DNA of 64,000 nt from Chitinophagaceae bacterium (lineage in GTDB: Bacteria; Bacteroidota; Bacteroidia; Chitinophagales; Chitinophagaceae): the NCBI GenBank assembly GCA_019752045.1, contig JAIEMP010000014.1:1-64000 (forward strand). The letters are read 5' to 3'. Numbering within the stretch: the first letter of the stretch is position 1; each line of letters starts with the position of its first letter. The notes below the pieces were generated by a model. The model made no database searches. It was not told the DNA's origin and worked only from the letters and a program-made list of their open reading frames with translations. Shown here one piece after another: positions 1-64,000 of the stretch. The translations under genes were made by a program, and so were the position numbers.

Positions 1-1268
1 TTATTGTTCGCAGTTCGGTTAACATTAATGCAGGAGCACAATCGAAATTATCTGCCATTATTCATGGTATATTTTTATTGCTGGCTATTTTGTTCTTAAG
101 CCCTTTTATCAATTTAATACCTTTTTGTTCGCTGGCTGCTATCTTAATTGTTACAGGTTATAAGCTTGCCAAAGTATCCATCTTTAAAGAAATGTATGCG
201 AAAGGCTTGAACCAGTTCATTCCGTTTGTGGTAACAATTGTAGCCATCATATTTACGGACTTGCTCATCGGCATATTAATTGGTTTAGCCTTCAGCTTAT
301 TTTACCTTTTGAAAAGCAACTATAAAAATCCATTTACTATTGAAAAAGAACAGTTACACACCGGAGAAACCATACGGATAGAATTACCTAACCAGGTATC
401 GTTTTTAAACAAGGCAAGTATAAAGGATACGCTTTGGGCTGTTCCTGAAAATACAAATGTGATTATTGATGCCAGCTATGCCGACTATATTGATAATGAT
501 ATTCTGGAAATATTTGTTGATTTCAAAAATGTAATTGCGCCAGAAAAGAACATCAGGCTTAATATCATAGGCGTAAAAGAAAAATACCAGCTATCAGACC
601 ATGTTCAATTTGTAAATGTACTTAACCGGCAGGGCCAGGAAAAGTTGACACCACAGCAGGTCGTTGAATTACTAAAAAAGGGAAACGAACGGTTCAGACA
701 AGGTAAGTGGACCGAAAAATATTTTCGCCACCAGGTAAATGCTACTTCATCGGGGCAGTTTCCAATGGCTGTTATTGTAAGTTGTATAGATTCCAGAACA
801 TCATCCGAAATTTTATTTGATTCCAATCTTGGCGATATAATCTCCATTCGCATTGCCGGCAATATTATTAATAAAGAAATTATCGGCAGCATAGAACTGG
901 CCGTGAAAAAAATGGGGGTAAAACTGATTGTTGTGAAGGGGCATTCCAACTGCGGTGCCGTGGGAGCAGCCATTCATTCGGTAACTGGCGGTAATATAGA
1001 TTCAATTACACAAAAAATAAAACCCGCTGTTGATAAAGCCTGTTTACTTAATGTTCAACAGGCGTTGGATAATGGAAAGGCTTTTGCTGAAAAAGTGACG
1101 CATTTGAATATAGAGAATTCTATAGCTACTATTCTTGACAATAGTGATTATATAAGAGAACAAAAAAGTAAAGGAGATATAGGTCTTGTATCTGCATACT
1201 ATGATACTGCCTCAGGCGAAGTTTATTTTAATGAGATGACTAATATAAATGAAAAAATAAATAATTAA
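1..1268 (+). CDS. SulP-type anion transporter fused to beta-carbonic anhydrase (5' partial)
   Basis: The frame is open from base 3, so the N-terminal transport helices lie outside the window. What is visible is the hydrophobic end of a SulP transport domain (with the SulP-like segment VRSSVNINAGA at the left edge), a STAS-like stretch, and a complete beta-class carbonic anhydrase. Counting from the TTG at 78, the enzyme shows the zinc and dyad motif CxDSR (Cys236, Asp238, Arg240) and HxxC (His289, Cys292). Fusions of this kind are known in bacteria and are thought to couple anion or bicarbonate transport to CO2 hydration at the inner membrane; the transported ion cannot be read from the sequence. 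The stop lies 10 bases before the MgtC-like gene, so the two are probably co-transcribed. Confidence 0.9.
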   Translation, partial: IVRSSVNINAGAQSKLSAIIHGIFLLLAILFLSPFINLIPFCSLAAILIVTGYKLAKVSIFKEMYAKGLNQFIPFVVTIVAIIFTDLLIGILIGLAFSLFYLLKSNYKNPFTIEKEQLHTGETIRIELPNQVSFLNKASIKDTLWAVPENTNVIIDASYADYIDNDILEIFVDFKNVIAPEKNIRLNIIGVKEKYQLSDHVQFVNVLNRQGQEKLTPQQVVELLKKGNERFRQGKWTEKYFRHQVNATSSGQFPMAVIVSCIDSRTSSEILFDSNLGDIISIRIAGNIINKEIIGSIELAVKKMGVKLIVVKGHSNCGAVGAAIHSVTGGNIDSITQKIKPAVDKACLLNVQQALDNGKAFAEKVTHLNIENSIATILDNSDYIREQKSKGDIGLVSAYYDTASGEVYFNEMTNINEKINN

Positions 1269-1278
1269 ATGGTTGCTG

Positions 1279-1746
1279 ATGGATGTCAAATTTGAATTAA
1301 TAATTGTTGTAAAACTAATAGCCTCATTTCTACTTGGAGCTTTTATTGGCTTTGACAGAGAAAAGCATGGCCGTGATGCCGGTATAAGAACCTATGCTGC
1401 GGTGTGTATAGGTGCTACTTTATTTACTGCTGTTGCCGCTCATCTTGTTAGCGATGTTGCTGCTGCTTCAAGGGTAATAGCCAATATTGTTACCGGTGTG
1501 GGATTCCTCGGGGCTGGTATTATCTATCGGAACAGCAGTGCAGGAACATCGCATGGGCTAACAACAGCAGCCACTGTTTGGTGTACTGCCGCTGTTGGTG
1601 TGGCAGTAGGCCTCAACATGTTTATTATTGCTATTGTTGGGGCAATTGCCTTGTATTTCCTGCTTTCGTTGCATCACCAGCATTGGTATATAAAATGGAA
1701 AAAGAAAATGATAGATAAACACAACGCAAAGGATAATACTGATTAA
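1279..1746 (+). CDS. MgtC/SapB family membrane protein
   Basis: A 155-residue protein with four hydrophobic segments and the MgtC-family signature GFDREKHGRDAGIRT after the first helix. The small soluble C-terminal ACT-like domain of longer MgtC proteins is absent; the protein ends in a short Lys-rich tail. MgtC proteins are inner membrane factors linked to magnesium limitation, acid stress and control of the F-type ATPase. I chose ATG 1279 over the in-frame TTG at 1273. It lies between the SulP-carbonic anhydrase gene and the CDF transporter, consistent with an ion-homeostasis operon. Confidence 0.85.
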   Translation: MDVKFELIIVVKLIASFLLGAFIGFDREKHGRDAGIRTYAAVCIGATLFTAVAAHLVSDVAAASRVIANIVTGVGFLGAGIIYRNSSAGTSHGLTTAATVWCTAAVGVAVGLNMFIIAIVGAIALYFLLSLHHQHWYIKWKKKMIDKHNAKDNTD

Positions 1747-1775
1747 TTGTTAACTAAAATGTGGCTATATATTTT

Positions 1776-2675
1776 ATGTCATCGTTAAACTCAACTTCAG
1801 CCGGGGCAAAGCACAATAAGTCTTTGAAGATAGTATTTGCTATCACGGCTACATATTTAGTAATAGAAGTGGTGGCAGGATTTATCTCCAACAGCCTTGC
1901 TTTACTTTCCGATGCTGCTCACATGCTTACAGATGTAGGCGGACAAGCCCTGGCCTTGTTTGCTATCTGGATGACATCGAAGCCCCGTAATAACCGCAAA
2001 ACTTACGGCTACTATAGGGTTGAAATTCTTTCGGCTCTTACCAATGCCATCGTGCTGATATTTATTTCCGGGTTTATTCTATATGAAGCATGGCAGCGGT
2101 TTCAGAACCCGCCTGCTGTGGCTGGTACATCTATGCTTGTTGTAGCCTTCTGCGGATTAATAGTTAACCTTATTGGAATGAAGATATTAAGTGCTGGTTC
2201 CAAAGAAAGCATAAATATTAAAGGGGCCTTTCTGGAAGTGGTAAGCGATATGCTCAGTTCAGTAGGTGTTATCATAGCAGGTATAGTTATTCTTGCCACG
2301 GGATGGTTGTATATAGACCCAATTATGAGTGCATTGATTGGCCTGTTCATTCTACCCCGTACTTTCCGGCTTCTTAAAGAATCAGTTGACATCCTGCTTG
2401 AAGCAGTCCCGGCTGATATTGATTATGGCGCTGTGGAAAAATGTATTAGCGAACGGGAAGGTGTGTTATCCTTACATGACCTGCATATCTGGACCATTAC
2501 ATCCGGAGTTATCGCATTAAGCGTTCATGTAATAATGAAAAACGAAATTCAACTTACACAGATAAGTGAGTTTGTTCAGAATATAAAAGAACATCTTGAA
2601 ACGGAATTTAAAATCGGGCATACAACAATTGAAGTTCATGTACAAGATGATAAGTATAAACAGAATATTGTTTAA
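1776..2675 (+). CDS. Cation diffusion facilitator (CDF/CzcD-like) metal exporter
   Basis: A 299-residue CDF protein. The helix-2 motif SDAAHMLTDVGG supplies the HxxxD metal site typical of zinc-type CDF transporters, and ASP-rich helix-5 residues follow (VSDMLSSVGV). There are six hydrophobic segments and a C-terminal cytoplasmic domain of about 90 residues containing HDLHIWTI, the usual CDF cytoplasmic motif. The expected role is proton-driven export of Zn2+, Cd2+ or Co2+ from the cytoplasm. ATG 1776 is preferred to the GTG at 1761 because the family starts shortly before the first helix. It is followed 14 bases later by a small membrane protein and then by a P-type metal ATPase, which supports a metal-efflux operon. 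Confidence 0.9.
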   Translation: MSSLNSTSAGAKHNKSLKIVFAITATYLVIEVVAGFISNSLALLSDAAHMLTDVGGQALALFAIWMTSKPRNNRKTYGYYRVEILSALTNAIVLIFISGFILYEAWQRFQNPPAVAGTSMLVVAFCGLIVNLIGMKILSAGSKESINIKGAFLEVVSDMLSSVGVIIAGIVILATGWLYIDPIMSALIGLFILPRTFRLLKESVDILLEAVPADIDYGAVEKCISEREGVLSLHDLHIWTITSGVIALSVHVIMKNEIQLTQISEFVQNIKEHLETEFKIGHTTIEVHVQDDKYKQNIV

Positions 2676-2689
2676 CTCCCGGCAATGAC

Positions 2690-3307
2690 ATGTACAGCAT
2701 TATAACAGGCACTATATTATTAGGCATTACTCATGCACTTATTCCAAACCACTGGTTGCCATTGGTGGCTATTGCCAGGTCGGAGAAATGGGAAAAGTAT
2801 GAATTGATGCTGGTAGCATCTATCACAGCATCTGCACATGTGCTGGGCACTGTTATTCTTGGTTTTGCATTGGGAATGATTGGCTCAAAACTGGCAGATG
2901 AATATGAAGGATATGTGCATGTGATTGCACCGGTACTATTGATAATATTCGGGTTAATCTATTTTACCGTAAACCTGCCGCACCATCATCATGCTGCCAA
3001 CAAGGATGTGCTGCAATATAAAAAATCGAAAACCAAATGGGTGCTGATATTCGCAGCAACGATGTTTCTATCTCCCTGCCTGGAAGTGGAAAGCCTTTTC
3101 CTTGCAGCGGGTGCTTATGGGTGGGATGATATTTTATTGCTGGCCTTGGTGTATGCAGCAATCAGCATCACCGGAATTATCTCTCTTGTTATGCTTGCAT
3201 TTAAAGGAGTGCAGAGGATGAACTCACAGTTTATAGAACACAACGAAAAACGAATTACCGGTACGGTATTAATTATAGTGGGTATTGTTACATTTTTTTT
3301 ACATTAA
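2690..3307 (+). CDS. NicO/UreH-like polytopic membrane protein
   Basis: A 205-residue protein with about six hydrophobic segments. The first helix carries THALIPNHWLP, resembling the His-containing first helix of NicO/RcnA and UreH-like metal transport proteins. A His cluster (PHHHHAAN) sits in the loop after helix 3, and helix 4 has LSPCLEVESLFLAAG. Location between a CDF exporter and a P1B ATPase suggests a metal-related transport role, but the substrate is not evident and family assignment is tentative. The reading frame ends 10 bases before the start of the ATPase. Confidence 0.6.
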   Translation: MYSIITGTILLGITHALIPNHWLPLVAIARSEKWEKYELMLVASITASAHVLGTVILGFALGMIGSKLADEYEGYVHVIAPVLLIIFGLIYFTVNLPHHHHAANKDVLQYKKSKTKWVLIFAATMFLSPCLEVESLFLAAGAYGWDDILLLALVYAAISITGIISLVMLAFKGVQRMNSQFIEHNEKRITGTVLIIVGIVTFFLH

Positions 3308-3317
3308 AAAAAGATTT

Positions 3318-5318
3318 ATGTCACATAAACATGATGAAACAAAAATTGCGGAGCAGGAAGCCTGCTGCGACCTGGATGGAAAATTGAATGAAGCAAAAGT
3401 GGTATCGCTGCACGGGAAAGATGGTGGCCACGACCACGGCGGCAAAGAAGGCAGCGGCTTTAAACCGTGGTTACCTGCTATCGCAAGTTTTGTTTTTCTG
3501 ATAGCCGGTATTGCATTGGATAACTGGATTAAGCCAACACCTTCGTGGTTTACAGGCTGGGTTCGTTTTATTTGGTACCTGGTAGCATATATTCCGGTAG
3601 GATTACCAGTAGTGATTAAAGGAATAAAGACTGCTATAAAAGGTGATGTATTTACAGAATTTTTTTTGATGAGTGTCGCCACCATCGGGGCTTTTTACAT
3701 TGGCGAATATCCCGAAGGTGTTGCCGTAATGCTTTTCTATGCGGTTGGAGAATTATTTCAGGATGCTGCAGTGAACCGGGCCAAAAGAAGTATTAAAGCC
3801 TTACTGGATGTAAGACCGGACAGTGCCGATGTGTTAAGAGATGGCATCTACGTTAATCTGCCGCCTGAAAGCGTAAAGGTTGGTGAAACCATCCAGATAA
3901 AAGTTGGTGAAAGAGTGCCGCTGGATGGAGAAATGTTAAGCGAGGGAAGTTCATTTAATACATCTGCTTTAACCGGAGAAAGCAAACCTTCTACTTTCTC
4001 CAAAGGCGAAACAGTACTGGCCGGAATGATTAACCAGGAAAAAGTAGTGGAGTTAAAAGTGACAAAACTTTTTAATGATTCTTCACTTGCAAGAATACTG
4101 ACACTTGTACAAGATGCAACGACAAGAAAAGCAAAAACAGAGCAATTCATCAGGAAGTTTGCAAGAATATACACTCCTATTGTTGTGTTTCTTGCTATTG
4201 GCATAACAATAATACCATATTTTATTGTTGATAATTATGTTTTCAACACATGGCTCTACCGGGCTTTAATTTTTCTTGTTATCAGTTGCCCCTGTGCATT
4301 GGTGATTTCTATTCCATTAGGTTATTTCGGTGGTATTGGTGCCGCATCCCGGGCTGGTATTTTATTCAAAGGCTCTAACTACCTCGATTTGATGACTAAA
4401 ATAAACCAGGTAGTAATGGATAAAACAGGAACACTTACCAAAGCTGTTTTTAAAGTGCAGGAAGTGGAGAGTTATGACATTTCACAGGACGAATGGTTGC
4501 CGCTTGCTGCCGCACTGGAAGCCAAATCAACTCATCCTGTAGCCAAAGCTGTTGTAGAGTACGCAAATAACAACTTTAGTAAAATACAGGTGGATGCTTT
4601 GGAAGAAATTAGTGGCCACGGGTTAAAAGGCGAAGTGAATGGAAAGGAAGTGCTGGCTGGTAATGTAAAGTTGATGGACATGATGAAAGTGCCGGTGAAT
4701 GATGGATTAAGAACGATAGTGGATACAATTGTAATAGTGGCAATTGACAGAAAACTGGCAGGCTACCTGACTATTGCAGACGAAATAAAAGAGGATAGTA
4801 AACAAGCAGTAGATGCGTTGCACAAACTGAATGTAAAAACAACCATGCTTAGTGGCGATAAACAAGCCGTTGTAGATAAAGTTGCAAAGTATTTGGGCAT
4901 TGACAAAGCCTATGGCGACCTTCTGCCCGAAGATAAAGTGAAAAAAGTAGAAGTCCTTAAACAGGACAAGATGAATGTAGTGGCTTTTGTAGGTGATGGA
5001 ATTAATGACGCACCTGTACTTGCCTTAAGTGATGTAGGGATTGCAATGGGCGGCCTGGGCAGTGATGCAGCTATTGAAACAGCCGATGTTATTATCCAAA
5101 CTGACCACCCTTCAAAAATAGCTACTGCTATACAAATTGGTAAAACAACAACCAAAATTGTCTGGCAAAATATAGGATTGGCCTTTGCTGTTAAAGTGAT
5201 TGTATTGATTCTTGGTGCCGGAGGCTTGGCTACTATGTGGGAAGCCGTATTTGCTGATGTGGGAGTAGCAATGCTGGCAATATTAAATGCAGTGAGAATA
5301 CAGAGAATGAAATTTTGA
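3318..5318 (+). CDS. P1B-type heavy-metal-transporting ATPase (Zn/Cd/Pb-type)
   Basis: A 666-residue metal pump of the inner membrane. Motifs in order: TGES actuator loop, CPC in the transport helix (residues 324-326, in the context CPCALVISIP, the CPC-x4-SxP pattern of P1B-2 zinc/cadmium/lead pumps), the phosphorylated Asp368 in DKTGT, the HP dipeptide of P1B pumps (STHPVAKAV), and GDGINDAP. The N-terminus has no CxxC metal-binding domain. In its place is a short His/Cys-rich tail (SHKHD, EACCD, GGHDHGG). ATG 3318 is chosen because the 11 upstream in-frame codons overlap the previous gene's stop. It is the last gene of the metal cluster; the response regulator operon begins 55 bases further on with its own promoter. 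Confidence 0.93.
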   Translation: MSHKHDETKIAEQEACCDLDGKLNEAKVVSLHGKDGGHDHGGKEGSGFKPWLPAIASFVFLIAGIALDNWIKPTPSWFTGWVRFIWYLVAYIPVGLPVVIKGIKTAIKGDVFTEFFLMSVATIGAFYIGEYPEGVAVMLFYAVGELFQDAAVNRAKRSIKALLDVRPDSADVLRDGIYVNLPPESVKVGETIQIKVGERVPLDGEMLSEGSSFNTSALTGESKPSTFSKGETVLAGMINQEKVVELKVTKLFNDSSLARILTLVQDATTRKAKTEQFIRKFARIYTPIVVFLAIGITIIPYFIVDNYVFNTWLYRALIFLVISCPCALVISIPLGYFGGIGAASRAGILFKGSNYLDLMTKINQVVMDKTGTLTKAVFKVQEVESYDISQDEWLPLAAALEAKSTHPVAKAVVEYANNNFSKIQVDALEEISGHGLKGEVNGKEVLAGNVKLMDMMKVPVNDGLRTIVDTIVIVAIDRKLAGYLTIADEIKEDSKQAVDALHKLNVKTTMLSGDKQAVVDKVAKYLGIDKAYGDLLPEDKVKKVEVLKQDKMNVVAFVGDGINDAPVLALSDVGIAMGGLGSDAAIETADVIIQTDHPSKIATAIQIGKTTTKIVWQNIGLAFAVKVIVLILGAGGLATMWEAVFADVGVAMLAILNAVRIQRMKF

Positions 5319-5326
5319 AGCGTTTA

Positions 5327-5360
5327 TTCAGAATCCCTTCAGAATTGTACCTTTATTTTA
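5327..5360 (+). promoter_or_regulatory. Direct-repeat operator plus -7 element (site 1, response regulator promoter)
   Basis: TTCAGAATCCCTTCAG at 5327-5342 is a direct repeat with 11-base period. The -7-like element TTATTTTA lies at 5353-5360, 10 bases after the repeat, and the response regulator start codon is at 5374. The same arrangement recurs ten more times in the window, so this is the likely autoregulatory site of the two-component system. Confidence 0.7.
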
Positions 5361-5373
5361 TGAAAACTTTGAG

Positions 5374-6048
5374 ATGAAATTACTGATAGTAGAAGATGAA
5401 AAAGAGCTTAGTAAGAGCATTGTGGCTTACCTTAAGCAGGAGAATTATCTGTGTGAAATTGCTCCTGATTTTAAGACAGCGTTGGATAAAACAGAGTCTT
5501 TTGACTATGACTGTGTATTGCTTGACATTACCCTGCCAGACGGAAATGGGCTAAATGTGCTGAAGGGATTAAAGGCCGATAACAAAACGGATGGTGTAAT
5601 AATTATTTCAGCTAAAAATTCTATTGATGACCGAATTGCCGGGTTGAATCTCGGTGCAGATGATTACCTGGCAAAGCCATTTCATCTTTCTGAACTCAGT
5701 GCAAGAATTGCGGCAGTTATCCGGCGCAGAAGATTTGATGGGAATAAAGTGCTTGTGTTGAATGAACTTACTATTGATACCCTTGCCAAAACAATTTCAG
5801 TAAATGGTAAAGGAGTTGACCTTACAAGGAAAGAATACGACCTGTTACTTTACCTTGTTACCAACAAAAACCGGGTAGTTTCAAAAAATGCTATTGCAGA
5901 GCATCTTTCGGGTGATGAAGCAGATGTGTTTGATAACTTTGATTTTATTTATGCCCACATGAAGAACCTGAAGAAGAAAATGGTGCAGGCCGGATGTGAA
6001 GATTATATAAAATCCATTTACGGAATGGGCTATAAGTTTGATATTTAA
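5374..6048 (+). CDS. OmpR/PhoB-family response regulator
   Basis: A 224-residue two-domain regulator. The receiver domain has acidic residues at Asp8/Glu9, phospho-acceptor Asp51 (CVLLDITLPDG) and Lys101 (LAKPF). The C-terminal winged-helix domain (about residues 125-222) includes LTRKEYDLLLYL and ends with KSIYGMGYKFDI, typical of OmpR-type DNA-binding domains. Proteins of this class bind direct repeats with a period of 10-11 bases, which fits the TnCAG-N6-TnCAG repeats found in front of this gene and of many envelope genes downstream. The kinase starts 3 bases after its stop. Confidence 0.95.
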   Translation: MKLLIVEDEKELSKSIVAYLKQENYLCEIAPDFKTALDKTESFDYDCVLLDITLPDGNGLNVLKGLKADNKTDGVIIISAKNSIDDRIAGLNLGADDYLAKPFHLSELSARIAAVIRRRRFDGNKVLVLNELTIDTLAKTISVNGKGVDLTRKEYDLLLYLVTNKNRVVSKNAIAEHLSGDEADVFDNFDFIYAHMKNLKKKMVQAGCEDYIKSIYGMGYKFDI

Positions 6049-6051
6049 CGA

Positions 6052-7323
6052 ATGAAATTACTCAGTAAATCTCTTAAAGGTTATATCATTTATTCAGTAT
6101 TGATACTACTAATATCCGTACCGGCTTATTATTATGTTATTAAAAGTATTGTAGCAGAAGATGTGGATGAGGACCTGCTTTCGCAAAAGGCGGATATGGT
6201 TGCGAGGCTTGGAAAAGTAATTGACAAAAATCCCTCTGAATATCTGGAAGTATTTGAACCGGACGTTTATATTAAACCTACTTCATTGCCCCAACGGGCA
6301 GATTCTTTTTACACCATTTCACTATATGAAGCTATATCAAAGGAGAATGTGCCGCACAGGGTTCTTGAAAGTATAGCAATGCTTAATGGCAAACCGTACC
6401 AGATACAGATAAAAAGTTCGCTGGTTGATAATGATGATTTGATTATCTCTATTGTAACCGTTCAGGCCATACTTATGCTGTTGATTATTGCAGGCTTGCT
6501 TCTTATTGCCAGATTTCACTCCAAAAAAATTTGGAAACCCTTTTATGCTACATTAGGTAAGCTGCATGAATACAAAATAGAAAGCGAAAAAAGTATCGAA
6601 CTGGAAAAAACCGAAATTGATGAATTTGCTGATTTGAATAAAACCATCAGCAGTCTAACTAACAGAAATCATGAAGTGTATCTTTCGCAGAAGGAGTTTA
6701 CTGAAAATGCCTCACACGAAATGCAAACACCATTGGCGGTATTTCAGAGTAAAGTGGAATTACTGATGCAAACGACACCACTTAATGGCGAACAGGCAGA
6801 ACTGATAACGGAACTATCAGAGGCCGGCCAGCGGATGAACCGGTTAAATAAAACATTGCTGTTACTTTCAAAAATTGACAACAACCAGTTTAACATTAAG
6901 GAAGCCGTAAACATTGATACCACAGTTCAAAAACTGGCTGAACAATATATGAATGCACTCAATCAAAAAAATATATCAATGCATACAAGAGTGGCTGGCG
7001 ATGCTGTAATTAATGCCAATCAAACATTGATTGAAATTCTGATTGGAAATTTACTGTCAAACGCCATCCGCCATAATGTGCAGGGAGGTAGAATTAATAT
7101 AGTTATTGAACCCAACCAATTTAATATCAGCAATACAGGCAATACAAAGTCGTTAGATGCATCCCGGCTTTTTCAGCGTTTTCAAAAGCAAACGGCTGAT
7201 GCCAATAGCGTTGGCCTTGGTCTTGAGATTGCCAAGCGGATTTGTAATTTGTATAAAGCTGACATTACTTATAACTACGCTGATAGTTTACATTGTTTCA
7301 ATGTACGCTTTAACAATTCCTGA
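6052..7323 (+). CDS. Sensor histidine kinase, partner of the adjacent response regulator
   Basis: A 423-residue inner membrane kinase. Two hydrophobic segments (about residues 10-30 and 133-155) bracket a periplasmic sensor region of about 100 residues without a recognised domain. The dimerisation and phospho-acceptor box is ENASHEMQTPLAVFQ with His222. The catalytic domain follows, with the N-box NLLSNAIRHN and G-box GLGLEIAKR. The 3-base gap to the regulator indicates translational coupling. The predicted regulon (HtrA, PepSY-like proteins, outer membrane proteins, ECF sigma factor) suggests it senses an envelope signal; this is inference. Confidence 0.95.
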   Translation: MKLLSKSLKGYIIYSVLILLISVPAYYYVIKSIVAEDVDEDLLSQKADMVARLGKVIDKNPSEYLEVFEPDVYIKPTSLPQRADSFYTISLYEAISKENVPHRVLESIAMLNGKPYQIQIKSSLVDNDDLIISIVTVQAILMLLIIAGLLLIARFHSKKIWKPFYATLGKLHEYKIESEKSIELEKTEIDEFADLNKTISSLTNRNHEVYLSQKEFTENASHEMQTPLAVFQSKVELLMQTTPLNGEQAELITELSEAGQRMNRLNKTLLLLSKIDNNQFNIKEAVNIDTTVQKLAEQYMNALNQKNISMHTRVAGDAVINANQTLIEILIGNLLSNAIRHNVQGGRINIVIEPNQFNISNTGNTKSLDASRLFQRFQKQTADANSVGLGLEIAKRICNLYKADITYNYADSLHCFNVRFNNS

Positions 7324-7332
7324 GTTACAGTC

Positions 7333-7366
7333 TTCAGATTTCTTACAGTTTCCAACAATAATTTGC
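7333..7366 (+). promoter_or_regulatory. Direct-repeat operator plus -7 element (site 2)
   Basis: TTCAGATTTCTTACAG at 7333-7348 has the same 11-base repeat as the response regulator promoter, with TAATTTGC at 7359-7366. It lies just after the kinase stop, in front of a tiny possible ORF at 7381 and a hairpin at 7557. It may drive a small protein or a short RNA. Confidence 0.5.
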
Positions 7367-7380
7367 ATGGAGTAAATAAG

Positions 7381-7452
7381 ATGCTATATAGCACAATGTG
7401 CAGTACTGCTATTTATTTTCTTGCTGTTGGGTTATTCAATTACAATTCTTAA
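7381..7452 (+). CDS. Possible 23-residue membrane peptide
   Basis: ATG to TAA, 23 codons, with a hydrophobic core (TAIYFLAVGLF). It starts 32 bases after operator site 2, the same distance seen for real genes of the regulon. No clear ribosome binding site is evident and there is no homology evidence. The only support is its position and hydrophobicity, so it could be chance. Confidence 0.2.
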   Translation: MLYSTMCSTAIYFLAVGLFNYNS

Positions 7453-7556
7453 AATTATTTTCTCAATAGTGTAAAATTTTATGAGGAAAACCGGAAACCT
7501 GATGAGGCTCCACGAAACGAGCAATCGTTAAAGAAGATGTAAAGCTAAGGTTTCAG

Positions 7557-7580
7557 CCCCGGCAGTAATGCCGGGGTTTA
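7557..7580 (+). terminator. Hairpin terminator after the two-component system
   Basis: Seven-base GC-rich stem CCCCGGC/GCCGGGG (7557-7563 with 7570-7576), six-base loop, followed by TTTAATTT. It probably ends transcripts from the two-component operon or from site 2. The T-tract is weak. Confidence 0.5.
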
Positions 7581-7585
7581 ATTTA

Positions 7586-7620
7586 TTCAGTTTTCTATCA
7601 GTATTGCTTTTGAAACTTTA
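7586..7620 (+). promoter_or_regulatory. Direct-repeat operator plus -7 element (site 3, HtrA promoter)
   Basis: TTCAGTTTTCTATCAG at 7586-7601. A -7-like AAACTTTA lies at 7613-7620, 11 bases after the repeat instead of the usual 10. HtrA starts 40 bases after the repeat, at 7642. Confidence 0.6.
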
Positions 7621-7641
7621 TCTAAACAAAAAAATTATACA

Positions 7642-9144
7642 ATGAAAAGTAAAATGAAAATAGCCGCCCTCGTCTTTGGTGCTGTTGCCATCATTGGCGG
7701 TTATGCCTTATTTGCCAACAACAGCAAACCATACAACAGTGTGTTACAAAACAACAGTGCTGCTTTTGTAAAAACGGCTTATACAGAAACCGGCTCTACC
7801 CCAATTGACTTTGAAAAGGCGGCCAGCAGTGCAGTGCCAACGGTAGTGCATATTAAAACTGTTACAAAGTTTAAAGAAACTGCAGGCCGCAATCAGCAGC
7901 AGCAGAATCCTTTTGGTGATATGTTTGGTAATGATGATTTTTTCAAAAAATTCTTTGGCGATGGCAGCCGTTCATTTCAGCAGCCAGAGCAAAAAGCTTC
8001 CGGTTCCGGAGTTATCATCAGTAACGATGGTTATATTGTTACCAACAACCACGTTGTGGATGGCGCAACTGATATAACAGTTACATCTAATGACCGGAAG
8101 AATTATAAAGCCAAAGTAATTGGCACAGACCCTAACACCGACCTTGCACTGATTAAGATTGATGCAAAGAATCTTCCGGTGATGCCATTGGGTAACTCTG
8201 ATGATGTTCATTTAGGCCAGTGGGTACTGGCAGTTGGTTATCCGCTGAACCTGGATGTAACCGTAACGCAGGGCATTGTAAGTGCTAAAAGCCGGAACAT
8301 TGGTATTAACCGGCAAGGTACTGCACCGGTGGAAGCATTTATACAAACTGATGCTGCAGTAAATCCCGGAAGCAGTGGCGGGGCTTTGGTAAATACAAAT
8401 GGCGAACTGATTGGTATTAATGCAGCCATTGCATCTCCCACAGGTTCATACGCAGGTTACTCGTACTCCATACCCTCTAACCTGATGCAGAAAATAATTG
8501 GTGACATTATGAAATTTGGTACGGTACAACGGGGCTACCTCGGCATCAGCATGGCGCCTGAAGATTTAGATAATGCAAAGAAAAAAGAGTTAGGTATAAA
8601 TGATGAAGTAGCTGCTGTGTGGGTTATGGAAACGGACCCTGCCGGTGCTGCTGCAGAAGCTGGTATTTTAAAAGGTGATGCCATAATTAAAATTGACAAC
8701 GCCGCTGTAATTACAGGTGCTCAGTTAGCAGAGCAAGTGGCAAGGCATAAGCCCGGTGATAAAATAAATGTAACGGTACTACGTGGCAAAGAAGAAAAAG
8801 TATTTGCAGTTACACTTAAAAATAAAGTGGGAACATTTGCCAGCCAGAAAGCTGCCCTGGTAGAGTCATTAGGTGCTACGCTGGCTGATGTAAGTAAAGA
8901 TGATGCAAAGAAAATGAATATTGCCGGTGGTGTGCAGGTTACAGAAATTGGCGATGGCATTATTGGTAACGAAACCAATATGAAACCCGGTTTTGTAATC
9001 ACCAAAGTGGCAGGCATTGTTGTTAAAACAACAGCGGAACTAAAGGATGCACTTGGTAAAGCAGGAAATAACTTCCAGATTGAAGGGTTATATCCCGGCA
9101 GCAGTGAACTGTATTATTATGGAATGAATGATTTCAAAAAATAA
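7642..9144 (+). CDS. htrA: HtrA/DegP-type periplasmic serine protease
   Basis: A 500-residue Do-family protease and chaperone of the periplasm. An N-terminal hydrophobic signal or anchor (residues 5-25) is followed by a Gln/Phe-rich linker and a trypsin-like domain with His137 (TNNHVVDG), Asp167 (NTDLALIKI) and Ser245 (PGSSGGALVN). Two PDZ domains follow, the first starting at about residue 300 (RGYLGISMAPED), the second covering the last 100 residues. Length and layout are usual for the family. It is a standard envelope-stress gene, and its promoter carries the shared operator, which supports a stress-response reading of the neighbouring two-component system. Confidence 0.96.
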   Translation: MKSKMKIAALVFGAVAIIGGYALFANNSKPYNSVLQNNSAAFVKTAYTETGSTPIDFEKAASSAVPTVVHIKTVTKFKETAGRNQQQQNPFGDMFGNDDFFKKFFGDGSRSFQQPEQKASGSGVIISNDGYIVTNNHVVDGATDITVTSNDRKNYKAKVIGTDPNTDLALIKIDAKNLPVMPLGNSDDVHLGQWVLAVGYPLNLDVTVTQGIVSAKSRNIGINRQGTAPVEAFIQTDAAVNPGSSGGALVNTNGELIGINAAIASPTGSYAGYSYSIPSNLMQKIIGDIMKFGTVQRGYLGISMAPEDLDNAKKKELGINDEVAAVWVMETDPAGAAAEAGILKGDAIIKIDNAAVITGAQLAEQVARHKPGDKINVTVLRGKEEKVFAVTLKNKVGTFASQKAALVESLGATLADVSKDDAKKMNIAGGVQVTEIGDGIIGNETNMKPGFVITKVAGIVVKTTAELKDALGKAGNNFQIEGLYPGSSELYYYGMNDFKK

Positions 9145-9166
9145 AGGAGGTATTCCAAAGATTAGT

Positions 9167-9196
9167 AAAGCCACATTTGAATGATGTGGCTTTTTT
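9167..9196 (+). terminator. Rho-independent terminator after htrA
   Basis: Perfect ten-base stem AAAGCCACAT/ATGTGGCTTT (9167-9176 with 9184-9193), seven-base loop, followed by a T-run. It lies 23 bases after the htrA stop. Confidence 0.85.
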
Positions 9197-9286
9197 ATTA
9201 GAATAATACGGCCTGATACTGGCTTTAATCAATTAATCTTCATCAGTAGTTTCCTGTCATCTTTTAACAATTCACTCCAGTCAATA

Positions 9287-9320
9287 TGCAGAATCCCTGC
9301 AGATTGTATTGATAAGTTTA
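9287..9320 (+). promoter_or_regulatory. Direct-repeat operator plus -7 element (site 4)
   Basis: TGCAGAATCCCTGCAG at 9287-9302, with TAAGTTTA at 9313-9320 exactly 10 bases later. The lipoprotein gene starts at 9358. Confidence 0.65.
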
Positions 9321-9357
9321 CTATAGAATTTAATCAACTAACAATAAATTAATAATC

Positions 9358-9999
9358 ATGAAATGGATAACATTTATGAGCATAGTAATGATACCCGTAT
9401 TGATGGTATCCTGCTCAAGTACATACATCACCTCATCATGGAAAGCTCCAAAAGGTTATAGTGCAACAAAAGAAGATAAAATAATGGTACTGGGTATGCT
9501 GCCTGATAAAGACCGCAGTATGAGGGAAGCGGTAGAAACTGAAATGGTAAAAGCCTTGCAGGAACAGGGTTACCAGGCAACATCCGCTTTTGAAGCATAC
9601 GGCCCTAAATCTTTTCAGGGTATGAATGAACAGCAGGTAATGGCCGATTTAAAAGATAAAGGTGTTCAGGCCGTAATGACAGTTGCATTGCTGGATAAAG
9701 AAAAGGAACAGCAATACACACCGGGAAGAGTGGATTACCAACCCCGTTTAGGATATAATCCTTTTTGGCGGCGTTATGTGTATTACTACGACAGGGTTTA
9801 CACACAGGGCTATTACACCAACAGCACCAACTATTTTGCTGAAGGTAATTTGTATGATGTAGGCAGTAACAGGCTTATTTACTCTGTACAGTCTAAAACA
9901 TTTGACCCATCATCAATGGCAAACCTTGCAAAAGATTACAGTAAAGTGGTGGTGAAAAATATGATTCAGAAAAACATTATCTCCAGTCATAGAGGTTAA
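9358..9999 (+). CDS. DUF4136-like lipoprotein of unknown function
   Basis: A 213-residue predicted lipoprotein: a hydrophobic signal followed by the lipobox VLMVSC, with the lipidated Cys at about residue 19. The mature part starts SSTYITSSWKAP, contains an alpha/beta region (EDKIMVLGML, EMVKALQEQGYQA) and a Tyr-rich stretch (WRRYVYYYDRVYTQGYY). The pattern resembles DUF4136-type envelope lipoproteins, but the match is by eye. It stands alone between two terminators with the shared operator upstream, so it is probably an envelope-stress target. Confidence 0.75.
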   Translation: MKWITFMSIVMIPVLMVSCSSTYITSSWKAPKGYSATKEDKIMVLGMLPDKDRSMREAVETEMVKALQEQGYQATSAFEAYGPKSFQGMNEQQVMADLKDKGVQAVMTVALLDKEKEQQYTPGRVDYQPRLGYNPFWRRYVYYYDRVYTQGYYTNSTNYFAEGNLYDVGSNRLIYSVQSKTFDPSSMANLAKDYSKVVVKNMIQKNIISSHRG

Positions 10000-10029
10000 T
10001 ATAAAACGCATATTTCGTTTGCTTTACAT

Positions 10030-10058
10030 GCCGCTTCGATTCAGGAGCGGCTATTTTA
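10030..10058 (+). terminator. Weak hairpin terminator
   Basis: Six-base stem GCCGCT/AGCGGC (10030-10035 with 10046-10051), ten-base loop, followed by TATTTTATT. It lies 30 bases after the lipoprotein stop. The 155 bases between it and the next gene are AT-rich with no feature I can support. Confidence 0.45.
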
Positions 10059-10213
10059 TTGCATATTGAAAAAGCAATGCTCTCAACTAACTTAATGCAA
10101 GCTCTTTTACAACGTTTTTTGTGATACTGTTTCACTGATTTTTTATATTTTTAATTCCACTTAAAATAACTTAATCTACAACACTGTTTGCAGATAGAAA
10201 TTGCATATTCAGA

Positions 10214-10774
10214 ATGAAACTCTCGGGCACAACCAAAATATTATTGCTTGGAGCAAACATCTGGTATTTCGCAGAAGGAATGCTGGGACCTTTATTTGCA
10301 GTATTTGCACAAAAAATTGGTGGAGATATACTTGATATTACATGGGCATGGGCTACCTATCTTATTATCACAGGTATTCTATACATATTGTTTGGAAGAC
10401 TTTTTAATGGCAGGGAGGGCAAGGAAAAAATAATGGTGTTTGGCTATTTACTCAATGCTCTTTTTACTTTTGGATATTTGTTTGTCTCAAATCCCATTCA
10501 ACTTTTTATAGTGCAGGCAGGATTAGGGGTTGCAGAAGCCCTTGGTACACCGGCATGGGACTCATTATACGCAAAAAGCCTTGATGATACGATGGACTCG
10601 TATGCCTGGGGACTATCAACCGGCCAGGCGCAAATATTTACAGGTATTGCATTTGCTATTGGCGGATTAATCACTCATTTTATTTCATTTGATGTACTTT
10701 TTATTACAATGGGAGTAATTCAAATTATTGCTGCGGTGGTAACAGCACAGCTTCTTTTGAATAAAAAAAAGTAA
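10214..10774 (+). CDS. Short MFS-like membrane protein
   Basis: A 186-residue protein with six hydrophobic segments, resembling one half of a major facilitator transporter. It has a short basic loop after helix 2 (GRLFNGREGKEK), comparable to the cytoplasmic loop 2-3 of MFS proteins, and the conserved-looking GVAEALGTPAWDSLYAK in helix 4. A normal MFS transporter has about 400 residues and twelve helices. Either this is a six-helix variant that works as a dimer or a truncated gene; no continuation is seen downstream, where a convergent gene ends four bases away. The substrate is unknown. Confidence 0.65.
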   Translation: MKLSGTTKILLLGANIWYFAEGMLGPLFAVFAQKIGGDILDITWAWATYLIITGILYILFGRLFNGREGKEKIMVFGYLLNALFTFGYLFVSNPIQLFIVQAGLGVAEALGTPAWDSLYAKSLDDTMDSYAWGLSTGQAQIFTGIAFAIGGLITHFISFDVLFITMGVIQIIAAVVTAQLLLNKKK

Positions 10775-10778
10775 GTAC

Positions 10779-11528
10779 TCATTTTGCAGATATTTCCGAT
10801 ACAGTATAAAACTTCAATCCAAGTTCTTTTGACCGGTTAACGATATGTATTAACCTTGAAAGCGGAACCTTTAGGTTTGTATCACCTTCTTCAATCCTGT
10901 GACCTACTAAAACCAAACAATTACGGTTTTCACTTGCGGAATGTAACATTTCATCGTACATCCACTCTTTTCTTTTAGAGCTGTTATCCATACCCATAGC
11001 AAACAATATTCTTTCACTCATTGATGCAGTAAGGCTTCGGGAAAGATTGGGAGAACCATTAAGGGCCCTTAAACTTTTGAAATACGGTCTTAATGCCTGG
11101 TCGGTTTCTTTATTGTGAGAACCAAATGGGTATGCAAATACAACCGGGTTAAAACCATCTTGTTTCATTAACGAAAGGTCAGGATAGATTTCAGAATGCA
11201 GCAGTTCCTGCTCACTGTGATTTTCCAAATATTTTTGAATGTTCTGATGGTTTGTGGTATGATAGGCAATTTCATTGCCATGCTGCATGATTGCTTTTAA
11301 TTTAGCAATTTGTGTTTGTGATAAATTGTGATAACCTGAAATGTAGAAAGTTGCTTTAACTCCAAGTGAATCTAAAAGTGGAAGGTACTTATACCAATTA
11401 TCTACATAATCGTCATCAAAAGTCATGGCAATACCGGGTTCGGTTAAGGTTCCGTATCTATCTGTTTTACGACAAGATGCAAAACTTAAGATTATGAGAA
11501 ACAGAGTTACTCTGCTTTTAGTTATCAT
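10779..11528 (-). CDS. Polysaccharide deacetylase family lipoprotein (NodB homology)
   Basis: A 249-residue predicted lipoprotein (lipobox LSFASC near residue 19) with a NodB-type carbohydrate esterase 4 domain. Visible motifs are MTFDDDY (catalytic and metal Asp residues) and HTTNHQN (metal-binding His pair), followed by AYPFGSHN. Family members remove acetyl groups from peptidoglycan, chitin-like or capsular sugars using a divalent metal. It is convergent with the MFS-like gene, with four bases between stops, and a 163-base gap without clear signals separates it from the next gene upstream. Confidence 0.85.
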   Translation of the reverse strand: MITKSRVTLFLIILSFASCRKTDRYGTLTEPGIAMTFDDDYVDNWYKYLPLLDSLGVKATFYISGYHNLSQTQIAKLKAIMQHGNEIAYHTTNHQNIQKYLENHSEQELLHSEIYPDLSLMKQDGFNPVVFAYPFGSHNKETDQALRPYFKSLRALNGSPNLSRSLTASMSERILFAMGMDNSSKRKEWMYDEMLHSASENRNCLVLVGHRIEEGDTNLKVPLSRLIHIVNRSKELGLKFYTVSEISAK

Positions 11529-11691
11529 CTTTAGTAGTTTTTGTGATTAGAAGCCAATTTCGAAATAGCTTGTACTCCTTCCCAAAGGCCAGAAATCACT
11601 GTTTACTTATAATTCAAACCGACGATTTATTTCTGTTCACATTATTTATCAAGAATTGTAGAAATAAGCTCATCTGTAATTTCAAATGAGT

Positions 11692-12339
11692 TTATGTATC
11701 CGCAACTTTCGGATTAAAATACCTGTACACCTGTATACCTGCCGTTGCCAGCAGCACAGCTCCAATTATCCAGTTAATGATGTACTGGTTTGATTTTATG
11801 GAACCGATAAAATAATCACCCCCATAAATAAAAATGATGAAGCCCAATAATGAACCAACACCAATGCCTGCGGTGTAATAATTATAAAAGCTGCTTTCAG
11901 GTATCAGTATTTTTTTGCCCAGCAAAAAACTGCTCCATAAGAACCAGAACGGAATTTTCATGGGGTCAATAGCACTGATGGTAACACCAGACCAAAAGGG
12001 GAATTTTATATCGGTCGGCATAGCTGAAGTAAAGCCTGTGTGTTTGTAAGCCGCAATGAAACTATATACCGCAAGTATCAGAATGATGAGTATGGTAATC
12101 CATTCCAATGTTTTAAACAACCGTTGTTTTCGGCTAATCCATTCCATAGATACTACAGCAAGGCGCACAAAAATTAACTCTGTAATTATGCAGCCTGCAG
12201 CAAATGCAAAGCCTGCAACTGTGCCTGTCGATACCGAGACATACGTTGTGATTAGGTTTAAAGGCCCCAATGGAAGCGACCCTAAAAAACTTATCAATAA
12301 GCCCCAGCTAAATACCTTTATTAATGACGGTAGATTCAA
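11692..12339 (-). CDS. LysE/RhtB-like exporter family membrane protein
   Basis: A 215-residue protein with about six hydrophobic segments. The N-terminus SFLGSLPLGPLNLITTYVS matches the LysE-superfamily pattern (G-x-x-P-G-P) of amino acid and small-metabolite exporters of the inner membrane. It is the last gene of a leftward set that begins with the DUF5686 protein at 16561, so it may be expressed from that operon. The substrate cannot be predicted. Confidence 0.75.
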   Translation of the reverse strand: MNLPSLIKVFSWGLLISFLGSLPLGPLNLITTYVSVSTGTVAGFAFAAGCIITELIFVRLAVVSMEWISRKQRLFKTLEWITILIILILAVYSFIAAYKHTGFTSAMPTDIKFPFWSGVTISAIDPMKIPFWFLWSSFLLGKKILIPESSFYNYYTAGIGVGSLLGFIIFIYGGDYFIGSIKSNQYIINWIIGAVLLATAGIQVYRYFNPKVADT

Positions 12340-12385
12340 TTGGTTATTTTTAAGGTGCTATTTGTTAAATACAATTCCGGAAAAT

Positions 12386-12712
12386 CTAATTGAATTTTAC
12401 TACCCTGCACATATATTTCCATAATAAAGTGGCAAAGTCTTCAACAGTGGTATAATTATCCATTTGTAAAATCAAACTGTAAGAGAATTTTATTTTTAAC
12501 TCTTTACCTGCGGCTAATATTAATTCAATTACATCTCCAACGGAGAAAAGCAGCTCTGCAAACAACTTAGTTTTCACCGTAATTGTATTATCATTGGAAA
12601 TTGCTTTTTGCTTACACCCTTGTAAAATCAATTGGCATACCACTTCTCTTCCTGCTATATATTCCATTATATCCGGCGTATAAAGCGGCATTATAAATGC
12701 TGTGTGTTTCAT
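12386..12712 (-). CDS. Hypothetical 108-residue protein
   Basis: I do not recognise the family. The protein is small with no signal peptide, contains two Cys (VVCQLILQGCKQ) and a hydrophobic helix-like stretch (FAELLFSVGDVIELILAAG), and ends near WKYMCRVVKFN. Its start is two bases from the stop of the sterol-desaturase-like gene, so it is translated as part of the leftward operon. Much of it aligns poorly with anything I know; an HPr-like fold was considered but is not supported. Confidence 0.55.
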   Translation of the reverse strand: MKHTAFIMPLYTPDIMEYIAGREVVCQLILQGCKQKAISNDNTITVKTKLFAELLFSVGDVIELILAAGKELKIKFSYSLILQMDNYTTVEDFATLLWKYMCRVVKFN

Positions 12713-12714
12713 TT

Positions 12715-13563
12715 TTAAATAGTTGAAGTAGTATTTTCTTCATCTGTTTTTATTTTACGGTACTTTCCAAACGGCAGTTTAACCAGTGAATAAAAATTTT
12801 TTGTTGCTGTATTATCCATATAAGTATCTACTCCAAAAACAAGTTGCTCTGCCGGTAATCTTTTCAGCGTTCCAAACATTCTGTCCCATATACTAAGTAC
12901 ATCTCCGTAATTGCAATCGGTATAAGGCTGCTTATAGTGATGGTGTACCTGGTGCAGGTTAGGCGTTATAAACAGCAGGCTGATGAATTTGTCGGCACTA
13001 TCCGAAAAGCGGTAATTCATGTGGGCAAATAAGGTGGTTATTGCCTGGATAATCTGGCGCAACATCAGCATCCAAAATGCAGTGCCGGTTATAAACACCC
13101 ATAACAGCGTAAACGACAGCCTTACTATATTTTCTCCCGGATGCTCCCGTAATGTGGTAGAAACATCCAGCACATTATCGCTGTGGTGTACAGCATGAAA
13201 CATCCACAACCTTTTTACTTTGTGCATCACTACATGATAACCGTACTCACCAAGGTCGAGCAAAATAAAAGATGCGATAAATACCCACACCGGATTTGTA
13301 TTTTTTGGCAACAGGTATAAAATGCCAAATTGATGCTGGGTTGTCCATTCAATGGTTTTAATGAATGCTAAACCCAGCAGCAACTGACCGGGAATACTTG
13401 TTACAATAAACGGCGCATTGGAAAAAGCATGTTTCCATTTTTTGTAGTTGAATAATACTCCAGACAGGTTTTCAATATTCCAGATAAATACAAACATCAA
13501 AATAAAAACCCAAAGCTGTACCTGGTGCCCATTTGCTGCTATAAAATATTTAATTGATTCCAT
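12715..13563 (-). CDS. Sterol desaturase / fatty acid hydroxylase superfamily protein
   Basis: A 282-residue integral membrane protein with four or five hydrophobic segments and the clustered His boxes of the di-iron hydroxylase superfamily: HVVMHKVKRLWMFHAVHH in the middle and NLHQVHHHYKQPYTDCNYG towards the C-terminus. Members hydroxylate or desaturate lipids and sterol-like molecules at the membrane, so a modification of membrane lipids is likely. It sits in the leftward operon between DUF2147 and the 108-residue gene. Confidence 0.85.
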   Translation of the reverse strand: MESIKYFIAANGHQVQLWVFILMFVFIWNIENLSGVLFNYKKWKHAFSNAPFIVTSIPGQLLLGLAFIKTIEWTTQHQFGILYLLPKNTNPVWVFIASFILLDLGEYGYHVVMHKVKRLWMFHAVHHSDNVLDVSTTLREHPGENIVRLSFTLLWVFITGTAFWMLMLRQIIQAITTLFAHMNYRFSDSADKFISLLFITPNLHQVHHHYKQPYTDCNYGDVLSIWDRMFGTLKRLPAEQLVFGVDTYMDNTATKNFYSLVKLPFGKYRKIKTDEENTTSTI

Positions 13564-13571
13564 TTGTTGAG

Positions 13572-14024
13572 TTAGTTAGTTTTTGTAAAAAACATATTTT
13601 GTCCAAAGATTTCAAAATGCCAATAGCCCCTTACTTTCAACATTCCCTCTGCAGTAAGCCATGCTTTTGCAGAATACTCCGTACCGCTTGAAGGATCGTA
13701 AATTTGTCCATCCTGCCATTCATCATCGTCTGTATTGTAGGTGAGGCCACGTAAAACTTCAAGACCAAGCAGTTTCCTGTTGCGTAAAGATTTATCCGGA
13801 TTCTTTGAATCACATCTTGTTGCCATTGGCCTTGTTTTGTCATCACTATCATCAAACCAAACAATCTTAGCTTTAAACTCATTGCCGGATTTATAAATTT
13901 GAACGATTACATTTTTATCCTCATTAGCCAGCCACTTACCTACAATTTTATCAGCATTGTACTCCTTCGGAGTTTTAAACGAAGTCATTGAAACAATGAT
14001 GGCAGCAAGAACAACGTATTTCAT
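13572..14024 (-). CDS. DUF2147 family secreted protein
   Basis: A 150-residue protein with an N-terminal signal sequence and the DUF2147 pattern: IVGKWLANEDKNVIVQIYK, then DDKTRPMATRCD, LLGLEVLRGL, and GQIYDPSSGTEYSAKAWL. The family is exported and of unknown function, with a lipocalin-like beta fold. Its start is 17 bases from the stop of the DUF5686 gene, consistent with the same operon. Confidence 0.85.
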   Translation of the reverse strand: MKYVVLAAIIVSMTSFKTPKEYNADKIVGKWLANEDKNVIVQIYKSGNEFKAKIVWFDDSDDKTRPMATRCDSKNPDKSLRNRKLLGLEVLRGLTYNTDDDEWQDGQIYDPSSGTEYSAKAWLTAEGMLKVRGYWHFEIFGQNMFFTKTN

Positions 14025-14041
14025 AACTGGTTTCTTTTAGA

Positions 14042-16561
14042 TTAAAACATAAGGGTTACGCCTACATAAATTCCGTCTCTCTTTGCGTATGGATTATTCA
14101 GGTAATTCAATCTTCTGTAATATTCAATACTCATTACATGAAAAATGTTTTCGATGCCCACACTGGCTTCCATAAACGGAGCTTTACCAACCAGGTTAAA
14201 ATTTGAGTTCTTGTTATAATCAACATTCGCTTTACCCATATTTCCCCAATAGGAATTAAAGGACAACCGTTCTCGCCAGCCTAACTTCCGCAGTAACGGA
14301 ATCTTGTCGAATAATGTACCACCGAGGTATAACCTGGTATGCAGGCTTACATATTTATCAGCCGCAAATTCATACGGTGCCATTGTGTTAAACTGGTATT
14401 TGCTGGCTACATAATATTCATTACCTGCAGGCACATTCAGTAACAGGTAAGGTATAGTGCCGAATACTTTTCCTGCTTCCAGTTTATAGTACAGCATCAT
14501 TTTGGGCGGCAGCCGCAAGCGTTGCTCCATACCAATATTTACCTTGTGATATTCAAACTGTGCTTTGCCTTGTTCAAATCCATAGGTATAGTTTGCATAC
14601 AGTATGGGAGAAAATGTACCGAGCCGTATGTTATCATAATTGAGTATGGTGGTTCGTTCTTTGTGTGCATACCGTATTCCAACGGATGCTTCTGCAACTG
14701 GAAGTCTTTTAGCAAATACACTATCGTATGGTTTATCTATTGACGGATTTATGGGGCGGTATTGAAAGTCAAACACCGGGTTCAGCTCTTTATATGTTAA
14801 AGATGCTTTGGCGGTAAAGTTGGGTGACAGGTATTGCTCATGCTTAAGCAATGCTTGCTTTACATACATTCTTGTAAAAGGGATATTTTTTCTAAACAGG
14901 GAGTTCACAATATTATCCTTATCCAGTTCATCATCCTGGTCAATTATATAATCATAATCACTGCCGTAAGAGATGGAAGTCTTTGTCCACCTTGCCTCAT
15001 TCCATACATACTTCAAGCCCAGCATTCCTTTTAGTTTCTGGTCTTTTGTGCCATAAGCACCATAACCGTAGAGGTTTAGTTTTTTGCTGATGCCCGGCAT
15101 TGTCCAGAAGCCTGTGCGGAAACGCCATCCTTCAATCGGGTTGCGGCTTACAAAAGAAGAATAAGGGCCAATGCGTACATACTTTCCAAAATCCCAATAG
15201 CCAGTACCTGCAAAAGCAATCAGTTTAACATCCCGTTGAAAACGGTTATTCTCTTTTAACGAATCCACCATTTTGTAAATGTTTTTTTCATGAATGGTTA
15301 ACGAATCGGGACGGTTTTGCTGCCAAAACATTTCTGATTTATCCCAATTGGTTGTTTGTTCTTTTTTTATAAGGCTCGATAGTACAACTGATGGCTCTGA
15401 AGTATTTAATTGTATTTTGTCGGTTACCGTTGTATTCTTGATGATAAACTTCATTCCGTTTTTATCTTCGGGTACGGGAAGGCCAAGTAATGCTAATCCA
15501 CTTTCAAATTTTACTTCACTCGTAAACTTATACGGCATATACACCAGTTTATCGCTTGCACTATCATACACCTGTTTATAATCCTGGCTGTAATTAATAT
15601 CGTTCACAAAATTGAGATTGGCAGTTTTGCTCAGGTGCATATCCACGGTTTCTACCGCCAGTGTTTTAGTATTTATCCATAATGTTCCAGAAAAAGCTCT
15701 TTCGTAAGTGTGCAAGGGTGTAAACCTTATTTGCTGCAGTGTATCGCCATTATCAGAAAGCATGGTGATGCCTTCAAAGTATTTGTAGTAAGAAAAAGCA
15801 TTGGAGTTTAACGGGCTTACATAGGTCTGGTCGAAAATGGGAAGCCAGTCATCATACACATTGAAGAAGAAATAGAATTGATCCAACTTACTTAACAGGT
15901 TATCTGTTTTAAGCCCAAGATTTTTTTTGGCAATGATATTTTCCCTGTCAATATTTGGGGAAACAGAGTGGTAGCTGTTGGCAAGACGTTCTGCAAAATA
16001 AATGGGTAATTCTTTATCGTCTTTTGCATTACTGTCGAGTTTGCTGTAAGTTTTTAGCATCAGGCTTTTTAATCCGCTGCCCTTTGCTTTTTCATAATCA
16101 ACATGGTCAATATCCAGTTCATTCCGGGTGTAACGCTGATAGCTGTAACTGCGGAACCTGGACGGGTTGTTACTGGCTTTATGGTCAATTACTTTTTCCA
16201 TAAAACTTTTACCCGGCTTTTTGGCAACACCAATCACCACTTCCTGCAAAACATTTGCTTTTGGTTTCATATTTACAGCAATGCCTGATGTGTTTCCTTT
16301 TTGCAATGCAATGGTGAAATGCTCAAACCCCACCGAGGTAATTTCAAGGCTATCGTACCAGTCTGTTATATGCAAACGGAACGAGCCATCTATTTTTGAT
16401 AAAGTACTGTAAGAACTGCCCTTTAAATGAATAGTGGCATTCTGCATGGGTTTATTGGTTCCCTCTTCTGTAATTTTACCTGAAATAATAAAACCGTTTT
16501 GTGAGAATGCAGCGGCGGCATTCATTAGCAGAAAAATTATGATTAGATATTTCCTGGTCAT
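14042..16561 (-). CDS. DUF5686 outer membrane protein with carboxypeptidase-regulatory-like domain
   Basis: About 839 residues. The signal peptide ends near AAAAFSQ. A CarboxypepD_reg-like beta-sandwich follows (SGKITEEGTNKPMQNATIHL), then the large DUF5686 region of alternating beta strands, ending with an aromatic residue typical of outer membrane barrels (GVTLMF). Such proteins are common in Bacteroidota and presumed to be outer membrane beta-barrels of unknown function. ATG 16561 is chosen because it directly precedes the signal peptide; the longer frame from 16609 would run through the predicted promoter. It heads the leftward operon to 11692 and has the shared operator upstream. Confidence 0.85.
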   Translation of the reverse strand: MTRKYLIIIFLLMNAAAAFSQNGFIISGKITEEGTNKPMQNATIHLKGSSYSTLSKIDGSFRLHITDWYDSLEITSVGFEHFTIALQKGNTSGIAVNMKPKANVLQEVVIGVAKKPGKSFMEKVIDHKASNNPSRFRSYSYQRYTRNELDIDHVDYEKAKGSGLKSLMLKTYSKLDSNAKDDKELPIYFAERLANSYHSVSPNIDRENIIAKKNLGLKTDNLLSKLDQFYFFFNVYDDWLPIFDQTYVSPLNSNAFSYYKYFEGITMLSDNGDTLQQIRFTPLHTYERAFSGTLWINTKTLAVETVDMHLSKTANLNFVNDINYSQDYKQVYDSASDKLVYMPYKFTSEVKFESGLALLGLPVPEDKNGMKFIIKNTTVTDKIQLNTSEPSVVLSSLIKKEQTTNWDKSEMFWQQNRPDSLTIHEKNIYKMVDSLKENNRFQRDVKLIAFAGTGYWDFGKYVRIGPYSSFVSRNPIEGWRFRTGFWTMPGISKKLNLYGYGAYGTKDQKLKGMLGLKYVWNEARWTKTSISYGSDYDYIIDQDDELDKDNIVNSLFRKNIPFTRMYVKQALLKHEQYLSPNFTAKASLTYKELNPVFDFQYRPINPSIDKPYDSVFAKRLPVAEASVGIRYAHKERTTILNYDNIRLGTFSPILYANYTYGFEQGKAQFEYHKVNIGMEQRLRLPPKMMLYYKLEAGKVFGTIPYLLLNVPAGNEYYVASKYQFNTMAPYEFAADKYVSLHTRLYLGGTLFDKIPLLRKLGWRERLSFNSYWGNMGKANVDYNKNSNFNLVGKAPFMEASVGIENIFHVMSIEYYRRLNYLNNPYAKRDGIYVGVTLMF

Positions 16562-16581
16562 GTTGTTGGTGATGTATGCTG

Positions 16582-16615
16582 TAAAGCGAATGAGTAAAGC
16601 TGATGACAATCTGAA
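16582..16615 (-). promoter_or_regulatory. Direct-repeat operator plus -7 element (site 5, DUF5686 operon)
   Basis: On the minus strand TTCAGATTGTCATCAG reads from 16615 to 16600, followed after 10 bases by TCGCTTTA (16589-16582). The start codon at 16561 is 38 bases from the repeat. This is the only copy in the opposite orientation, and it still faces a gene start. Confidence 0.6.
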
Positions 16616-16686
16616 TTTTTGATTTTGAAAAATCTCTTTAACGTTATTTTGTTTATCTGCACTTTAATAATTTGAAAAGTTGGGGT

Positions 16687-16719
16687 AAAAAAATACCGGC
16701 TGCGGTTTTGCAACCGGTA
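16687..16719 (-). terminator. Rho-independent terminator after the DUF4382 gene
   Basis: Minus-strand stem TACCGGTTGC/GCAGCCGGTA (16719-16710 with 16703-16694, one G-T pair), six-base loop, then seven Ts (16693-16687). It separates the DUF4382 gene from the DUF5686 operon promoter. Confidence 0.85.
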
Positions 16720-16745
16720 ATATAAACCACACCCATACCTGAACC

Positions 16746-17624
16746 TTATTGACGAAGGGTAACCAACGGTAGCTTCTTTTCCTGTCCTGCTGTTACCTGT
16801 ATATTATTGATTGTAGTATCCCTGTAAGGGGCTGTGGCTTTGTATAACACAGAATATATGGCAGGTTTTAATCCCCTGATTTTATACTCACCATCTTCTT
16901 CCGGTATGGCATAAGCCGTATCTGTTGCGTTATAAACTTTTACCAGTGCTTTTGCTGCCTTTGGTTTTACCACGCCTTCAATTTTACCGGTTGTATTATC
17001 ACTGTAACTTTTTAATTTAGGTTTCAGGCAATACACTCCGTTCTCAAATTCAATTGATTTTGCCACATCAAAATCTATACGAATCCTAACCTGTCCGCCG
17101 GGCAATGTTTCTATACTGTTGCTTTTAATTTTTACATACAGGTAAGGGTTGTTATCACATAATGGTAATGGATAAGAATGTGTGCTGTCAGTCCATACCG
17201 TGTTATTGCTGCCCAGCGTAATTCTAACCTTGGTAATTTTTCCGCTGTTTGCATACGCTTTTGCAATAAGCGTATCTACTCCGTTCTTCAACTTCAACAA
17301 ATCGTACATACGGGGTGTAACACTTAATGTATCCCACCTGCCGTATTTGTCACGGCACTTGCCGTCATCGTCTCCGTCATTGTCATCGTTATAATAATCA
17401 TCGTCATGCTGTACATTACCAGTATCCACTTTTACTTCTACATACCGTATATCCACCAATACTTTTAAAAGATCAGGTATGGGGTCGTCATTAAGATATA
17501 CAGCCACACTTTGTTTACCAGCCGGAGCGGTGGTACTTGTGGATGTTTCTTTCTTACAAGATACAATAGCAATAGTGATCAATACTGATAAAGCAATTGC
17601 TGTTTTAAATTGTTTGGTTTTCAT
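16746..17624 (-). CDS. DUF4382 lipoprotein
   Basis: About 292 residues. The start at 17624 places a signal peptide with lipobox AIVSC directly at the N-terminus; the longer frame to 17783 would run through the non-coding region that holds site 6. After the lipid anchor comes the DUF4382-type opening KQSVAVYLNDDPIPDLLKVL, with an acidic insertion rich in Asp and Tyr (DDDYYNDDNDGDDDG), a possible calcium-binding or disordered loop. A carboxypeptidase-regulatory-like domain (about the last 75 residues: GKIEGVVKPKAAKALVKVYN) ends the protein. DUF4382 proteins are cell-surface lipoproteins of unknown function. Confidence 0.8.
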   Translation of the reverse strand: MKTKQFKTAIALSVLITIAIVSCKKETSTSTTAPAGKQSVAVYLNDDPIPDLLKVLVDIRYVEVKVDTGNVQHDDDYYNDDNDGDDDGKCRDKYGRWDTLSVTPRMYDLLKLKNGVDTLIAKAYANSGKITKVRITLGSNNTVWTDSTHSYPLPLCDNNPYLYVKIKSNSIETLPGGQVRIRIDFDVAKSIEFENGVYCLKPKLKSYSDNTTGKIEGVVKPKAAKALVKVYNATDTAYAIPEEDGEYKIRGLKPAIYSVLYKATAPYRDTTINNIQVTAGQEKKLPLVTLRQ

Positions 17625-17784
17625 TTTATACAAATGTTTTGTGTGATGAATACTGCTTTTAACAGGCAGGTTACAGATACAGACAACAGCATTTGAAAAA
17701 ATAGTTGGGTGATAAATGAATTCTAACATCCTGCAAACCTTTGCATAAAGTTTTGGCAAAAAATAATCGAAAAATCCCGGCAAA

Positions 17785-17818
17785 TTCAGTTTCTCTACAG
17801 ACTTCCAAACTAATCTTG
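17785..17818 (+). promoter_or_regulatory. Direct-repeat operator plus -7 element (site 6, ECF sigma operon)
   Basis: TTCAGTTTCTCTACAG at 17785-17800, with TAATCTTG at 17811-17818 exactly 10 bases later. The sigma factor start codon is at 17859. Confidence 0.65.
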
Positions 17819-17858
17819 ATTTTTATTTTGGAGCACCCGTCTAAAATCAATCACCTGT

Positions 17859-18437
17859 ATGTCTATACCAGAAATAAACCAACACTTGGCAGACGGCCAC
17901 CAGTTATTAATAAAAGGCTGCTTAGCAGGCGACCGGGCTTCACAGGCGAAGCTCTACAATAGCTATTGCCGGACAATGATGGGGGTATGTATGTGGTATG
18001 CAAAGAACCGGGAAGAGGCAGAAGAAATATTACAGGATGGATTTATGAGGGTGTTTAAATACCTGAACACTTTTAAAGGCGAAGGCTCCTTTGAAGGCTG
18101 GATGCGTAAAACAATGGTAAGTGCAGCACTCTCCAAATACAGAAATAAATCAACACACCTGCGGCCCGTTTTAGAATTCAATGCCGACAATCATGATATT
18201 TATGAAGAACCCACTTTTATTACACAGTACGATGAACGGGAACTGGTAAAACTGATACAAACATTAACCCCTGCCTACCGGTTGGTTTTTAACCTGTATG
18301 TTTTTGAAGGTATGAAACACCGGGAAATTGCAGCCTCTTTGAATATTTCGGAAAGTACTTCCAAGAGCAATCTTGCCGATGCAAGAAAAATATTGCAGGC
18401 TGCATTAACAGTAAAAAAAAAGACGGTAACCCTTTAA
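17859..18437 (+). CDS. ECF-type RNA polymerase sigma factor
   Basis: A 192-residue sigma-70 family factor. Region 2 spans about residues 20-90 (AKNREEAEEILQDGFMRVFKYL and FEGWMRKTMVSAALSKYR) and region 4 about residues 125-185 (LTPAYRLVFNLYVFEGMKHREIA, then ISESTSKSNLADARKIL). Such factors redirect RNA polymerase to a dedicated set of promoters. The next gene, 10 bases away, encodes a protein with a cytoplasmic N-terminus and one membrane helix, the usual position for an anti-sigma factor. Its promoter carries the two-component operator, so the sigma factor may be a second tier of the response. Confidence 0.92.
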   Translation: MSIPEINQHLADGHQLLIKGCLAGDRASQAKLYNSYCRTMMGVCMWYAKNREEAEEILQDGFMRVFKYLNTFKGEGSFEGWMRKTMVSAALSKYRNKSTHLRPVLEFNADNHDIYEEPTFITQYDERELVKLIQTLTPAYRLVFNLYVFEGMKHREIAASLNISESTSKSNLADARKILQAALTVKKKTVTL

Positions 18438-18447
18438 AATAAAAAGT

Positions 18448-20013
18448 ATGGACAAAAATCTACATAATATTGATGAAGCATTTAACAAGGCTTACCAGTC
18501 ATACGAAGATGAGCCGTCTGCTGCTGCATGGGAAAAACTAAGTGCTGCATTGGATAAAGAAGATGCAGAAAAATATAAACGCCGTTTTATTGGCTGGAAA
18601 CGGATAGCTGTTGTGTTGCTTTTCCTGCTTTCAGGATTTTTGATTTATGAAACCGGTGTGGTGATAAAGAGAAAGAACGATAAGGAACTGGTAAAGAAAG
18701 GAAATGATACAGATTCTGCAATGGTAACAGATAACACCGGCCTAAACAACGAGAAGACAACTTTTGAGACTGGCACAAAAGATAAAAAAGAAAATAGTCT
18801 TCCATACGTTTTTGACAATCAGGTACAACCAGCACCTTCTGAAGTATTGATTGAAACAAATGAAAAAGAAATTCTTGCGCCAAAATCTAATCAACAAATC
18901 ACCACTGTATTTGAAAAATCAGAAATTGATATAAATACATCAACGATTAAAAAGTCTAATAAACAATCAGCAAGGGGTAAAACCAAAGTTACTATCAGAC
19001 CAGGTGCGATAGCAGAGGATGAAACAGGAAGCATTGCTGACAATAATGTATCAAAATATAAAGACGGCAGCAGTAAATTAAAAGATGACCAAACGGCAAT
19101 TGTCTCAAGTATGGAAACGGATTCCATCAATAGACTATCAATCTCACCGGTGACTTCCGTTGCAAGAATTGAAATATCAAGACCGACAATTTCGGACTTA
19201 AAAATTAAGGAACCGGTTTTGCCTGTTTTAAAGACCACCGCCAGCACTACTTCATCAAAAAAGAAAAAGCCATCTTCATTCAAACCCTTTTGGTCGGTTA
19301 CAGCATTTGCAAGTAATGATTGGAGACAATATACAATTGATAATGATGTACAAGACAATACCGGCAATCAACAGGATGAAAAAGAAGAAATCAACCGCCG
19401 TGAAAAACATGAAGGCTCTTACTCCGCAGGGGTATTTGCAACAAGGCAATTCACTAAGCATCTTGGTTTAAAAACTGGGCTCATTTATTCCAACACAGCA
19501 ATTGGTATCTCTCCACAGGAAATGTATGCGTCAAAGAAAACAGATGGCAGTGTAGCATATAAATACATTACATCATCTGGTTACGGATTTGTTAAACCCG
19601 GTTTTGGCTTACCCCCGGCCGTGGGTGACAGCATACAATCAACAGAGGCACAGCATAACCTGCAAGTAGTAAGTGTTCCATTGATGGTATCATACCGGTT
19701 TGATAAAAAGAAATTTTCAGTAATACCTGCAGTGGGCTTATCTGCCAATTTCATCACCAGTGCCACTGTAACAACAGAAGTAACTGATGCACTGAATAAA
19801 GAATCTGTTTCTATAAATGGGCTGAATGGCATGAGAAATTTTTACACCGGGCTGATAGCAGATGTAAGCCTTCAATATAATTATAACAGCAAATGGTCAT
19901 TCAGTTTGTTGCCCGGCTTTAGATATGCTCTTACACCTATTACAAAAGGCAATGTGGTAAAAACATTTCCATACAGCTATAACATGGGTGCAGGCATAAC
20001 GTATAAATTTTAA
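18448..20013 (+). CDS. Membrane-anchored protein with C-terminal outer-membrane-barrel-like domain
   Basis: A 521-residue protein. Residues 1-50 form a soluble helical segment (IDEAFNKAYQSYEDEPSAA), a single hydrophobic helix lies at about 53-70 (IAVVLLFLLSGFLIYE), a long polar low-complexity linker follows to about residue 275, and the last 240 residues have the alternating pattern and terminal aromatic (ITYKF) of an outer membrane beta-barrel. The N-terminal layout looks like an anti-sigma factor for the ECF sigma gene 10 bases upstream, with the barrel reaching the outer membrane. That reading is inference; no anti-sigma motif is certain. Confidence 0.7.
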   Translation: MDKNLHNIDEAFNKAYQSYEDEPSAAAWEKLSAALDKEDAEKYKRRFIGWKRIAVVLLFLLSGFLIYETGVVIKRKNDKELVKKGNDTDSAMVTDNTGLNNEKTTFETGTKDKKENSLPYVFDNQVQPAPSEVLIETNEKEILAPKSNQQITTVFEKSEIDINTSTIKKSNKQSARGKTKVTIRPGAIAEDETGSIADNNVSKYKDGSSKLKDDQTAIVSSMETDSINRLSISPVTSVARIEISRPTISDLKIKEPVLPVLKTTASTTSSKKKKPSSFKPFWSVTAFASNDWRQYTIDNDVQDNTGNQQDEKEEINRREKHEGSYSAGVFATRQFTKHLGLKTGLIYSNTAIGISPQEMYASKKTDGSVAYKYITSSGYGFVKPGFGLPPAVGDSIQSTEAQHNLQVVSVPLMVSYRFDKKKFSVIPAVGLSANFITSATVTTEVTDALNKESVSINGLNGMRNFYTGLIADVSLQYNYNSKWSFSLLPGFRYALTPITKGNVVKTFPYSYNMGAGITYKF

Positions 20014-20066
20014 AGTATTCCCAACTAAAATCAAATAACCTGTTGTCTATTCTACAAAATAACATC

Positions 20067-20486
20067 ATGACAAAAGCAATGTTTTTTACAACCGCACCTT
20101 TAGCCTTTTTTGTAACCGTTATAGCAATTGGCAGTATGGTGTTTTTTGCAAGTTGTTCCAAAGATGGAAAGAAGGATGGTAATGAAAATGAAAGTCATTG
20201 CCCGATAATTGCAGCCACCGCTGTGCCACAGGTAGTAAAAGATTCTTTTGCTGTCCGCTATCCTTCGTTAACGGTAAACACTTGGTTTCAAAAAGACAGT
20301 ATTGGCTACTGTGCTTATTTTATTCAACCGGTAAACCAGAAAAAATTAGCTGAATTTACAAAAACAGGTTCCTTCATTATAGAAGAGATTGACCTTGACC
20401 ATGACGGAAATTTTGAAGACGCAACCGGCCATTCCAATCCAAAAGTTCCTGGTATTTGCGAATGTGAAATACATGAAGGAAAATAG
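20067..20486 (+). CDS. Small lipoprotein with PepSY-like domain
   Basis: About 139 residues from ATG 20067 (preferred to the TTG at 20043). A signal sequence ends in the lipobox VFFASC. The mature part holds a single PepSY-like repeat (VPQVVKDSFAVRYPSLTVNT WFQKDS) and an Asp-rich DLDHDGNFED stretch that resembles a calcium-binding loop, with three Cys near the C-terminus. It probably belongs to the sigma factor operon, 53 bases after the barrel gene's stop. Confidence 0.65.
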   Translation: MTKAMFFTTAPLAFFVTVIAIGSMVFFASCSKDGKKDGNENESHCPIIAATAVPQVVKDSFAVRYPSLTVNTWFQKDSIGYCAYFIQPVNQKKLAEFTKTGSFIIEEIDLDHDGNFEDATGHSNPKVPGICECEIHEGK

Positions 20487-20523
20487 TTTTTCATTTGCAC
20501 TTTTAGGGTAAGCTCCCCGTTAG

Positions 20524-20545
20524 CGACAATGCGGTTGTCGTTTTT
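20524..20545 (+). terminator. Terminator after the sigma factor operon
   Basis: Six-base stem CGACAA/TTGTCG (20524-20529 with 20535-20540), five-base loop, followed by TTTTT. Confidence 0.7.
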
Positions 20546-20596
20546 CAAAAATAAAATTTCTTTTAAATAGCATTTTTAAATAAAAATCAAAAAGTA

Positions 20597-21208
20597 ATGA
20601 AACCAAGTACAATCATTCTGGCCAGCCTATTGATAATAGGCATGAATGCAATGGCACAAAAACAAAAGACAATTATAAACCCGGGTGTAAACCCCAAAAT
20701 AGGTGTAGCTGTCAGCCCCACCTATGAATTTAGTCGCATTGACAAAGCCCCTGCCTCTTTCTTAGGTGTTAGAGGAGGTATTGTTTTAGCTGATAAATTA
20801 ACCGTTGGAGGAGTTTTTAAAACTTCAATTAACCAAATAATTCCAAAAAGTGAAACAGACAAGAGTGTTTATCTCCATACATACATGTTTGGGGGATTGC
20901 TTGAATACACGTTGTGGTCAGACAAAGTTGTTCATTTGACTTTTCCTCTTGCCATAGGTGCAGGCAAGGTGGAAATGGATAGGCTCGATAATATCAGAAG
21001 CATAAGTGGACAGCCTTATGGCGAAAAAACTTTCTTTTTTGCAGAACCATCGGCATTGGTTGAAATAAACTTACATAAATACGTCCGGTTAAATGCCGGC
21101 GCTGCTTATCGTTTTGTTGGAAACATGGCGTACCGAAATTTTAATCAAACTGCACTAACAGGCTTATCGGGTGTAATTGGGTTAAAGTTTGGATTATTTA
21201 AAAAGTAA
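20597..21208 (+). CDS. Outer membrane beta-barrel protein
   Basis: A 203-residue protein with a signal peptide cleaved after AMAQ and a mature part of alternating hydrophobic strands (VGVAVSPTYEFSRID is representative), ending GVIGLKFGLF. The size suits an eight-stranded barrel. No specific family or ligand is visible. It follows the terminator of the sigma operon and lacks the shared operator. Confidence 0.65.
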   Translation: MKPSTIILASLLIIGMNAMAQKQKTIINPGVNPKIGVAVSPTYEFSRIDKAPASFLGVRGGIVLADKLTVGGVFKTSINQIIPKSETDKSVYLHTYMFGGLLEYTLWSDKVVHLTFPLAIGAGKVEMDRLDNIRSISGQPYGEKTFFFAEPSALVEINLHKYVRLNAGAAYRFVGNMAYRNFNQTALTGLSGVIGLKFGLFKK

Positions 21209-21260
21209 CAACTTTTAATGCAAAAAATTCTTTTATGAAAAGGTAATAACAAAAGTATAT

Positions 21261-21360
21261 GCCGCTAACATATAAGGCTTAAACGAAGCTTGCGCCGGAA
21301 GTATTTACAGACTAAAAGTATTTTGCGGCGTAAGGTTCGATTTAAGCCTTTGTTGAATGA
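21261..21360 (+). repeat. Long imperfect inverted repeat resembling an integron attC site
   Basis: The outer boxes are GCTAAC (21264-21269) and GTTGAAT (21352-21358), the latter matching the attC core GTTRRRY. Inside them, AAGGCTTAAA (21274-21283) pairs with TTTAAGCCTT (21341-21350), and CTTGCGCCGG pairs imperfectly with TGCGGCGTAAG, giving one long folded arm. It lies before a gene fragment and a promoterless-looking serine hydrolase. A decayed palindromic element of another kind is equally possible. Confidence 0.4.
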
Positions 21361-21464
21361 AGCGCCGGTAGCCGCCGGTGAGATATTATGGAGTTTCAAT
21401 TACAACGCCAAGCCCTGTTCAAATTCCGGTGAGCTATTTTAAAAAATTAAAGAAATTATTCTTT

Positions 21465-21698
21465 ATGAAATTGTTACTGCTATTCATAACAGTCTTTCTT
21501 TGTTCCACTTTTTTATCCGCACAAAAAATAACCATCAGTGGCTTTGTGAAAGATGATGCTACAAAAGAAGCTTATAGATTTATAGAAAATAAAGTAAACT
21601 CGGTTATTAATTGGGGAAATAATATAGCAAGCGGCCATTCATCGGTAACTGCGGTTGACTATTTATTTATAAAATTTACAGCCCGAGGTACAAAGTAA
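21465..21698 (+). pseudogene. N-terminal fragment of a TonB-receptor-like protein
   Basis: From ATG 21465 the frame gives a signal peptide (LLLFITVFLCSTFLSAQ) and the first strands of a carboxypeptidase-regulatory-like domain (KITISGFVKDDATKEAY), the usual beginning of a Bacteroidota TonB-dependent receptor or similar outer membrane protein of 700 or more residues. After that the similarity stops, and the frame ends 40 residues later. It is therefore a truncated remnant, probably joined to unrelated sequence by a deletion. Confidence 0.55.
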
Positions 21699-21719
21699 TA
21701 ATAAAGTAAACAATTTGTC

Positions 21720-22880
21720 ATGCGAAAATATTATAAAATGAAGGGTTTCGTTTCTGTAGCAGGGTTATACTTTTTGTCATTAATATTATTTTCCTGTAAG
21801 ATAATAAAACCTGTTTACTATAATCTTCCCGATGAAAAGGATGCAAATAGATTTCCTTATCGTACTGTTATACAGGCGCCAGACTCTGCAGTATTTAGTT
21901 TTAAAAAAGCTGCTGATGACTCCGCTATTGTTAAGCATATCCGTATTGAAAATAAACCAATTAACGCAACAGGCGTATCCTTAGATCAGTTTGTAAAATT
22001 ACATAAAACAATTTCGTTTGCTATTATAAGAAACGACAGTTTGCTGTATGAATACTATGCTGATAATTATTCTGCAACAAAAAATGTTACCAGCTTCTCC
22101 ATTGCAAAAGCATATATCACCATGCTTGTTGGCATTGCCATTAAAGAAGGGTATATAAAAACTGTAAATGACCCAATAACTGATTATATAACTGAATGGA
22201 AAGACAAACCCGGTTATAATTTAATCACCATAAAAGATTTGCTGCGGCACACATCAGGATTAAAATTTTCGGAGAGTGTATTCAATCCTGAGTCGGACCA
22301 GTTGCAGTTTTATTATGGCACTGCACTTAGAAAAAATATCCTGGCATCTGCCATAAGAGAGCCGCCGGGTCTGCATTTCGATTATCAAAGTGAAAATCCA
22401 TCGTTGCTGGCATTAATACTTGAAAGAACAACGGGTAAAAACGTAAGTGATTATCTGCATCAAAAAATATGGGGGCAGATCGGTACAGAAGCACCGGCAT
22501 TGTGGAATACAGACAGAAAAGATAGTGCTGCTATTGAAAAAGCTTTTTGCTGCTTAAATGCCCGAACACTTGATTTTGCGAAATTTGCAAGGTTACTTTT
22601 AAATAAAGGGAACTGGAATGGAAAGCAGATAATTCCTCAACAATGGATTGAGGAAAGCATCAACCGCACTACTGAACACGGTGGCAAAATTTCTTATGGG
22701 TATAATTTAGGTATAGGGCCTGTTGCCTATAACAGTTTTTATCCCATTGGTTTGTATGGGCAGTTATTGTACATCTACCCGGCAAAGAATATCATTATTG
22801 TGCGGTTTGGAAATGCAGATATCAATTACAATCCAAATTACTGGAAAGAAATGATGCTTCAGTTGATAGACCAGTTGTGA
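21720..22880 (+). CDS. Serine hydrolase of the class C beta-lactamase / penicillin-binding-like family
   Basis: A 386-residue protein with an N-terminal signal and lipobox (LILFSC). The beta-lactamase-fold domain shows the SxxK motif in TSFSIAKAY, the typical segment LLRHTSGLKFSE, a Tyr motif (FDYQSENPS, where YxS stands in place of the common YxN) and a late HGG (TEHGGKISYG). Family members are esterases, D-aminopeptidases or PBP-like enzymes in the periplasm or at the cell surface; resistance to beta-lactams cannot be inferred. ATG 21738 (MKGFVS) is an alternative start. Confidence 0.85.
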   Translation: MRKYYKMKGFVSVAGLYFLSLILFSCKIIKPVYYNLPDEKDANRFPYRTVIQAPDSAVFSFKKAADDSAIVKHIRIENKPINATGVSLDQFVKLHKTISFAIIRNDSLLYEYYADNYSATKNVTSFSIAKAYITMLVGIAIKEGYIKTVNDPITDYITEWKDKPGYNLITIKDLLRHTSGLKFSESVFNPESDQLQFYYGTALRKNILASAIREPPGLHFDYQSENPSLLALILERTTGKNVSDYLHQKIWGQIGTEAPALWNTDRKDSAAIEKAFCCLNARTLDFAKFARLLLNKGNWNGKQIIPQQWIEESINRTTEHGGKISYGYNLGIGPVAYNSFYPIGLYGQLLYIYPAKNIIIVRFGNADINYNPNYWKEMMLQLIDQL

Positions 22881-22930
22881 AAATGTAATTGCATTGCTTT
22901 TAATTTTATTTAACATCAATGCTTTTAAAA

Positions 22931-22964
22931 TTCAGTATTTGTACAGTATGCAGTAATAGTTTTA
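22931..22964 (+). promoter_or_regulatory. Direct-repeat operator plus -7 element (site 7)
   Basis: TTCAGTATTTGTACAG at 22931-22946, with TAGTTTTA at 22957-22964 exactly 10 bases later. The PepSY-like gene starts at 22990. Confidence 0.65.
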
Positions 22965-22989
22965 TTCTATCAAATTAAATCACAAGGTT

Positions 22990-23421
22990 ATGAAACAATT
23001 ATTAGCAGTTGGCCTTTTGTATTTTAGTTTAGCTGCGGTGCAGGCGCAAAAAATAACGGATTCAGAAGTGCCGGTAATCATTAAAGAAGCGTTTGCAAAA
23101 ATGTATCCCGGCATTAAAAAGGCGTCCTGGAACAAAGTGGATACACTATACATAGCCAGTTTCTCCGACGGTAATTACAAAGGGGCCGTATCATTTAATA
23201 ATGATGGAAAATGGGCGGAAAGGGAAACAGTCATTTCTGTAGAATCGGTGCCAGCAGGTATAAATAACTACGTAGAGAAAAATTATAAAAATGAAAAAAT
23301 AACCGGTGCAGTAAAAATCAGAAAATCTTCAGGGGAAATAAGATTTAGAGTTGCTGTTGGAAACAAACAAATCCTATTTACTCAAGAAGGTGATTTCATT
23401 AAAGTAAGTCAATCGTTTTGA
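22990..23421 (+). CDS. PepSY-like periplasmic protein
   Basis: A 143-residue exported protein (signal peptide ending AAVQAQ) with two tandem PepSY-like (BLIP-type) half-repeats. Each starts with a helix such as VPVIIKEAFAKMYPGIKKAS and continues into strands ending in a Phe or Asp-Gly turn. In Bacteroidota such proteins often lie near two-component systems and are thought to inhibit or sense something in the periplasm; the function is unknown. A very similar gene follows 100 bases downstream with its own operator. Confidence 0.8.
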   Translation: MKQLLAVGLLYFSLAAVQAQKITDSEVPVIIKEAFAKMYPGIKKASWNKVDTLYIASFSDGNYKGAVSFNNDGKWAERETVISVESVPAGINNYVEKNYKNEKITGAVKIRKSSGEIRFRVAVGNKQILFTQEGDFIKVSQSF

Positions 23422-23453
23422 GGAAACGTTAAAATCCTTATTCTGTAAAAATC

Positions 23454-23487
23454 TACAGTGTTTCTACAGAATTGAATTAAAGCTTTA
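23454..23487 (+). promoter_or_regulatory. Direct-repeat operator plus -7 element (site 8)
   Basis: TACAGTGTTTCTACAG at 23454-23469, with AAGCTTTA at 23480-23487 exactly 10 bases later. The second PepSY-like gene starts at 23522. Confidence 0.65.
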
Positions 23488-23521
23488 CAATTATATTTTT
23501 AAAATTAAAAAACAAAAAAAA

Positions 23522-23965
23522 ATGAAAAAGTATTTTATGCTGATGGTTGCAGCAGCTTCTATTACAACCGCCACTTTTGCACAAAATCATGAAAAAAATG
23601 AAAAGAAAGAACATGCAAATGTTCCTGCCGTGGTAAAGCAGGCTTTTGAAAAACAATATCCCGGCACAAAAGCCAAGTGGGATAAAGAAGACGGTAAGTA
23701 CGAAGCCGGCTTCAAGCACAACGGGCATGAAATGAGTGTGCTGTACAATGCAAACGGCACGGTGGACGAAACTGAAATGGAAATACCCGTTACCCAATTA
23801 CCAGCAGCAGCCACCAGCTATGTAACCCAGCATAAAATGGGTAAAATTAGTGAGGCTGCAAAAATTACAAAAGCCAATGGTGAGGTGAACTACGAAGCCG
23901 AAGTAAAAGGCAAGGATGTGATTTTTGATGCCGCCGGTAAATTCTTAAAAGAAGTAAAAGACTAA
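23522..23965 (+). CDS. PepSY-like periplasmic protein, paralogue of the preceding gene
   Basis: A 147-residue exported protein (signal ending ATFAQ) with a Lys/Glu/His-rich start to the mature part (NHEKNEKKEH) and two PepSY-like half-repeats (VPAVVKQAFEKQYPGTKAKW and LPAAATSYVTQHKMGKISEA). It shares layout and clear similarity with the gene at 22990, so the pair arose by duplication that also copied the operator. Confidence 0.8.
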   Translation: MKKYFMLMVAAASITTATFAQNHEKNEKKEHANVPAVVKQAFEKQYPGTKAKWDKEDGKYEAGFKHNGHEMSVLYNANGTVDETEMEIPVTQLPAAATSYVTQHKMGKISEAAKITKANGEVNYEAEVKGKDVIFDAAGKFLKEVKD

Positions 23966-24013
23966 TTTTTTCATGGTTAGGTTTTTCATATACTAAGGTT
24001 AAGGGTCAATGGC

Positions 24014-24043
24014 AAAGGGGTGTAGCAATACATCCCTTTTTAT
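24014..24043 (+). terminator. Terminator after the PepSY-like gene
   Basis: Ten-base stem AAAGGGGTGT/ACATCCCTTT (24014-24023 with 24030-24039, one G-T pair), six-base loop, T-run at the end. Confidence 0.8.
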
Positions 24044-24061
24044 TTACCTGATTACTTCTCA

Positions 24062-24095
24062 TTCAGTTTTTGTACAGAATTCAATTTTACGTTTA
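24062..24095 (+). promoter_or_regulatory. Direct-repeat operator plus -7 element (site 9, PAP2 gene)
   Basis: TTCAGTTTTTGTACAG at 24062-24077, with TACGTTTA at 24088-24095 exactly 10 bases later. Its position excludes the upstream TTG at 24070 as a start and favours ATG 24112. Confidence 0.7.
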
Positions 24096-24111
24096 CATTA
24101 ATTCAATCATC

Positions 24112-24943
24112 ATGCAACACTCTAAATCAACCACTATTTTTGTAATGTCGCTGTTTGTATTGGTAGTAAGTGCCAAGGCACAGGTTACTGATTCTGCTGC
24201 CAATAATCTTTTTGTAAAAGATACAACACAACGAAACCTTTCCTGGCGGCTGCCACCTCACAAAAAATCATTCAACGCAAAGTCTTACATCATACCAAGC
24301 TTAATGGTAGCTTATGGTATTACAGCAATTGAAAATGACGGACTGCAAAAATTAAACGGAGAATTTAAAGACGAGATGTATGCCGAAAATCCTCACAAAC
24401 AAATTCACATAGACAATTACCTACAATTTGCCCCGGCAGCAATGGTTTTTGGATTAGATGCCTTTGGCATCAAGGCAAAGCATAACCTGAGAGACAGAAC
24501 CATGCTTTTTTTAATGTCGAACATTATTACCAATGCTTCGGTCTATTCAATGAAATCAATATCTCATCAGTTGCGGCCTGACGGCTCTGCTTATACTTCT
24601 TTTCCTTCTGGCCATACTGCAGAAGCCTTTGCCAATGCCGAATTTTTTACGACAGGAATACAAGGATGTTTCACCCTGGTATGGCGTAGCTGGCTATGCA
24701 ATGGCGGCCACCACCGGCTATTTAAGAATGTATAACAACAAGCACTGGCTCAATGCTTTGGTTGCTTGTGCGGGGGTTGGTATTATTTTTACAAAACTGG
24801 CTTTTTGGTTATACCTGCAAACCCAACACAAACTCTTTAAGGACAAACTGCCTAACACCATTGTATTGCCAACCTGCCAAAGTGGTGCTTTTGGTGTAGG
24901 CATGGTGTATAGGTTTTATGTTTCTGTTACAGCAATACAATAA
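24112..24943 (+). pseudogene. PAP2-family membrane phosphatase with a frameshift
   Basis: The first frame (24112-24735) carries a signal segment, the phosphatase motif KSISHQLRP and the PSGH motif (FPSGHTAEAFA). It then goes out of frame at the T6 run 24643-24648. The second frame continues as a normal PAP2 C-terminus (YKDVSPWYGVAGYAMAATTG, then LRMYNNKHWLNALVACAG). Removing one T from the run restores a protein of about 276 residues. In the third motif (R-x5-H-x3-D) the last Asp is Ala. Active members dephosphorylate lipid phosphates or undecaprenyl pyrophosphate in the envelope. Either a sequencing slip or a real inactivation fits. Confidence 0.8.
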
Positions 24944-24956
24944 TAACATACAAGTA

Positions 24957-25484
24957 ATGAATCATGTAAAAAGCACATATAAATATTTAATTGTTATCGG
25001 AATTGGTTTGGCAATTTTTCTTCTTGACTATTTTGAATTAGTAAATACCCTGTCTAATGAAATTGTTTTATCAGTACTAAGTCTTTTAAAGGCAGGATAT
25101 TTTATTTTCTTCGTTTTCAGAACTATTAAAGAAACAGCTCACAAAGAATTTTATTTTCATGAATTTATGGCTTTTGTTGTGGTCAGTATCTTACTGGTAA
25201 TTTTTTCTTTTGCAATTGATTATTATTGTTTATTTAGAATAGATGCCCACTCATTTGCAGGAGTGATTGCAAAACAAAATATAGTAACAGAATTTATCAA
25301 TTTTATTTATTACAGTATATCAGTTTTTACAACTGCAGGGTTTGGTGATATAAAACCTAACAGTACCAATGCCCAAATATTTGTTTCCACAGAGCTGATG
25401 ATAGCATTCTTTTTTACAATCCTGGTAATTGCAAATATTGGACATATTCGCAGTTCGTTTGTGAACAAAAAAAATGGCAGCTGA
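24957..25484 (+). CDS. Two-helix potassium channel-like membrane protein
   Basis: About 175 residues with four hydrophobic segments. Between the last two lies a pore loop with the selectivity filter TTAGFGDIKP, a GFGD variant of the potassium-channel GYGD. There is no RCK/TrkA-N regulatory domain, which many bacterial channels have. Start at ATG 24957 is preferred to 24918, which overlaps the PAP2 frame. It opens a rightward series of stress genes (Usp, VIT, DUF1003, PPK2, proton ATPase, Nramp-like). Confidence 0.8.
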   Translation: MNHVKSTYKYLIVIGIGLAIFLLDYFELVNTLSNEIVLSVLSLLKAGYFIFFVFRTIKETAHKEFYFHEFMAFVVVSILLVIFSFAIDYYCLFRIDAHSFAGVIAKQNIVTEFINFIYYSISVFTTAGFGDIKPNSTNAQIFVSTELMIAFFFTILVIANIGHIRSSFVNKKNGS

Positions 25485-25549
25485 TCTTAAAAGCTAAAAA
25501 AATTACTATTGAAACTATTATATAAAAATTAAACACTAAAATAATTCAA

Positions 25550-26008
25550 ATGAAAAAAGTATTAGTCGCATTAGACAATCACAGCAATTACAACCTTGTC
25601 AGCGGCAAAGGCAGCGAACTGGCCAGAGCATTAGCAGCCTCTATCGTACTGTTGCATGTTTTTCCAGATACCATTACAACCAGCCCCAATGCTTTTTCAG
25701 GGCTTTACCCTATGATGGGTATAATAGATATTGAGCAGGGATTAAAACTTGCAGAACAATTAGATAAGGAGAGTAAAAGATTTTTGAACCAGGTAAAAGA
25801 CGAAATTAATGATAAGGAAGCTGAGATATATACCGGAGAAGGAGATATAGCCAATGTTATACTCGAAACTGCTGCAAACTGCAAAGTTGATATTATTGTG
25901 ATGGGCTCACACAGCCGGAGTGGTATAGATAAAATATTAATGGGCAATGTGGCTAAGCAAGTATTAAAGCATAGTCATTTGCCATTGTTCATAGTTCCTG
26001 TTAAGTAA
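25550..26008 (+). CDS. Universal stress protein (UspA family)
   Basis: A 152-residue single-domain Usp. The N-terminus KKVLVALDNH and the C-terminal nucleotide-binding motif GSHSRSGIDKILMGNVAKQV (G-x2-G-x9-G pattern) indicate the ATP-binding subclass. These cytoplasmic proteins accumulate during starvation and envelope or energy stress. It lies 18 bases before a second Usp gene. Confidence 0.92.
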   Translation: MKKVLVALDNHSNYNLVSGKGSELARALAASIVLLHVFPDTITTSPNAFSGLYPMMGIIDIEQGLKLAEQLDKESKRFLNQVKDEINDKEAEIYTGEGDIANVILETAANCKVDIIVMGSHSRSGIDKILMGNVAKQVLKHSHLPLFIVPVK

Positions 26009-26026
26009 CAATTAGATTTATCAATT

Positions 26027-26452
26027 ATGAAAAAAGTATTAATAGCAATTGAAGGCGGCCCCTTAACAGAAACCGTTGTACAACATGGCATAAACCTGGC
26101 TCATTTAATAGAGGCAGAAATTGGACTGGTATATGTAGTAGATGCTACTGGTTTTATGGGGGAAGGTGGTTATACCATTCAAAACTATATACAGGATTCA
26201 CATACGGAGGCAAAGGAGCTATTTGCCAAACTGAAATCTGAATTTGATATTCGGCAAACGTGGAATTTTATTGAGGATGGCAAACTGGCTGCAAAGATCA
26301 TAGAAACAGCCATTGAATGGAAAGCAGATTATATTGTAGTGGGCACCCATGGCAGAACCGGGGTTTCGCACTTATTAATGGGCAGTGTTGCAGAGCATGT
26401 TATCAGGCTTAGTAATATACCCGTACTAGTAATTACTCCCGAACACAAATAA
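26027..26452 (+). CDS. Universal stress protein (UspA family), second copy
   Basis: A 141-residue Usp beginning [10 protein letters not shown] and ending with [20 protein letters not shown], again the ATP-binding motif. It is more diverged from the first copy than a recent duplication would be. The VIT-family gene follows after six bases, so they share a transcript. Confidence 0.92.
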
Positions 26453-26458
26453 ATTGAA

Positions 26459-27148
26459 ATGAGTCACAACGAAAAACATTTAAAGAGTTCAGATTTTATT
26501 ACTGATATTGTTATCGGCATGAGCGACGGGCTTACTGTTCCATTTGCCCTGGCCGCAGGTATTAGCAGTGCTGTATCAGATAATCACATAGTAACCACAG
26601 CAGGTATAGCAGAAATTATTGCTGGAAGTATTGCAATGGGATTAGGCGGTTATCTGGCTGGCCGTACTGAATGGGATCACTACAAATCAGAAATTGCTAA
26701 AGAATATTATGAAGTAGATAATATGCCTGAAAATGAAAAGGATGAAATAAGACAAATATTTGCTGAATATGGTTTTAGTGAAAATGCTCAAATAATGCTG
26801 GCTGATGAATTATCAAAGGACAAAGACAAGTGGGTTAAGTTTATGGTGAAGTACGAATTGGGTTTAGAAAAACCAGACTATAACAGGGCAGGTAAAAGTG
26901 CCGCTACTATAGGGTTATCTTATGCGGCCGGAGCTTTCATACCATTACTTCCGTATTTCTTTACAGCTACACCTAATGAAGGCCTGCAAATCTCTGCGAT
27001 TATCGCACTGATTTGTTTATTTATATTTGGTTATTTCAAAAGTAAAGTAACTGGGCAACCCGTTTGGCAAGGTGCGTTTAAAGTAATGATAATTGGTGCA
27101 TTAGCTGCTGCTGCCGCATTTAGTGTGGCAAAATTATTTGGAGCCTAA
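26459..27148 (+). CDS. VIT1/CCC1-family iron/manganese transporter
   Basis: A 229-residue membrane protein with helices at both ends and a cytoplasmic acidic metal-binding insert in the middle. Helix 1 has the family motif DIVIGMSDGLTVPFALAAG, and the insert (about residues 75-140) is rich in Glu and Asp (NMPENEKDEIRQIFAEYG). Family members move Fe2+ or Mn2+ out of the cytoplasm. It sits between Usp and DUF1003 genes. Confidence 0.9.
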   Translation: MSHNEKHLKSSDFITDIVIGMSDGLTVPFALAAGISSAVSDNHIVTTAGIAEIIAGSIAMGLGGYLAGRTEWDHYKSEIAKEYYEVDNMPENEKDEIRQIFAEYGFSENAQIMLADELSKDKDKWVKFMVKYELGLEKPDYNRAGKSAATIGLSYAAGAFIPLLPYFFTATPNEGLQISAIIALICLFIFGYFKSKVTGQPVWQGAFKVMIIGALAAAAAFSVAKLFGA

Positions 27149-27174
27149 AAAACAAGAAATAAAAATAGTACGCA

Positions 27175-27585
27175 ATGAAATATAGTATATCTGTAAAAAA
27201 TGTAAATAAGCATCATAAAGATTCTTTAAGCAGGTCACAAAGGTTTGCCTCGTGGATAACCGGAAAGATTGGTACAATGGCTTTTTTTTATGTCATTTTT
27301 TCATGGACAGCAAGTTGGCTGTTATGGAATTTGCTGTCTCCTAAAACTATGCAGTTTGATCCTGCTCCTGATTTTTTGATGTGGTTATTTTTATCTAACA
27401 TGATTCAGATATTCCTAATGCCGCTAATCATGATTGGTCAAAACCTCCAAGGCAAACATGCGGAAATATTAGCCGACAACGATTTTGAAGTAAATAAAAA
27501 AGCTGAACAGGAAATAAAAGAATTGAAAGAAAAACTGGAATACCTGACCGATCTTATAGAAAAAAGATTGCCTCCTGCTAAATAA
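27175..27585 (+). CDS. DUF1003 membrane protein
   Basis: A 136-residue protein with two hydrophobic helices (about residues 38-56 and 73-92) and the DUF1003 pattern (GKIGTMAFFYVIFSWTASWL, then DPAPDFLMWLFLSNMIQIFL, and NLQGKHAEILADNDFEVN). The C-terminal 40 residues form a charged coiled coil (EQEIKELKEKLEYLTDLIEK). The function is unknown. It is followed seven bases later by ppk2. Confidence 0.85.
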   Translation: MKYSISVKNVNKHHKDSLSRSQRFASWITGKIGTMAFFYVIFSWTASWLLWNLLSPKTMQFDPAPDFLMWLFLSNMIQIFLMPLIMIGQNLQGKHAEILADNDFEVNKKAEQEIKELKEKLEYLTDLIEKRLPPAK

Positions 27586-27592
27586 ACGGATA

Positions 27593-28471
27593 ATGCTTAA
27601 AAAATTTAAAATAAAGTCAGGAGAAACCGTCAACCTAAATCTCATTGAAACAAAAGGGTCACACTATTTTTTTAAAGATGAGGATGAAGCCAAAAAATTA
27701 TTGATTGAAGATGTAAAGAAAATGGAACAACTTCAACGAAAGCTTTTCGCAACGGGTGAGAAAGCCATCCTTGTTATTTTTCAGGGAATGGATACTGCCG
27801 GGAAAGACAGTTGTATCCGGCATATCTTTTCAGGAGTTAATCCACAGGGTTGTTCAGTTACAAGCTTTAAGCAACCTACTTCTTCAGAGCTATCGCATGA
27901 TTTTATGTGGAGGCACTATGCCGCCTTACCACCCAGAGGGTTTATTACCATTTTTAACCGTTCCTATTATGAAAACCTGCTTATAACCAGGGTTCATCCC
28001 GAATTATTATTGAAAGAGAAAATCCCGTCCATAACAAATCCTGAAACAATAACAGATGGTTTTTGGAAGGAACGTTTTAAAACCATCAATGCATTTGAAA
28101 AGCAATTGACAGCATCCGGCACTACTGTCCTAAAATTCTTTTTACATATTTCCAAAGGGGAACAAAAAAAAAGGTTGCTGCAACGCATAGAAGACAAGGA
28201 TAAGAACTGGAAATTTGAATACGGCGATTTAAAAGAAAGAACATACTGGCATCAATATCAAAATGCTTATGAGGATATGCTGAGCCATACATCATTACAT
28301 CATGCCCACTGGTATGCAATTCCCGCCGATGAAAAATGGTTTAGCCGTGTGGCTATAAGCCGCATTTTAGTAAAAACAATGGAAGACATGAACTTGTCTT
28401 TTCCGGTAATAGCCAATGATAAAAAACAGTTGTTACAAAAAGCTTCGCAGAAATTAAAACATGAAAAATAA
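27593..28471 (+). CDS. ppk2: Polyphosphate kinase 2
   Basis: A 292-residue PPK2-family P-loop kinase with Walker A FQGMDTAGKDS, the lid-adjacent HIFSGVNPQGCSVTSFKQPT, and RHYAALPPRGFITIFNRSYY. PPK2 enzymes transfer phosphate between polyphosphate and nucleotides; one-domain members of this size act on NDP or NMP. The direction of the reaction cannot be read from sequence. It lies in the stress island between DUF1003 and the proton-pumping ATPase, which suggests an energy-limitation role. Confidence 0.92.
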   Translation: MLKKFKIKSGETVNLNLIETKGSHYFFKDEDEAKKLLIEDVKKMEQLQRKLFATGEKAILVIFQGMDTAGKDSCIRHIFSGVNPQGCSVTSFKQPTSSELSHDFMWRHYAALPPRGFITIFNRSYYENLLITRVHPELLLKEKIPSITNPETITDGFWKERFKTINAFEKQLTASGTTVLKFFLHISKGEQKKRLLQRIEDKDKNWKFEYGDLKERTYWHQYQNAYEDMLSHTSLHHAHWYAIPADEKWFSRVAISRILVKTMEDMNLSFPVIANDKKQLLQKASQKLKHEK

Positions 28472-28500
28472 ATCAACATTCAGCCATACCATTAGCTAAT

Positions 28501-30891
28501 ATGAGTGATGAAGCACATACTATAATAACAAAAATTTCTCCTGTCTTGTCACCTACAGATTTAAAAACAGGTCTTACAGATGCGGAAGTTGCAACACTTC
28601 GCCTGCAGCATGGCTTTAATGAGGTAAAGGAAAAACAAAGCCCTGCTATAATATTATTTGCCCGTCATTTTTGGGGGCTTACGGCATGGATGCTGGAAGC
28701 CACGGTTGTCATATCTTTTTTACTGAATAAAACTTTTGATGCTATTGTGATATTGGCTCTGCTGATTTTTAATGCATTGATTGGATTTTTTAATGAACAA
28801 AAGGCAGCTAAAACAGTAGCAGCTTTGCAACAACAATTGCAGGTGATGGTAAGGGTGTTACGGAATAGTAACTGGCTTCAAATTTCATCAAAAGAATTAG
28901 TGCCTGGCGATATTGTGCGGATTAGAACGGGAGATTTTTTAACAGCAGATATGCAATTGCTGGATGGAGAAATTAAGGCTGACAAATCTGCCCTCACCGG
29001 AGAATCAGCTTTGATTGATGTAAAAAAAAGCGATATACTTTATGCCGGTTCTATTGCTAAAGGTGGTGAAGGCACAACAATGGTAACCGCTACAGGCACA
29101 CAATCTTTCTTTGGCAAAACCGCCAAACTGGTTATGACTGCAAGCCATAAAATGCACATGGAAGAAGTGGTGGCAAAAGTGGTAAGGCTACTCTTTATTT
29201 CAGTTATTTCGGTATTAACTATTACAACAGTTATTGGTTTAATAAGCGGCCAGGGTTTACTTACAGTATTGCCCCTCATATTAATATTGCTGGTGTCTGC
29301 AGTTCCTGTGGGCATGCCTGCCATGTTTACTATCAGTATGGCAAGGGGTTCAAAAGAACTTGCAGAAAATGGGTTATTAGTAAGCAGGCTGAGTGCCACA
29401 GAAGATGCGGCTACCCTTACCACGCTTTGCATTGATAAAACCGGGACCATTACTAAAAATGAATTGTCATTAAAGCAAACGGTGGCTTTTGAACAGTTCA
29501 CTCTTGCTGATGTTTTAATGTATGGGGCAATGGCTTCTGTTAAGGCAGATAATGATGTTATTGACCTTGCTTTTATAGACGAAGCAGAAAAACAAAAACT
29601 ACTTCCAATAGATTTTAAGCAGGAGGAATTTATCCCTTTTAATGCCAGCATAAAGCATACTGAGGCTACTGTTTTTTTTAATGGTAACCGTTGTACTGTT
29701 GCAAAAGGTGCTTTTGTGGCAATAAAAAATATGTGCAACATTACCAGTAACCAATTAGATAAAACTGTAGATGATTGGGCACTCAAAGGGTTTAAAACGA
29801 TTGCCGTAGCTGTGGCAAAAAGAGATAGTAACTTTCAATTGGTGGGTATTGCAGCGCTGTTTGATCCTCCAAGGGAAGATGCAGCAACAATGCTTGCTGC
29901 CATAAAAGATTTAGGGGTAGATATAAAAATGCTTACAGGAGATGCTTTGCCAATTGGTAAAGAAATTGCCGGGCAGGTTGGTATAGGAAATAATGTTGTT
30001 TCAATGGCTGCTGTTAGGGAACAAATGGCCATTGCTGAAGAGCGGATTAAAATGATACAATCCTGTAATGGTTTTGCAGAAGTATTACCGGAAGATAAAT
30101 TTAATATTGTTAAAAGCCTGCAACAGGCAAAGCAAATAATAGGCATGACAGGTGATGGCGTAAATGATGCACCAGCTTTAAAACAGGCAGAAGTGGGTAT
30201 AGCCATGAAAAATGCTACTGATGTGGCAAAGCAGGCTGCAAGCATTATATTATTAAAAGAGGGGCTTCAGCAAATTTTAGAACTTATACGGGTTGGACGG
30301 AGCATACATGTAAGAATAGCCAACTATACTGTAAATAAAATCGCTAAAACTATTCAAACTATTTTGTTTGTATGCGTTTCGTTTATTATTTCCAAACAGT
30401 TTGTAGTAGCTACTATTGACATGGTGATCCTGTTATTTTTGATAGACTTTGCTGTACTGGCATTAGCCGTAGATAAAGTAAGCTGGAGCAGGCAGCCTGC
30501 CAACTGGAATATAAAGCCGTTAGTTAAAAAAGGGGTATTGATAGGAGTATTACTTTTTGCAGAATGTATTACATGGTTCTTTGCAGCAAAATCACTTTTT
30601 AAAATACAGGATCCAAACATGTATCATACATTAGGATTTGCTTGTTTATTTTTTTCAAGTATAGCTTCCATACCTGTTATAAGAACCGATAAACGGTTTT
30701 ACAAAGAACCCATCAGCAAAACACTGGTGTACGTTTTACTGGCAGATGTTTTGATAGTTTGTGTAATGCTTGCATTTGGTTTTACCGGTTTTGCAGCATT
30801 ACCAGTTTCCGCTATTGGTGCAACACTTTTTTATTTTATAGTAGTAAATTGGCTGATAAACGATTATTTAAAAGTTCACATAAAGTTTTAG
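28501..30891 (+). CDS. P-type plasma-membrane H+-ATPase (type III)
   Basis: A 796-residue P-type ATPase. Motifs in order: an N-terminal cation-ATPase segment (LRLQHGFNEVKEKQ), actuator ALTGES, transport-helix VSAVPVGMPA (a PVGMP motif typical of type III proton pumps, without a metal-binding CPC), phosphorylated Asp312 in CIDKTGTIT, KMLTGDA and GMTGDGVNDAPALKQA. The C-terminus has several helices and no long autoinhibitory tail. It probably exports protons with ATP. In this island it would help with acid or energy stress. Confidence 0.92.
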   Translation: MSDEAHTIITKISPVLSPTDLKTGLTDAEVATLRLQHGFNEVKEKQSPAIILFARHFWGLTAWMLEATVVISFLLNKTFDAIVILALLIFNALIGFFNEQKAAKTVAALQQQLQVMVRVLRNSNWLQISSKELVPGDIVRIRTGDFLTADMQLLDGEIKADKSALTGESALIDVKKSDILYAGSIAKGGEGTTMVTATGTQSFFGKTAKLVMTASHKMHMEEVVAKVVRLLFISVISVLTITTVIGLISGQGLLTVLPLILILLVSAVPVGMPAMFTISMARGSKELAENGLLVSRLSATEDAATLTTLCIDKTGTITKNELSLKQTVAFEQFTLADVLMYGAMASVKADNDVIDLAFIDEAEKQKLLPIDFKQEEFIPFNASIKHTEATVFFNGNRCTVAKGAFVAIKNMCNITSNQLDKTVDDWALKGFKTIAVAVAKRDSNFQLVGIAALFDPPREDAATMLAAIKDLGVDIKMLTGDALPIGKEIAGQVGIGNNVVSMAAVREQMAIAEERIKMIQSCNGFAEVLPEDKFNIVKSLQQAKQIIGMTGDGVNDAPALKQAEVGIAMKNATDVAKQAASIILLKEGLQQILELIRVGRSIHVRIANYTVNKIAKTIQTILFVCVSFIISKQFVVATIDMVILLFLIDFAVLALAVDKVSWSRQPANWNIKPLVKKGVLIGVLLFAECITWFFAAKSLFKIQDPNMYHTLGFACLFFSSIASIPVIRTDKRFYKEPISKTLVYVLLADVLIVCVMLAFGFTGFAALPVSAIGATLFYFIVVNWLINDYLKVHIKF

Positions 30892-30963
30892 ATGATTAAA
30901 ATAAAACAGAGCATAGCATCGCTATTCAAATTGTGTAAATCGTAGCACTAAAACAAATAAATA

Positions 30964-32226
30964 ATGGATAGGAGGAACCTCAGGGCAAAGAAATTTATAC
31001 GCTTCTGGAAAAAACTTGGGCCGGGAGTAATTACTGGAGCCAGTGATGACGATCCTTCAGGAATTGCCACTTATTCACAGGCCGGGGCAGCTTTTGGCTT
31101 AAGTACGCTTTGGTCGGCGTTTATTACTTTCCCCTTAATGGCAGCCATTCAGGAAATGTGTGCAAGAATTGGCATGGTAACTTCAATGGGATTAACGGCC
31201 ATTATTAAAAAGCATTATTCCAGGCCTGTATTATACCTCATGCTGCTATTTAGTTTCCCTGCCATTGTGATGAATATAGGAGCGGATATTGCCGGGATGG
31301 GGGCTGTAGGTACGATGTTGTTTCCGGCTATTCCTCAAATTTATTTCAGTGTATTCTTCACTGTCGTTTTAATAACAGTTATTATTTATTTGCCTTATCG
31401 AAAGATTGCAGCAATATTAAAATATTTGTGTGTTGTATTATTAGTTTACTTAGTAGTTCCATTTCTTACACAGCAAAATTGGGGAGCTATTTTTAAAGCC
31501 ACCTTCATTCCCACCATACAGTTTAATAAACAATTCATCAGCATTTTGGTGGGCATATTGGGTACTACCATTTCGCCCTATTTGTTTTTCTGGCAGGCAA
31601 ATATGGAAGTTGAAAATATGAATCGTAACAATCACATCATGGTAAATAAAAGACTGTTGCATGAAATGAGGCAGGATGTGGATTTGGGTATGTTGTTTTC
31701 AAACCTTGTAATGTTCTTTATTATTTTAACCACGGGCTCAGTATTATTTAATGCAGGTATTCACCAGATTGATACAGTTGATCAGGCAGCCCAGGCATTA
31801 AAGCCATTGGCCGGCGAAAATGCGTACCTGCTTTTTGCTGTTGGTGTTATTGGTACCGGCCTGTTGGCTATTCCGGTTTTGAGCGGTTCTCTTTCTTACA
31901 TGGTTAGTGAAACCTTTGGTTGGCAGCAAGGATTAAACAAAAAATTCCGTGAAGCAAAACCCTTTTATTTTGTTATCGTCCTATCTATGCTGGTAGGTTT
32001 ATCATTGGAATATGTTGGCATATCACCTGTAAATGCACTAATTTATTCAGCTATACTTTATGGCATAACTGCTCCTGTGCTAATTGCCATTATACTGCAT
32101 ATTGCAAATAATAAAAAAGTAATGGGAGAGCATACCAACAGCCGCATATCTAATGCACTCGGTTTTATTACTTTGATCGTAATGACCCTGGCCGTATTGG
32201 TTTTGCTTTATTTACAGTTTTTTTAA
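30964..32226 (+). CDS. Nramp-related divalent metal transporter with non-canonical binding site
   Basis: A 420-residue protein with eleven or so helices and clear Nramp-type repeats. In helix 1 the canonical DPGN is DPSG (SDDDPSGIATYSQAG), and in helix 6 the canonical AxxMPH is TTISPYLFF, so the Asn and Met that bind Mn2+/Fe2+ in classical Nramps are missing. This pattern resembles Nramp-related proteins that carry Mg2+ or have lost transition-metal selectivity. It ends the stress island. Confidence 0.85.
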   Translation: MDRRNLRAKKFIRFWKKLGPGVITGASDDDPSGIATYSQAGAAFGLSTLWSAFITFPLMAAIQEMCARIGMVTSMGLTAIIKKHYSRPVLYLMLLFSFPAIVMNIGADIAGMGAVGTMLFPAIPQIYFSVFFTVVLITVIIYLPYRKIAAILKYLCVVLLVYLVVPFLTQQNWGAIFKATFIPTIQFNKQFISILVGILGTTISPYLFFWQANMEVENMNRNNHIMVNKRLLHEMRQDVDLGMLFSNLVMFFIILTTGSVLFNAGIHQIDTVDQAAQALKPLAGENAYLLFAVGVIGTGLLAIPVLSGSLSYMVSETFGWQQGLNKKFREAKPFYFVIVLSMLVGLSLEYVGISPVNALIYSAILYGITAPVLIAIILHIANNKKVMGEHTNSRISNALGFITLIVMTLAVLVLLYLQFF

Positions 32227-32334
32227 CAGGCCTCATCTCAGCTTCTTATCCTATGCACCGTAACATCTACAGTAGTGTTTATACAGTTGTGCCAGCAAAA
32301 CAATACAATAGGCACTATTTCTTCTGTACATAAA

Positions 32335-32368
32335 TTCAGATTTTCTACAGTTTCCTTTCCAATCTTTA
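32335..32368 (+). promoter_or_regulatory. Direct-repeat operator plus -7 element (site 10)
   Basis: TTCAGATTTTCTACAG at 32335-32350, with AATCTTTA at 32361-32368 exactly 10 bases later. The PepSY lipoprotein gene starts at 32402. Two further TACAG half-sites lie upstream (32268 and 32282, 14 bases apart). Confidence 0.65.
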
Positions 32369-32401
32369 CCCTATATTAATCATTCACTTAAAAATAAAAA
32401 G

Positions 32402-32968
32402 ATGTTACTTAAGAAATTTATGATACCGGCTCTTGCCTTTTCACTTGCAATATTTGTGATAAGCTGTGACAATGAAAAAAACGAAAAGGATGAAAAAGAA
32501 GAAACTGCAGAAACAGAACAAGCCGAGTTAAAAGCAGACGCTACAAACAATAATGCAACAATACCCGATGGTAAAATTGCATTGGATAAGTTGCCTGCTG
32601 CTGCAAAAGAATTTATAGAAAAGCAGTACGCTGGCTACACAATTACCGGCGCAGCTTCCGACCCTCTTTGCCAGGGCGGCGATGCAATAGATGTTGCTGT
32701 TACAAAACCGGGGGCACCAAATCTATCTTTGATATTTAAACCCGATGGTAGCTTTGTGCAGCAGGAAGAAAATGTGCCAATGAAAACGGCACCAGATAAA
32801 GTAAGAGATGCGATAACAGCAAAATATGCTGACTACAAAGCAGGTGACCAGATTGAAAAACTGCAACTGGCAGATAAAACTGTGCAATATCTCGTTGACC
32901 TGACAAAAGGAACAACTACCAAAGAAGTAATTTTTAGCAAAGAAGGTGCGATAGTTTGTGAACACTAA
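32402..32968 (+). CDS. PepSY-like lipoprotein
   Basis: A 188-residue predicted lipoprotein: signal with lipobox FVISC, an acidic and Lys-rich linker (NEKNEKDEKEE), then two PepSY-like half-repeats (LPAAAKEFIEKQYAGYTITG and APDKVRDAITAKYADYKAGD). It is a third member of the family seen at 22990 and 23522, here tethered to a membrane. A terminator follows before the efflux genes. Confidence 0.8.
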   Translation: MLLKKFMIPALAFSLAIFVISCDNEKNEKDEKEETAETEQAELKADATNNNATIPDGKIALDKLPAAAKEFIEKQYAGYTITGAASDPLCQGGDAIDVAVTKPGAPNLSLIFKPDGSFVQQEENVPMKTAPDKVRDAITAKYADYKAGDQIEKLQLADKTVQYLVDLTKGTTTKEVIFSKEGAIVCEH

Positions 32969-32999
32969 TTGAGTATTGCTTCGTAAAGTATTTTTAGTG

Positions 33000-33052
33000 G
33001 CAGCTACTGGTGATTATCGCCATAATTTACCGGTAGCTGCAATTTTTTTTTT
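33000..33052 (+). terminator. Strong terminator between the PepSY lipoprotein and the efflux operon
   Basis: Twelve-base stem GCAGCTACTGGT/ACCGGTAGCTGC (33000-33011 with 33029-33040, one G-T pair), loop of 17, then ten Ts. The efflux operon starts only 24 bases after the T-run. Confidence 0.85.
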
Positions 33053-33076
33053 ATCGGTGGTAAAATTGTTAAGCCA

Positions 33077-34314
33077 ATGAGGAAATATTTTTTAATACTT
33101 TTCATATTGATAATGGCTGGAAATGCCGGGGCACAAAAGACCCTCGATTACTATATCAACTCGGGGATTCAAAGCAGCCCGTTGCTGAAAGATTATCAGT
33201 TTCAGGTACAAAACAACAAGATAGATAGCCAGCGGCTCAGGGCAAACTTTAGGCCACTGGTAAACGGCAGTACGGCAGGCACCTATGCTCCGGTAGTTAA
33301 AACCTGGGGTTATGATGGAGCTATTACCAATATTCATACTTACAACGCATTTGTAAGTGTATCGCAAACGATAGTTGGCAAACAGAATTTAAACAATCAA
33401 TACCTCGCCATACAATTACAAAATCTGGGCTTGCAGAACCAGGGAAAAATATCGGAGCAGGATTTAAAACGCAGCATCACCCAACAATACATTACTACCT
33501 ACGGCGACTTACAGCAAATTAATTTTAACCAGGAAATGCTTACCCTGTTAAAAGAAGAAGAAGCCATTTTGAAAAGGCTGGCAGAGAAAGGAGTTTACAA
33601 ACAAACTGATTTTCTTTCTTTTTTGGTGAATGTGCAACAACAGGAATTATTGATAAAGCAATTGCGGATTCAATACCAGAATGATTTGCTACCTTAAACT
33701 ATATTACCGGGCTTAGTGATACTGCGTTTACTGTGTTAAATGCACCATCCGGTTTAGACATAAACCTGCTGCCAATTGAACAAACGGTTTTCTATCAGCA
33801 ATTTCATATTGACAGCCTAAAAATTATTGTAGCAGACAAGCAGGTTGATTTTGCATACCGGCCCCGGATGGGTTTGTATGCAGATGGCGGTTACAACTCT
33901 TCTTTTATTGCCACACCTTTAAGAAATTTTGGCATAAGTGCAGGGGTTACGGTTACTGTTCCAATTTATGATGGCAGGCAGCGCAGAATGCTGCATCAAA
34001 AAAATAATATTGCAGAACAAAACAGGCAGAACTACCGTGATTTCTTTTCTAAACAATATCAACAACAAATAGCCCAACTGCAACAACAGCTTTCGCAAAC
34101 GGAGCAACTGATTGAACAAACTTCTACACAGATAAAATATGCCGATGGACTGATTAAAGCACAACGGCAGCAATTAGTAACAGGCGATGTAAGGATAGCA
34201 GACTATATTATAGCTATTGGCAACTATCTGAATGCAAAAAATATTATTACTCAAAATTCAATAGCCCGATTGCAGATACTTAACCAAATTAATTACTGGA
34301 ACAGAAAACAATAA
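33077..34314 (+). pseudogene. TolC-family outer membrane efflux protein, frameshifted
   Basis: Two frames together make one TolC-like protein of about 412 residues. 33077-33697 has a signal peptide (AGNAGAQ) and the helical first half; 33733-34314 continues with helical repeats (QQQIAQLQQQLSQTEQLIEQ). The first frame stops at CTACCTTAA (around 33690). Adding one A there gives NDLLTLNYITGLSDTAF and joins the halves. The protein would form the outer membrane channel for the adaptor and RND pump that follow. One base is missing in the sequence or in the organism. Confidence 0.8.
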
Positions 34315-34318
34315 AAAC

Positions 34319-35251
34319 ATGCAGGTAAAACTTAAACATATTGGCGTATTGTTATCCCTTGCAGGGATGCTTGCAGGTTGTGGCGAAGAAAAAGCTGCAC
34401 CAACAGCTATTGAGATGAATGCAGAAGCAGGTACACCGGTAACAATAACCAGCATCAGTACTGGTCCGTTAACAGAAAGTATGGAGTTAAACGCCACCTC
34501 AGCTTTTCAGTTGAAGACTTTTATAAAGGCAAATGCCACCGGTTATTTACAATCGGTAAATGCCCAACTTGGAAGGTTTATTAACCGTGGCCAGGAAGTA
34601 TTTATTATTAAAACCAAAGAAGCCGAAGCTCTCGGTAATACTATCAATGTGCTGGATTCATCATTCCGTTTTACAGGTATTATTCATATTAAATCACCGG
34701 GAACAGGATATGTAACCACACTTAACTACCGTGACGGAGATTATGTAACAGACGGCGAACAGTTGGCCATTATCAGTGATAAAAATAGTTTCTGTTTTTT
34801 ATTAGACCTTCCTTATGAATTAAAACCATTTCTGTCAGGCAACAAAAATGTTTTGCTGAAACTGCCTGATGGTACACAACTAAACGGATATGTAGCTTCT
34901 CAAATGCCAACGGTTGACCCCGTTTCGCAAACACAAAGCATCGTTATTAAAGTAAACAATAGTCAGCAAATTCCCGAAGGATTGATTGCAAAAGTGATAT
35001 TGGTAAAAAAGAGTAAGCCCAATGCTTTATCGTTACCTAAAGATGCCGTATTAACCAATGAAACACAAAGTGAGTTTTGGGTAATGAAGTTAATTGACAG
35101 TGTTACTGCCGTAAAAGTACCCATTAAAAAAGGATTGGAAAACAGCACCAGTGTGGAAGTGCTCTCCCCTCAGTTTTCTATGGCAGATAAAATTTTACTA
35201 ACTGGCAATTACGGTTTAGGTGATACGGCCAAGGTAACTATTCAGCAATAA
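34319..35251 (+). CDS. RND efflux periplasmic adaptor (membrane fusion) lipoprotein
   Basis: A 310-residue protein with lipobox GMLAGC near residue 20. It shows the two halves of a biotinyl-lipoyl domain (IKANATGYLQSVNAQLGRFI and KSPGTGYVTTLNYRDGDYVT) and a beta-barrel domain, but the coiled-coil hairpin between the lipoyl halves is very short. It links an inner membrane RND pump to TolC. The preceding gene's stop lies four bases upstream and the RND gene starts 11 bases after its stop. Confidence 0.85.
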   Translation: MQVKLKHIGVLLSLAGMLAGCGEEKAAPTAIEMNAEAGTPVTITSISTGPLTESMELNATSAFQLKTFIKANATGYLQSVNAQLGRFINRGQEVFIIKTKEAEALGNTINVLDSSFRFTGIIHIKSPGTGYVTTLNYRDGDYVTDGEQLAIISDKNSFCFLLDLPYELKPFLSGNKNVLLKLPDGTQLNGYVASQMPTVDPVSQTQSIVIKVNNSQQIPEGLIAKVILVKKSKPNALSLPKDAVLTNETQSEFWVMKLIDSVTAVKVPIKKGLENSTSVEVLSPQFSMADKILLTGNYGLGDTAKVTIQQ

Positions 35252-35262
35252 CAAGAAAGGCA

Positions 35263-38200
35263 ATGAAAAATTATTTTGTTTCGCATAAGAACCCCATCAC
35301 CATCATACTGGCCATCATCATTATGGCTGGCATCTTTTCGTATGGCAAAATGCAGTCTGCATTGTTTCCCGAAATTACCTTTCCTAAAATAAAAATTATT
35401 GCAGATGCCGGACAGCAGCCGGTAAATAAAATGATGATTACGGTTACCCGTGAACTGGAAAATGCAGTGAAGCAGGTGCCTGATTTAAAAATAATTCGCA
35501 GCACTACCAGCCGTGGCAGTTGCGAAATCAGTGCCTATATGGACTGGAAGGCAAATATGGATGTAAGCCAGCAACGCATCGAATCAAAAATAAGCCAGAT
35601 AAGAAATATTCTGCCGGCAGATGTTCAGATAACAGTGGAAAGGATGAACCCATCTATTCTTCCTGTTATTAGGATATACATTAGAAGCGCCTAACCTGTC
35701 GCCGATTGAAGAAAAATTATTGGCGCAATATACTATCAAACCTTTCCTGTCGCAGGTGGATGGAGTTAGTGAAATAAGGGTTATTGGTGGTAAGACCAAA
35801 GAGTACTGGCTTACCCTGGATGTAGGCAAGATGAGTACACTCGGAATTACTCCTGATGCCATCATCACCGCACTCAATGCCACTAACTTTATTAAATCCA
35901 ACGGTTATTTGTCTGATTACCGCCAAATGTATTTAACGGTAACCGATGCCGTGGTTGATACGAAAGCAGAAGTTGAAAAATTAGTTATCAGTAATAATGG
36001 AAAAAGAATTGTAACACTACAGGATATTGCAACAGTAACTATTCAGGAAGCAAAAGAGTATGTAAAAATAAATGCGAACGGACATTCTGCAGTTTTATTG
36101 GCGGTAGTAAAGCAACCAAACGCAAACCTGGTTGACTTATCGGACAAGATGCAGAAAAAAGTGGACGAATTAAGAAAGGTATTGCCAAAAGGTGTAACCA
36201 TTTCTCCGTTTTATGTGCAGGCTGATTTTGTAAAAGATTCTATCAAAAGTGTTACAGATAGTTTGTGGATTGGTCTGGCTTTAGCAATAATTGTGGCGAT
36301 TATTTTTCTGCGTTCACTCAAAGCAAGCACAGTAATTCTTATAACCATTCCGGTTACATTATTGCTTACTTTAATCGTACTCTATGCCACCGGGCAAACC
36401 TTTAATATTATGACCCTTGGTGCTATGGCAGCAGCCATTGGGTTGATAATAGATGATGCAATTGTAGTGGTGGAACAGATACACCGTACCCATGAAGAAC
36501 ATCCACAGGAGCCAACGGGAACACTTTTGCAGAAAGCTATTCAGTATTTATTTCCGGCAATGGTTGGTTCTTCACTTAGCACCATTGTTATTTTCCTTCC
36601 CTTCATATTAATGACAGGTGTGGCAGGAGCTTATTTTAAAGTGATGACCGACACCATGATTATAACACTGGTGTGTTCATTCTTTGTTACATGGTTAGGC
36701 TTACCAGTCATTTATTTATTGTTAAGCAGAAACAAGAAAAAAGTATTAACTGCTAAACAGCGTTTAAAAAGATTAAAAGAATCCAACCATCCCCACACAG
36801 TTCATAATCAAAAGTGGGTTGGCTTCTTTATCAAAAAGCCTTACATCAGTGTATTGTTTATGCTTTTACTGGCAGCCAGTATTTATTATGTGCTGCCCAA
36901 ACTGCAAACAGGTTTTTTACCGGAGATGGATGAAGGAAGTATTGTACTGGATTATAGTTCGCCACCGGGTACATCGTTGGAAGAAACTGACAGGATGTTA
37001 AGAGAAGCGGAAAAAATAATTACCACAATACCTGAAGTAGAAACTTATTCAAGAAGAACAGGAACACAAATGGGCTTCTTCATTACAGAACCCAACCGGG
37101 GCGATTACCTGATACAGTTGAAGAAAAAAAGAAAGAGAAATTCAAACCAGGTAATAGATGAAATAAGAGCAGAAGTAGAAGCCAGCCAGCCTGCATTGCG
37201 TATTGATTTTGGACAGGTAATTGGTGACATGCTCGGAGATTTAATGACATCGGTACAGCCTATTGAAGTAAAAATATTTGGCAACGACCAGAAAAAGCTA
37301 CAGGAGCTTTCAAAACAAGTTAGTGAAGTTGTTACTAATGTTAAAGGCACAGCCGATGTGTTTGATGGAATCGTTATTGCCGGGCCCTCTATTTCAATTG
37401 AGCCAGATGCTATAACATTAGCACAGTATGGAATAACGCCTGCCAGTCTGCAATACCAGTTGCAAACAGCACTGGAAGGAAATATAGTAGGAACCGTTTT
37501 TGACAAGCAACAACTTTCTTCTTTACGGGTAGTTTTTCCAGGCAACAGAAACCTGAGTGTGGAAGATATAAAACGAATGCAGATTTTTTTACCGAACGGC
37601 AAGCTGAAACCTATTTCCGATTTAGCGGATATAAAACTGAATCCCGGTGATGCAGAAGTAGAGAGAGAAGATTTACAGTCAATGGGTGTGGTAACCGGCA
37701 GGCTTGACAACCGTGACCTTGGCAGTGTAATGAATGATATACAAAAAGAAGTGGCTGCAAAAGTAGTAATGCCCAAAGGGTATCATATTGTGTATGGCGG
37801 CGCCTATGCCGACCAGCAAAAATCTTTCAGTGAACTGTTGATGATTTTAATAACCAGCAGCCTGTTGGTTTTTTGTGTCATCTTGTTTTTATTCCGTGAT
37901 TTTAAAGTGGCATTAATGATTTTATTGATTGCAGTCTTAGGCATCAGCGGCAGTTATATGGGGCTGTATCTTACCAATACCCCGTTAAATGTTGGCAGCT
38001 ACACCGGCCTTATTATGATAGTAGGTATCATTGGCGAAAACGCCATCTTTACTTTTTTGCAATTCAGGGACTCGTTGCTGCAAACAAAAAATGTTGACAA
38101 GGCTATTATCTATTCCATCTCTACAAGATTGCGGCCTAAGCTGATGACAGCTCTCGGTGCAATAATAGCATTGATGCCAATTGCATTGGGTATTGGTACC

Positions 38201-38344
38201 GGTGCACAACTGCACCAGCCGCTGGCCATCGCTGTAATAGGTGGCTTTATTGTGGCACTGCCACTGCTACTAATTGTATTACCCAGCCTGATGCATGTCG
38301 CCTATAAAAACAAAAAGTTTGCACCGGAGATAATACCAGAATAA
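35263..38344 (+). pseudogene. RND family efflux pump, frameshifted
   Basis: Together the two frames encode about 1,027 residues of an AcrB/CusA-type pump. 35263-35694 has the first helix and porter domain (QSALFPEITFPKIKI). It goes out of frame at GTTATTAGGATAT around 35671. Deleting that one A gives PVIGYTLEAPNLSPIEEKLL and joins the frame that runs to 38344. The main part shows the proton-relay Asp pair in GLIIDDAIVVVEQIHR and twelve hydrophobic segments in total. The substrate is unknown. If real, the frameshift disables the pump. Confidence 0.85.
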
Positions 38345-38513
38345 AAATTGCAAACATTTAATCACTCCCTAAATAAAGTGTGGCACTTGCCATACATTTA
38401 ATTGGTATTTTCTAAGGAAAGCTTTAATATTAAAACTGTCATAGATGCTTGGCCGATAATTACAGGAACTTTTGTGCTCAAACTTTAAAATAATCTTTGC
38501 ATATGCGTTAAAA

Positions 38514-38547
38514 TTCAGGTTCCTTTCAGAATTTCACTTCTACTTTG
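38514..38547 (+). promoter_or_regulatory. Direct-repeat operator plus -7 element (site 11)
   Basis: TTCAGGTTCCTTTCAG at 38514-38529, with CTACTTTG at 38540-38547 exactly 10 bases later. This favours ATG 38566 as the start of the TonB-like gene over the TTG at 38545, which overlaps the -7 element. Confidence 0.65.
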
Positions 38548-38565
38548 CACATAAAATTTTATTTG

Positions 38566-40971
38566 ATGAGATATTTCTTAGCATTGGCATTGATGTGTTT
38601 TTCAATAATAGCTTCGGCACAATCCGGTAATGCCGTATTATCCGGTACGGTTAAAAACGGTACTGATAAAACTGCATTGACTTTTGCAAATGTAGTATTG
38701 AAAAAAGCGGCAGACAGCAACTTTGTGGCCGGTGTGGTAACGGATGAAAAAGGTCACTTTTCTATACAGAACATATCAGAAGGAAATTACTTTCTTGAAG
38801 TTAGTATTGTTGGTTACGTTACAAAGGCGGTGCCATTTCTGGCAGGTAAACTCAATAAGTTCTTTGATATTGGTATCATCGAATTAGCCCCTCAAAGTGC
38901 AGCTTTAAGTGAAGTAGTGGTAACTGCAAAAACGGATGCAGTAACCGATAAAATGGATAAGAAGACATTCAAATTGTCTGACAATATCAGCCAGGCAGGA
39001 AGTTCGCTATTACAATCTATGAAAAATCTGCCGGGTGTTACCATAGATGAATCGGGCAAAGTATTATTAAGAGGCAGTAATCGGGTAACAATTCTTATTG
39101 ATGGCAAACAGACTGCTTTAACAGGATTCGGTAACCAGGCCGCATTGGATAATATTCCGGCATCAGCCATTGAAAGAATTGAAATCATCAACAATCCTTC
39201 ATCAAAGTATGATGCAAATGGCAATGCAGGTATCATCAATATCATTTATAAAAAATCCCGGCAAAACGGATTCAATGGTAAAGTTGGTATTGCCACAGGT
39301 CTCGGTGCTTTATGGATGAAGGAGAAAAGCCTTCCGGGAATAAGGCCACAATACAGCGGTACGCCTAAAATCAATCCATCACTCAGTCTCAACTACCGCA
39401 AAAATAAAGTCAATGCTTTTTTCCAGGGTGATTATCTATACAACAAAACCCTGAACCGGAATGATTTTGCGGAACGGTTTTATTCAAACGGAGATACGGT
39501 GCGTCAGCAGGTGCAACGAAATCGTATTACCACAGCAGGCACTGTCCGCACAGGTATTGATTGGTTTATCAATAATAAAAACACACTTACTATTTCCGGC
39601 TTGTACAGCAGTGAATCCGTAAAGGACAATGGTGATATTCCTTATTACAACAGCAAGCTTACTGAAAGGAAAAGGCTCTGGCAGTTTTTTGAAGATGAAG
39701 TGAACACCGCAGCAACCGCTTCGGCAATTTACCAGCATAAGTTTACCCAGCCGGGGCATGTGCTTAACATGAGCCTGAATTATACTTTTCACCGGGAAGA
39801 TGAAAAATATTTTTTGACCAATATTATGCCTGCTTATACGGGTAGAGATACCTTCATGCTGATAGCAGATGAAAATGTAACCGACTTTACCATTGATTAT
39901 ACCAAACCATTGAAGCATGGACGGTTTGAAACCGGAACAAAGTTCAGGTGGCGGTATATTCCTACCAATATGCGGTTCTTTCCCGGAATCAATTCCCCGT
40001 TAGATACCAATGCAGCAGGTTCGGCAAAGTATAAAGAAGTGATACCGGCTGTTTATGGCAACTATATTTATGAGTCAAAAAAGTTTGAGTTGGAAGCAGG
40101 GCTGCGAATGGAGTATGTCAATCTTCAATACGATGTCAATCCCAATCACAACACATATAAAAGCGATGGTTACAACTACTTTCAGCCGTTCCCGAGTGTA
40201 AGGCTTGGTTATAATTTGAATGAACATAACAAACTGTCGCTTTACTACAACCGCTGGGTGGACAGGCCTGACGAAGGCGATATCCGCATTTTCCCCAAAT
40301 ATGATGAACCGGAGATTTTAAAAGTGGGTAACCCAGCTTTACGGCCACAGTTTACTCAAACCTTAGAAGCTGGTTACAAGTCAAGCTGGAGCAATGGGTT
40401 TCTTTATACAGCCCTGTATCACAAATTTTCAAAACAAACTATTACAAGAATTGGTACTACAGTTCCTGGAAGTAATATCATCTATTCTGTATTTCAAAAT
40501 GCAGATAAGGCATGGAACACTGGTGTGGAGTTAATCGCTAATCAAACGGTGAACAAAGCTTTTAGTTTTAATGTAAATGCCATGCTGTATAAAAATACCA
40601 TCGGTGCATTTACCGCAGTAAACAAGTATCCGGTTCCAGTTACTTATAGTGCCTCCAAAGAATCAGCCTGGTCAGGAAATATCAAATTGAATGGCCTTGT
40701 AAAACTTCCTAAAAGTACCGACCTGCAGTTTACAGCCATTTACCTGGCACCGGACATTATTCCGCAGGGGCGAATTGCTCAACGCTTTTCGGTGGACTTC
40801 GGTGCTAAAAAAGCCATTCAGAAAAATAAAGGCGAACTCTTTTTCAATGCTACCGATATTTTTAATACCCTTCGGATTAAAAAGGATATTCAAGGAACAA
40901 ACTTCAGGGTTATCAGCAGGGACTATTATGAAACACAGGTTTTCCGGGTTGGGTACAGTTACAAGTTTTAA
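38566..40971 (+). CDS. TonB-dependent-receptor-like outer membrane protein
   Basis: About 801 residues. The signal ends near IIASAQ. Next come a carboxypeptidase-regulatory-like domain (SGTVKNGTDKTALTFANVVL), a plug domain (MKNLPGVTIDESGKVLLRG, then AIERIEIINNPSSKYDANG) and a large barrel ending VGYSYKF. The layout fits the outer membrane beta-barrel family of Bacteroidota that lacks a clear SusD partner. No SusD gene is adjacent, so glycan import is not supported; peptide, siderophore or structural roles are open. It is under the shared operator. Confidence 0.85.
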   Translation: MRYFLALALMCFSIIASAQSGNAVLSGTVKNGTDKTALTFANVVLKKAADSNFVAGVVTDEKGHFSIQNISEGNYFLEVSIVGYVTKAVPFLAGKLNKFFDIGIIELAPQSAALSEVVVTAKTDAVTDKMDKKTFKLSDNISQAGSSLLQSMKNLPGVTIDESGKVLLRGSNRVTILIDGKQTALTGFGNQAALDNIPASAIERIEIINNPSSKYDANGNAGIINIIYKKSRQNGFNGKVGIATGLGALWMKEKSLPGIRPQYSGTPKINPSLSLNYRKNKVNAFFQGDYLYNKTLNRNDFAERFYSNGDTVRQQVQRNRITTAGTVRTGIDWFINNKNTLTISGLYSSESVKDNGDIPYYNSKLTERKRLWQFFEDEVNTAATASAIYQHKFTQPGHVLNMSLNYTFHREDEKYFLTNIMPAYTGRDTFMLIADENVTDFTIDYTKPLKHGRFETGTKFRWRYIPTNMRFFPGINSPLDTNAAGSAKYKEVIPAVYGNYIYESKKFELEAGLRMEYVNLQYDVNPNHNTYKSDGYNYFQPFPSVRLGYNLNEHNKLSLYYNRWVDRPDEGDIRIFPKYDEPEILKVGNPALRPQFTQTLEAGYKSSWSNGFLYTALYHKFSKQTITRIGTTVPGSNIIYSVFQNADKAWNTGVELIANQTVNKAFSFNVNAMLYKNTIGAFTAVNKYPVPVTYSASKESAWSGNIKLNGLVKLPKSTDLQFTAIYLAPDIIPQGRIAQRFSVDFGAKKAIQKNKGELFFNATDIFNTLRIKKDIQGTNFRVISRDYYETQVFRVGYSYKF

Positions 40972-41104
40972 TAATTTAAACAAAAAAATTACTCTCGAAC
41001 GAATAATTTTTTTTTCTCCAGCATTTCCTCTTTGTGCACCCTTTGTTGCGACGCTCCGTTCAACGTTCTGTTCTTATATCATCAAAAGACCAGACGAATT
41101 TGTA

Positions 41105-41605
41105 TCATCCAGCTGCCAGTAAATGAAACATAAAATCGCCACAATTATTTTCCTGGGCTATTGGTGCAAATAAATACCATAACAAAAAATCAAATAATAA
41201 ATCCATTGTTTCACTATTCGTCTTGATTTTAATATTGATGCCCCCGTCATTTGCAATAAGACCATAGGCCAAATAGTCTTTACCCTCATCCAGAATAGCC
41301 CATTCGGCCATCGGATTATTGCGGATTACTAATTCATATTCTTTCCCTTTATATTTAAGAATAGAAGTATTGGCGTACCACTTTTTATAGAATACATGCA
41401 TCACTACTTGCCCGCTATTATCAATTACATCAATAGAGCTTTTCCAAAAGCCTGTTCGCTTAAATTGATAAATTTTATTTCCGATTTTTGCTACCGCAGT
41501 GCTGTTGCCATCTGCTGGTTTAAAGGACAAGCTACCAACCTCTGCATTGTCTATAAAAAAAGCAAATCTGGCTTCCCCATTTGCAATCCACTTTTTATTT
41601 TGCAT
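41105..41605 (-). CDS. Hypothetical protein (possibly LURP-one-like fold)
   Basis: A 166-residue protein without signal peptide. The sequence alternates short strands (WIANGEARFAFFIDNAEVGS, KIYQFKRTGFWKSSIDVID, AEWAILDEGKDYLAYGLIAN) and ends in a hydrophobic helix (TMDLLFDFLLWYLFAPIAQ), a pattern loosely like LURP-one/tubby-type phospholipid-scramblase-like folds. That is only a guess. It stands alone on the minus strand. Confidence 0.55.
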   Translation of the reverse strand: MQNKKWIANGEARFAFFIDNAEVGSLSFKPADGNSTAVAKIGNKIYQFKRTGFWKSSIDVIDNSGQVVMHVFYKKWYANTSILKYKGKEYELVIRNNPMAEWAILDEGKDYLAYGLIANDGGINIKIKTNSETMDLLFDFLLWYLFAPIAQENNCGDFMFHLLAAG

Positions 41606-41696
41606 TACGCTGTTTGAAAATTTAATTTATTAAAGTAGTTTAAAAAAATCATATAAAGTTGCTCAGCATTTATTCGTAACAGTATCCTGTATCATA

Positions 41697-42851
41697 TTAC
41701 TGACATATAATCTTCAACAACTCCAATTTGAAATCTTCTCTTTCCACAGTGCCTTTATCATTATTATAAAGCAGTACAAGGATGCTCTTTTTACTTTTAT
41801 TGATAAACATATCCGTACTAAATCCACCGGTACCCCCATTATGCCAGATAAAACTTTCGTTTGGTAAATCTCTATGTATTAATTGAAACCAGCCAAGCCT
41901 GCCATTTATTTTAATAATATCCCTGTCTTCAAAAGGCAAGTATGTTATTTGATGTGTGGCAGCTATTGCCGCCCCCAAAGGGGTATTGGGCGGATTAAGA
42001 TTAGCCAGTCCATACTTAATTAAATCCGAAGCTGTAGATTTAATGACACCTGCCCCGTTTAACGCATTCAGAGAATTCCAATAAGGCGTCTCTCGGCCTT
42101 TGCTGTAGCCCGTTGCCCATCGGCTTGCATCTGTTTCTCCCATATCGGTTTTGGTATCGGATAATTGCAAAGGGGTAAAAACTTTATTCTTCAGCACTGC
42201 TCCATAACTGCTATTGTAATTTATTTCTAAGATAGTACCTAGTAAACCCACCCCGGTATTTGAATATTCCCACTTAGTAAAAGGTGTAGCTCTCAAATGA
42301 ACATTTTGAAGATGAGTGTATAGTTTATTACGGTCGTAATTCGAAAATTCGTTGCCAATATTATTGGTATAAAGGCCAAACCCAAAATTATCAGGAAAAT
42401 AAGGCAACCCCGAAGTATGTGTTAGCAGATGCTTAAAATTAACTTCCACACCATTTCTTTGAAGCGTTGGTAAATCATCTGGTAAATAACTTCTGATTGT
42501 TTTTTCTATCGTTTGATTATTTTCCGTCAACATGTTTTGTATTGCTATTGCAGTAAAGGTTTTGGTTAGAGAACCGATTTCAAAAAAAGTGTTTTTAGTT
42601 GGAACTGTACCATTTCCTGTTTTTGTTTCTCCATATCCATAAAAAAAGGAAGAATCGTTTCTAAAAATTCCAATGGAGATTCCAGCGGTATTTAGTTTGT
42701 CTTTAAACTTTAAGTATGCTGAATGAACGGCTTTGTCTGTTGCATTTAGTTGCGGATTATTTGTATTTGCAGTTGGTGTTAAAATAATTTCCTTTTTGCA
42801 GGATTGTAATATTATTGCCAGCAGCAATACTTTCATATAGTAATGTCTCAT
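41697..42851 (-). CDS. Serine hydrolase lipoprotein (class C beta-lactamase-like)
   Basis: A 384-residue predicted lipoprotein with lipobox IILQSC near residue 18. It shows the SxxK motif in EIGSLTKTFTA, the typical HLLTHTSGLPYFPD, the YxN motif as WEYSNTGVG, and a late HNGGTGGFS that corresponds to the third motif. All catalytic elements are present. Likely a periplasmic or surface esterase or peptidase. ATG 42836 (MKVLLL) is an alternative start. It begins two bases after the outer membrane protein gene's stop. Confidence 0.87.
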   Translation of the reverse strand: MRHYYMKVLLLAIILQSCKKEIILTPTANTNNPQLNATDKAVHSAYLKFKDKLNTAGISIGIFRNDSSFFYGYGETKTGNGTVPTKNTFFEIGSLTKTFTAIAIQNMLTENNQTIEKTIRSYLPDDLPTLQRNGVEVNFKHLLTHTSGLPYFPDNFGFGLYTNNIGNEFSNYDRNKLYTHLQNVHLRATPFTKWEYSNTGVGLLGTILEINYNSSYGAVLKNKVFTPLQLSDTKTDMGETDASRWATGYSKGRETPYWNSLNALNGAGVIKSTASDLIKYGLANLNPPNTPLGAAIAATHQITYLPFEDRDIIKINGRLGWFQLIHRDLPNESFIWHNGGTGGFSTDMFINKSKKSILVLLYNNDKGTVEREDFKLELLKIICQ

Positions 42852-42853
42852 GT

Positions 42854-43447
42854 TTATTTATTTATGTTTATGCCTATGTTAAAACTTGGTTTGTAACCAG
42901 TAAATAGATTGTTAGTATAGCTTTTATTGAATTTAATAACTGATACACCAAGTTGTGGGCTGATGGAAAATTTCTTCTTTTTGATGATTTTATAGACAAC
43001 ACTAAAGGCTGCTGAAGGGGCAATTTTATGAAGCAAATTTCCTTTGTTTTTAAACTCAGTACCCTCATACTCATACCGGTCAAATGCAAGCCTGGTTAAA
43101 ATATAGTTGGCCCCAATACTTGCAGAAGCTTCAAATCTTTTCTTTGAAGCATATTTGTATTGCAGGGCCACAGTAAAAATGTATTTGTTTTCAACATCAG
43201 GTATAACAAGCAGACCAAATTGCGGTGCCACTGCTATTTGATGCCGGTTACTTCCCGTTACATACTTTGAATAAGTAAAGGTTATTCCCGGATAAAACCC
43301 AAGTGGGTGTTCTAATAAAAAGAGACTGCCGTGAATGCCAAATGTTTGAGGCTTGTTCTTGTTTTTGCTGCCAGATACTGTTGATTGTGCATCTATTTTA
43401 ACAACGAATGACGATAATGCTAAACAAATTAATAAAAGAGATTTCAT
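42854..43447 (-). CDS. Putative outer membrane beta-barrel protein
   Basis: A 197-residue exported protein (signal ending VVKIDAQ) with a Lys/Asn-rich start and repeated amphipathic strands (YPGITFTYSKYVTGSNRHQI, AVAPQFGLLVIP, FTVALQYKYASKKRFEASAS), ending FNIGININK. It looks like a small barrel of unknown function. It shares a transcript with the serine hydrolase downstream. Confidence 0.65.
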   Translation of the reverse strand: MKSLLLICLALSSFVVKIDAQSTVSGSKNKNKPQTFGIHGSLFLLEHPLGFYPGITFTYSKYVTGSNRHQIAVAPQFGLLVIPDVENKYIFTVALQYKYASKKRFEASASIGANYILTRLAFDRYEYEGTEFKNKGNLLHKIAPSAAFSVVYKIIKKKKFSISPQLGVSVIKFNKSYTNNLFTGYKPSFNIGININK

Positions 43448-43512
43448 AGTTATTTACAATTGAGTTGTAAAAATAAAATGAATCCCACTTGCCTCTTTTG
43501 ACCTAAGTCAAT

Positions 43513-44073
43513 TCAGGAGAGCTTCTTTCTTATTCTGCTTAATCGTTCTTTGGTAATGCCAAGATAGGATGCTATATAGCCAAGAGGTATTTTCTTTATC
43601 TCTTCTGGTTGAGTTTGAAGTAATTGAAGGTAACGTTGCTCAGCCGTCATACTTCTGTTTTGATGCAGACGGGTTTCCAGCGTTTCAACATAATTTGCCA
43701 ATAAAGTAATAATAAAATCCTGTAGCGGAAGGTTGTTATTTCTTGCTTCAAATAAATCTTCTTTTGGAAATATCAATACAACGGCATCGGTAAGAGCCTC
43801 TATCGTTTCGGTAGAGGGGATATTATTAAATAATGAATACGGATTGGTGTCAAGGTCTCCTTTAAAAGTAAAACCTGTTATGAAATCCTGTTCATCAGTT
43901 GTCCTGTATGTTCGAAAGACACCCTCAAGTACCAGAAAAAATAAATTACAGTGTAATCCTTGTTCAACCAGGTATTTCCCTTTTTCAATATTTCGTTGCC
44001 TTGCAAAAGTCAGAAGCGGCAACAAGGCTTCCGGAAGCTGTTTGGTGTCAAAATTAATCTTTGGGCTAAGCAT
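43513..44073 (-). CDS. Crp/Fnr-family transcriptional regulator
   Basis: A 186-residue regulator with an N-terminal cyclic-nucleotide-binding-like domain (KGKYLVEQGLHCNLFFLVLE and FTFKGDLDTNPYSLFNN) and a shortened C-terminal helix-turn-helix (PLGYIASYLGITKERLSRIR). The residues that bind cAMP in Crp (RxS) are absent, so another ligand or none is likely. It is 65 bases upstream of the outer membrane/serine hydrolase pair on the same strand and may control it. Confidence 0.88.
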   Translation of the reverse strand: MLSPKINFDTKQLPEALLPLLTFARQRNIEKGKYLVEQGLHCNLFFLVLEGVFRTYRTTDEQDFITGFTFKGDLDTNPYSLFNNIPSTETIEALTDAVVLIFPKEDLFEARNNNLPLQDFIITLLANYVETLETRLHQNRSMTAEQRYLQLLQTQPEEIKKIPLGYIASYLGITKERLSRIRKKLS

Positions 44074-44079
44074 TTAACT

Positions 44080-44683
44080 ATTTGAAAAAGAAAGATAAAC
44101 AAAGAGTTTTACTTCCGAATTCACAAATAAATAAAATAACGTTTTGTTCAACAAAAAGGGCTGAAACCATGAATAATTGATAACGGAACATAGCAGACCC
44201 GGCGTAATCATTTCACCGTTTATATAAATCGTTACTCCTTCGTCATAACGAAACAGCGAAACCATTGCGGCGGGTAAAGATTATTGGGAATTGAGATTGG
44301 CTTTTCTGCCAGATACACAAAAACTATTCTGCCAAACACAATTCCACACATTCAAGTATTCCAGATACTTTAAAGAATCCCTTTCTCATCTCTCAAGTAA
44401 GAATCTGCAAATATTATTAATCCGTTTTGTAAGAAAATGGGTAAAAGCGAAAGCGAAGTTATGCGGCTGCGATAATGATTTATCAAAGTGCAAAAAGACT
44501 ACGGCATAAACAAGCATATCCCACACTACTTAAGATTTTATTTATTCCGTTTCCTTTTTGCTTCCGTGCAGCCGCCTTACTGTAATGCTTTCTTTTTTTC
44601 CATTTTTTCTTTTACAAAACATTTTTTTTCATCATCAGAACACAATTAAACAATCATTTTTTAAACATTTAAAATTCCATGTT
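44080..44683 (+). other. Gene-free stretch at the left edge of the mobile-element region
   Basis: About 600 bases between the Crp/Fnr gene and ssb. Two short frames (44074-44265 minus, 44291-44509 plus) have no recognisable features, no good ribosome binding sites and a composition like non-coding DNA. The 100 bases before ssb are AT-rich with T-runs and presumably hold its promoter. This is where content changes from envelope genes to mobile-element genes, but no attachment site or repeat marks the junction. Confidence 0.5.
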
Positions 44684-45082
44684 ATGCAAATCATCGGACG
44701 AGTAACAGCAGACGCAACCTTTAGCGAAACAAAAGCAGGGAAAAAAGTAGTGAACTTTTCTATTGCTATTAATGACACTTACAAAACAAAGGGAAGTACC
44801 GAGGTACAAAAAATTGTAACTTATGTTAATTGTGCTTACTGGATTAAGCCCGGTATTGCACCGTATTTAACCAAAGGCTCATTAGTGGAGTGCAATGGCC
44901 GTGTTGGTGCAAACGCCTGGACAAACAAAGAAGGCGAAGTAAAAGCTAGCCTTACCTTTCATGTAAACAGTATTAAACTACATGGTAAACCAAATGGCGG
45001 CAGTAATACACCTGCACCAGTTGTACCAATGAACACTGCACCAGCAGCCCTTTCAGAAGTAGCAGAAGACTTACCATTTTAA
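44684..45082 (+). CDS. ssb: Single-stranded DNA-binding protein
   Basis: A 132-residue SSB with the OB fold (MQIIGRVTADATFSETKAGK, FSIAINDTY, VTYVNCAYWI, GSLVECNGRVGANAW) and an acidic C-terminal tail ending EDLPF, the conserved tip that binds partner proteins. ATG 44684 is chosen because homology starts there; the upstream extension to 44558 is Phe-rich and non-coding. Accessory SSB genes are common on Bacteroidota mobile elements, where they travel with DUF932 as here. Confidence 0.9.
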   Translation: MQIIGRVTADATFSETKAGKKVVNFSIAINDTYKTKGSTEVQKIVTYVNCAYWIKPGIAPYLTKGSLVECNGRVGANAWTNKEGEVKASLTFHVNSIKLHGKPNGGSNTPAPVVPMNTAPAALSEVAEDLPF

Positions 45083-45090
45083 ACAAACAG

Positions 45091-45126
45091 GCATCCCCTC
45101 ATAAGGCGGGGTGCTTTTCATTTTTT
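45091..45126 (+). terminator. Hairpin terminator after ssb
   Basis: GCATCCCC (45091-45098) pairs with GGGGTGC (45108-45114) with one bulged base; TTTTCATTTTTT follows. Confidence 0.6.
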
Positions 45127-45147
45127 ATCAAACAAAAATTTACAACT

Positions 45148-45657
45148 ATGGGACACAATATCAATTTTAATGAGAAAACAGGTAAACACAGTTTCTTTTC
45201 TGTAAAAGAAAAAGCATGGCACGGTTTAGGGCAGATAGTGCAGGACTATCCCAACAGCGCAGCAGCATTGCAATTTGCAGGGCTTGATTTTGAAGTTTAC
45301 AAAAGACCAAACATTCATATACTGGACAATGGCAATGAGATTATTTCTACCAGTTCATTTTATACATACAGACCTGATACCAACGCTGTATTAGGCGACC
45401 GTTTGGGGAAAGATTATGAAGTGGTACAAAATGCAGATGCCTTTGGTTTCTTTGATGCTATTGTAGATGGTGATGGCATTCAATACGAAACCGCCGGAGC
45501 ATTGGGTAAAGGCGAAAAGATTTTTATTACTGCTAAACTGCCGGGTTACATCAAAGTGGGTAATGATGATATGGTTGAAAAATATTTGTTCCTGACAACT
45601 TCGCATGATGGCTTACCCAACATTTCCGCCTCCACGTTTAGAAGTGGAAAGCATTAA
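45148..45657 (+). pseudogene. DUF932 protein, truncated
   Basis: The first 150 residues match a DUF932 (plasmid- or phage-type) protein: GHNINFNEKTGKHSFFSVKE, KAWHGLGQIV, TYRPDTNAVLGDRLGKDYEV and EKYLFLTTSHDG. Intact members run to about 330 residues or more. Here similarity ends right after TTSHDG and the frame stops about 15 residues later. The break at about 45,607 probably marks where other DNA replaced the rest of the gene. The family is of unknown function and typical of mobile elements. The next 258 bases hold nothing I recognise. Confidence 0.75.
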
Positions 45658-45915
45658 TGCTTCTTCTGTAAGATTGTCAAGTAACATTAAATTGATCCTA
45701 TGATTAATGAACCATGTATCAATAATTTATTGTTCAATCGGTGACATACTTAACTTAAAATTATTCTGTTGTCGGCTTTGATTAGTTTGGCGTCGCTTAT
45801 TAATTACCGCTAACTTGAGTGGTTGCGAAATTTAAAGATATAAACTTTCGAAAATACTCCCAAAATGATGTCATTTGTGAATGCATCAATTGGTGTATTT
45901 ATTCCATTTTGAAAT

Positions 45916-46890
45916 TTACTGTACTATTATTTTTTGAGTATAATTTTCTGTTTTTATTAAATAAATACCGGCTGCACACTTTGTTAAATCAATATATTTT
46001 ACGCCTTCATTAATATTCTGGGTAAATAGTAGTTTACCATCTGCGGCATAAATAGAAAGTAACATAGCTTTATTTGCCTTTACAATTAGTGTTTTATTAA
46101 TAATGGGATTACCAAGCACAGCAAAAGATTCTTCAGCGGTATTGAATGATAATTTATTTACTAAACTGTATGTAAACCGGTTATCTGTATCTACTTGTTT
46201 AATACGGTAATAATTAACACCAGCTTTGGGGTTTGTATGTATAAAACTATAATTATTAACAGTGCTTAAGCCCAGTGCAGCTACACTTCCAATATCATTC
46301 CAGTCTGTACTGTTTTTGCTATGTTGAATAAGGAAGTTTTTTGTGTTTAGTTCTTGTGCTGTACTCCATTTAAGTAAGGCCATGTTATCTTGTTTGGTAG
46401 CAGTAAACCACAGCCAATTAAGCGGTAGTGGTAAAGATTGATTTGCAAGTGTAAGTTCATTAAGCACCGAAGAAATATTATTGATGAGTATAAAGTTATT
46501 GGTGGCATCCCTGGTGGTGGGCAACCAGCTATTCCAAAAAGTACCATTATGAATATTCAGTGTGAGTACATTTTCGGGAATATTATTAAGTTCGGTACCA
46601 TCGGTATAGTTTATCTGTATGTTACCGTTAAAAACGGGAGTATTGTTTATAAATTGGTACACTCTAAAAATATAGGGATTAGGGGTGGTGTGAGTAACAG
46701 CAGTGGTTCTGATTAATTCATTATCAGTTATTGTAAAATTAGCTGTGGGCATCAGCGTTAATCCATCTGCATGAAAAGTTGCACCATTAGTAACGGTTAT
46801 GCTGCCGCCAGGAGTAATTTTTAAAAGCTGGGCATTTGTTGCACTTAAAAAAACAACAACCAACAGCACTAAGCAAATTTCTTTTTTCAT
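45916..46890 (-). CDS. Secreted protein with type IX secretion sorting domain
   Basis: About 324 residues from ATG 46890. The signal peptide ends near LSATNAQ. The N-terminal region looks like a beta-rich surface domain (ITPGGSITVTNGATFHADG), a fibronectin-like middle part follows (WFTATKQDNMALLKWSTAQE), and the last 80 residues form a typical T9SS type A C-terminal domain (KANKAMLLSIYAADGKLLFT, AAGIYLIKTENYTQKIIVQ). The protein should be exported to the cell surface or medium by the type IX system. The sorting domain supports the Bacteroidota assignment. Confidence 0.88.
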   Translation of the reverse strand: MKKEICLVLLVVVFLSATNAQLLKITPGGSITVTNGATFHADGLTLMPTANFTITDNELIRTTAVTHTTPNPYIFRVYQFINNTPVFNGNIQINYTDGTELNNIPENVLTLNIHNGTFWNSWLPTTRDATNNFILINNISSVLNELTLANQSLPLPLNWLWFTATKQDNMALLKWSTAQELNTKNFLIQHSKNSTDWNDIGSVAALGLSTVNNYSFIHTNPKAGVNYYRIKQVDTDNRFTYSLVNKLSFNTAEESFAVLGNPIINKTLIVKANKAMLLSIYAADGKLLFTQNINEGVKYIDLTKCAAGIYLIKTENYTQKIIVQ

Positions 46891-46912
46891 TATAGTATCT
46901 TTTATGGCAGGT

Positions 46913-47326
46913 TTATTTATTTTCAACTGCTTTTAACCGCCAGGTTAATTTTTCTATCTGTTGTTTTAGTAGTTCTATTTGTTTATTCAACTGCTGTGTA
47001 GCACAATTATTGAGCGTTGTTAACGAATTACAATCCACATTCAATAAATCGGTTACTTTTTCTGTAAACCAGAACCATTGCTAATTTCATCGTTGTATTT
47101 GTAGCCCGTTATTTCTATTTGGCTTAAAACCGCTAAACCTTTTTATTGGTAATGTTCTTATATTTTTTGATGCACATCTGATGTGGGAATAAATCCGCCG
47201 CCGTTTGCCCATATCTAACTATCAGTACAAATAACAATGCTTCCAGCCGCAGTTGATTACCTCAATGCCTTTACAGGCAGGCACCAGCAGTTTATCGTTT
47301 GCCGGCAGTAGTAACTGATGGTTCAT
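46913..47326 (-). pseudogene. Decayed gene of a small secreted-operon protein
   Basis: On the minus strand ATG 47326 opens NHQLLLPANDKLLVPACKGI and stops after 34 residues. Another frame ends the region with a coiled coil (ATQQLNKQIELLKQQIEKLT, then WRLKAVENK and a stop at 46913). Between them frames are broken. It appears to be one gene ruined by several indels, lying between the paralogue operon and the T9SS gene on the same strand. Confidence 0.45.
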
Positions 47327-47361
47327 AAAATAATAGTTTTAAATTTGCTGCAGGCATACAG

Positions 47362-48228
47362 CTATTTAATTTTTGCACAAATGCAGGATACACTCATATT
47401 ATAACCAGAGGGGCCACTGTTGTTTACCCTTATAGCCCAGCCATCCATTGCAGATGTGGGGCCCGAAAAAAGAATTTTCGTGTCAAGGCCTCCCAAACCA
47501 TCGTAATGCCCTCCTCCACCGGAAATTACTTTATATCCCACAGGGCATAAAGCAACCTCAAGCCTGCTGCTCAGGGCAGGCACAATAAAATTTTGGGTTA
47601 CCAACTGCGTGGCCATATTCAGTTTGCCTGAATACAAAATTTCGCCATTGTCAGTATTCATTAATAACCCAAAATTGTTTAACCCTTTACCATAAAACCC
47701 CACCTGGTTATTATTAGCCATACCAATAAAGGCTTGTGAATTGAGATTGTTGATATCATTAAGCCAAATACCGGGAGTTGTAAAATCAGCCCCCCCGCTG
47801 CGGATACGCATCCGGCCATTTACATCAAGCTTGTAAGCAGGGTTGGAATTGGCGATACCTACATTACCGGTATTGGTAGCCATCACAAACCCAAAATCAC
47901 CAAACCCGGTTCCGTAAAAACCCAGCAACGTGTCATTAACCATACCTGCAAAAGCCGGGGTACTACTGTTGGTAATATCATTAAACCATATACCGGGTGT
48001 GGTAAAAGGGGTGCCGCCGCTGCGGATGCGTATACTACCTTGAACATCCAGCTTAAATTCAGGAATAGTAATGCCTAAGCCCAGGCTGTCTGTTACAAAT
48101 ACATTACCTTTTACATGCAGTTTTTGTTGTGGTGTGGTGGTGCCAATGCCTACGTTTTGGGCGGTCGCATATTTAGTTAAACCGGCAAGTACAAGGAGTA
48201 CTATTAATTTATTCTTTTTCATTTCCAC
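47362..48228 (-). CDS. Secreted repeat protein, paralogue 1 of 3
   Basis: A 288-residue exported protein (signal ending YATAQ). After the opening NVGIGTTTPQQKLHVKGNV come two repeats of about 75 residues, each with LDVxGxxRIRSGG, TTPGIWxND, AFxGM and GFYGxG...NFG motifs. The conserved C-terminal domain has CPVGYKVISGGGGHYDG and ends SCICAKIK. The GIGTTTPxxKLxVxG pattern is common in Bacteroidota surface proteins and in tail-fibre-like proteins. The function is unknown; adhesion is a possibility. It is the last of a four-gene operon. Confidence 0.7.
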   Translation of the reverse strand: MEMKKNKLIVLLVLAGLTKYATAQNVGIGTTTPQQKLHVKGNVFVTDSLGLGITIPEFKLDVQGSIRIRSGGTPFTTPGIWFNDITNSSTPAFAGMVNDTLLGFYGTGFGDFGFVMATNTGNVGIANSNPAYKLDVNGRMRIRSGGADFTTPGIWLNDINNLNSQAFIGMANNNQVGFYGKGLNNFGLLMNTDNGEILYSGKLNMATQLVTQNFIVPALSSRLEVALCPVGYKVISGGGGHYDGLGGLDTKILFSGPTSAMDGWAIRVNNSGPSGYNMSVSCICAKIK

Positions 48229-48255
48229 ACTATTTTTATTTGATGAGAATGATTG

Positions 48256-49122
48256 TTACTTGATTTTTGCACAAATACAGGATGCGCTGATGCTACGGGT
48301 AATGAGGCCACTGTTATATACTTTAATAACCCAACCGTCCTTTTGGTCTTTAGGGCCCGAAAAAAGAATTTTTAAATCAACATCACCTGAACCGTCATAA
48401 TGCCCGCCTCCGCCTGAGAGAGCTTTATAGCCTGCACTGCAGTTTACAGTTAACGTGGCAGTGGCTGCACCGGATATAGAAGAGTTTAAATTTACCAACT
48501 GCATATCCATATTTAATGTACCTGTGTATGAAATTTCTCCATCATCGGTATTCATCAATAACCCAAAATTTGCTAACCCTGTTCCATAAAACCCCACCTG
48601 GTTGTTATTAGCCGTACCCATAAAGGCTGCCGTATTAGTATTGTTGATATTATTAAACCAAATACCAGGTGTAGAATTGGTGCCGCCACTTCGGATACGC
48701 ATCCGTCCATTTACATCCAGCGGAAAGTTAGGGGCAATAGTGCCAATACCCACATAACCACTGTTAGTATTCATTGCCAACCCGAAATTATTATATCCGG
48801 TTCCATAAAGGCCTACTGTAACGTTATCTACCATGCCTAAAAAAGCAACCTTGCTGGTGTTGTTAATACTATTGAGCCATATTCCTGACTTTTCAGCGGG
48901 ATTGATGCTGCTGCGTATGCGTATGCGGTCACTTACATCCAACCTAAACATGGGGGTATCAACCCCGATGCCCAGATTTTCGGTTACAACTGCATTACCT
49001 TTTACATGCAATTTTTGTTGTGGAGTATTGGTGCCAATGCCTGTGTTTTGGGCAAACCCATGTTTAATGAACCCTAAAAGAACAAAGAATATTATTAATT
49101 TATACTTCTTCATTTCTGCCAT
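48256..49122 (-). CDS. Secreted repeat protein, paralogue 2 of 3
   Basis: About 288 residues from ATG 49122 (or 49113); the longer frame to 49176 overlaps the neighbour's stop in another frame and is not used. Signal ends HGFAQ. The opening NTGIGTNTPQQKLHVKGNAV, two RIRSxxx...GIWxNxINN...GFYGTG repeats and the C-terminal SGGGGHYDGSGDVDLKILFS domain match its neighbours. The Cys-containing tail SCICAKIK is identical to paralogue 1. Confidence 0.7.
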   Translation of the reverse strand: MAEMKKYKLIIFFVLLGFIKHGFAQNTGIGTNTPQQKLHVKGNAVVTENLGIGVDTPMFRLDVSDRIRIRSSINPAEKSGIWLNSINNTSKVAFLGMVDNVTVGLYGTGYNNFGLAMNTNSGYVGIGTIAPNFPLDVNGRMRIRSGGTNSTPGIWFNNINNTNTAAFMGTANNNQVGFYGTGLANFGLLMNTDDGEISYTGTLNMDMQLVNLNSSISGAATATLTVNCSAGYKALSGGGGHYDGSGDVDLKILFSGPKDQKDGWVIKVYNSGLITRSISASCICAKIK

Positions 49123-49144
49123 ATTTTTTTTAAGAGAATAATTG

Positions 49145-49996
49145 CTATTTAATTTTTGCACAAGTGCAGGATGCACTTACGTTCCGGGCAACAAAACCAC
49201 TGTTCGTTCCTCTTACAATCCAGCCATTCATTGCGGATGTGGGGCCTGAAAAAAAAATTTTAATATCAACATCACCAAAGCCTTCAAAATGTCCACCTCC
49301 CCCTGAAAGTACCTGATATCCCTGAGGACAAGTAACAGACACTGCGAAAGTACTTAAGGCGGGTGCTACAGCATTTTGAGTTGTCAACTGCATGTCCATA
49401 TTCAGTGTACCTGTGTAAGAAATTTCACCATTGTCCGTATTCATCAATAACCCAAAATTGCCTAACCCTGTTCCATAAAACCCCACCTGGTTATTATTAG
49501 CCATACCAATAAAGGATTGGGTATTGCTATTATTGATATTATTAAGCCAAATACCCGGTGCTGTAAAATTGGTACCCCCGCTTCTGAGTCTTATCCGTCC
49601 ATTTACATCCAACAGAAAGTTAGGATCAGTAGTACCAATACCCACAAAACCATTGATTGTTCTCATAAGTACCCCATTAGCAGGGGTCGTTCCAAAAAGC
49701 CCTATGTCGCTATCGATTGACGTAAAAATATAGGCAGCCAATTGGGAGTTTGTAAGGTTATTGAAAAATATAGAAGGAGATAACCCAACGTGTGACCTAA
49801 TACGAACAGGGCCACCTACATCCAGCCTAAAAGCGGGGGTATCAACACCAATACCCAAACTGTCTGATACAAACACATTGCCATTTACATGGAGTTTTTG
49901 AACCGGATTGGCGGTGCCAATGCCTACGTTTTGAGAATTGCTTGTAAATGCAGTGGATAAAAAAAATATCGTAGCCAGTAAATTTTTTTGTTTCAT
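49145..49996 (-). CDS. Secreted repeat protein, paralogue 3 of 3
   Basis: A 283-residue exported protein (signal ending TSNSQ) with the opening NVGIGTANPVQKLHVNGNV, a diverged first repeat (VRIRSHVGLSPSIFFNN), a well-conserved second repeat (RIRLRSGGTNFTAPGIWLNN) and the shared C-terminal domain (GGGGHFEGFGDVDIKIFFSG), ending SCTCAKIK. Its start lies six bases after the stop of a small membrane protein gene. Confidence 0.7.
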   Translation of the reverse strand: MKQKNLLATIFFLSTAFTSNSQNVGIGTANPVQKLHVNGNVFVSDSLGIGVDTPAFRLDVGGPVRIRSHVGLSPSIFFNNLTNSQLAAYIFTSIDSDIGLFGTTPANGVLMRTINGFVGIGTTDPNFLLDVNGRIRLRSGGTNFTAPGIWLNNINNSNTQSFIGMANNNQVGFYGTGLGNFGLLMNTDNGEISYTGTLNMDMQLTTQNAVAPALSTFAVSVTCPQGYQVLSGGGGHFEGFGDVDIKIFFSGPTSAMNGWIVRGTNSGFVARNVSASCTCAKIK

Positions 49997-50002
49997 TTTG
50001 GT

Positions 50003-50146
50003 TTATTTTAAAGTAGAGTTATTTATTTGTTCATCCAGCCTGTTTATCCGCTGCCTGCTTTTCCATAGCATGACTGATATCACAAAAAACAACACTGCAA
50101 CGATCAGCAGCCAGATATTTTTTTGAATTGAATCACGGAGCTTCAT
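50003..50146 (-). CDS. Small single-pass membrane protein (47 residues)
   Basis: ATG 50146 to the stop at 50003 gives 47 residues: a short charged start (KLRDSIQKN), one hydrophobic helix (IWLLIVAVLFFVISVMLW) and a basic helix (KSRQRINRLDEQINN). The gene is six bases from the start of paralogue 3, so it heads that operon. No homologue is known to me. The hydrophobic helix followed by positive charges predicts a cytoplasmic C-terminus. Confidence 0.5.
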   Translation of the reverse strand: MKLRDSIQKNIWLLIVAVLFFVISVMLWKSRQRINRLDEQINNSTLK

Positions 50147-50194
50147 AACCTGCACAAACTACAATACGAAAGAAGGGTACACCAAGAAAACACC

Positions 50195-50235
50195 GCTGCA
50201 AAAGGGCTGCAAGGGGTGCTGCAAAAACGCTGCAA
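50195..50235 (-). promoter_or_regulatory. Four phased TTGCAGC repeats upstream of the paralogue operon
   Basis: GCTGCAA occurs on the plus strand at 50195, 50206, 50218 and 50229, that is TTGCAGC on the minus strand at spacings of 11, 12 and 11. The nearest copy is 48 bases from the operon start codon. The arrangement looks like two operator pairs of the TnCAG-N6-TnCAG type. It may serve the OmpR-type regulator or another protein binding the same helix face. Confidence 0.5.
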
Positions 50236-50278
50236 TTGATAAGTTAAACGAGAAATTGAGGGTTTACATGATTAACCG

Positions 50279-50309
50279 CCGTCAGGGTTTAAACCGCTGA
50301 CGGTTTTTT
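50279..50309 (+). terminator. Inverted repeat with T-run (plus-strand orientation)
   Basis: CCGTCAG (50279-50285) pairs with CTGACGG (50297-50303), followed by six Ts on the plus strand. It lies just after the end of the leftward regulator gene, whose own strand has no T-run after the hairpin, so its role as that gene's terminator is doubtful. Confidence 0.4.
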
Positions 50310-50326
50310 ACCAGCTGCCGGAATTA

Positions 50327-52036
50327 CTAAAGATTTTTTATAAAAAATTCCAGTGCATCCGGCTGTATGTTGTCAGAGGTTATACCCAACCGCTGCCGCA
50401 GCCTTGTTTTATTTCCCCTTACACTACTTAAACTTATGCCTTGCATGGAGGCCATTTGTTTATTATCTAATCCAAGGCGGATGAGGGCCGCCAGCCTGAT
50501 TTCAGCAAGTGTTATATCAGGCGACTGCTGCCGCAGTTTTTCAAAAAAACCAGGATGTGCTTTTTCAAACAGGGTTTTAAAATTATTCCAGTCATCATCG
50601 GTTAATATGGTTTGATGGATGAGTTCATCTGTTTGCTGTTCTTCCATTTTTGAAATACGGCCGGTAAGTTGTTCAATCTGTTCATTTTTCTCCAGCAGGG
50701 TTTGGGTAAACAGGTGCAGTTGTTGGGTTGCAGATGATGCCTTCTCGTCTGCAATTTGCTTTTGCTGCAGCACCAGTTTATATTTCAGTTTTTGCCGGCT
50801 TATGAAAAGCCAGCCAGCCAGTAACAGCACCGCCAGGCTGCCCATCAAAAAATTAAACCGTAACTGTTCGGTTTTCTTTTCTTTCAGCACCAGGTTATAA
50901 CTGTTCTGGTTATTTTCAAAATCAAGCCGCAGTTTTAGCTGTTCATAATTAGTGCGGTTAATAACGGTATTAACAGAATCATTCTGCTGCTGGTGCAATT
51001 GTAAATAATAAAAAGCTGAATCGTAACTGCCGGTGGTTTGAAGAAACCGGGCTTTAATTTTGTAAATCACAATCCTGTCAAGCAGCCGCTTATTTAACTG
51101 CAGTGCTTTGGTAAGTAATGCAGCAGCTTCAGTTTTCTTTCCTGTACCTGTGTAATACTCAGCTAAAAACGCCATAGTAAGCCCGGCATTGCCTGGCTCA
51201 TTGTATTTTAAACAACTGTCAATATCCTGCTGCCACAGTGCCACAGCATCAGCGGCACGGTTTTTCATTCTCAACACATCACCTATATTACCTGCTGCAA
51301 TACCCACCCACACACCATTGTTTTGCAGGCGGGCCACCTGCATGGTTTTATCAAAATAAAAAATAGCAGAATCATAATTACCCAATACCCTGAAACTTAA
51401 TGCTGTATTATTATACAGGCCAATGGCATTTTCATTGATATCTTTTATTGCCCTTGAACGGATAATATCCCGGCAATAACTAAGGCATTGGCCATAATTG
51501 TGTGTGGTATATAAGTAAGAGGATGTGTATAGCTTATTGCGGCTGAGAAATGAGCTATTGTAATTTAATTTCTCTGCCAGTTCAATAGCTTTCAGGTTAT
51601 AAAAGAGCCCTTTTTCCAAGTTGCCGCTTTCAAGATGATAAAAAGCATTTATAAAACAGGCAGACATAAGCAGGTGTTCATCTCCCAGTTCATTTGCATT
51701 TTGCACTACTTTTTTACACCAATCATCGCAGTTCAACCCTTCAAACGGCCTCCAGTATGCATGTGCCATTTTTGCCTTAAGCAAGTTAATTTTTGCAGTT
51801 AACAATTTACCAGGTGATGCCCCAGCTTCTTTCACTATCAGTTGGAGCGACTGTACCCTGTAATTGCTATCCTGTAAAAGCCATTCCTTCCATATACGGT
51901 CAGTGGCAGCAGCAGAATCGTTATATGGAGTTTTCAACATGGCCAGCCAGCGGCCAAAATCAGATTTACTTTGTGCTTTTACCTGCAGAAAAGCCGAGAG
52001 ATAAAATAAAAATAAAGCAGCCTTAGGATGTAACAT
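50327..52036 (-). CDS. TPR-containing membrane regulator with LuxR-like C-terminal DNA-binding domain
   Basis: A 569-residue protein. A signal peptide (FLQVKAQ) is followed by about 350 residues of TPR-type helical pairs (LGNYDSAIFYFDKTMQVARL is representative), a membrane helix near residue 395 (FLMGSLAVLLLAGWLFI), a coiled coil, and a C-terminal helix-turn-helix (SPDITLAEIRLAALIRLGLD, then NKQMASMQGISLSSVRGNKT). This layout places the TPR domain in the periplasm and the DNA-binding domain in the cytoplasm, so it acts as a one-component sensor-regulator. Its probable targets are the secreted paralogue operon immediately downstream on the same strand. Confidence 0.85.
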   Translation of the reverse strand: MLHPKAALFLFYLSAFLQVKAQSKSDFGRWLAMLKTPYNDSAAATDRIWKEWLLQDSNYRVQSLQLIVKEAGASPGKLLTAKINLLKAKMAHAYWRPFEGLNCDDWCKKVVQNANELGDEHLLMSACFINAFYHLESGNLEKGLFYNLKAIELAEKLNYNSSFLSRNKLYTSSYLYTTHNYGQCLSYCRDIIRSRAIKDINENAIGLYNNTALSFRVLGNYDSAIFYFDKTMQVARLQNNGVWVGIAAGNIGDVLRMKNRAADAVALWQQDIDSCLKYNEPGNAGLTMAFLAEYYTGTGKKTEAAALLTKALQLNKRLLDRIVIYKIKARFLQTTGSYDSAFYYLQLHQQQNDSVNTVINRTNYEQLKLRLDFENNQNSYNLVLKEKKTEQLRFNFLMGSLAVLLLAGWLFISRQKLKYKLVLQQKQIADEKASSATQQLHLFTQTLLEKNEQIEQLTGRISKMEEQQTDELIHQTILTDDDWNNFKTLFEKAHPGFFEKLRQQSPDITLAEIRLAALIRLGLDNKQMASMQGISLSSVRGNKTRLRQRLGITSDNIQPDALEFFIKNL

Positions 52037-52208
52037 AACGGGCTGTAATATACAAAAAGGCTGCTAACTGGTTACCAGTATTCCTTAACTTTAAAACATA
52101 TGTTTTGCGTTACATTTAATTAATAATAAAAGGCCCAATACTTACTGTGTAACAGAAATTTGGTTTTATAGATTCTGCCATTAAATGGTTAGGAAAAAGC
52201 TTGTTTAT

Positions 52209-52487
52209 TTAAGATAGTTTATAAACCATCAATCCCCAATTTAATCCCAGCAAAACACTCTTATTAATCGCAATATTTGTATTCGGTGCATCATACCAAT
52301 TTCCTTCACTAGTCTTGCATAATTTATAAGTTTCGCCTGTAGAAGAAGTAATAAAGTATTCATCTAAAACAGCAACAGCTGCACCTAAAATATTTTTTAT
52401 TTCTACCTGCTTTCTGGTATAAGAAAACTGGTTGTTATCGCCAAAATTAATCTGCCTAATTTCTTCAGTCTTTATATCCATTTCCAT
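52209..52487 (-). CDS. Hypothetical 92-residue protein
   Basis: No family recognised. The protein is small, soluble, mixed alpha/beta in appearance (IRQINFGDNNQFSYTRKQVE, AVAVLDEYFITSSTGETYKL). It has no signal peptide. It lies alone between the regulator gene and the mobilization region. Confidence 0.45.
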   Translation of the reverse strand: MEMDIKTEEIRQINFGDNNQFSYTRKQVEIKNILGAAVAVLDEYFITSSTGETYKLCKTSEGNWYDAPNTNIAINKSVLLGLNWGLMVYKLS

Positions 52488-52660
52488 GTAGTAAAAATAA
52501 CCATTCTTAAGTAAATGAAACTTTATGTATTGCCTGACTAAATATTAGCCAAGCAAACAGCAATACTGGTACAGATTTTACACCTGTTATTCTATGAATT
52601 TGCAATGGCATAAAATATTCTCAACGAATAGATTTTGTAAAGGCATAATGTGCCGTGTCT

Positions 52661-52737
52661 TGCACATGGCAAGATGTACAAACGTTATACGTTTGGGGCA
52701 TCTTGCCCTTCACTCCGAAGTCGTTTCGGGGTATTGA
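52661..52737 (+). other. Nested inverted repeats, candidate origin of transfer (oriT)
   Basis: GGCAAGATG (52668-52676) and CATCTTGCC (52699-52707) form a perfect nine-base inverted repeat. It encloses CAAACGT/ACGTTTG (52679-52685 and 52689-52695) with a three-base loop. A third hairpin, CCGAA/TTCGG, follows at about 52714-52728. The mobilization genes start 19 bases further on. Nested hairpins directly upstream of a MobC/relaxase pair are the usual layout of oriT. The nick site cannot be placed. Confidence 0.55.
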
Positions 52738-52755
52738 AACAGAAAACTTAAAACT

Positions 52756-53151
52756 ATGAAGAAGTTAGAAAGTGAAGTGAGGAGTAAAATGGTGGTGGTA
52801 AGGATGAATGAAAGGGAGATAAATCAGCTTACAAAGTTGCAGGAAAAAACTACTGAAAAAGATACCAGTGCTTACTTGCGGAAAGTGGCTTTGCAAAAAC
52901 CAGTTACAGTAAAGTACAGAAACGAAAGTGCCGATGATTTTTTGTTGGATATGCTAAGCCTGAAAAAAGAACTCAACGCCATCGGCAATAATTATAACCA
53001 GGCAGTACACAAGCTGCATCTACTTGATAAAATACCAGAGTTCAGGGTTTGGGTACAACAGTATGACGGATTACAGAAAGTATTAATCAGCAAAGTGGAA
53101 GAAATAAAATTACGGATGAATCAACTCTATGAGCAATGGTTGCAAAAATAA
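52756..53151 (+). CDS. MobC-like relaxosome accessory protein
   Basis: A 131-residue protein with a ribbon-helix-helix-like N-terminus (MVVVRMNEREINQLTKLQEK), then the family motif AYLRKVALQKPV, a helix with LKKELNAIGNNYNQAVHKLH, and a charged C-terminal helix. This matches plasmid mobilization proteins that bind oriT and help the relaxase. Its 3' end overlaps the relaxase start by 16 bases, so the two are translationally coupled. Confidence 0.85.
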   Translation: MKKLESEVRSKMVVVRMNEREINQLTKLQEKTTEKDTSAYLRKVALQKPVTVKYRNESADDFLLDMLSLKKELNAIGNNYNQAVHKLHLLDKIPEFRVWVQQYDGLQKVLISKVEEIKLRMNQLYEQWLQK

Positions 53152-54407
53152 CTACTCCAAAAAGTATAGAAGCTGCATTGAACTATAACGAAAAGAAAGT
53201 GCAGAAGGGAAATGCTGTTTGTCTTCATGCCGCCAATTATCTGAAAGAAGCGAAGAACATGAACTTTTATCAAAAACTTTCCGGCTTTGAAAGACTAAAT
53301 AGTTTGAACGAAAGAGCTACTACCAAAACCCTGCATGTATCATTAAACTTTGACCCTTCAGAAAAACTATCAGAAAACCAGTTGTTGCAGATTGCATCGG
53401 ACTACATGCAAAAGATTGGGTTTGGCAATCAACCCTACTTAGTTTACAAACATGAAGATGCAGGGCATCCGCACATACACATTGTTAGCACCACCATCAA
53501 ACAAGATGGTAGCAGGATTAACACCCACAACATTGGAAGAAACCAAAGTGAAAAAGCAAGAAAGGAAATTGAGAAACAATACAGTTTAGTAAAAGCAGAA
53601 AGACAGCAACAGTTATTGAAGCCTGGAATTAAACCTGTGGATGTAGAGAAAGCCATCTATGGAAAGTCAGAAACTAAGAGAAGTATTTCAAATATAGTCG
53701 GTGCAGTTTTCAGTCAATACAAGTTTACTTCCTTACCTGAATTTAATGCAGCACTAAAACAATTTAATGTAGTTGCAGACAGAGGCAAAGAAGAAGGCAG
53801 AATTTACAAAAACCGTGGATTGGTTTATCGCATTTTAGATGCCAGTGGAAATAAGGTAGGTGTTCCAATCAAAGCAAGTTCTATTCCCTGCAAGCCAATA
53901 CTTTCGAATCTGGAAAAGAAATTTGCAGATAATGAAACAGCAAAAGAATCCCTCAAACCATTTGTAAAAATCAAACTGGATGACTGTCTTTCACAATCGC
54001 CTTCTACAATCAAAGAATTGATGGAGCATTTGAAGCAGAAGAACATCTACACTGTGCTTCGCCAAAATGCTGAATGCCGATTGTACGGTATCACTTTCGT
54101 AGATAATCAAAACAAAGTTGTTTTTAACGGTAGCGATTTAGGAAAAAGTTACAGTGCTGCGGCATTACAAAGCAGGTTAGCTACAGGCACTGAAAAATCG
54201 CTTAGCAATGATGAAACGAGAAGCGGTAGTTCCGGTAGTTCCATTCAAAAAGAAATGACACAACAAAAACAACATGATAAGAAAATACCTATCACTACAA
54301 AAACGGCAAGTCCGTTAGATATTTTGCTATCCACAAAAGAGCAATACGATAACATACCCAACAGCCTGCTTAAAAAGAAACGCAAAAAGAAGAAACCAAA
54401 TTTATAA
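53136..54407 (+). CDS. Relaxase (MobA/VirD2-like mobilization nuclease)
   Basis: A 423-residue relaxase. The metal-binding three-His motif is HEDAGHPHIHIV (His106, His111, His113, His115), and the N-terminal segment ALNYNEKKV (Tyr17) contains a candidate nucleophile. Residues 60-120 form the nuclease core (TTKTLHVSLNFDPSEKLSEN). The C-terminus is Lys-rich (LLKKKRKKKKPNL). The enzyme nicks oriT and pilots the strand to a recipient cell. It is the middle gene of a three-gene mobilization operon. Confidence 0.9.
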   Translation: MVAKITTPKSIEAALNYNEKKVQKGNAVCLHAANYLKEAKNMNFYQKLSGFERLNSLNERATTKTLHVSLNFDPSEKLSENQLLQIASDYMQKIGFGNQPYLVYKHEDAGHPHIHIVSTTIKQDGSRINTHNIGRNQSEKARKEIEKQYSLVKAERQQQLLKPGIKPVDVEKAIYGKSETKRSISNIVGAVFSQYKFTSLPEFNAALKQFNVVADRGKEEGRIYKNRGLVYRILDASGNKVGVPIKASSIPCKPILSNLEKKFADNETAKESLKPFVKIKLDDCLSQSPSTIKELMEHLKQKNIYTVLRQNAECRLYGITFVDNQNKVVFNGSDLGKSYSAAALQSRLATGTEKSLSNDETRSGSSGSSIQKEMTQQKQHDKKIPITTKTASPLDILLSTKEQYDNIPNSLLKKKRKKKKPNL

Positions 54408-54423
54408 AATGTAAAATTATGTT

Positions 54424-56382
54424 ATGTCACACACAGGAGAGAATGAACAGGGGCTGCGGAAGATAGTTGACCTGACAAGATTTGCCAGCATTTTTATTTT
54501 GCTGCTTCATTTTTATTATTACTGCTATGTAGCATTTGAGCAATGGGAAATTACAAGCACCATCACAGACAGGCTGATGAAAAACATTTCCAACACTGGA
54601 TTATTTAGTAGCCAATACACTTCTAAATTTTTAGCTATTGGGTTATTGATAATTTCTCTGTTGGGAGCACAAGGAAAGAAAGATGAAAAAATAAACAAAC
54701 GAAGTATCGTAGCTTATCTGCTCATTGGCTTGTTACTTTTCTTTGGCAGTAGTTGGTTGTTCCGTTTAAATGATGATGTTGAAACGGTAGCAATTGTTTA
54801 CATGACAATAACAGGTATTGGTTTTTTATTAATACTGGCAGGCGGTAATTTACTCAGCCGCTTAATCAAATTAAATTTGGGTGATGATGTTTTCAATTCT
54901 CTCAACGAAACTTTTCCGCAGGAAGAACGGCTTATCTCCAACGAATACTCTATTAATCTGCCTGCCCGTTATAACCTCAAAGGAAGGGTAAGGAAAAGTT
55001 GGATAAATATTATCAACCCTTTTCGTGGACTACTGGTAATTGGCAGTCCCGGTTCCGGTAAGAGTTGGTTTGTTATTCAGCATGTCATTAAACAACACAT
55101 TGAAAAAGGCTTTGCGTTGTTCGTTTATGATTTTAAATACGATGACCTTTCTAAGATTGTTTACAACTGGCTGCAGCAAAACAAACACAACTATTCCGTC
55201 AAGCCATCTTTTTATGTAATCAATTTTGATAACCTTTCAGTATCGCACCGCTGCAATCCGCTTGACCCAAATAGTATGAATGACATTACAGATGCAACAG
55301 AAAGTGCCAGAACAATTTTATTGGGATTAAATAGGGAATGGATAAACAAGCAGGGAGATTTCTTTGTGGAGTCACCCATCAATTTTGTTACGGCTGTCAT
55401 TTGGTTTCTGCGAAAATATGATGATGGAAAATATTGCACTCTGCCGCATGTAATAGAATTAATGCAGGCAGAGTATGATGAATTGTTTCCGGTGCTGAAT
55501 ACACAACCTGAAATTGAAGTGCTGGTAAATCCATTTATCACCGCTTATCAAAATGATGCAATGGAGCAATTGGAAGGACAGGTAGCTTCTGCAAAAATTG
55601 GAATGGCAAGGCTTGCTGCACCGCAATTGTATTGGGTATTATCAGGCAATGATTTTACGTTGGACATTAACAACCCAAAGCATCCTAAAATTGTTTGTGT
55701 GGGCAACAACCCGGAGAAGCAGCAGATTTATGGTGCTGTGTTATCATTATATGTTTCCCGGTTGGTAAGGCAGGCAAACAAAAAAGGTATGCAGAAATGT
55801 AGTTTGGTATTTGATGAATTTCCCACTATCTACTTCAATAATATTGACAGCCTGATTGCTACTGCAAGAAGCAATAAAGTTGCCACAACTCTCGCCATGC
55901 AGGATTTTAGCCAACTCAAAAAAGATTATGGCCGGGAACAAGCCGATGTAATTGTAAACATCACCGGAAACATCATTAGCGGCCAGGTGATGGGAGAAAC
56001 TTCTAAACTCTTATCGGAACGTTTCGGAAAAATAATGCAGGACAGGCAGAGTGTATCCATCAACCGGATGGATACTTCCATCAGCCACAGTAAACAATTG
56101 GATGCAGCCATACCTGCCAGTAAAATTGCAGCACTTTCTTCTGGCGAATTTGTGGGTATGGTTGCCGACGACCCGTTAGAAAAAATAAAACTCAAAATGT
56201 TTCATTCCGAAATTATTAACGACCATAAAAAACTAAATGCAGAAGTGAGCAACTACCGGGATATTCCTGCGGTCTGCAATGTTACCCAACAGCAAGTGCT
56301 GGATAATTACTACCAGGTGAAGATGGATATTAAAAGGTTGATTGGGGAGGAAGTTGGGAGGTTGAAGGCGGCATCGAATTAG
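54424..56382 (+). CDS. Type IV coupling protein (TraG/VirD4-like, Bacteroidota MobC type)
   Basis: A 652-residue inner membrane ATPase. Four hydrophobic segments lie before residue 145, Walker A is GSPGSGKSW (from residue 207), and Walker B is SLVFDEFPTIYF. The late part contains TARSNKVATTLAMQDFSQLK, common in these coupling proteins. It passes the relaxase-DNA complex to a mating channel. No other conjugation (tra) genes were seen, so the element is probably mobilizable and depends on a helper. Confidence 0.88.
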   Translation: MSHTGENEQGLRKIVDLTRFASIFILLLHFYYYCYVAFEQWEITSTITDRLMKNISNTGLFSSQYTSKFLAIGLLIISLLGAQGKKDEKINKRSIVAYLLIGLLLFFGSSWLFRLNDDVETVAIVYMTITGIGFLLILAGGNLLSRLIKLNLGDDVFNSLNETFPQEERLISNEYSINLPARYNLKGRVRKSWINIINPFRGLLVIGSPGSGKSWFVIQHVIKQHIEKGFALFVYDFKYDDLSKIVYNWLQQNKHNYSVKPSFYVINFDNLSVSHRCNPLDPNSMNDITDATESARTILLGLNREWINKQGDFFVESPINFVTAVIWFLRKYDDGKYCTLPHVIELMQAEYDELFPVLNTQPEIEVLVNPFITAYQNDAMEQLEGQVASAKIGMARLAAPQLYWVLSGNDFTLDINNPKHPKIVCVGNNPEKQQIYGAVLSLYVSRLVRQANKKGMQKCSLVFDEFPTIYFNNIDSLIATARSNKVATTLAMQDFSQLKKDYGREQADVIVNITGNIISGQVMGETSKLLSERFGKIMQDRQSVSINRMDTSISHSKQLDAAIPASKIAALSSGEFVGMVADDPLEKIKLKMFHSEIINDHKKLNAEVSNYRDIPAVCNVTQQQVLDNYYQVKMDIKRLIGEEVGRLKAASN

Positions 56383-56392
56383 CGACTACTTT

Positions 56393-57181
56393 TTATTTTT
56401 CCCAAATAATACTAATAGTGTAGTTATAAGATTTGGCATGTAAGCAATACTCAAAAAACTTTGAATCAGGTTCATCATCATTTTTCATCTGAAACCAATC
56501 TGACTTCCAAATATCCTGTTTTGATTCATCTCCATAGTATGTTTTCCCTTTTGTAAACACTTCGTAAGCTACTGAGCCTGTTGGTGGCGGTGCATCATAT
56601 TCATAGGGGCAAAAATGGTAAAAGTCATCTGACTTCTTCCACCATTTCATTTTGTTATCCTTACAATACATGATAAAAACAGGATGATTGCCCCGCTTTA
56701 CAAATTTTAAAATGGCGGCAGTCTTACTGACCTGGAAACGGTTAGCCAAATGCTCAATAACTTTCGGTTCAAACTTTTTTCTTTCACACTCTTTATGAAA
56801 AAGTTCAGAAGGCATTAAAAACTCAGCCGCAAATTCGTTGGCTTCCATTTCATGTGGCCCTGCTTTGTACCAGTTCATTAAATCTTCTTCGGTATCGGAA
56901 AAAATGGGCTTTAAATGCCTGTGCATTTCGTAATGTCCTAACTCATGTGCAGCGGCAAACCGCTTTTTTGTTTCAAATTGTATATTGGAGTTGATTGTTA
57001 TTATTGACCTGTTATCTACAGATACTATTTCACCTTCTTTACCCACTAAAGGAACTTCTTCATAGAAAGCTTTTCTTCCAAAAATAATTTTCTTTAATGG
57101 CTCTTCAGTAGGGTCATTTAATCCACATTCATCCAATACTTTTTTTGCTTTATGTTCTGCTGCTGTATATGTGAAATTCAT
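56393..57181 (-). CDS. ImmA/IrrE-family metallopeptidase
   Basis: A 262-residue protein with the zinc motif HELGH (residues 79-83) and the downstream family segment HEMEANEFAAEFLMPSELF, containing the third Glu ligand. Related peptidases cleave repressors or anti-sigma-like partners when stress is sensed, often on mobile elements. The C-terminal 80 residues have no recognised domain. Its start overlaps the previous gene's stop by four bases, completing a three-gene leftward operon with a sigma-like and a helical protein. Confidence 0.88.
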   Translation of the reverse strand: MNFTYTAAEHKAKKVLDECGLNDPTEEPLKKIIFGRKAFYEEVPLVGKEGEIVSVDNRSIITINSNIQFETKKRFAAAHELGHYEMHRHLKPIFSDTEEDLMNWYKAGPHEMEANEFAAEFLMPSELFHKECERKKFEPKVIEHLANRFQVSKTAAILKFVKRGNHPVFIMYCKDNKMKWWKKSDDFYHFCPYEYDAPPPTGSVAYEVFTKGKTYYGDESKQDIWKSDWFQMKNDDEPDSKFFEYCLHAKSYNYTISIIWEK

Positions 57182-57594
57182 TTTTCGCTATTGTTCCGCT
57201 TGTTCATAAACTTCAATGTAAAATGCCGGATAAGAATATTTCTGATATCATCCTGACTGAGATTTTCTACATTCCGGAAACTCACAGAGAGTTCTTCTTT
57301 TTGTACAAGTTCTCGCAAAGAAAAATTGATACTGGCTAATAAATTATCAACCCATAAGGTTGCTTCTTCTTTTACAGTTTCGGCAGCTTGCATTTCATTC
57401 TCAGTTCTGCTGGCATTAGCCAGCATCTGCATTTTCTTAACTCTTTTCAACCCTTCCGAAATCAATTTATCTGTATTTACTCCTTCAGATGCAAGAAATT
57501 CTTTTGCAGCTTCTTTGCTACTGCTATCGTTTTCGGCTGTACTGAGAAACAGGTTTACAAAATCAGATTTACTTTGATTTGTTTTTTTGCTCAT
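57178..57594 (-). CDS. Hypothetical helical protein, partner of the ImmA peptidase
   Basis: A 138-residue protein predicted to be almost all helix (KEAAKEFLASEGVNTDKLIS, RVKKMQMLANASRTENEMQA, DNLLASINFSLRELVQKEEL). It has no signal peptide and no DNA-binding motif that I can identify. Four-base overlaps with both neighbours (sigma-like upstream, ImmA downstream) show strict coupling. In ImmA systems the companion is commonly the cleaved repressor or anti-activator; this one is a candidate substrate. Confidence 0.6.
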   Translation of the reverse strand: MSKKTNQSKSDFVNLFLSTAENDSSSKEAAKEFLASEGVNTDKLISEGLKRVKKMQMLANASRTENEMQAAETVKEEATLWVDNLLASINFSLRELVQKEELSVSFRNVENLSQDDIRNILIRHFTLKFMNKRNNSEK

Positions 57595-58208
57595 ACCGTT
57601 TGTGTGTTTTTGTTGAAATGAGCAGCTGCCCGATTGATAACAGTAGTCAATCGCCGCATTCCGTTGTCAAATACAACTGCTGTCATGGTGAATTCTTCTA
57701 TCACTTCTCTTCGCTTCATACCATAAGTATAGATACCTAAAAAAATATTTTCTGCATCGTTATCTCCCTGCACTTCTTTTTCAATGAATTCTTTGATAGC
57801 ACTATAGTCAATATCATCCGGAAATAATGCTGCTGAGTAAGGTAGCACCCGTTCGGAGTAGGAAGATGAACTGTCTTCTTCATCTTCCTCATTGTCCTCT
57901 GCAAAAATATCATCTGTTTGATTGTTCTCCTTTTTTCGCAGGTCATTGGCAACAAACGACCGTACCAGGTTATATTTTAAATATTCAAGCAACTCACCTT
58001 TGTTAGGGTCAAATTTTTCTGGCTCTTCCAGATATTTGCCAATTGCTGCAAAAACATAGTCTTCTACTTCCTTGCCCATCAGAAAAATAGTGGTTTTTTC
58101 TCCCCTGAACCAAGGTTTCCCTCTTGTCCATGAGCGGGTAAAGGCCGTAAGCCTTAAAATAATTTCTTCCCAGTCTATATGAGTTTGGTTGCCTGTATCT
58201 GTACTCAT
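57591..58208 (-). CDS. Sigma-70-like regulatory protein
   Basis: A 205-residue protein with an N-terminal region reminiscent of sigma region 2 (EVEDYVFAAIGKYLEEPEKF, then GELLEYLKYNLVRSFVANDL), an acidic low-complexity linker (FAEDNEEDEEDSSSSYSERV), and a C-terminal part that could be region 4 (NIFLGIYTYGMKRREVIEEF). The match is approximate. It is transcribed divergently from the ubiquitin-like operon, with 110 bases between start codons containing a 10-base inverted repeat. Confidence 0.5.
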   Translation of the reverse strand: MSTDTGNQTHIDWEEIILRLTAFTRSWTRGKPWFRGEKTTIFLMGKEVEDYVFAAIGKYLEEPEKFDPNKGELLEYLKYNLVRSFVANDLRKKENNQTDDIFAEDNEEDEEDSSSSYSERVLPYSAALFPDDIDYSAIKEFIEKEVQGDNDAENIFLGIYTYGMKRREVIEEFTMTAVVFDNGMRRLTTVINRAAAHFNKNTQTV

Positions 58209-58228
58209 TTATCACCTGTTCATGTTAG

Positions 58229-58292
58229 TATATGTTGGTAAAATAGTTTTTTTTACGGCCACCTGCAAAAAAAACCTGTCAGCCAACATATA
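58229..58292. promoter_or_regulatory. Inverted repeat between the divergent operons
   Basis: TATATGTTGG (58229-58238) and CCAACATATA (58283-58292) are perfect complements, 44 bases apart, each close to one start codon. ACCTG also recurs three times between 58214 and 58280. The symmetry suggests an operator shared by the sigma-like/ImmA operon and the ubiquitin-like operon. Confidence 0.5.
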
Positions 58293-58318
58293 GTAGGTAT
58301 AAACAAACTTTTATAAAA

Positions 58319-58867
58319 ATGGAAAAAGAAACAGAAAACTTAGGGGGTAAGGAACCCCATGAGGAAATCATTGATGTGGAGGCTTACACAAAAGAAGGTA
58401 AAAAGCCCCCGGTTGGTAAGAAGTATAAGGTAAAAATTGACGGTCATCACTACACCTTCGACCACCATCTTGTAACTGGCAAGGAGCTATTGGAAAAAGC
58501 TGGAATTACTCCACAGGAATGTTTTTGGCTATACCAAAAATTAAAAGACTGTGAATTTGAAAAAATTGACCTTACTGAAAAGGTTGATTTATCAAAGGGC
58601 GGTGTTGAACATTTTGTGGTGAAACCAACCGAAGTGTTTAATTACTTCGTGGATAACGAGCCGGAAACTACCGACCAAAAGGAACTAACACCGAACCAGA
58701 TGTTGGAAGCCGCTGGATTAACACCTGTGGCTGACTATTACCTTGTAAAAATTAATCCGGATGGTAGCCAGACTTCCCTTAAAGACAGCCCAAATACACC
58801 GTTAAAAATGGTATGCCCGGCTGTAAAATTTATTTCCGCCTTCAGGGGTGAAACCAATGTATCTTAA
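58319..58867 (+). CDS. Protein with two ubiquitin-like domains (multiubiquitin type)
   Basis: A 182-residue protein. After a polar start, residues about 34-104 form one ubiquitin-like domain (KKYKVKIDGHHYTFDHHLVT, ITPQECFWLYQKL, VEHFVVKP) and about 120-177 a second, with the same helix beginning (LTPNQMLEAAGLTP matches LVTGKELLEKAGITP). The pattern is that of bacterial multiubiquitin proteins. The C-terminus is FRGETNVS, without a terminal Gly-Gly, so it would need trimming or a different linkage. The E2-like gene begins 10 bases downstream. Confidence 0.75.
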   Translation: MEKETENLGGKEPHEEIIDVEAYTKEGKKPPVGKKYKVKIDGHHYTFDHHLVTGKELLEKAGITPQECFWLYQKLKDCEFEKIDLTEKVDLSKGGVEHFVVKPTEVFNYFVDNEPETTDQKELTPNQMLEAAGLTPVADYYLVKINPDGSQTSLKDSPNTPLKMVCPAVKFISAFRGETNVS

Positions 58868-58877
58868 AAGTTAGCGT

Positions 58878-59246
58878 ATGGCAAAATTAGACTTCATCAA
58901 TCAATTGCAGGCTCTTCACTATTCAGTGCAGGAGCCTGCTCCTGATTTTGTATCATTTGAGTACGAAATTCCAGTTGGCAAATTTAGCGGGCAAAAAGTA
59001 TGGATGGGATTACAGGTACTTGACAGCTTTCCAATGAATGCTCCACCGGGGCCTCATTTTAAACCACATCTTTTACCTGTATCCGGCGGTGGTGGTGTGC
59101 ATCCATACGGAGCCATACATGCAAGTCCATTAGGTGCGGAATGGCAATACTGGAGCAGGCCATTTAATAATGAATGGAACAGAACAGATAAAACTGTGAA
59201 ATCTTATTTGGCACATATCAGAAATTTATTTGCAACTATTGTATGA
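58878..59246 (+). CDS. E2/UBC-like protein lacking any cysteine
   Basis: A 122-residue protein with the layout of bacterial E2-like proteins. An N-terminal helix is followed by strands (FVSFEYEIPVGKFSGQKVWM), a GPHFKP stretch, and the active-site-like HPYGAIHASPLG (His75-Pro76, His81), then the conserved-looking EWQYWSRPF and a C-terminal helix. Where E2 enzymes have their catalytic Cys a few residues after HPN, this protein has IHAS, and there is no Cys anywhere in it. It overlaps the next start codon by four bases (ATGA). Confidence 0.7.
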   Translation: MAKLDFINQLQALHYSVQEPAPDFVSFEYEIPVGKFSGQKVWMGLQVLDSFPMNAPPGPHFKPHLLPVSGGGGVHPYGAIHASPLGAEWQYWSRPFNNEWNRTDKTVKSYLAHIRNLFATIV

Positions 59247-60769
59247 AAACATTTAGCGTAGTAATGACCGATGAAACTCATCAACGGCTTTTTGACCATT
59301 TGATTCGTGAAGATGAGCAGGAAGACCTTTGCTTTGCAACCTATGTACCCAGCAGTGGTGTCAACCGTAGTACTGGAATAGTTTCGCAAATAATATTGCC
59401 TGAAGAAGATGAAAGAAATGTTCACGGCAACGTGGGCTTTCTGCCAAATTATTTTGAAAGAGTGCTGAAGATAGCCGCTGAAAGAAAAGAAGGGATTGCG
59501 TTTTTGCATTCTCATCCCTCGTCAGGCTGGCAGGGAATGAGTGACGATGATGTGATAGCAGAAACAAGAATATCTCCTTCAGTAATGGGACTTACAGGCT
59601 TGCCATTATTAGGCTTAACGTTGGGAACAGATGGTGCCTGGAGTGGACGGTTTTGGATAAAGGATGAAAAAGAAAAAAGAAAATATAATCGTTATTGGTG
59701 TGATACAGTAAGGGTGATTGGGAAAAAGTTAAGCATTACATTCAACGATTATTTATTGCCGCCAATTTTTGATTCTGCAAAACAATTGCGGACAATTTCC
59801 GCATGGGGAAGTAAAACCCAGGAAGATTTGTCCCGTTTAAAAATTGGGATTGCAGGCTTAGGCAGTGTGGGTAGTATTGTCGCAGAAATATTGGCAAGAA
59901 CGGGTATTGCTAATTTTACACTCATTGACTTTGATGCCGTAGAAGAAAAAAACCTTGACCGCCTCACCAATGTTTTTAAAGAAGATATTGGAAGAGCTAA
60001 AGTGTTAGCTGTAGCGGATGGAATACGCAAAAGTGCTACCGCTCCTAAAGTAAAAATTACTTCTTGTGAATACAGTATATGTGAAAAACAGGGATTTGAA
60101 GCAGCGTTAGATTGCGACATCATCTTCAGTTGTGTAGATAGACCCTGGCCCCGTCAGGTACTTAATTTCATTGCCTATGCACACTTAATACCTGTTATTG
60201 ACGGGGGCATATTGGTTCGTACCAATAAACGAAATACAAATATCATTGGCGCAGACTGGAAAGCACAAACAGTTGGCTACAAAAGAGCCTGCCTGAAATG
60301 TTTAGGCCAGTATAAAACTGAAAATGCGGTACTGGAAATAAGCGGTAAGCTGGATGACCCTGAATATATCAAGGGATTGGATAAGTCCAAATTTTTGGAT
60401 GCCCATGAAAACGTATTTGCGTTTAGTTCCCATCTTGCTTCGATGGAAGTATTACAAATGCTGACGCTTTTTATTGCGCCATCTGGCATAGCCGATGTGG
60501 GGCAACAGCTATATCATTTTGTTTTAGGTACAATGGATATTGATAGTAATAAAGAATGTCATGAGAATTGTTTCTTCCCTTCCGTACTTGGCAAAGGCGG
60601 CCTTGCAGGTGTAACCGTTTATGCTGAGCATAAAATTGCTGAAGCTGCGAGGGAAATGAGAGTTAGGGAAAATTCTTTTAATCAAGTTGGAGAAGTTAAG
60701 TATAGTGAAACTGGCAAATCAATTTTTTTAAGAATTAAAGAATTCTTTAGGCAAGTCTTTAAATCCTGA
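59243..60769 (+). CDS. JAMM-protease/E1-like adenylating enzyme fusion
   Basis: A 508-residue protein with two domains. Residues about 1-145 form a JAB/MPN isopeptidase-like domain with the JAMM motif HSHP...SDDD (His89, His91, Ser100, Asp103). Residues about 180-430 form a ThiF/E1 adenylation domain with GLGSVG (205-210), IDFDAVEEKNLDR (acidic Asp and Arg finger), FSCVDRPWPR (Cys297) and a CxxC pair (Cys350, Cys353) of the zinc site. E1 enzymes adenylate ubiquitin-like C-termini; JAB domains cut them. Having both in one chain suggests it processes, activates and recycles the neighbouring ubiquitin-like protein. Confidence 0.88.
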   Translation: MKTFSVVMTDETHQRLFDHLIREDEQEDLCFATYVPSSGVNRSTGIVSQIILPEEDERNVHGNVGFLPNYFERVLKIAAERKEGIAFLHSHPSSGWQGMSDDDVIAETRISPSVMGLTGLPLLGLTLGTDGAWSGRFWIKDEKEKRKYNRYWCDTVRVIGKKLSITFNDYLLPPIFDSAKQLRTISAWGSKTQEDLSRLKIGIAGLGSVGSIVAEILARTGIANFTLIDFDAVEEKNLDRLTNVFKEDIGRAKVLAVADGIRKSATAPKVKITSCEYSICEKQGFEAALDCDIIFSCVDRPWPRQVLNFIAYAHLIPVIDGGILVRTNKRNTNIIGADWKAQTVGYKRACLKCLGQYKTENAVLEISGKLDDPEYIKGLDKSKFLDAHENVFAFSSHLASMEVLQMLTLFIAPSGIADVGQQLYHFVLGTMDIDSNKECHENCFFPSVLGKGGLAGVTVYAEHKIAEAAREMRVRENSFNQVGEVKYSETGKSIFLRIKEFFRQVFKS

Positions 60770-60916
60770 TTAATTAAGCCTTAATACCATTTTATTTAAC
60801 AATGTTTTTTAGTTAGAGAGGTATGACTTTTTTTATGATGCCGCTACTTTAACCAATCAATAAAGTGATTACGTAATGAAGATGAAATGAAAGACTAACG
60901 CTGGTATCATAAAGAA

Positions 60917-62044
60917 TCAGCCCAACAACTTCCCTAGTTCATCGGTATCAGGCAATATCCCTTTCATTTGCACAGGCGTTTGTTTAGAGGTTTTATAAGT
61001 AGCTACTCCCATAGCTTTGTCAAAACTCTTAATGGCAAACTCAACCACTGTATTATTTTTTTCTTTGCAAAGCACAATGCCAATGCTGCTATTTTCCTGT
61101 TGCAGTTTTACTTTTTCATCCAGCACATTCAGGTAAAAATTTAGCTGCCCGGCATCGGCTGGTTTAAATTTCCCTTTTTTTAATTCAAAAGCAACCAGGC
61201 ATTGCAGGTGCCGGTTAAAAAAGAGCAGGTCAATATAAAACTCATCGCCATCCACTTCAAGCCGGTACTGGTTACCGATAAAACAAAAACCTTTGCCCAT
61301 TTGTAAAATAAAATTCCGGATGTTTAAAACCACTTGCTGTTCAATATGGCGTTCATCATCCAGTTCATCACCAGCAATAAAGTCCAGCAGGTATTCATCC
61401 TTAAAAACTTTTAGTGCAGAGGGCTTCAGGCTTTCTGCTAAAGTGCCGTCAAAATTATTGGGCAGTTTGCCTTCCTTTCTAAACAGGTCGTTTTCAAGAT
61501 GATGTTCCAGTACCGTCAGCGACCAAAAATTGACTGCCGCAGACTGGATATAGAAAATCCGGGCTTCCCAGCCCTTTATTTTGGTGATAATTGTAAAATG
61601 GTGGGAGAAGCTAATGCCCGTAAAAGCGGCATAGAAGGCCTTGTTTTCAATTAGGTTCGACAGTGTCGAACTAATTGAAAAACCTTCTCCGGTACCAGCC
61701 AGCCCAAATTGGTTCGACAGTGTCGAACCAATTACCAGATGGGGGGCATAAGCCTCTGCAAACAACCTTATCTTTTTAAGGTTTCCCGGCGAGAAGCCCT
61801 TTAAGCCTGGTAGTTCCTTTTGCAGATCCGCCGAAATTTGGTCAAGCACTTTGGCACCCCATTTTTGGGCTTTTATCTTCTCTGAAATCATAAGACCAGT
61901 CCTGAAGTAAAGTATCAGTTGCTCCTGGTTAGCCAGCCTGGTCGCTGCGTAACGGCTTTGCACAATTTGTTGCTTAATGGATTGGATAAATTCTATATAA
62001 GATTTATCAAGGGCTTTTTTTATTGTTGCTTTCATATTTTTCAT
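60917..62044 (-). CDS. DUF1016 (YhcG-type) PDDEXK nuclease protein
   Basis: A 375-residue protein with the N-terminal helical YhcG region (RYAATRLANQEQLILYFRTG) and a C-terminal PDDEXK nuclease domain (DEFYIDLLFFNRHLQCLVAF, then ELKKGKFKPADAGQLNFYL, with Asp and ExK). Members occur on mobile elements and near restriction systems. The region of residues about 105-135 contains two in-frame copies of the peptide STLSN, encoded by identical 17-base palindromes. These may be insertions; the flanking YhcG segments are otherwise normal. 147 bases without clear features separate it from the ubiquitin-like operon. Confidence 0.87.
   Translation of the reverse strand: MKNMKATIKKALDKSYIEFIQSIKQQIVQSRYAATRLANQEQLILYFRTGLMISEKIKAQKWGAKVLDQISADLQKELPGLKGFSPGNLKKIRLFAEAYAPHLVIGSTLSNQFGLAGTGEGFSISSTLSNLIENKAFYAAFTGISFSHHFTIITKIKGWEARIFYIQSAAVNFWSLTVLEHHLENDLFRKEGKLPNNFDGTLAESLKPSALKVFKDEYLLDFIAGDELDDERHIEQQVVLNIRNFILQMGKGFCFIGNQYRLEVDGDEFYIDLLFFNRHLQCLVAFELKKGKFKPADAGQLNFYLNVLDEKVKLQQENSSIGIVLCKEKNNTVVEFAIKSFDKAMGVATYKTSKQTPVQMKGILPDTDELGKLLG
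61647..61728. repeat. Two identical palindromes inside the DUF1016 gene
   Basis: GTTCGACAGTGTCGAAC occurs at 61655-61671 and 61712-61728, each a perfect palindrome around a central G and extended by flanking complementary bases to arms of 13-16. The copies are 57 bases apart (19 codons), so the frame is kept. Confidence 0.9.
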
Positions 62045-62052
62045 TTTAAATT

Positions 62053-63417
62053 TTAAGCAATAAAATCAGTTTGCATCATTGGCACTTTCTTAAAAGAAGT
62101 TAGCCTTTTTGCAAATTCCTTTTTCACATCTTTATCAAAACTGTCCAAATAGTTTTCAGTAGTTTTTAAATCTGTATGGCCAAGTGCTTCCTGTATGAAT
62201 ACAGTACTGGCACCGGACCGTTTGAGAACAGTAGAGAAAGTATGTCTTGCAACGTAGGTGGTAGCTTTTTTATCAATACCTAAATTTTTAAAAATGCGCT
62301 TCATCCAGTCGTTTATAAATCCAACAAAATTTTGAATGAGTTCATATTGACGCAGAGGAGACAATCCATCCTGTAGTATTGGAAATAAATAATTACTTGA
62401 AGATTTATTTTTATTTCCCAATCGTTCAATTATTTCTTTCATATCATCCGTAAGAAAAATAGTAATTGGCTTTGGGTCACTTCTCAATGAACGTTCTGTT
62501 TTAGAACGCTCAAATGTTAGATAGTCGCCATCAATGTTTTTATACTTCAGGTTTGCAATATCTTTTGGGTTCATACCATTACCAAAATAACTGAACAGCC
62601 AATAGTCCTTTGCTTGTTGCTCACCAGTTAATTCAGGATTGCATTCATAGAAATATATTTTTTCAACTTCTGACAGTTCAAGTGCTTTCTTTACATTTTT
62701 TGATGTTGGGATTCTATATTTACGTTTGCCAAAAGGATAACACTTTTCCCGTTTGATAATACCATCCTCTATTGCCTCATTAAAGATGGCCCGGAGTGGC
62801 CGCAGGTATATACCAATGGTGGTTTTCGAGATATCCTGACTTTTCAGCCAGTTCTCGTACTCTTTGAGGTAGGTGGAAGTAATGATTGTAAACGGTACAT
62901 CGCCCCTGAATTTCTTTAATGATACATAACTGCAATGATAACTGATAGCACTGCTAATTCTGCTTTCCCGGATTAACTGCTTAATGTATTTGAGGTAGGA
63001 AAAAGAAATTATCCCAGACTTACCAAACGTTTCAGTTAATAGCGGCAACTTTTTGTAAAAGGGGGTGTAATTAAATTCATCTCCATTTGGAGTAGTTAAT
63101 TCAGCTTTAAAATTTCTTTGGCGAAAGTGTGCATTGCCTTTTATGAAATCTTTTTCAAACTCTGTAAAATTAAAAGGGGCTAATTCTTTCACAGCATTTT
63201 CAGCCTTCCTTTCAATTTCTTTCAGTTTATCTCTTACACGCTGCAATTCATTACTGATTCTTGAAGCAGGCAGTTTTTCCCATTCTTCTTTTGACAGGTC
63301 AAAAGTAGTTGGATAATATTCAGTAACACGTTGAAAAGTTACCCTTAATTTTACGGGGTATTTTTCTAATTTTTTCATCCTCCGTGTATCGAGGATGATG
63401 GAAATTGTTGTTGACAT
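62053..63417 (-). CDS. Tyrosine recombinase (site-specific integrase)
   Basis: A 454-residue integrase. The N-terminal arm-binding and SAM-like core-binding domains (FSYLKYIKQLIRESRISSAI, KTTIGIYLRPLRAIFNEAIE) precede the catalytic domain. Catalytic residues seen are Arg in ARHTFSTVL, His in ALGHTDLKTT and the nucleophile Tyr in TENYLDSF. The first Arg, normally in a T/A-R-G motif, is replaced by Asn (FGNGMNPKDIANL), a feature I have the impression recurs in some Bacteroidota integrases. It is 207 bases from a tRNA-Arg 3' fragment, which should be its attachment site. Confidence 0.9.
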   Translation of the reverse strand: MSTTISIILDTRRMKKLEKYPVKLRVTFQRVTEYYPTTFDLSKEEWEKLPASRISNELQRVRDKLKEIERKAENAVKELAPFNFTEFEKDFIKGNAHFRQRNFKAELTTPNGDEFNYTPFYKKLPLLTETFGKSGIISFSYLKYIKQLIRESRISSAISYHCSYVSLKKFRGDVPFTIITSTYLKEYENWLKSQDISKTTIGIYLRPLRAIFNEAIEDGIIKREKCYPFGKRKYRIPTSKNVKKALELSEVEKIYFYECNPELTGEQQAKDYWLFSYFGNGMNPKDIANLKYKNIDGDYLTFERSKTERSLRSDPKPITIFLTDDMKEIIERLGNKNKSSSNYLFPILQDGLSPLRQYELIQNFVGFINDWMKRIFKNLGIDKKATTYVARHTFSTVLKRSGASTVFIQEALGHTDLKTTENYLDSFDKDVKKEFAKRLTSFKKVPMMQTDFIA

Positions 63418-63473
63418 AATTTATGATTTTCGTTATCTCCATTCATTCCCACATCATAAATCACCAATGATGA

Positions 63474-63523
63474 ATTTGCAAACAATTTGCAAACAAACCA
63501 CTATTAAAACAGTATTTACTGTT
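63474..63523. repeat. Tandem and inverted repeats upstream of the integrase
   Basis: ATTTGCAAACA occurs twice in perfect tandem (63474-63484, 63485-63495). AACAGTA/TACTGTT (63508-63514 and 63517-63523) is a palindrome with a two-base spacer. They lie between the integrase start and the tRNA fragment, the usual place for arm-type integrase or excisionase binding sites. Confidence 0.5.
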
Positions 63524-63623
63524 GCAAAGAGAAAAAAGCAATTTCCATGCAACAATTTGAAATTAAATAGTTTAGGTTAAAATCAGTAAAAGCAGATTAA
63601 ACTAAGAAAAGTATATTTTCCAA

Positions 63624-63666
63624 CTACGGATCAGAAGGTTTCAGGTTTGAATCCTGACGCGGTCAC
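63624..63666 (+). other. Attachment site: 3' part of tRNA-Arg(ACG)
   Basis: From 63624 the sequence fits the anticodon loop CTACGGA (anticodon ACG), the 3' side of the anticodon stem (TCAGA), the variable region, a T-arm with stem TCAGG/CCTGA and loop TTTGAAT, and a 3' acceptor strand CGCGGTC followed by the discriminator A. The 5' half of the tRNA is missing here, so this is a duplicated 3' end left by integration. The rest of the tRNA was not found in the window. Confidence 0.7.
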
Positions 63667-63699
63667 AAAACCCTTTAGCAAAAGCTAAAGGGTTTTTTT
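63667..63699 (+). terminator. tRNA terminator
   Basis: Perfect 13-base stem AAAACCCTTTAGC/GCTAAAGGGTTTT (63667-63679 with 63684-63696), AAAA loop, continuing Ts. It directly follows the tRNA-Arg 3' end. Confidence 0.9.
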
Positions 63700-63726
63700 A
63701 TTAATAAATTTTATAGTTAGAGCTCT

Positions 63727-64000
63727 TCACTCATCCAACCCAAATGCAAATAAAGTAGCGCTCCCGGTAACCATGCCCATAGCACTGGTGCTGGCCATTA
63801 AAAAAATATATTCACCGGCTGGCAGCTTTTTATCCAATACCAGCTCCCAGTAACCATCTTTTATTTTCTTTACACTAAATCCCATTTGAACACTGGACTT
63901 TATTTTTTTACCGCCAAAGGGTAACATGCCGGGTGTTTTCATCAGGTAAATTTTTCGTTGTCCTTTTGAAGTTTCGCTCCTGTATAATGTAATTGAACCG
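63727..64000 (-). CDS. Hypothetical protein (5' partial, C-terminal part)
   Basis: The minus-strand frame is open to the right edge, upstream of the internal ATG at 63942. The visible 90 residues include the strand-rich stretch FSVKKIKDGYWELVLDKKLP and a hydrophobic segment (AGEYIFLMASTSAMGMVT). They end FAFGLDE. I do not recognise the family. It is the first gene beyond the element's attachment site, so it should be ordinary chromosome. Confidence 0.6.
   Translation of the reverse strand, partial: GSITLYRSETSKGQRKIYLMKTPGMLPFGGKKIKSSVQMGFSVKKIKDGYWELVLDKKLPAGEYIFLMASTSAMGMVTGSATLFAFGLDE

What the first reader, a model, noticed from the sequence alone, without database searches (positions are those of the whole stretch)
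58319..60769. Compact ubiquitin-like conjugation operon on a mobile element
Three tightly packed genes encode a tandem ubiquitin-like protein, an E2-like protein and a JAMM/E1 fusion, the last two overlapping by ATGA. Seen directly: JAMM residues, GxGxxG adenylation loop, CxxC pair, duplicated ubiquitin-like pattern. Established: comparative surveys of prokaryotic ubiquitin-like systems describe multiubiquitin, E2-like, E1 and JAB genes in mobile operons. Inference: a complete conjugate-and-release system carried as an accessory, possibly defence, module.
Basis: partly seen in the sequence, partly recalled or inferred. Interest (0 to 1): 0.85.

Follow-up and report, generated by a model that had tools for sequence, protein, structure and literature searches.

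The report
Bacterial ubiquitin-like operon with sigma-factor switch
A mobile element in a Bacteroidota bacterium carries a complete ubiquitin-like protein-tagging operon of the known Bub kind, and next to it a three-gene switch (sigma factor, its likely inhibitor, and a protease) that probably turns the operon on when DNA is damaged and that recurs beside several other bacterial immune operons.

Summary
58319-60769 encodes a two-domain ubiquitin-like protein, an E2-like protein and a JAB-E1 fusion: BubA, BubB and BubCD of the known Bub pathway, matching solved Bub proteins by sequence or fold. All 80 retained genomic loci have the three genes. The E2 has no cysteine; serine S93 is invariant in 54 of 54 aligned E2s, which fits the oxyester chemistry reported for Bub (recalled, not read).

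Of 17 genomes matching the 138-aa family, 15 have a sigma-like gene and an M78 protease alongside; 12 of the 15 flank recognisable immune-type operons. A promoter-like motif occurs in 15 of 25 sigma loci and in 0 of 71 other loci.

Proposed: DNA damage activates CapP, which cuts the inhibitor and frees sigma. The operon is a new member of a known kind; its sigma-based control is a new variant. Nothing is shown experimentally.

The parts
58319..58867 (+). BubA: two ubiquitin-like (beta-grasp) domains, C-terminus ...RGETNVS, no diglycine
   Evidence: Pfam Multi_ubiq 58.5 bits; phmmer to solved BilA/BubA/multi-ubiquitin proteins, best E 1.2e-6; conserved xTPV[S/A]-like tail in relatives
58878..59246 (+). 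BubB: UBC-fold E2 without any cysteine; invariant serine S93 in a WxxWSR motif
   Evidence: Pfam Prok-E2_E 26.8 bits, cut-off 25; S93 in 54 of 54 aligned E2s, of 87 found; AlphaFold2 pLDDT 94.7; Foldseek hits mostly UBC E2s, BubB 9eae at rank 17, none with E <= 0.001
59243..60769 (+). BubCD: JAB/JAMM protease domain fused to E1 (ThiF) adenylation domain with two cysteine pairs
   Evidence: phmmer to Citrobacter BubCD 9ea4 E 3.7e-21; D103 aligns with the position mutated in BubCD D104A; ThiF 107.7 bits; motif conservation in 88 proteins
57591..58208 (-). ECF-like sigma factor (predicted)
   Evidence: Model with two helical domains 13-92 and 135-197, pLDDT 66.6; 25 of the first 28 Foldseek rows are sigma-factor structures or complexes, best E 0.046; TIGR02937 sigma70-ECF in 5 of 11 family members at E <= 1, best 9e-7; two more distant members above the Pfam Sigma70_r2 cut-off. 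This protein alone passes no cut-off
57178..57594 (-). 138-aa presumed anti-sigma factor with CapH-like C-terminal tail (presumed CapP substrate)
   Evidence: PADLOC capH matches 8 of 10 family members at E <= 1, best 2e-6, this one 0.0042; N-terminal domain fused to M78 peptidases beside sigma genes in L110 (5e-14) and L069 (9e-6); overlaps the sigma gene by 4 bases
56393..57181 (-). CapP-type M78 metallopeptidase (HELGH)
   Evidence: PADLOC capP 222 bits, E 1.6e-66; phmmer to CapP 7t5t E 5.6e-15; Pfam Peptidase_M78 70 bits
58209..58318 (.). Intergenic region, presumed bidirectional promoter, with approximate dyad symmetry (24 of 38 pairs)
   Evidence: 0 of 200 dinucleotide shuffles reach the observed symmetry
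58264..58289 (+). Promoter-like motif TGCAAAAA-N-AACAT facing the Bub operon; inverted arm ATATGTTGG at 58230-58238
52756..54407 (+). MobC-like protein (52756-53151) and MobA/VirD2-type relaxase (53136-54407) of the carrying mobile element
   Evidence: Pfam MobC_2 43.4 bits, Relaxase 106.9 bits
54424..56382 (+). TraG/VirD4-like conjugative coupling ATPase of the element
   Evidence: Pfam T4SS-DNA_transf 80.7 bits, TraG-D_C 53.1 bits; 90% identical to the protein in L107
60917..62044 (-). YhcG-type PDDEXK nuclease on the other side of the cargo
   Evidence: Pfam YhcG_C 181.8 bits; 86% identical copy in L107
62053..63417 (-). Tyrosine recombinase (integrase) of the element
   Evidence: Pfam Phage_integrase 59.6 bits and Phage_int_SAM_5 68.3 bits

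Best explanation
This is a Bub operon with a sigma-factor switch. Shown by sequence: BubA (two-domain Ubl), BubB (cysteine-less E2) and BubCD (JAB-E1 fusion) with conserved catalytic residues, diverging from a cassette encoding an ECF-like sigma factor, a 138-aa protein with a CapH-like tail, and a CapP-type protease. Inferred: in unstressed cells the 138-aa protein binds and silences sigma. When DNA damage or phage attack creates single-stranded DNA, CapP is activated and cuts the CapH-like tail; sigma is freed and drives both arms of the symmetric intergenic promoter, so it feeds its own operon and switches on bubA-bubB-bubCD. BubCD then adenylates the C-terminus of BubA, BubA passes through an ester on S93 of BubB to a target protein, and the JAB domain removes it. 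Target and benefit are unknown; anti-phage or general stress defence is most likely.
For: Bub identity: (and for a Rhizobium homologue). Conserved E1, JAMM and E2-serine residues. Gene set in 80 of 80 retained genomic loci. Sigma: two helical domains with sigma-like Foldseek hits; TIGR02937 in 5 of 11 members; two further members above the Pfam Sigma70_r2 cut-off. CapH-like tail: PADLOC capH in 8 of 10 members; CapP. Linkage: 15 of 17 genomes with a 138-aa family match have sigma-like and M78 neighbours; two of the 15 are in the seed. The 138-aa N-terminal domain is fused to M78 peptidases next to sigma genes in two loci. Motif in 15 of 25 sigma loci versus 0 of 71 others. ssDNA activation of CapP and cleavage of CapH are stated in PMC13373217 and PMC10904395 (passages). 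Precedent for a protease freeing a sigma factor in immunity: CalpL/CalpT/CalpS (PMC12751052, passages).
Against: No activity is shown. The window sigma protein alone passes no Pfam or NCBIfam cut-off, the family profile finds no sigma chain in the PDB, and no Foldseek hit has E <= 0.001. The G562 gene counted as sigma (L119) matches neither the family HMM nor any Pfam sigma family and was assigned by position and by eye; the G605 one (L118) matches the family HMM but no Pfam sigma family. The 138-aa protein has no solved relative and no sigma-binding evidence; capH matches of some relatives extend into the profile's N-terminal half, so a diverged DNA-binding repressor is possible. The motif was written after looking at the sequences, is missing from 10 of 25 sigma loci, including all three fetched last, and the loci are related. 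Dyad symmetry is weak or absent in several loci. L060 and L061 have sigma and the small gene but no recognised M78 protease in the locus. Three of the 15 cassettes have neighbours not recognised as a known immune system.
Confidence: 0.6

Rival explanations
1. The 138-aa protein is simply a diverged CapH: a DNA-binding repressor that sits on the dyad in the intergenic region and is cut by CapP. The sigma-like gene is an additional activator or a passenger, not the thing being released.
For: PADLOC capH matches that in some relatives span most of the profile (L078, L117, L120); the intergenic dyad would suit a dimeric repressor.
Against: No HTH family is found in P0005, its relative L013 or the Nocardioides counterpart, whereas an HTH CapH of another Bub locus scores strongly (L036: capH E 2.9e-19). 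The small gene and a sigma-like gene are neighbours in 15 of 17 genomes, and a motif with promoter-like spacing goes with the sigma gene.
Confidence: 0.25
2. The operon is not defensive: it is a general DNA-damage or stress response that tags host proteins, carried by chance on a mobile element.
For: The held 2026 paper says Bub has not been shown to protect against phage and may mediate global stress responses (PMC13373217, passages). No JAB-E1 relative in phage records or viral contigs at the sensitivity used.
Against: The same control cassette sits by CBASS and other immune-type operons, and the same mobile backbone carries a Bil-like operon in L107.
Confidence: 0.3
3. The E1 serves sulfur transfer (as ThiF/MoeB) and the Ubl is a sulfur carrier rather than a protein tag.
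For: ThiF-family E1 with cysteine pairs.
Against: A UBC-fold E2 and a JAMM domain are encoded in the same operon, the Ubl lacks a GG end, and the closest solved relative is BubCD, ahead of MoeB and ThiF.
Confidence: 0.04
4. BubB is a non-catalytic scaffold, because it has no cysteine; transfer goes directly from the E1.
For: No cysteine in the window E2 and in 27 of 54 E2s examined.
Against: S93 is invariant in 54 of 54, and the published Bub mechanism uses oxyester intermediates (recalled from Ye et al. 2026, not held).
Confidence: 0.1

Closest known systems
Bub (bacterial ubiquitination-like) pathway: Citrobacter BubA, BubB, BubCD
   Same: Ubl + UBC-fold E2 + JAB-E1 fusion; sequence or fold matches to solved Bub proteins; association of Bub operons with CapH+CapP is published (PMC13373217, passages).
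   Different: Two-domain BubA with an xTPVS-type end; control by a sigma-factor cassette. A single-sequence DUF6527 profile finds no such gene near the window operon or in L013, but it also misses the annotated one in L011, so its absence is not proved.
CapH + CapP controller
   Same: CapP-type M78 protease (capP E 1.6e-66) and a partner with a CapH-like C-terminal tail, divergent from an immune-type operon.
   Different: The partner has no recognised HTH and is coupled to an ECF-like sigma factor, so control is probably by sigma release rather than derepression.
Calp (CalpL/CalpT/CalpS) of type III CRISPR
   Same: Protease cleaves an anti-sigma factor and frees a sigma factor during an immune response (PMC12751052, passages).
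   Different: Calp uses a Lon-SAVED protease activated by cA4; here the protease is M78/CapP-type. No CRISPR search was made.
Bil operons
   Same: Ubl, E2, E1 and JAB set; the same control cassette sits by Bil-like operons in L107-L109.
   Different: In those loci E1 and JAB are separate genes; here they are fused.

Membership tests
Bub operon | Multi-ubiquitin-type Ubl (BubA) | tested here: met
   Multi_ubiq 58.5 bits; solved BubA/BilA relatives
Bub operon | UBC-fold E2 related to BubB | tested here: met
   Prok-E2_E just above cut-off; model hits UBC E2s and BubB 9eae, TMt 0.59, none with E <= 0.001; direct phmmer of P0002 to PDB found no relative
Bub operon | JAB-E1 fusion related to BubCD | tested here: met
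   9ea4 E 3.7e-21 over residues 6-328
Bub operon | Serine rather than cysteine at the E2 active site | tested here: inconclusive
   No cysteine in the window E2 and S93 in 54 of 54; that S93 is the active-site nucleophile is inferred and was not tested
Bub operon | Formation of Ubl-protein conjugates through oxyester intermediates | not testable with these tools
   needs biochemistry; mechanism recalled from Ye et al. 2026, paper not held
Bil operon | Separate E1 and JAB genes (recalled) | tested here: not met
   one fused ORF 59243-60769
CapH + CapP controller | CapP M78 protease | tested here: met
CapH + CapP controller | HTH DNA-binding CapH | tested here: inconclusive
   no HTH by Pfam in P0005, but capH profile matches in 8 of 10 members, and several of those scanned singly reach the profile's N-terminal half
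CapH + CapP controller | ssDNA-activated cleavage of the partner | not testable with these tools
   needs purified proteins
ECF sigma factor | Sigma regions 2 and 4 | tested here: met
   for the family: two-domain model with sigma-like hits; TIGR02937 in 5 of 11 members; Sigma70_r2 above cut-off in L127 and L128. P0004 by itself passes no cut-off
ECF sigma factor | Binds core RNA polymerase and a cognate promoter | not testable with these tools
   only a conserved promoter-like motif was found
Calp system | Lon-SAVED protease | tested here: not met
   the protease of this cassette is M78/CapP

The most novel reading that the evidence does not exclude
The sigma / CapH-tailed anti-sigma / CapP cassette is an undescribed, general class of damage-sensing controller for immune operons in Bacteroidota and neighbouring groups: DNA damage is turned into release of a dedicated sigma factor by CapP proteolysis. 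It is swapped as a unit between Bub, Bil-like, CBASS and E2-E1-JAB operons, and many copies bring their own bidirectional promoter.
Probability: 0.55. Interest if true: 0.72.

Novelty: new variant of a known kind. Interest (0 to 1): 0.6.

Why it matters
It shows that the Bub gene set is carried as mobile cargo with its own switch, and suggests a sigma-based counterpart of the known damage-sensing controllers (CapW, CapH+CapP, CapK+CapS). If true, these operons can be tested by activating one small sigma factor instead of guessing the trigger, which would make the open question of what Bub does directly testable. The same cassette could serve as a marker for finding new immune operons.

Tried and rejected
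Searching the own genome with Prok-E2_B found nothing; it was the wrong E2 family, and its controls were silent too. Direct phmmer of the E2 against the PDB found no relative; the link came from Prok-E2_E, from the Rhizobium homologue L011 and from the fold. Phage records (E limit 1e-10) and viral contigs (two peptide patterns each) gave no JAB-E1 relative, and viral contigs no 138-aa relative. Profiles of the 138-aa family and of the sigma family against PDB sequences gave only chance hits. Attachment sites: no exact 14-mer direct repeat between 63400-64000 and 40000-53000, and no tRNA in the window, so the ends of the element are not defined. The Nocardioides plasmid cassette (L010: sigma factor, 222-aa protein, M78 protease) has a true sigma factor by Pfam, but in MAFFT alignments it is only 15% (sigma) and 24% (small protein) identical to the window proteins, so it was not counted with the family; it sits among the 71 motif controls. 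A second sigma lineage (L026, L028, L031, L032, L048) was read by eye and partly scanned; it lacks the motif and was left out of the 22 and 25 and out of the 71. G370 and G713 are weak matches without a cassette. Sulfur-carrier activation was considered and rejected because of the E2 and JAMM partners. My first count of BubA used a profile that had absorbed E2 sequence from fused ORFs (159 hits); I recounted with E2 domains masked, which left 80 of 80 genomic loci and changed 87 of 88 to 86 of 88. The three core papers on Bub and Bil were not held; what I say of oxyester chemistry is recalled. Literature searches on sigma factors with CapP, CBASS or phage defence (listings only) showed no description of this cassette; subscription papers and supplementary datasets were not readable, so the published CapH+CapP counts may already contain some of these cassettes.
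Full report
What is there. Pfam finds Multi_ubiq (58.5 bits), Prok-E2_E (26.8 bits, just over its cut-off of 25) and ThiF (107.7 bits). Pfam did not find the JAB domain in this protein, but the JAMM residues are conserved across 88 aligned relatives (E27 88/88, H89 88/88, H91 88/88, S100 76/88, D103 87/88), as are the adenylation residues.

Family. phmmer against PDB sequences gives Citrobacter BubCD as the best match of the JAB-E1 protein (9ea4, E 3.7e-21, residues 6-328), and D103 aligns with the residue mutated in the deposited BubCD D104A. The Ubl matches solved BilA, BubA and multi-ubiquitin proteins (best E 1.2e-6). The E2 model has mean pLDDT 94.7. Of the 50 Foldseek rows shown (462 matches), most are UBC-fold E2s or complexes of them, with four AMPK rows among them; Citrobacter BubB is at rank 17 (TMt 0.59, 22% identity). 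None has E <= 0.001. So this is a Bub operon: BubA, BubB and fused BubCD.

Distribution. A scan of genome contigs with six JAB-E1 proteins found 128 relatives, of which the best 80 were kept. With E2 domains masked so that fused ORFs cannot mislead, all 80 have a Ubl gene and an E2 beside BubCD. With the window, L013 and six plasmid loci added it is 86 of 88 for the Ubl and 87 of 88 for the E2; the misses are L011 (Ubl only; its record annotates a multiubiquitin gene) and the haloarchaeal L012 (both). Some loci encode Ubl and E2 in one ORF.

Chemistry. The window E2 has no cysteine. I aligned 54 of the 87 E2s found: 27 have no cysteine, and the only invariant residue is S93 in WxxWSR. This fits the oxyester mechanism that I recall for Bub, from a paper that was not held. 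BubA proteins mostly end in a conserved xTPVS/A-like tail rather than GG: of 81 BubA-labelled ORFs 44 end in VS and 10 in VA; several of the others are Ubl-E2 fusions or carry short extra tails. In the window BubA therefore looks made in mature form, and the JAB domain would act mainly in deconjugation (inference).

Divergent from bubA are three overlapping genes. The last encodes a CapP-type M78 protease (PADLOC capP E 1.6e-66; 7t5t E 5.6e-15). The middle one (138 aa) matches PADLOC capH weakly (E 0.0042, residues 80-133). Eight of ten family members match capH at E <= 1, best 2e-6; L060 and L061, scanned singly, do not at E <= 0.1. The first (205 aa) was unrecognised. Its model has two helical domains joined by a low-confidence linker (mean pLDDT 66.6). 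Of the first 28 Foldseek rows, 25 are sigma-factor structures or complexes (SigH, RpoE with NepR, AlgU with MucA and others; chain F of mycobacterial initiation complexes taken as sigma), probability up to 0.98 but E no better than 0.046. Sequence support comes from relatives: TIGR02937 sigma70-ECF in 5 of 11 members at E <= 1, best 9e-7; Pfam Sigma70_r2 above its cut-off of 24 in two more distant members, L127 27.5 bits and L128 24.7 bits. P0004 itself passes no cut-off.

The cassette is a unit. Three searches with the 138-aa family profile, over 396, 395 and 395 partly overlapping genomes of the order, class and phylum, matched 17 genomes. In 15 of the 17 a sigma-like gene and an M78 protease are adjacent; in G034 the protease is fused to the 138-aa family's N-terminal domain; in G562 the sigma gene was assigned by position and by eye, since neither the family HMM nor Pfam recognises it. 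G370 and G713 have no cassette. Two of the 15 (G000, G305) were in the seed alignment. Twelve of the 15 flank recognisable immune-type operons: Multi_ubiq plus JAB-E1 Bub (G000, G305, G1003); Multi_ubiq plus DUF6791-ThiF plus DUF6527, which I take as Bub-related (G027, G034); Bil-like Ubl/DUF7665/JAB/ThiF (G313, G088, G140); CBASS (G728, G667, G941: SMODS E 1.4e-24, 3.3e-11, 1.3e-22); and an E2-ThiF-JAB protein (G1044), whose 386-aa neighbour looks by eye like a metallo-beta-lactamase but has no Pfam match. Among the 13 not in the seed it is 10 of 13. The Bil-like label rests on gene order, since the L107 Ubl, JAB and ThiF scores are below Pfam cut-offs. The other three are G562 (a KAP NTPase operon), G605 and G712, whose neighbours I did not recognise as known immune operons.

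Fusions. The N-terminal domain of the 138-aa family, without the CapH-like tail, is fused directly to M78 peptidases in L110 (E 5e-14) and L069 (E 9e-6), each next to a sigma gene. I read this as: the N-terminal domain handles sigma, and the tail links it to a separate protease. This is inference.

Promoter. The 110-bp intergenic region has an approximate dyad (24 of 38 symmetric pairs; 0 of 200 shuffles reach it). Of 18 sigma regions tested, 8 had 0 of 200 shuffles, while L022, L060, L110, L107 and L020 were unremarkable. A motif with promoter-like spacing, [CTG][GC]CAAAAA-N(8-17)-(AACA[TG] or GCAT), occurs on one or both strands in 15 of 22 sigma regions and in 0 of 71 other loci. The 71 are the Bub-type loci in which the family sigma gene was not found; they include L010, which has a sigma factor of another lineage, and the more distant L011 and L012. 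A slightly stricter form was in 6 of 11 and 0 of 72 in a first pass with cruder regions, and in 39 of 3994 tiles of 400 bases. In the three loci fetched last it is absent, giving 15 of 25. The pattern was written after seeing the sequences, and the loci are related and differ in base composition, so the Fisher value of 2e-12 for the 22 versus 71 is only descriptive.

Mobile context. The window element has MobC, a relaxase, a TraG-like ATPase, YhcG and a tyrosine recombinase around the cargo. L107 has the same backbone genes (relaxase 73%, TraG 90%, YhcG 86% identical) and carries, between the TraG-like gene and yhcG, a Bil-like operon with the same kind of control cassette in the opposite orientation. 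L021 (relaxase 71%, TraG 90%, YhcG only 32%) and L018 (part of TraG 98%, YhcG 93%) carry Bub. The window integrase itself matched none of the six loci compared. The slot thus seems to exchange Ubl-conjugation cargo, each with its own switch. The element's ends were not found.

Known and new. Controllers published for Bub operons are CapW or CapH+CapP (219 of 544 operons) and CapK+CapS (59 of 544); the same paper says Bub has not been shown to protect against phage (PMC13373217, passages). A protease that frees a sigma factor in immunity is known from CalpL/CalpT/CalpS (PMC12751052, passages). I saw no description of a sigma / CapH-tail / CapP cassette in the listings. Hence: the operon is a new member of a known kind, and its control is a new variant of known kinds.

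Limits. No function is shown. Defence is inferred from the company the cassette keeps.

Noticed in passing
L026, L028, L031, L032, L048, upstream of bubA: A second lineage of sigma-like genes (about 212-265 aa), followed where seen by a different small gene (about 116-118 aa in L026, L028 and L032) and, in L028, L031 and L032, a 271-aa CapP; weak Pfam Sigma70 matches in L031 and L032, none in L028.
   Followed up: partly
L046:5958-6959 (+); L048:5616-6440 (-): L046 has an HTH protein with a SocA/Panacea domain (Pfam 79 bits) upstream of bubA. In L048 the presumed anti-sigma is fused to a longer domain that looked Panacea-like by eye, which Pfam did not confirm.
   Followed up: partly
L035:6672-7274 (-); L063:5664-7179 (-): Other controllers next to Bub genes: a LexA repressor (Peptidase_S24, LexA_DNA_bind) in L035, and a STAS-like DUF4325 protein next to a weakly matched GHKL-type ATPase in L063.
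   Followed up: partly
L048, L051, L052, L057, L075 (BubA C-termini): A few BubA ORFs carry short extra residues after the conserved VS end, as if the JAB domain had to trim them.
   Followed up: no
L019 and L064 (both binned as Williamsia sp. E01); L029 (binned as Rickettsiales): Bub loci very like those of Bacteroidota in bins with other names (L019 JAB-E1 78% and L029 64% identical to the window's); wrong binning or recent transfer.
   Followed up: no
L107:7688-11327 (+): Downstream of the cassette lie an M78 peptidase with a possible macro domain (below cut-off), an adenylosuccinate synthetase-like protein (204 bits) with an N-terminal kinase-like part, and a DUF7002 protein with a weak DarT match; L110 has similar genes by eye.
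   Followed up: partly
L040, L041, L045, L056, L058, L065, L066, L067, L077, L128: Ubl and E2 are encoded in a single ORF, so BubA-BubB fusions are common in part of the family.
   Followed up: partly
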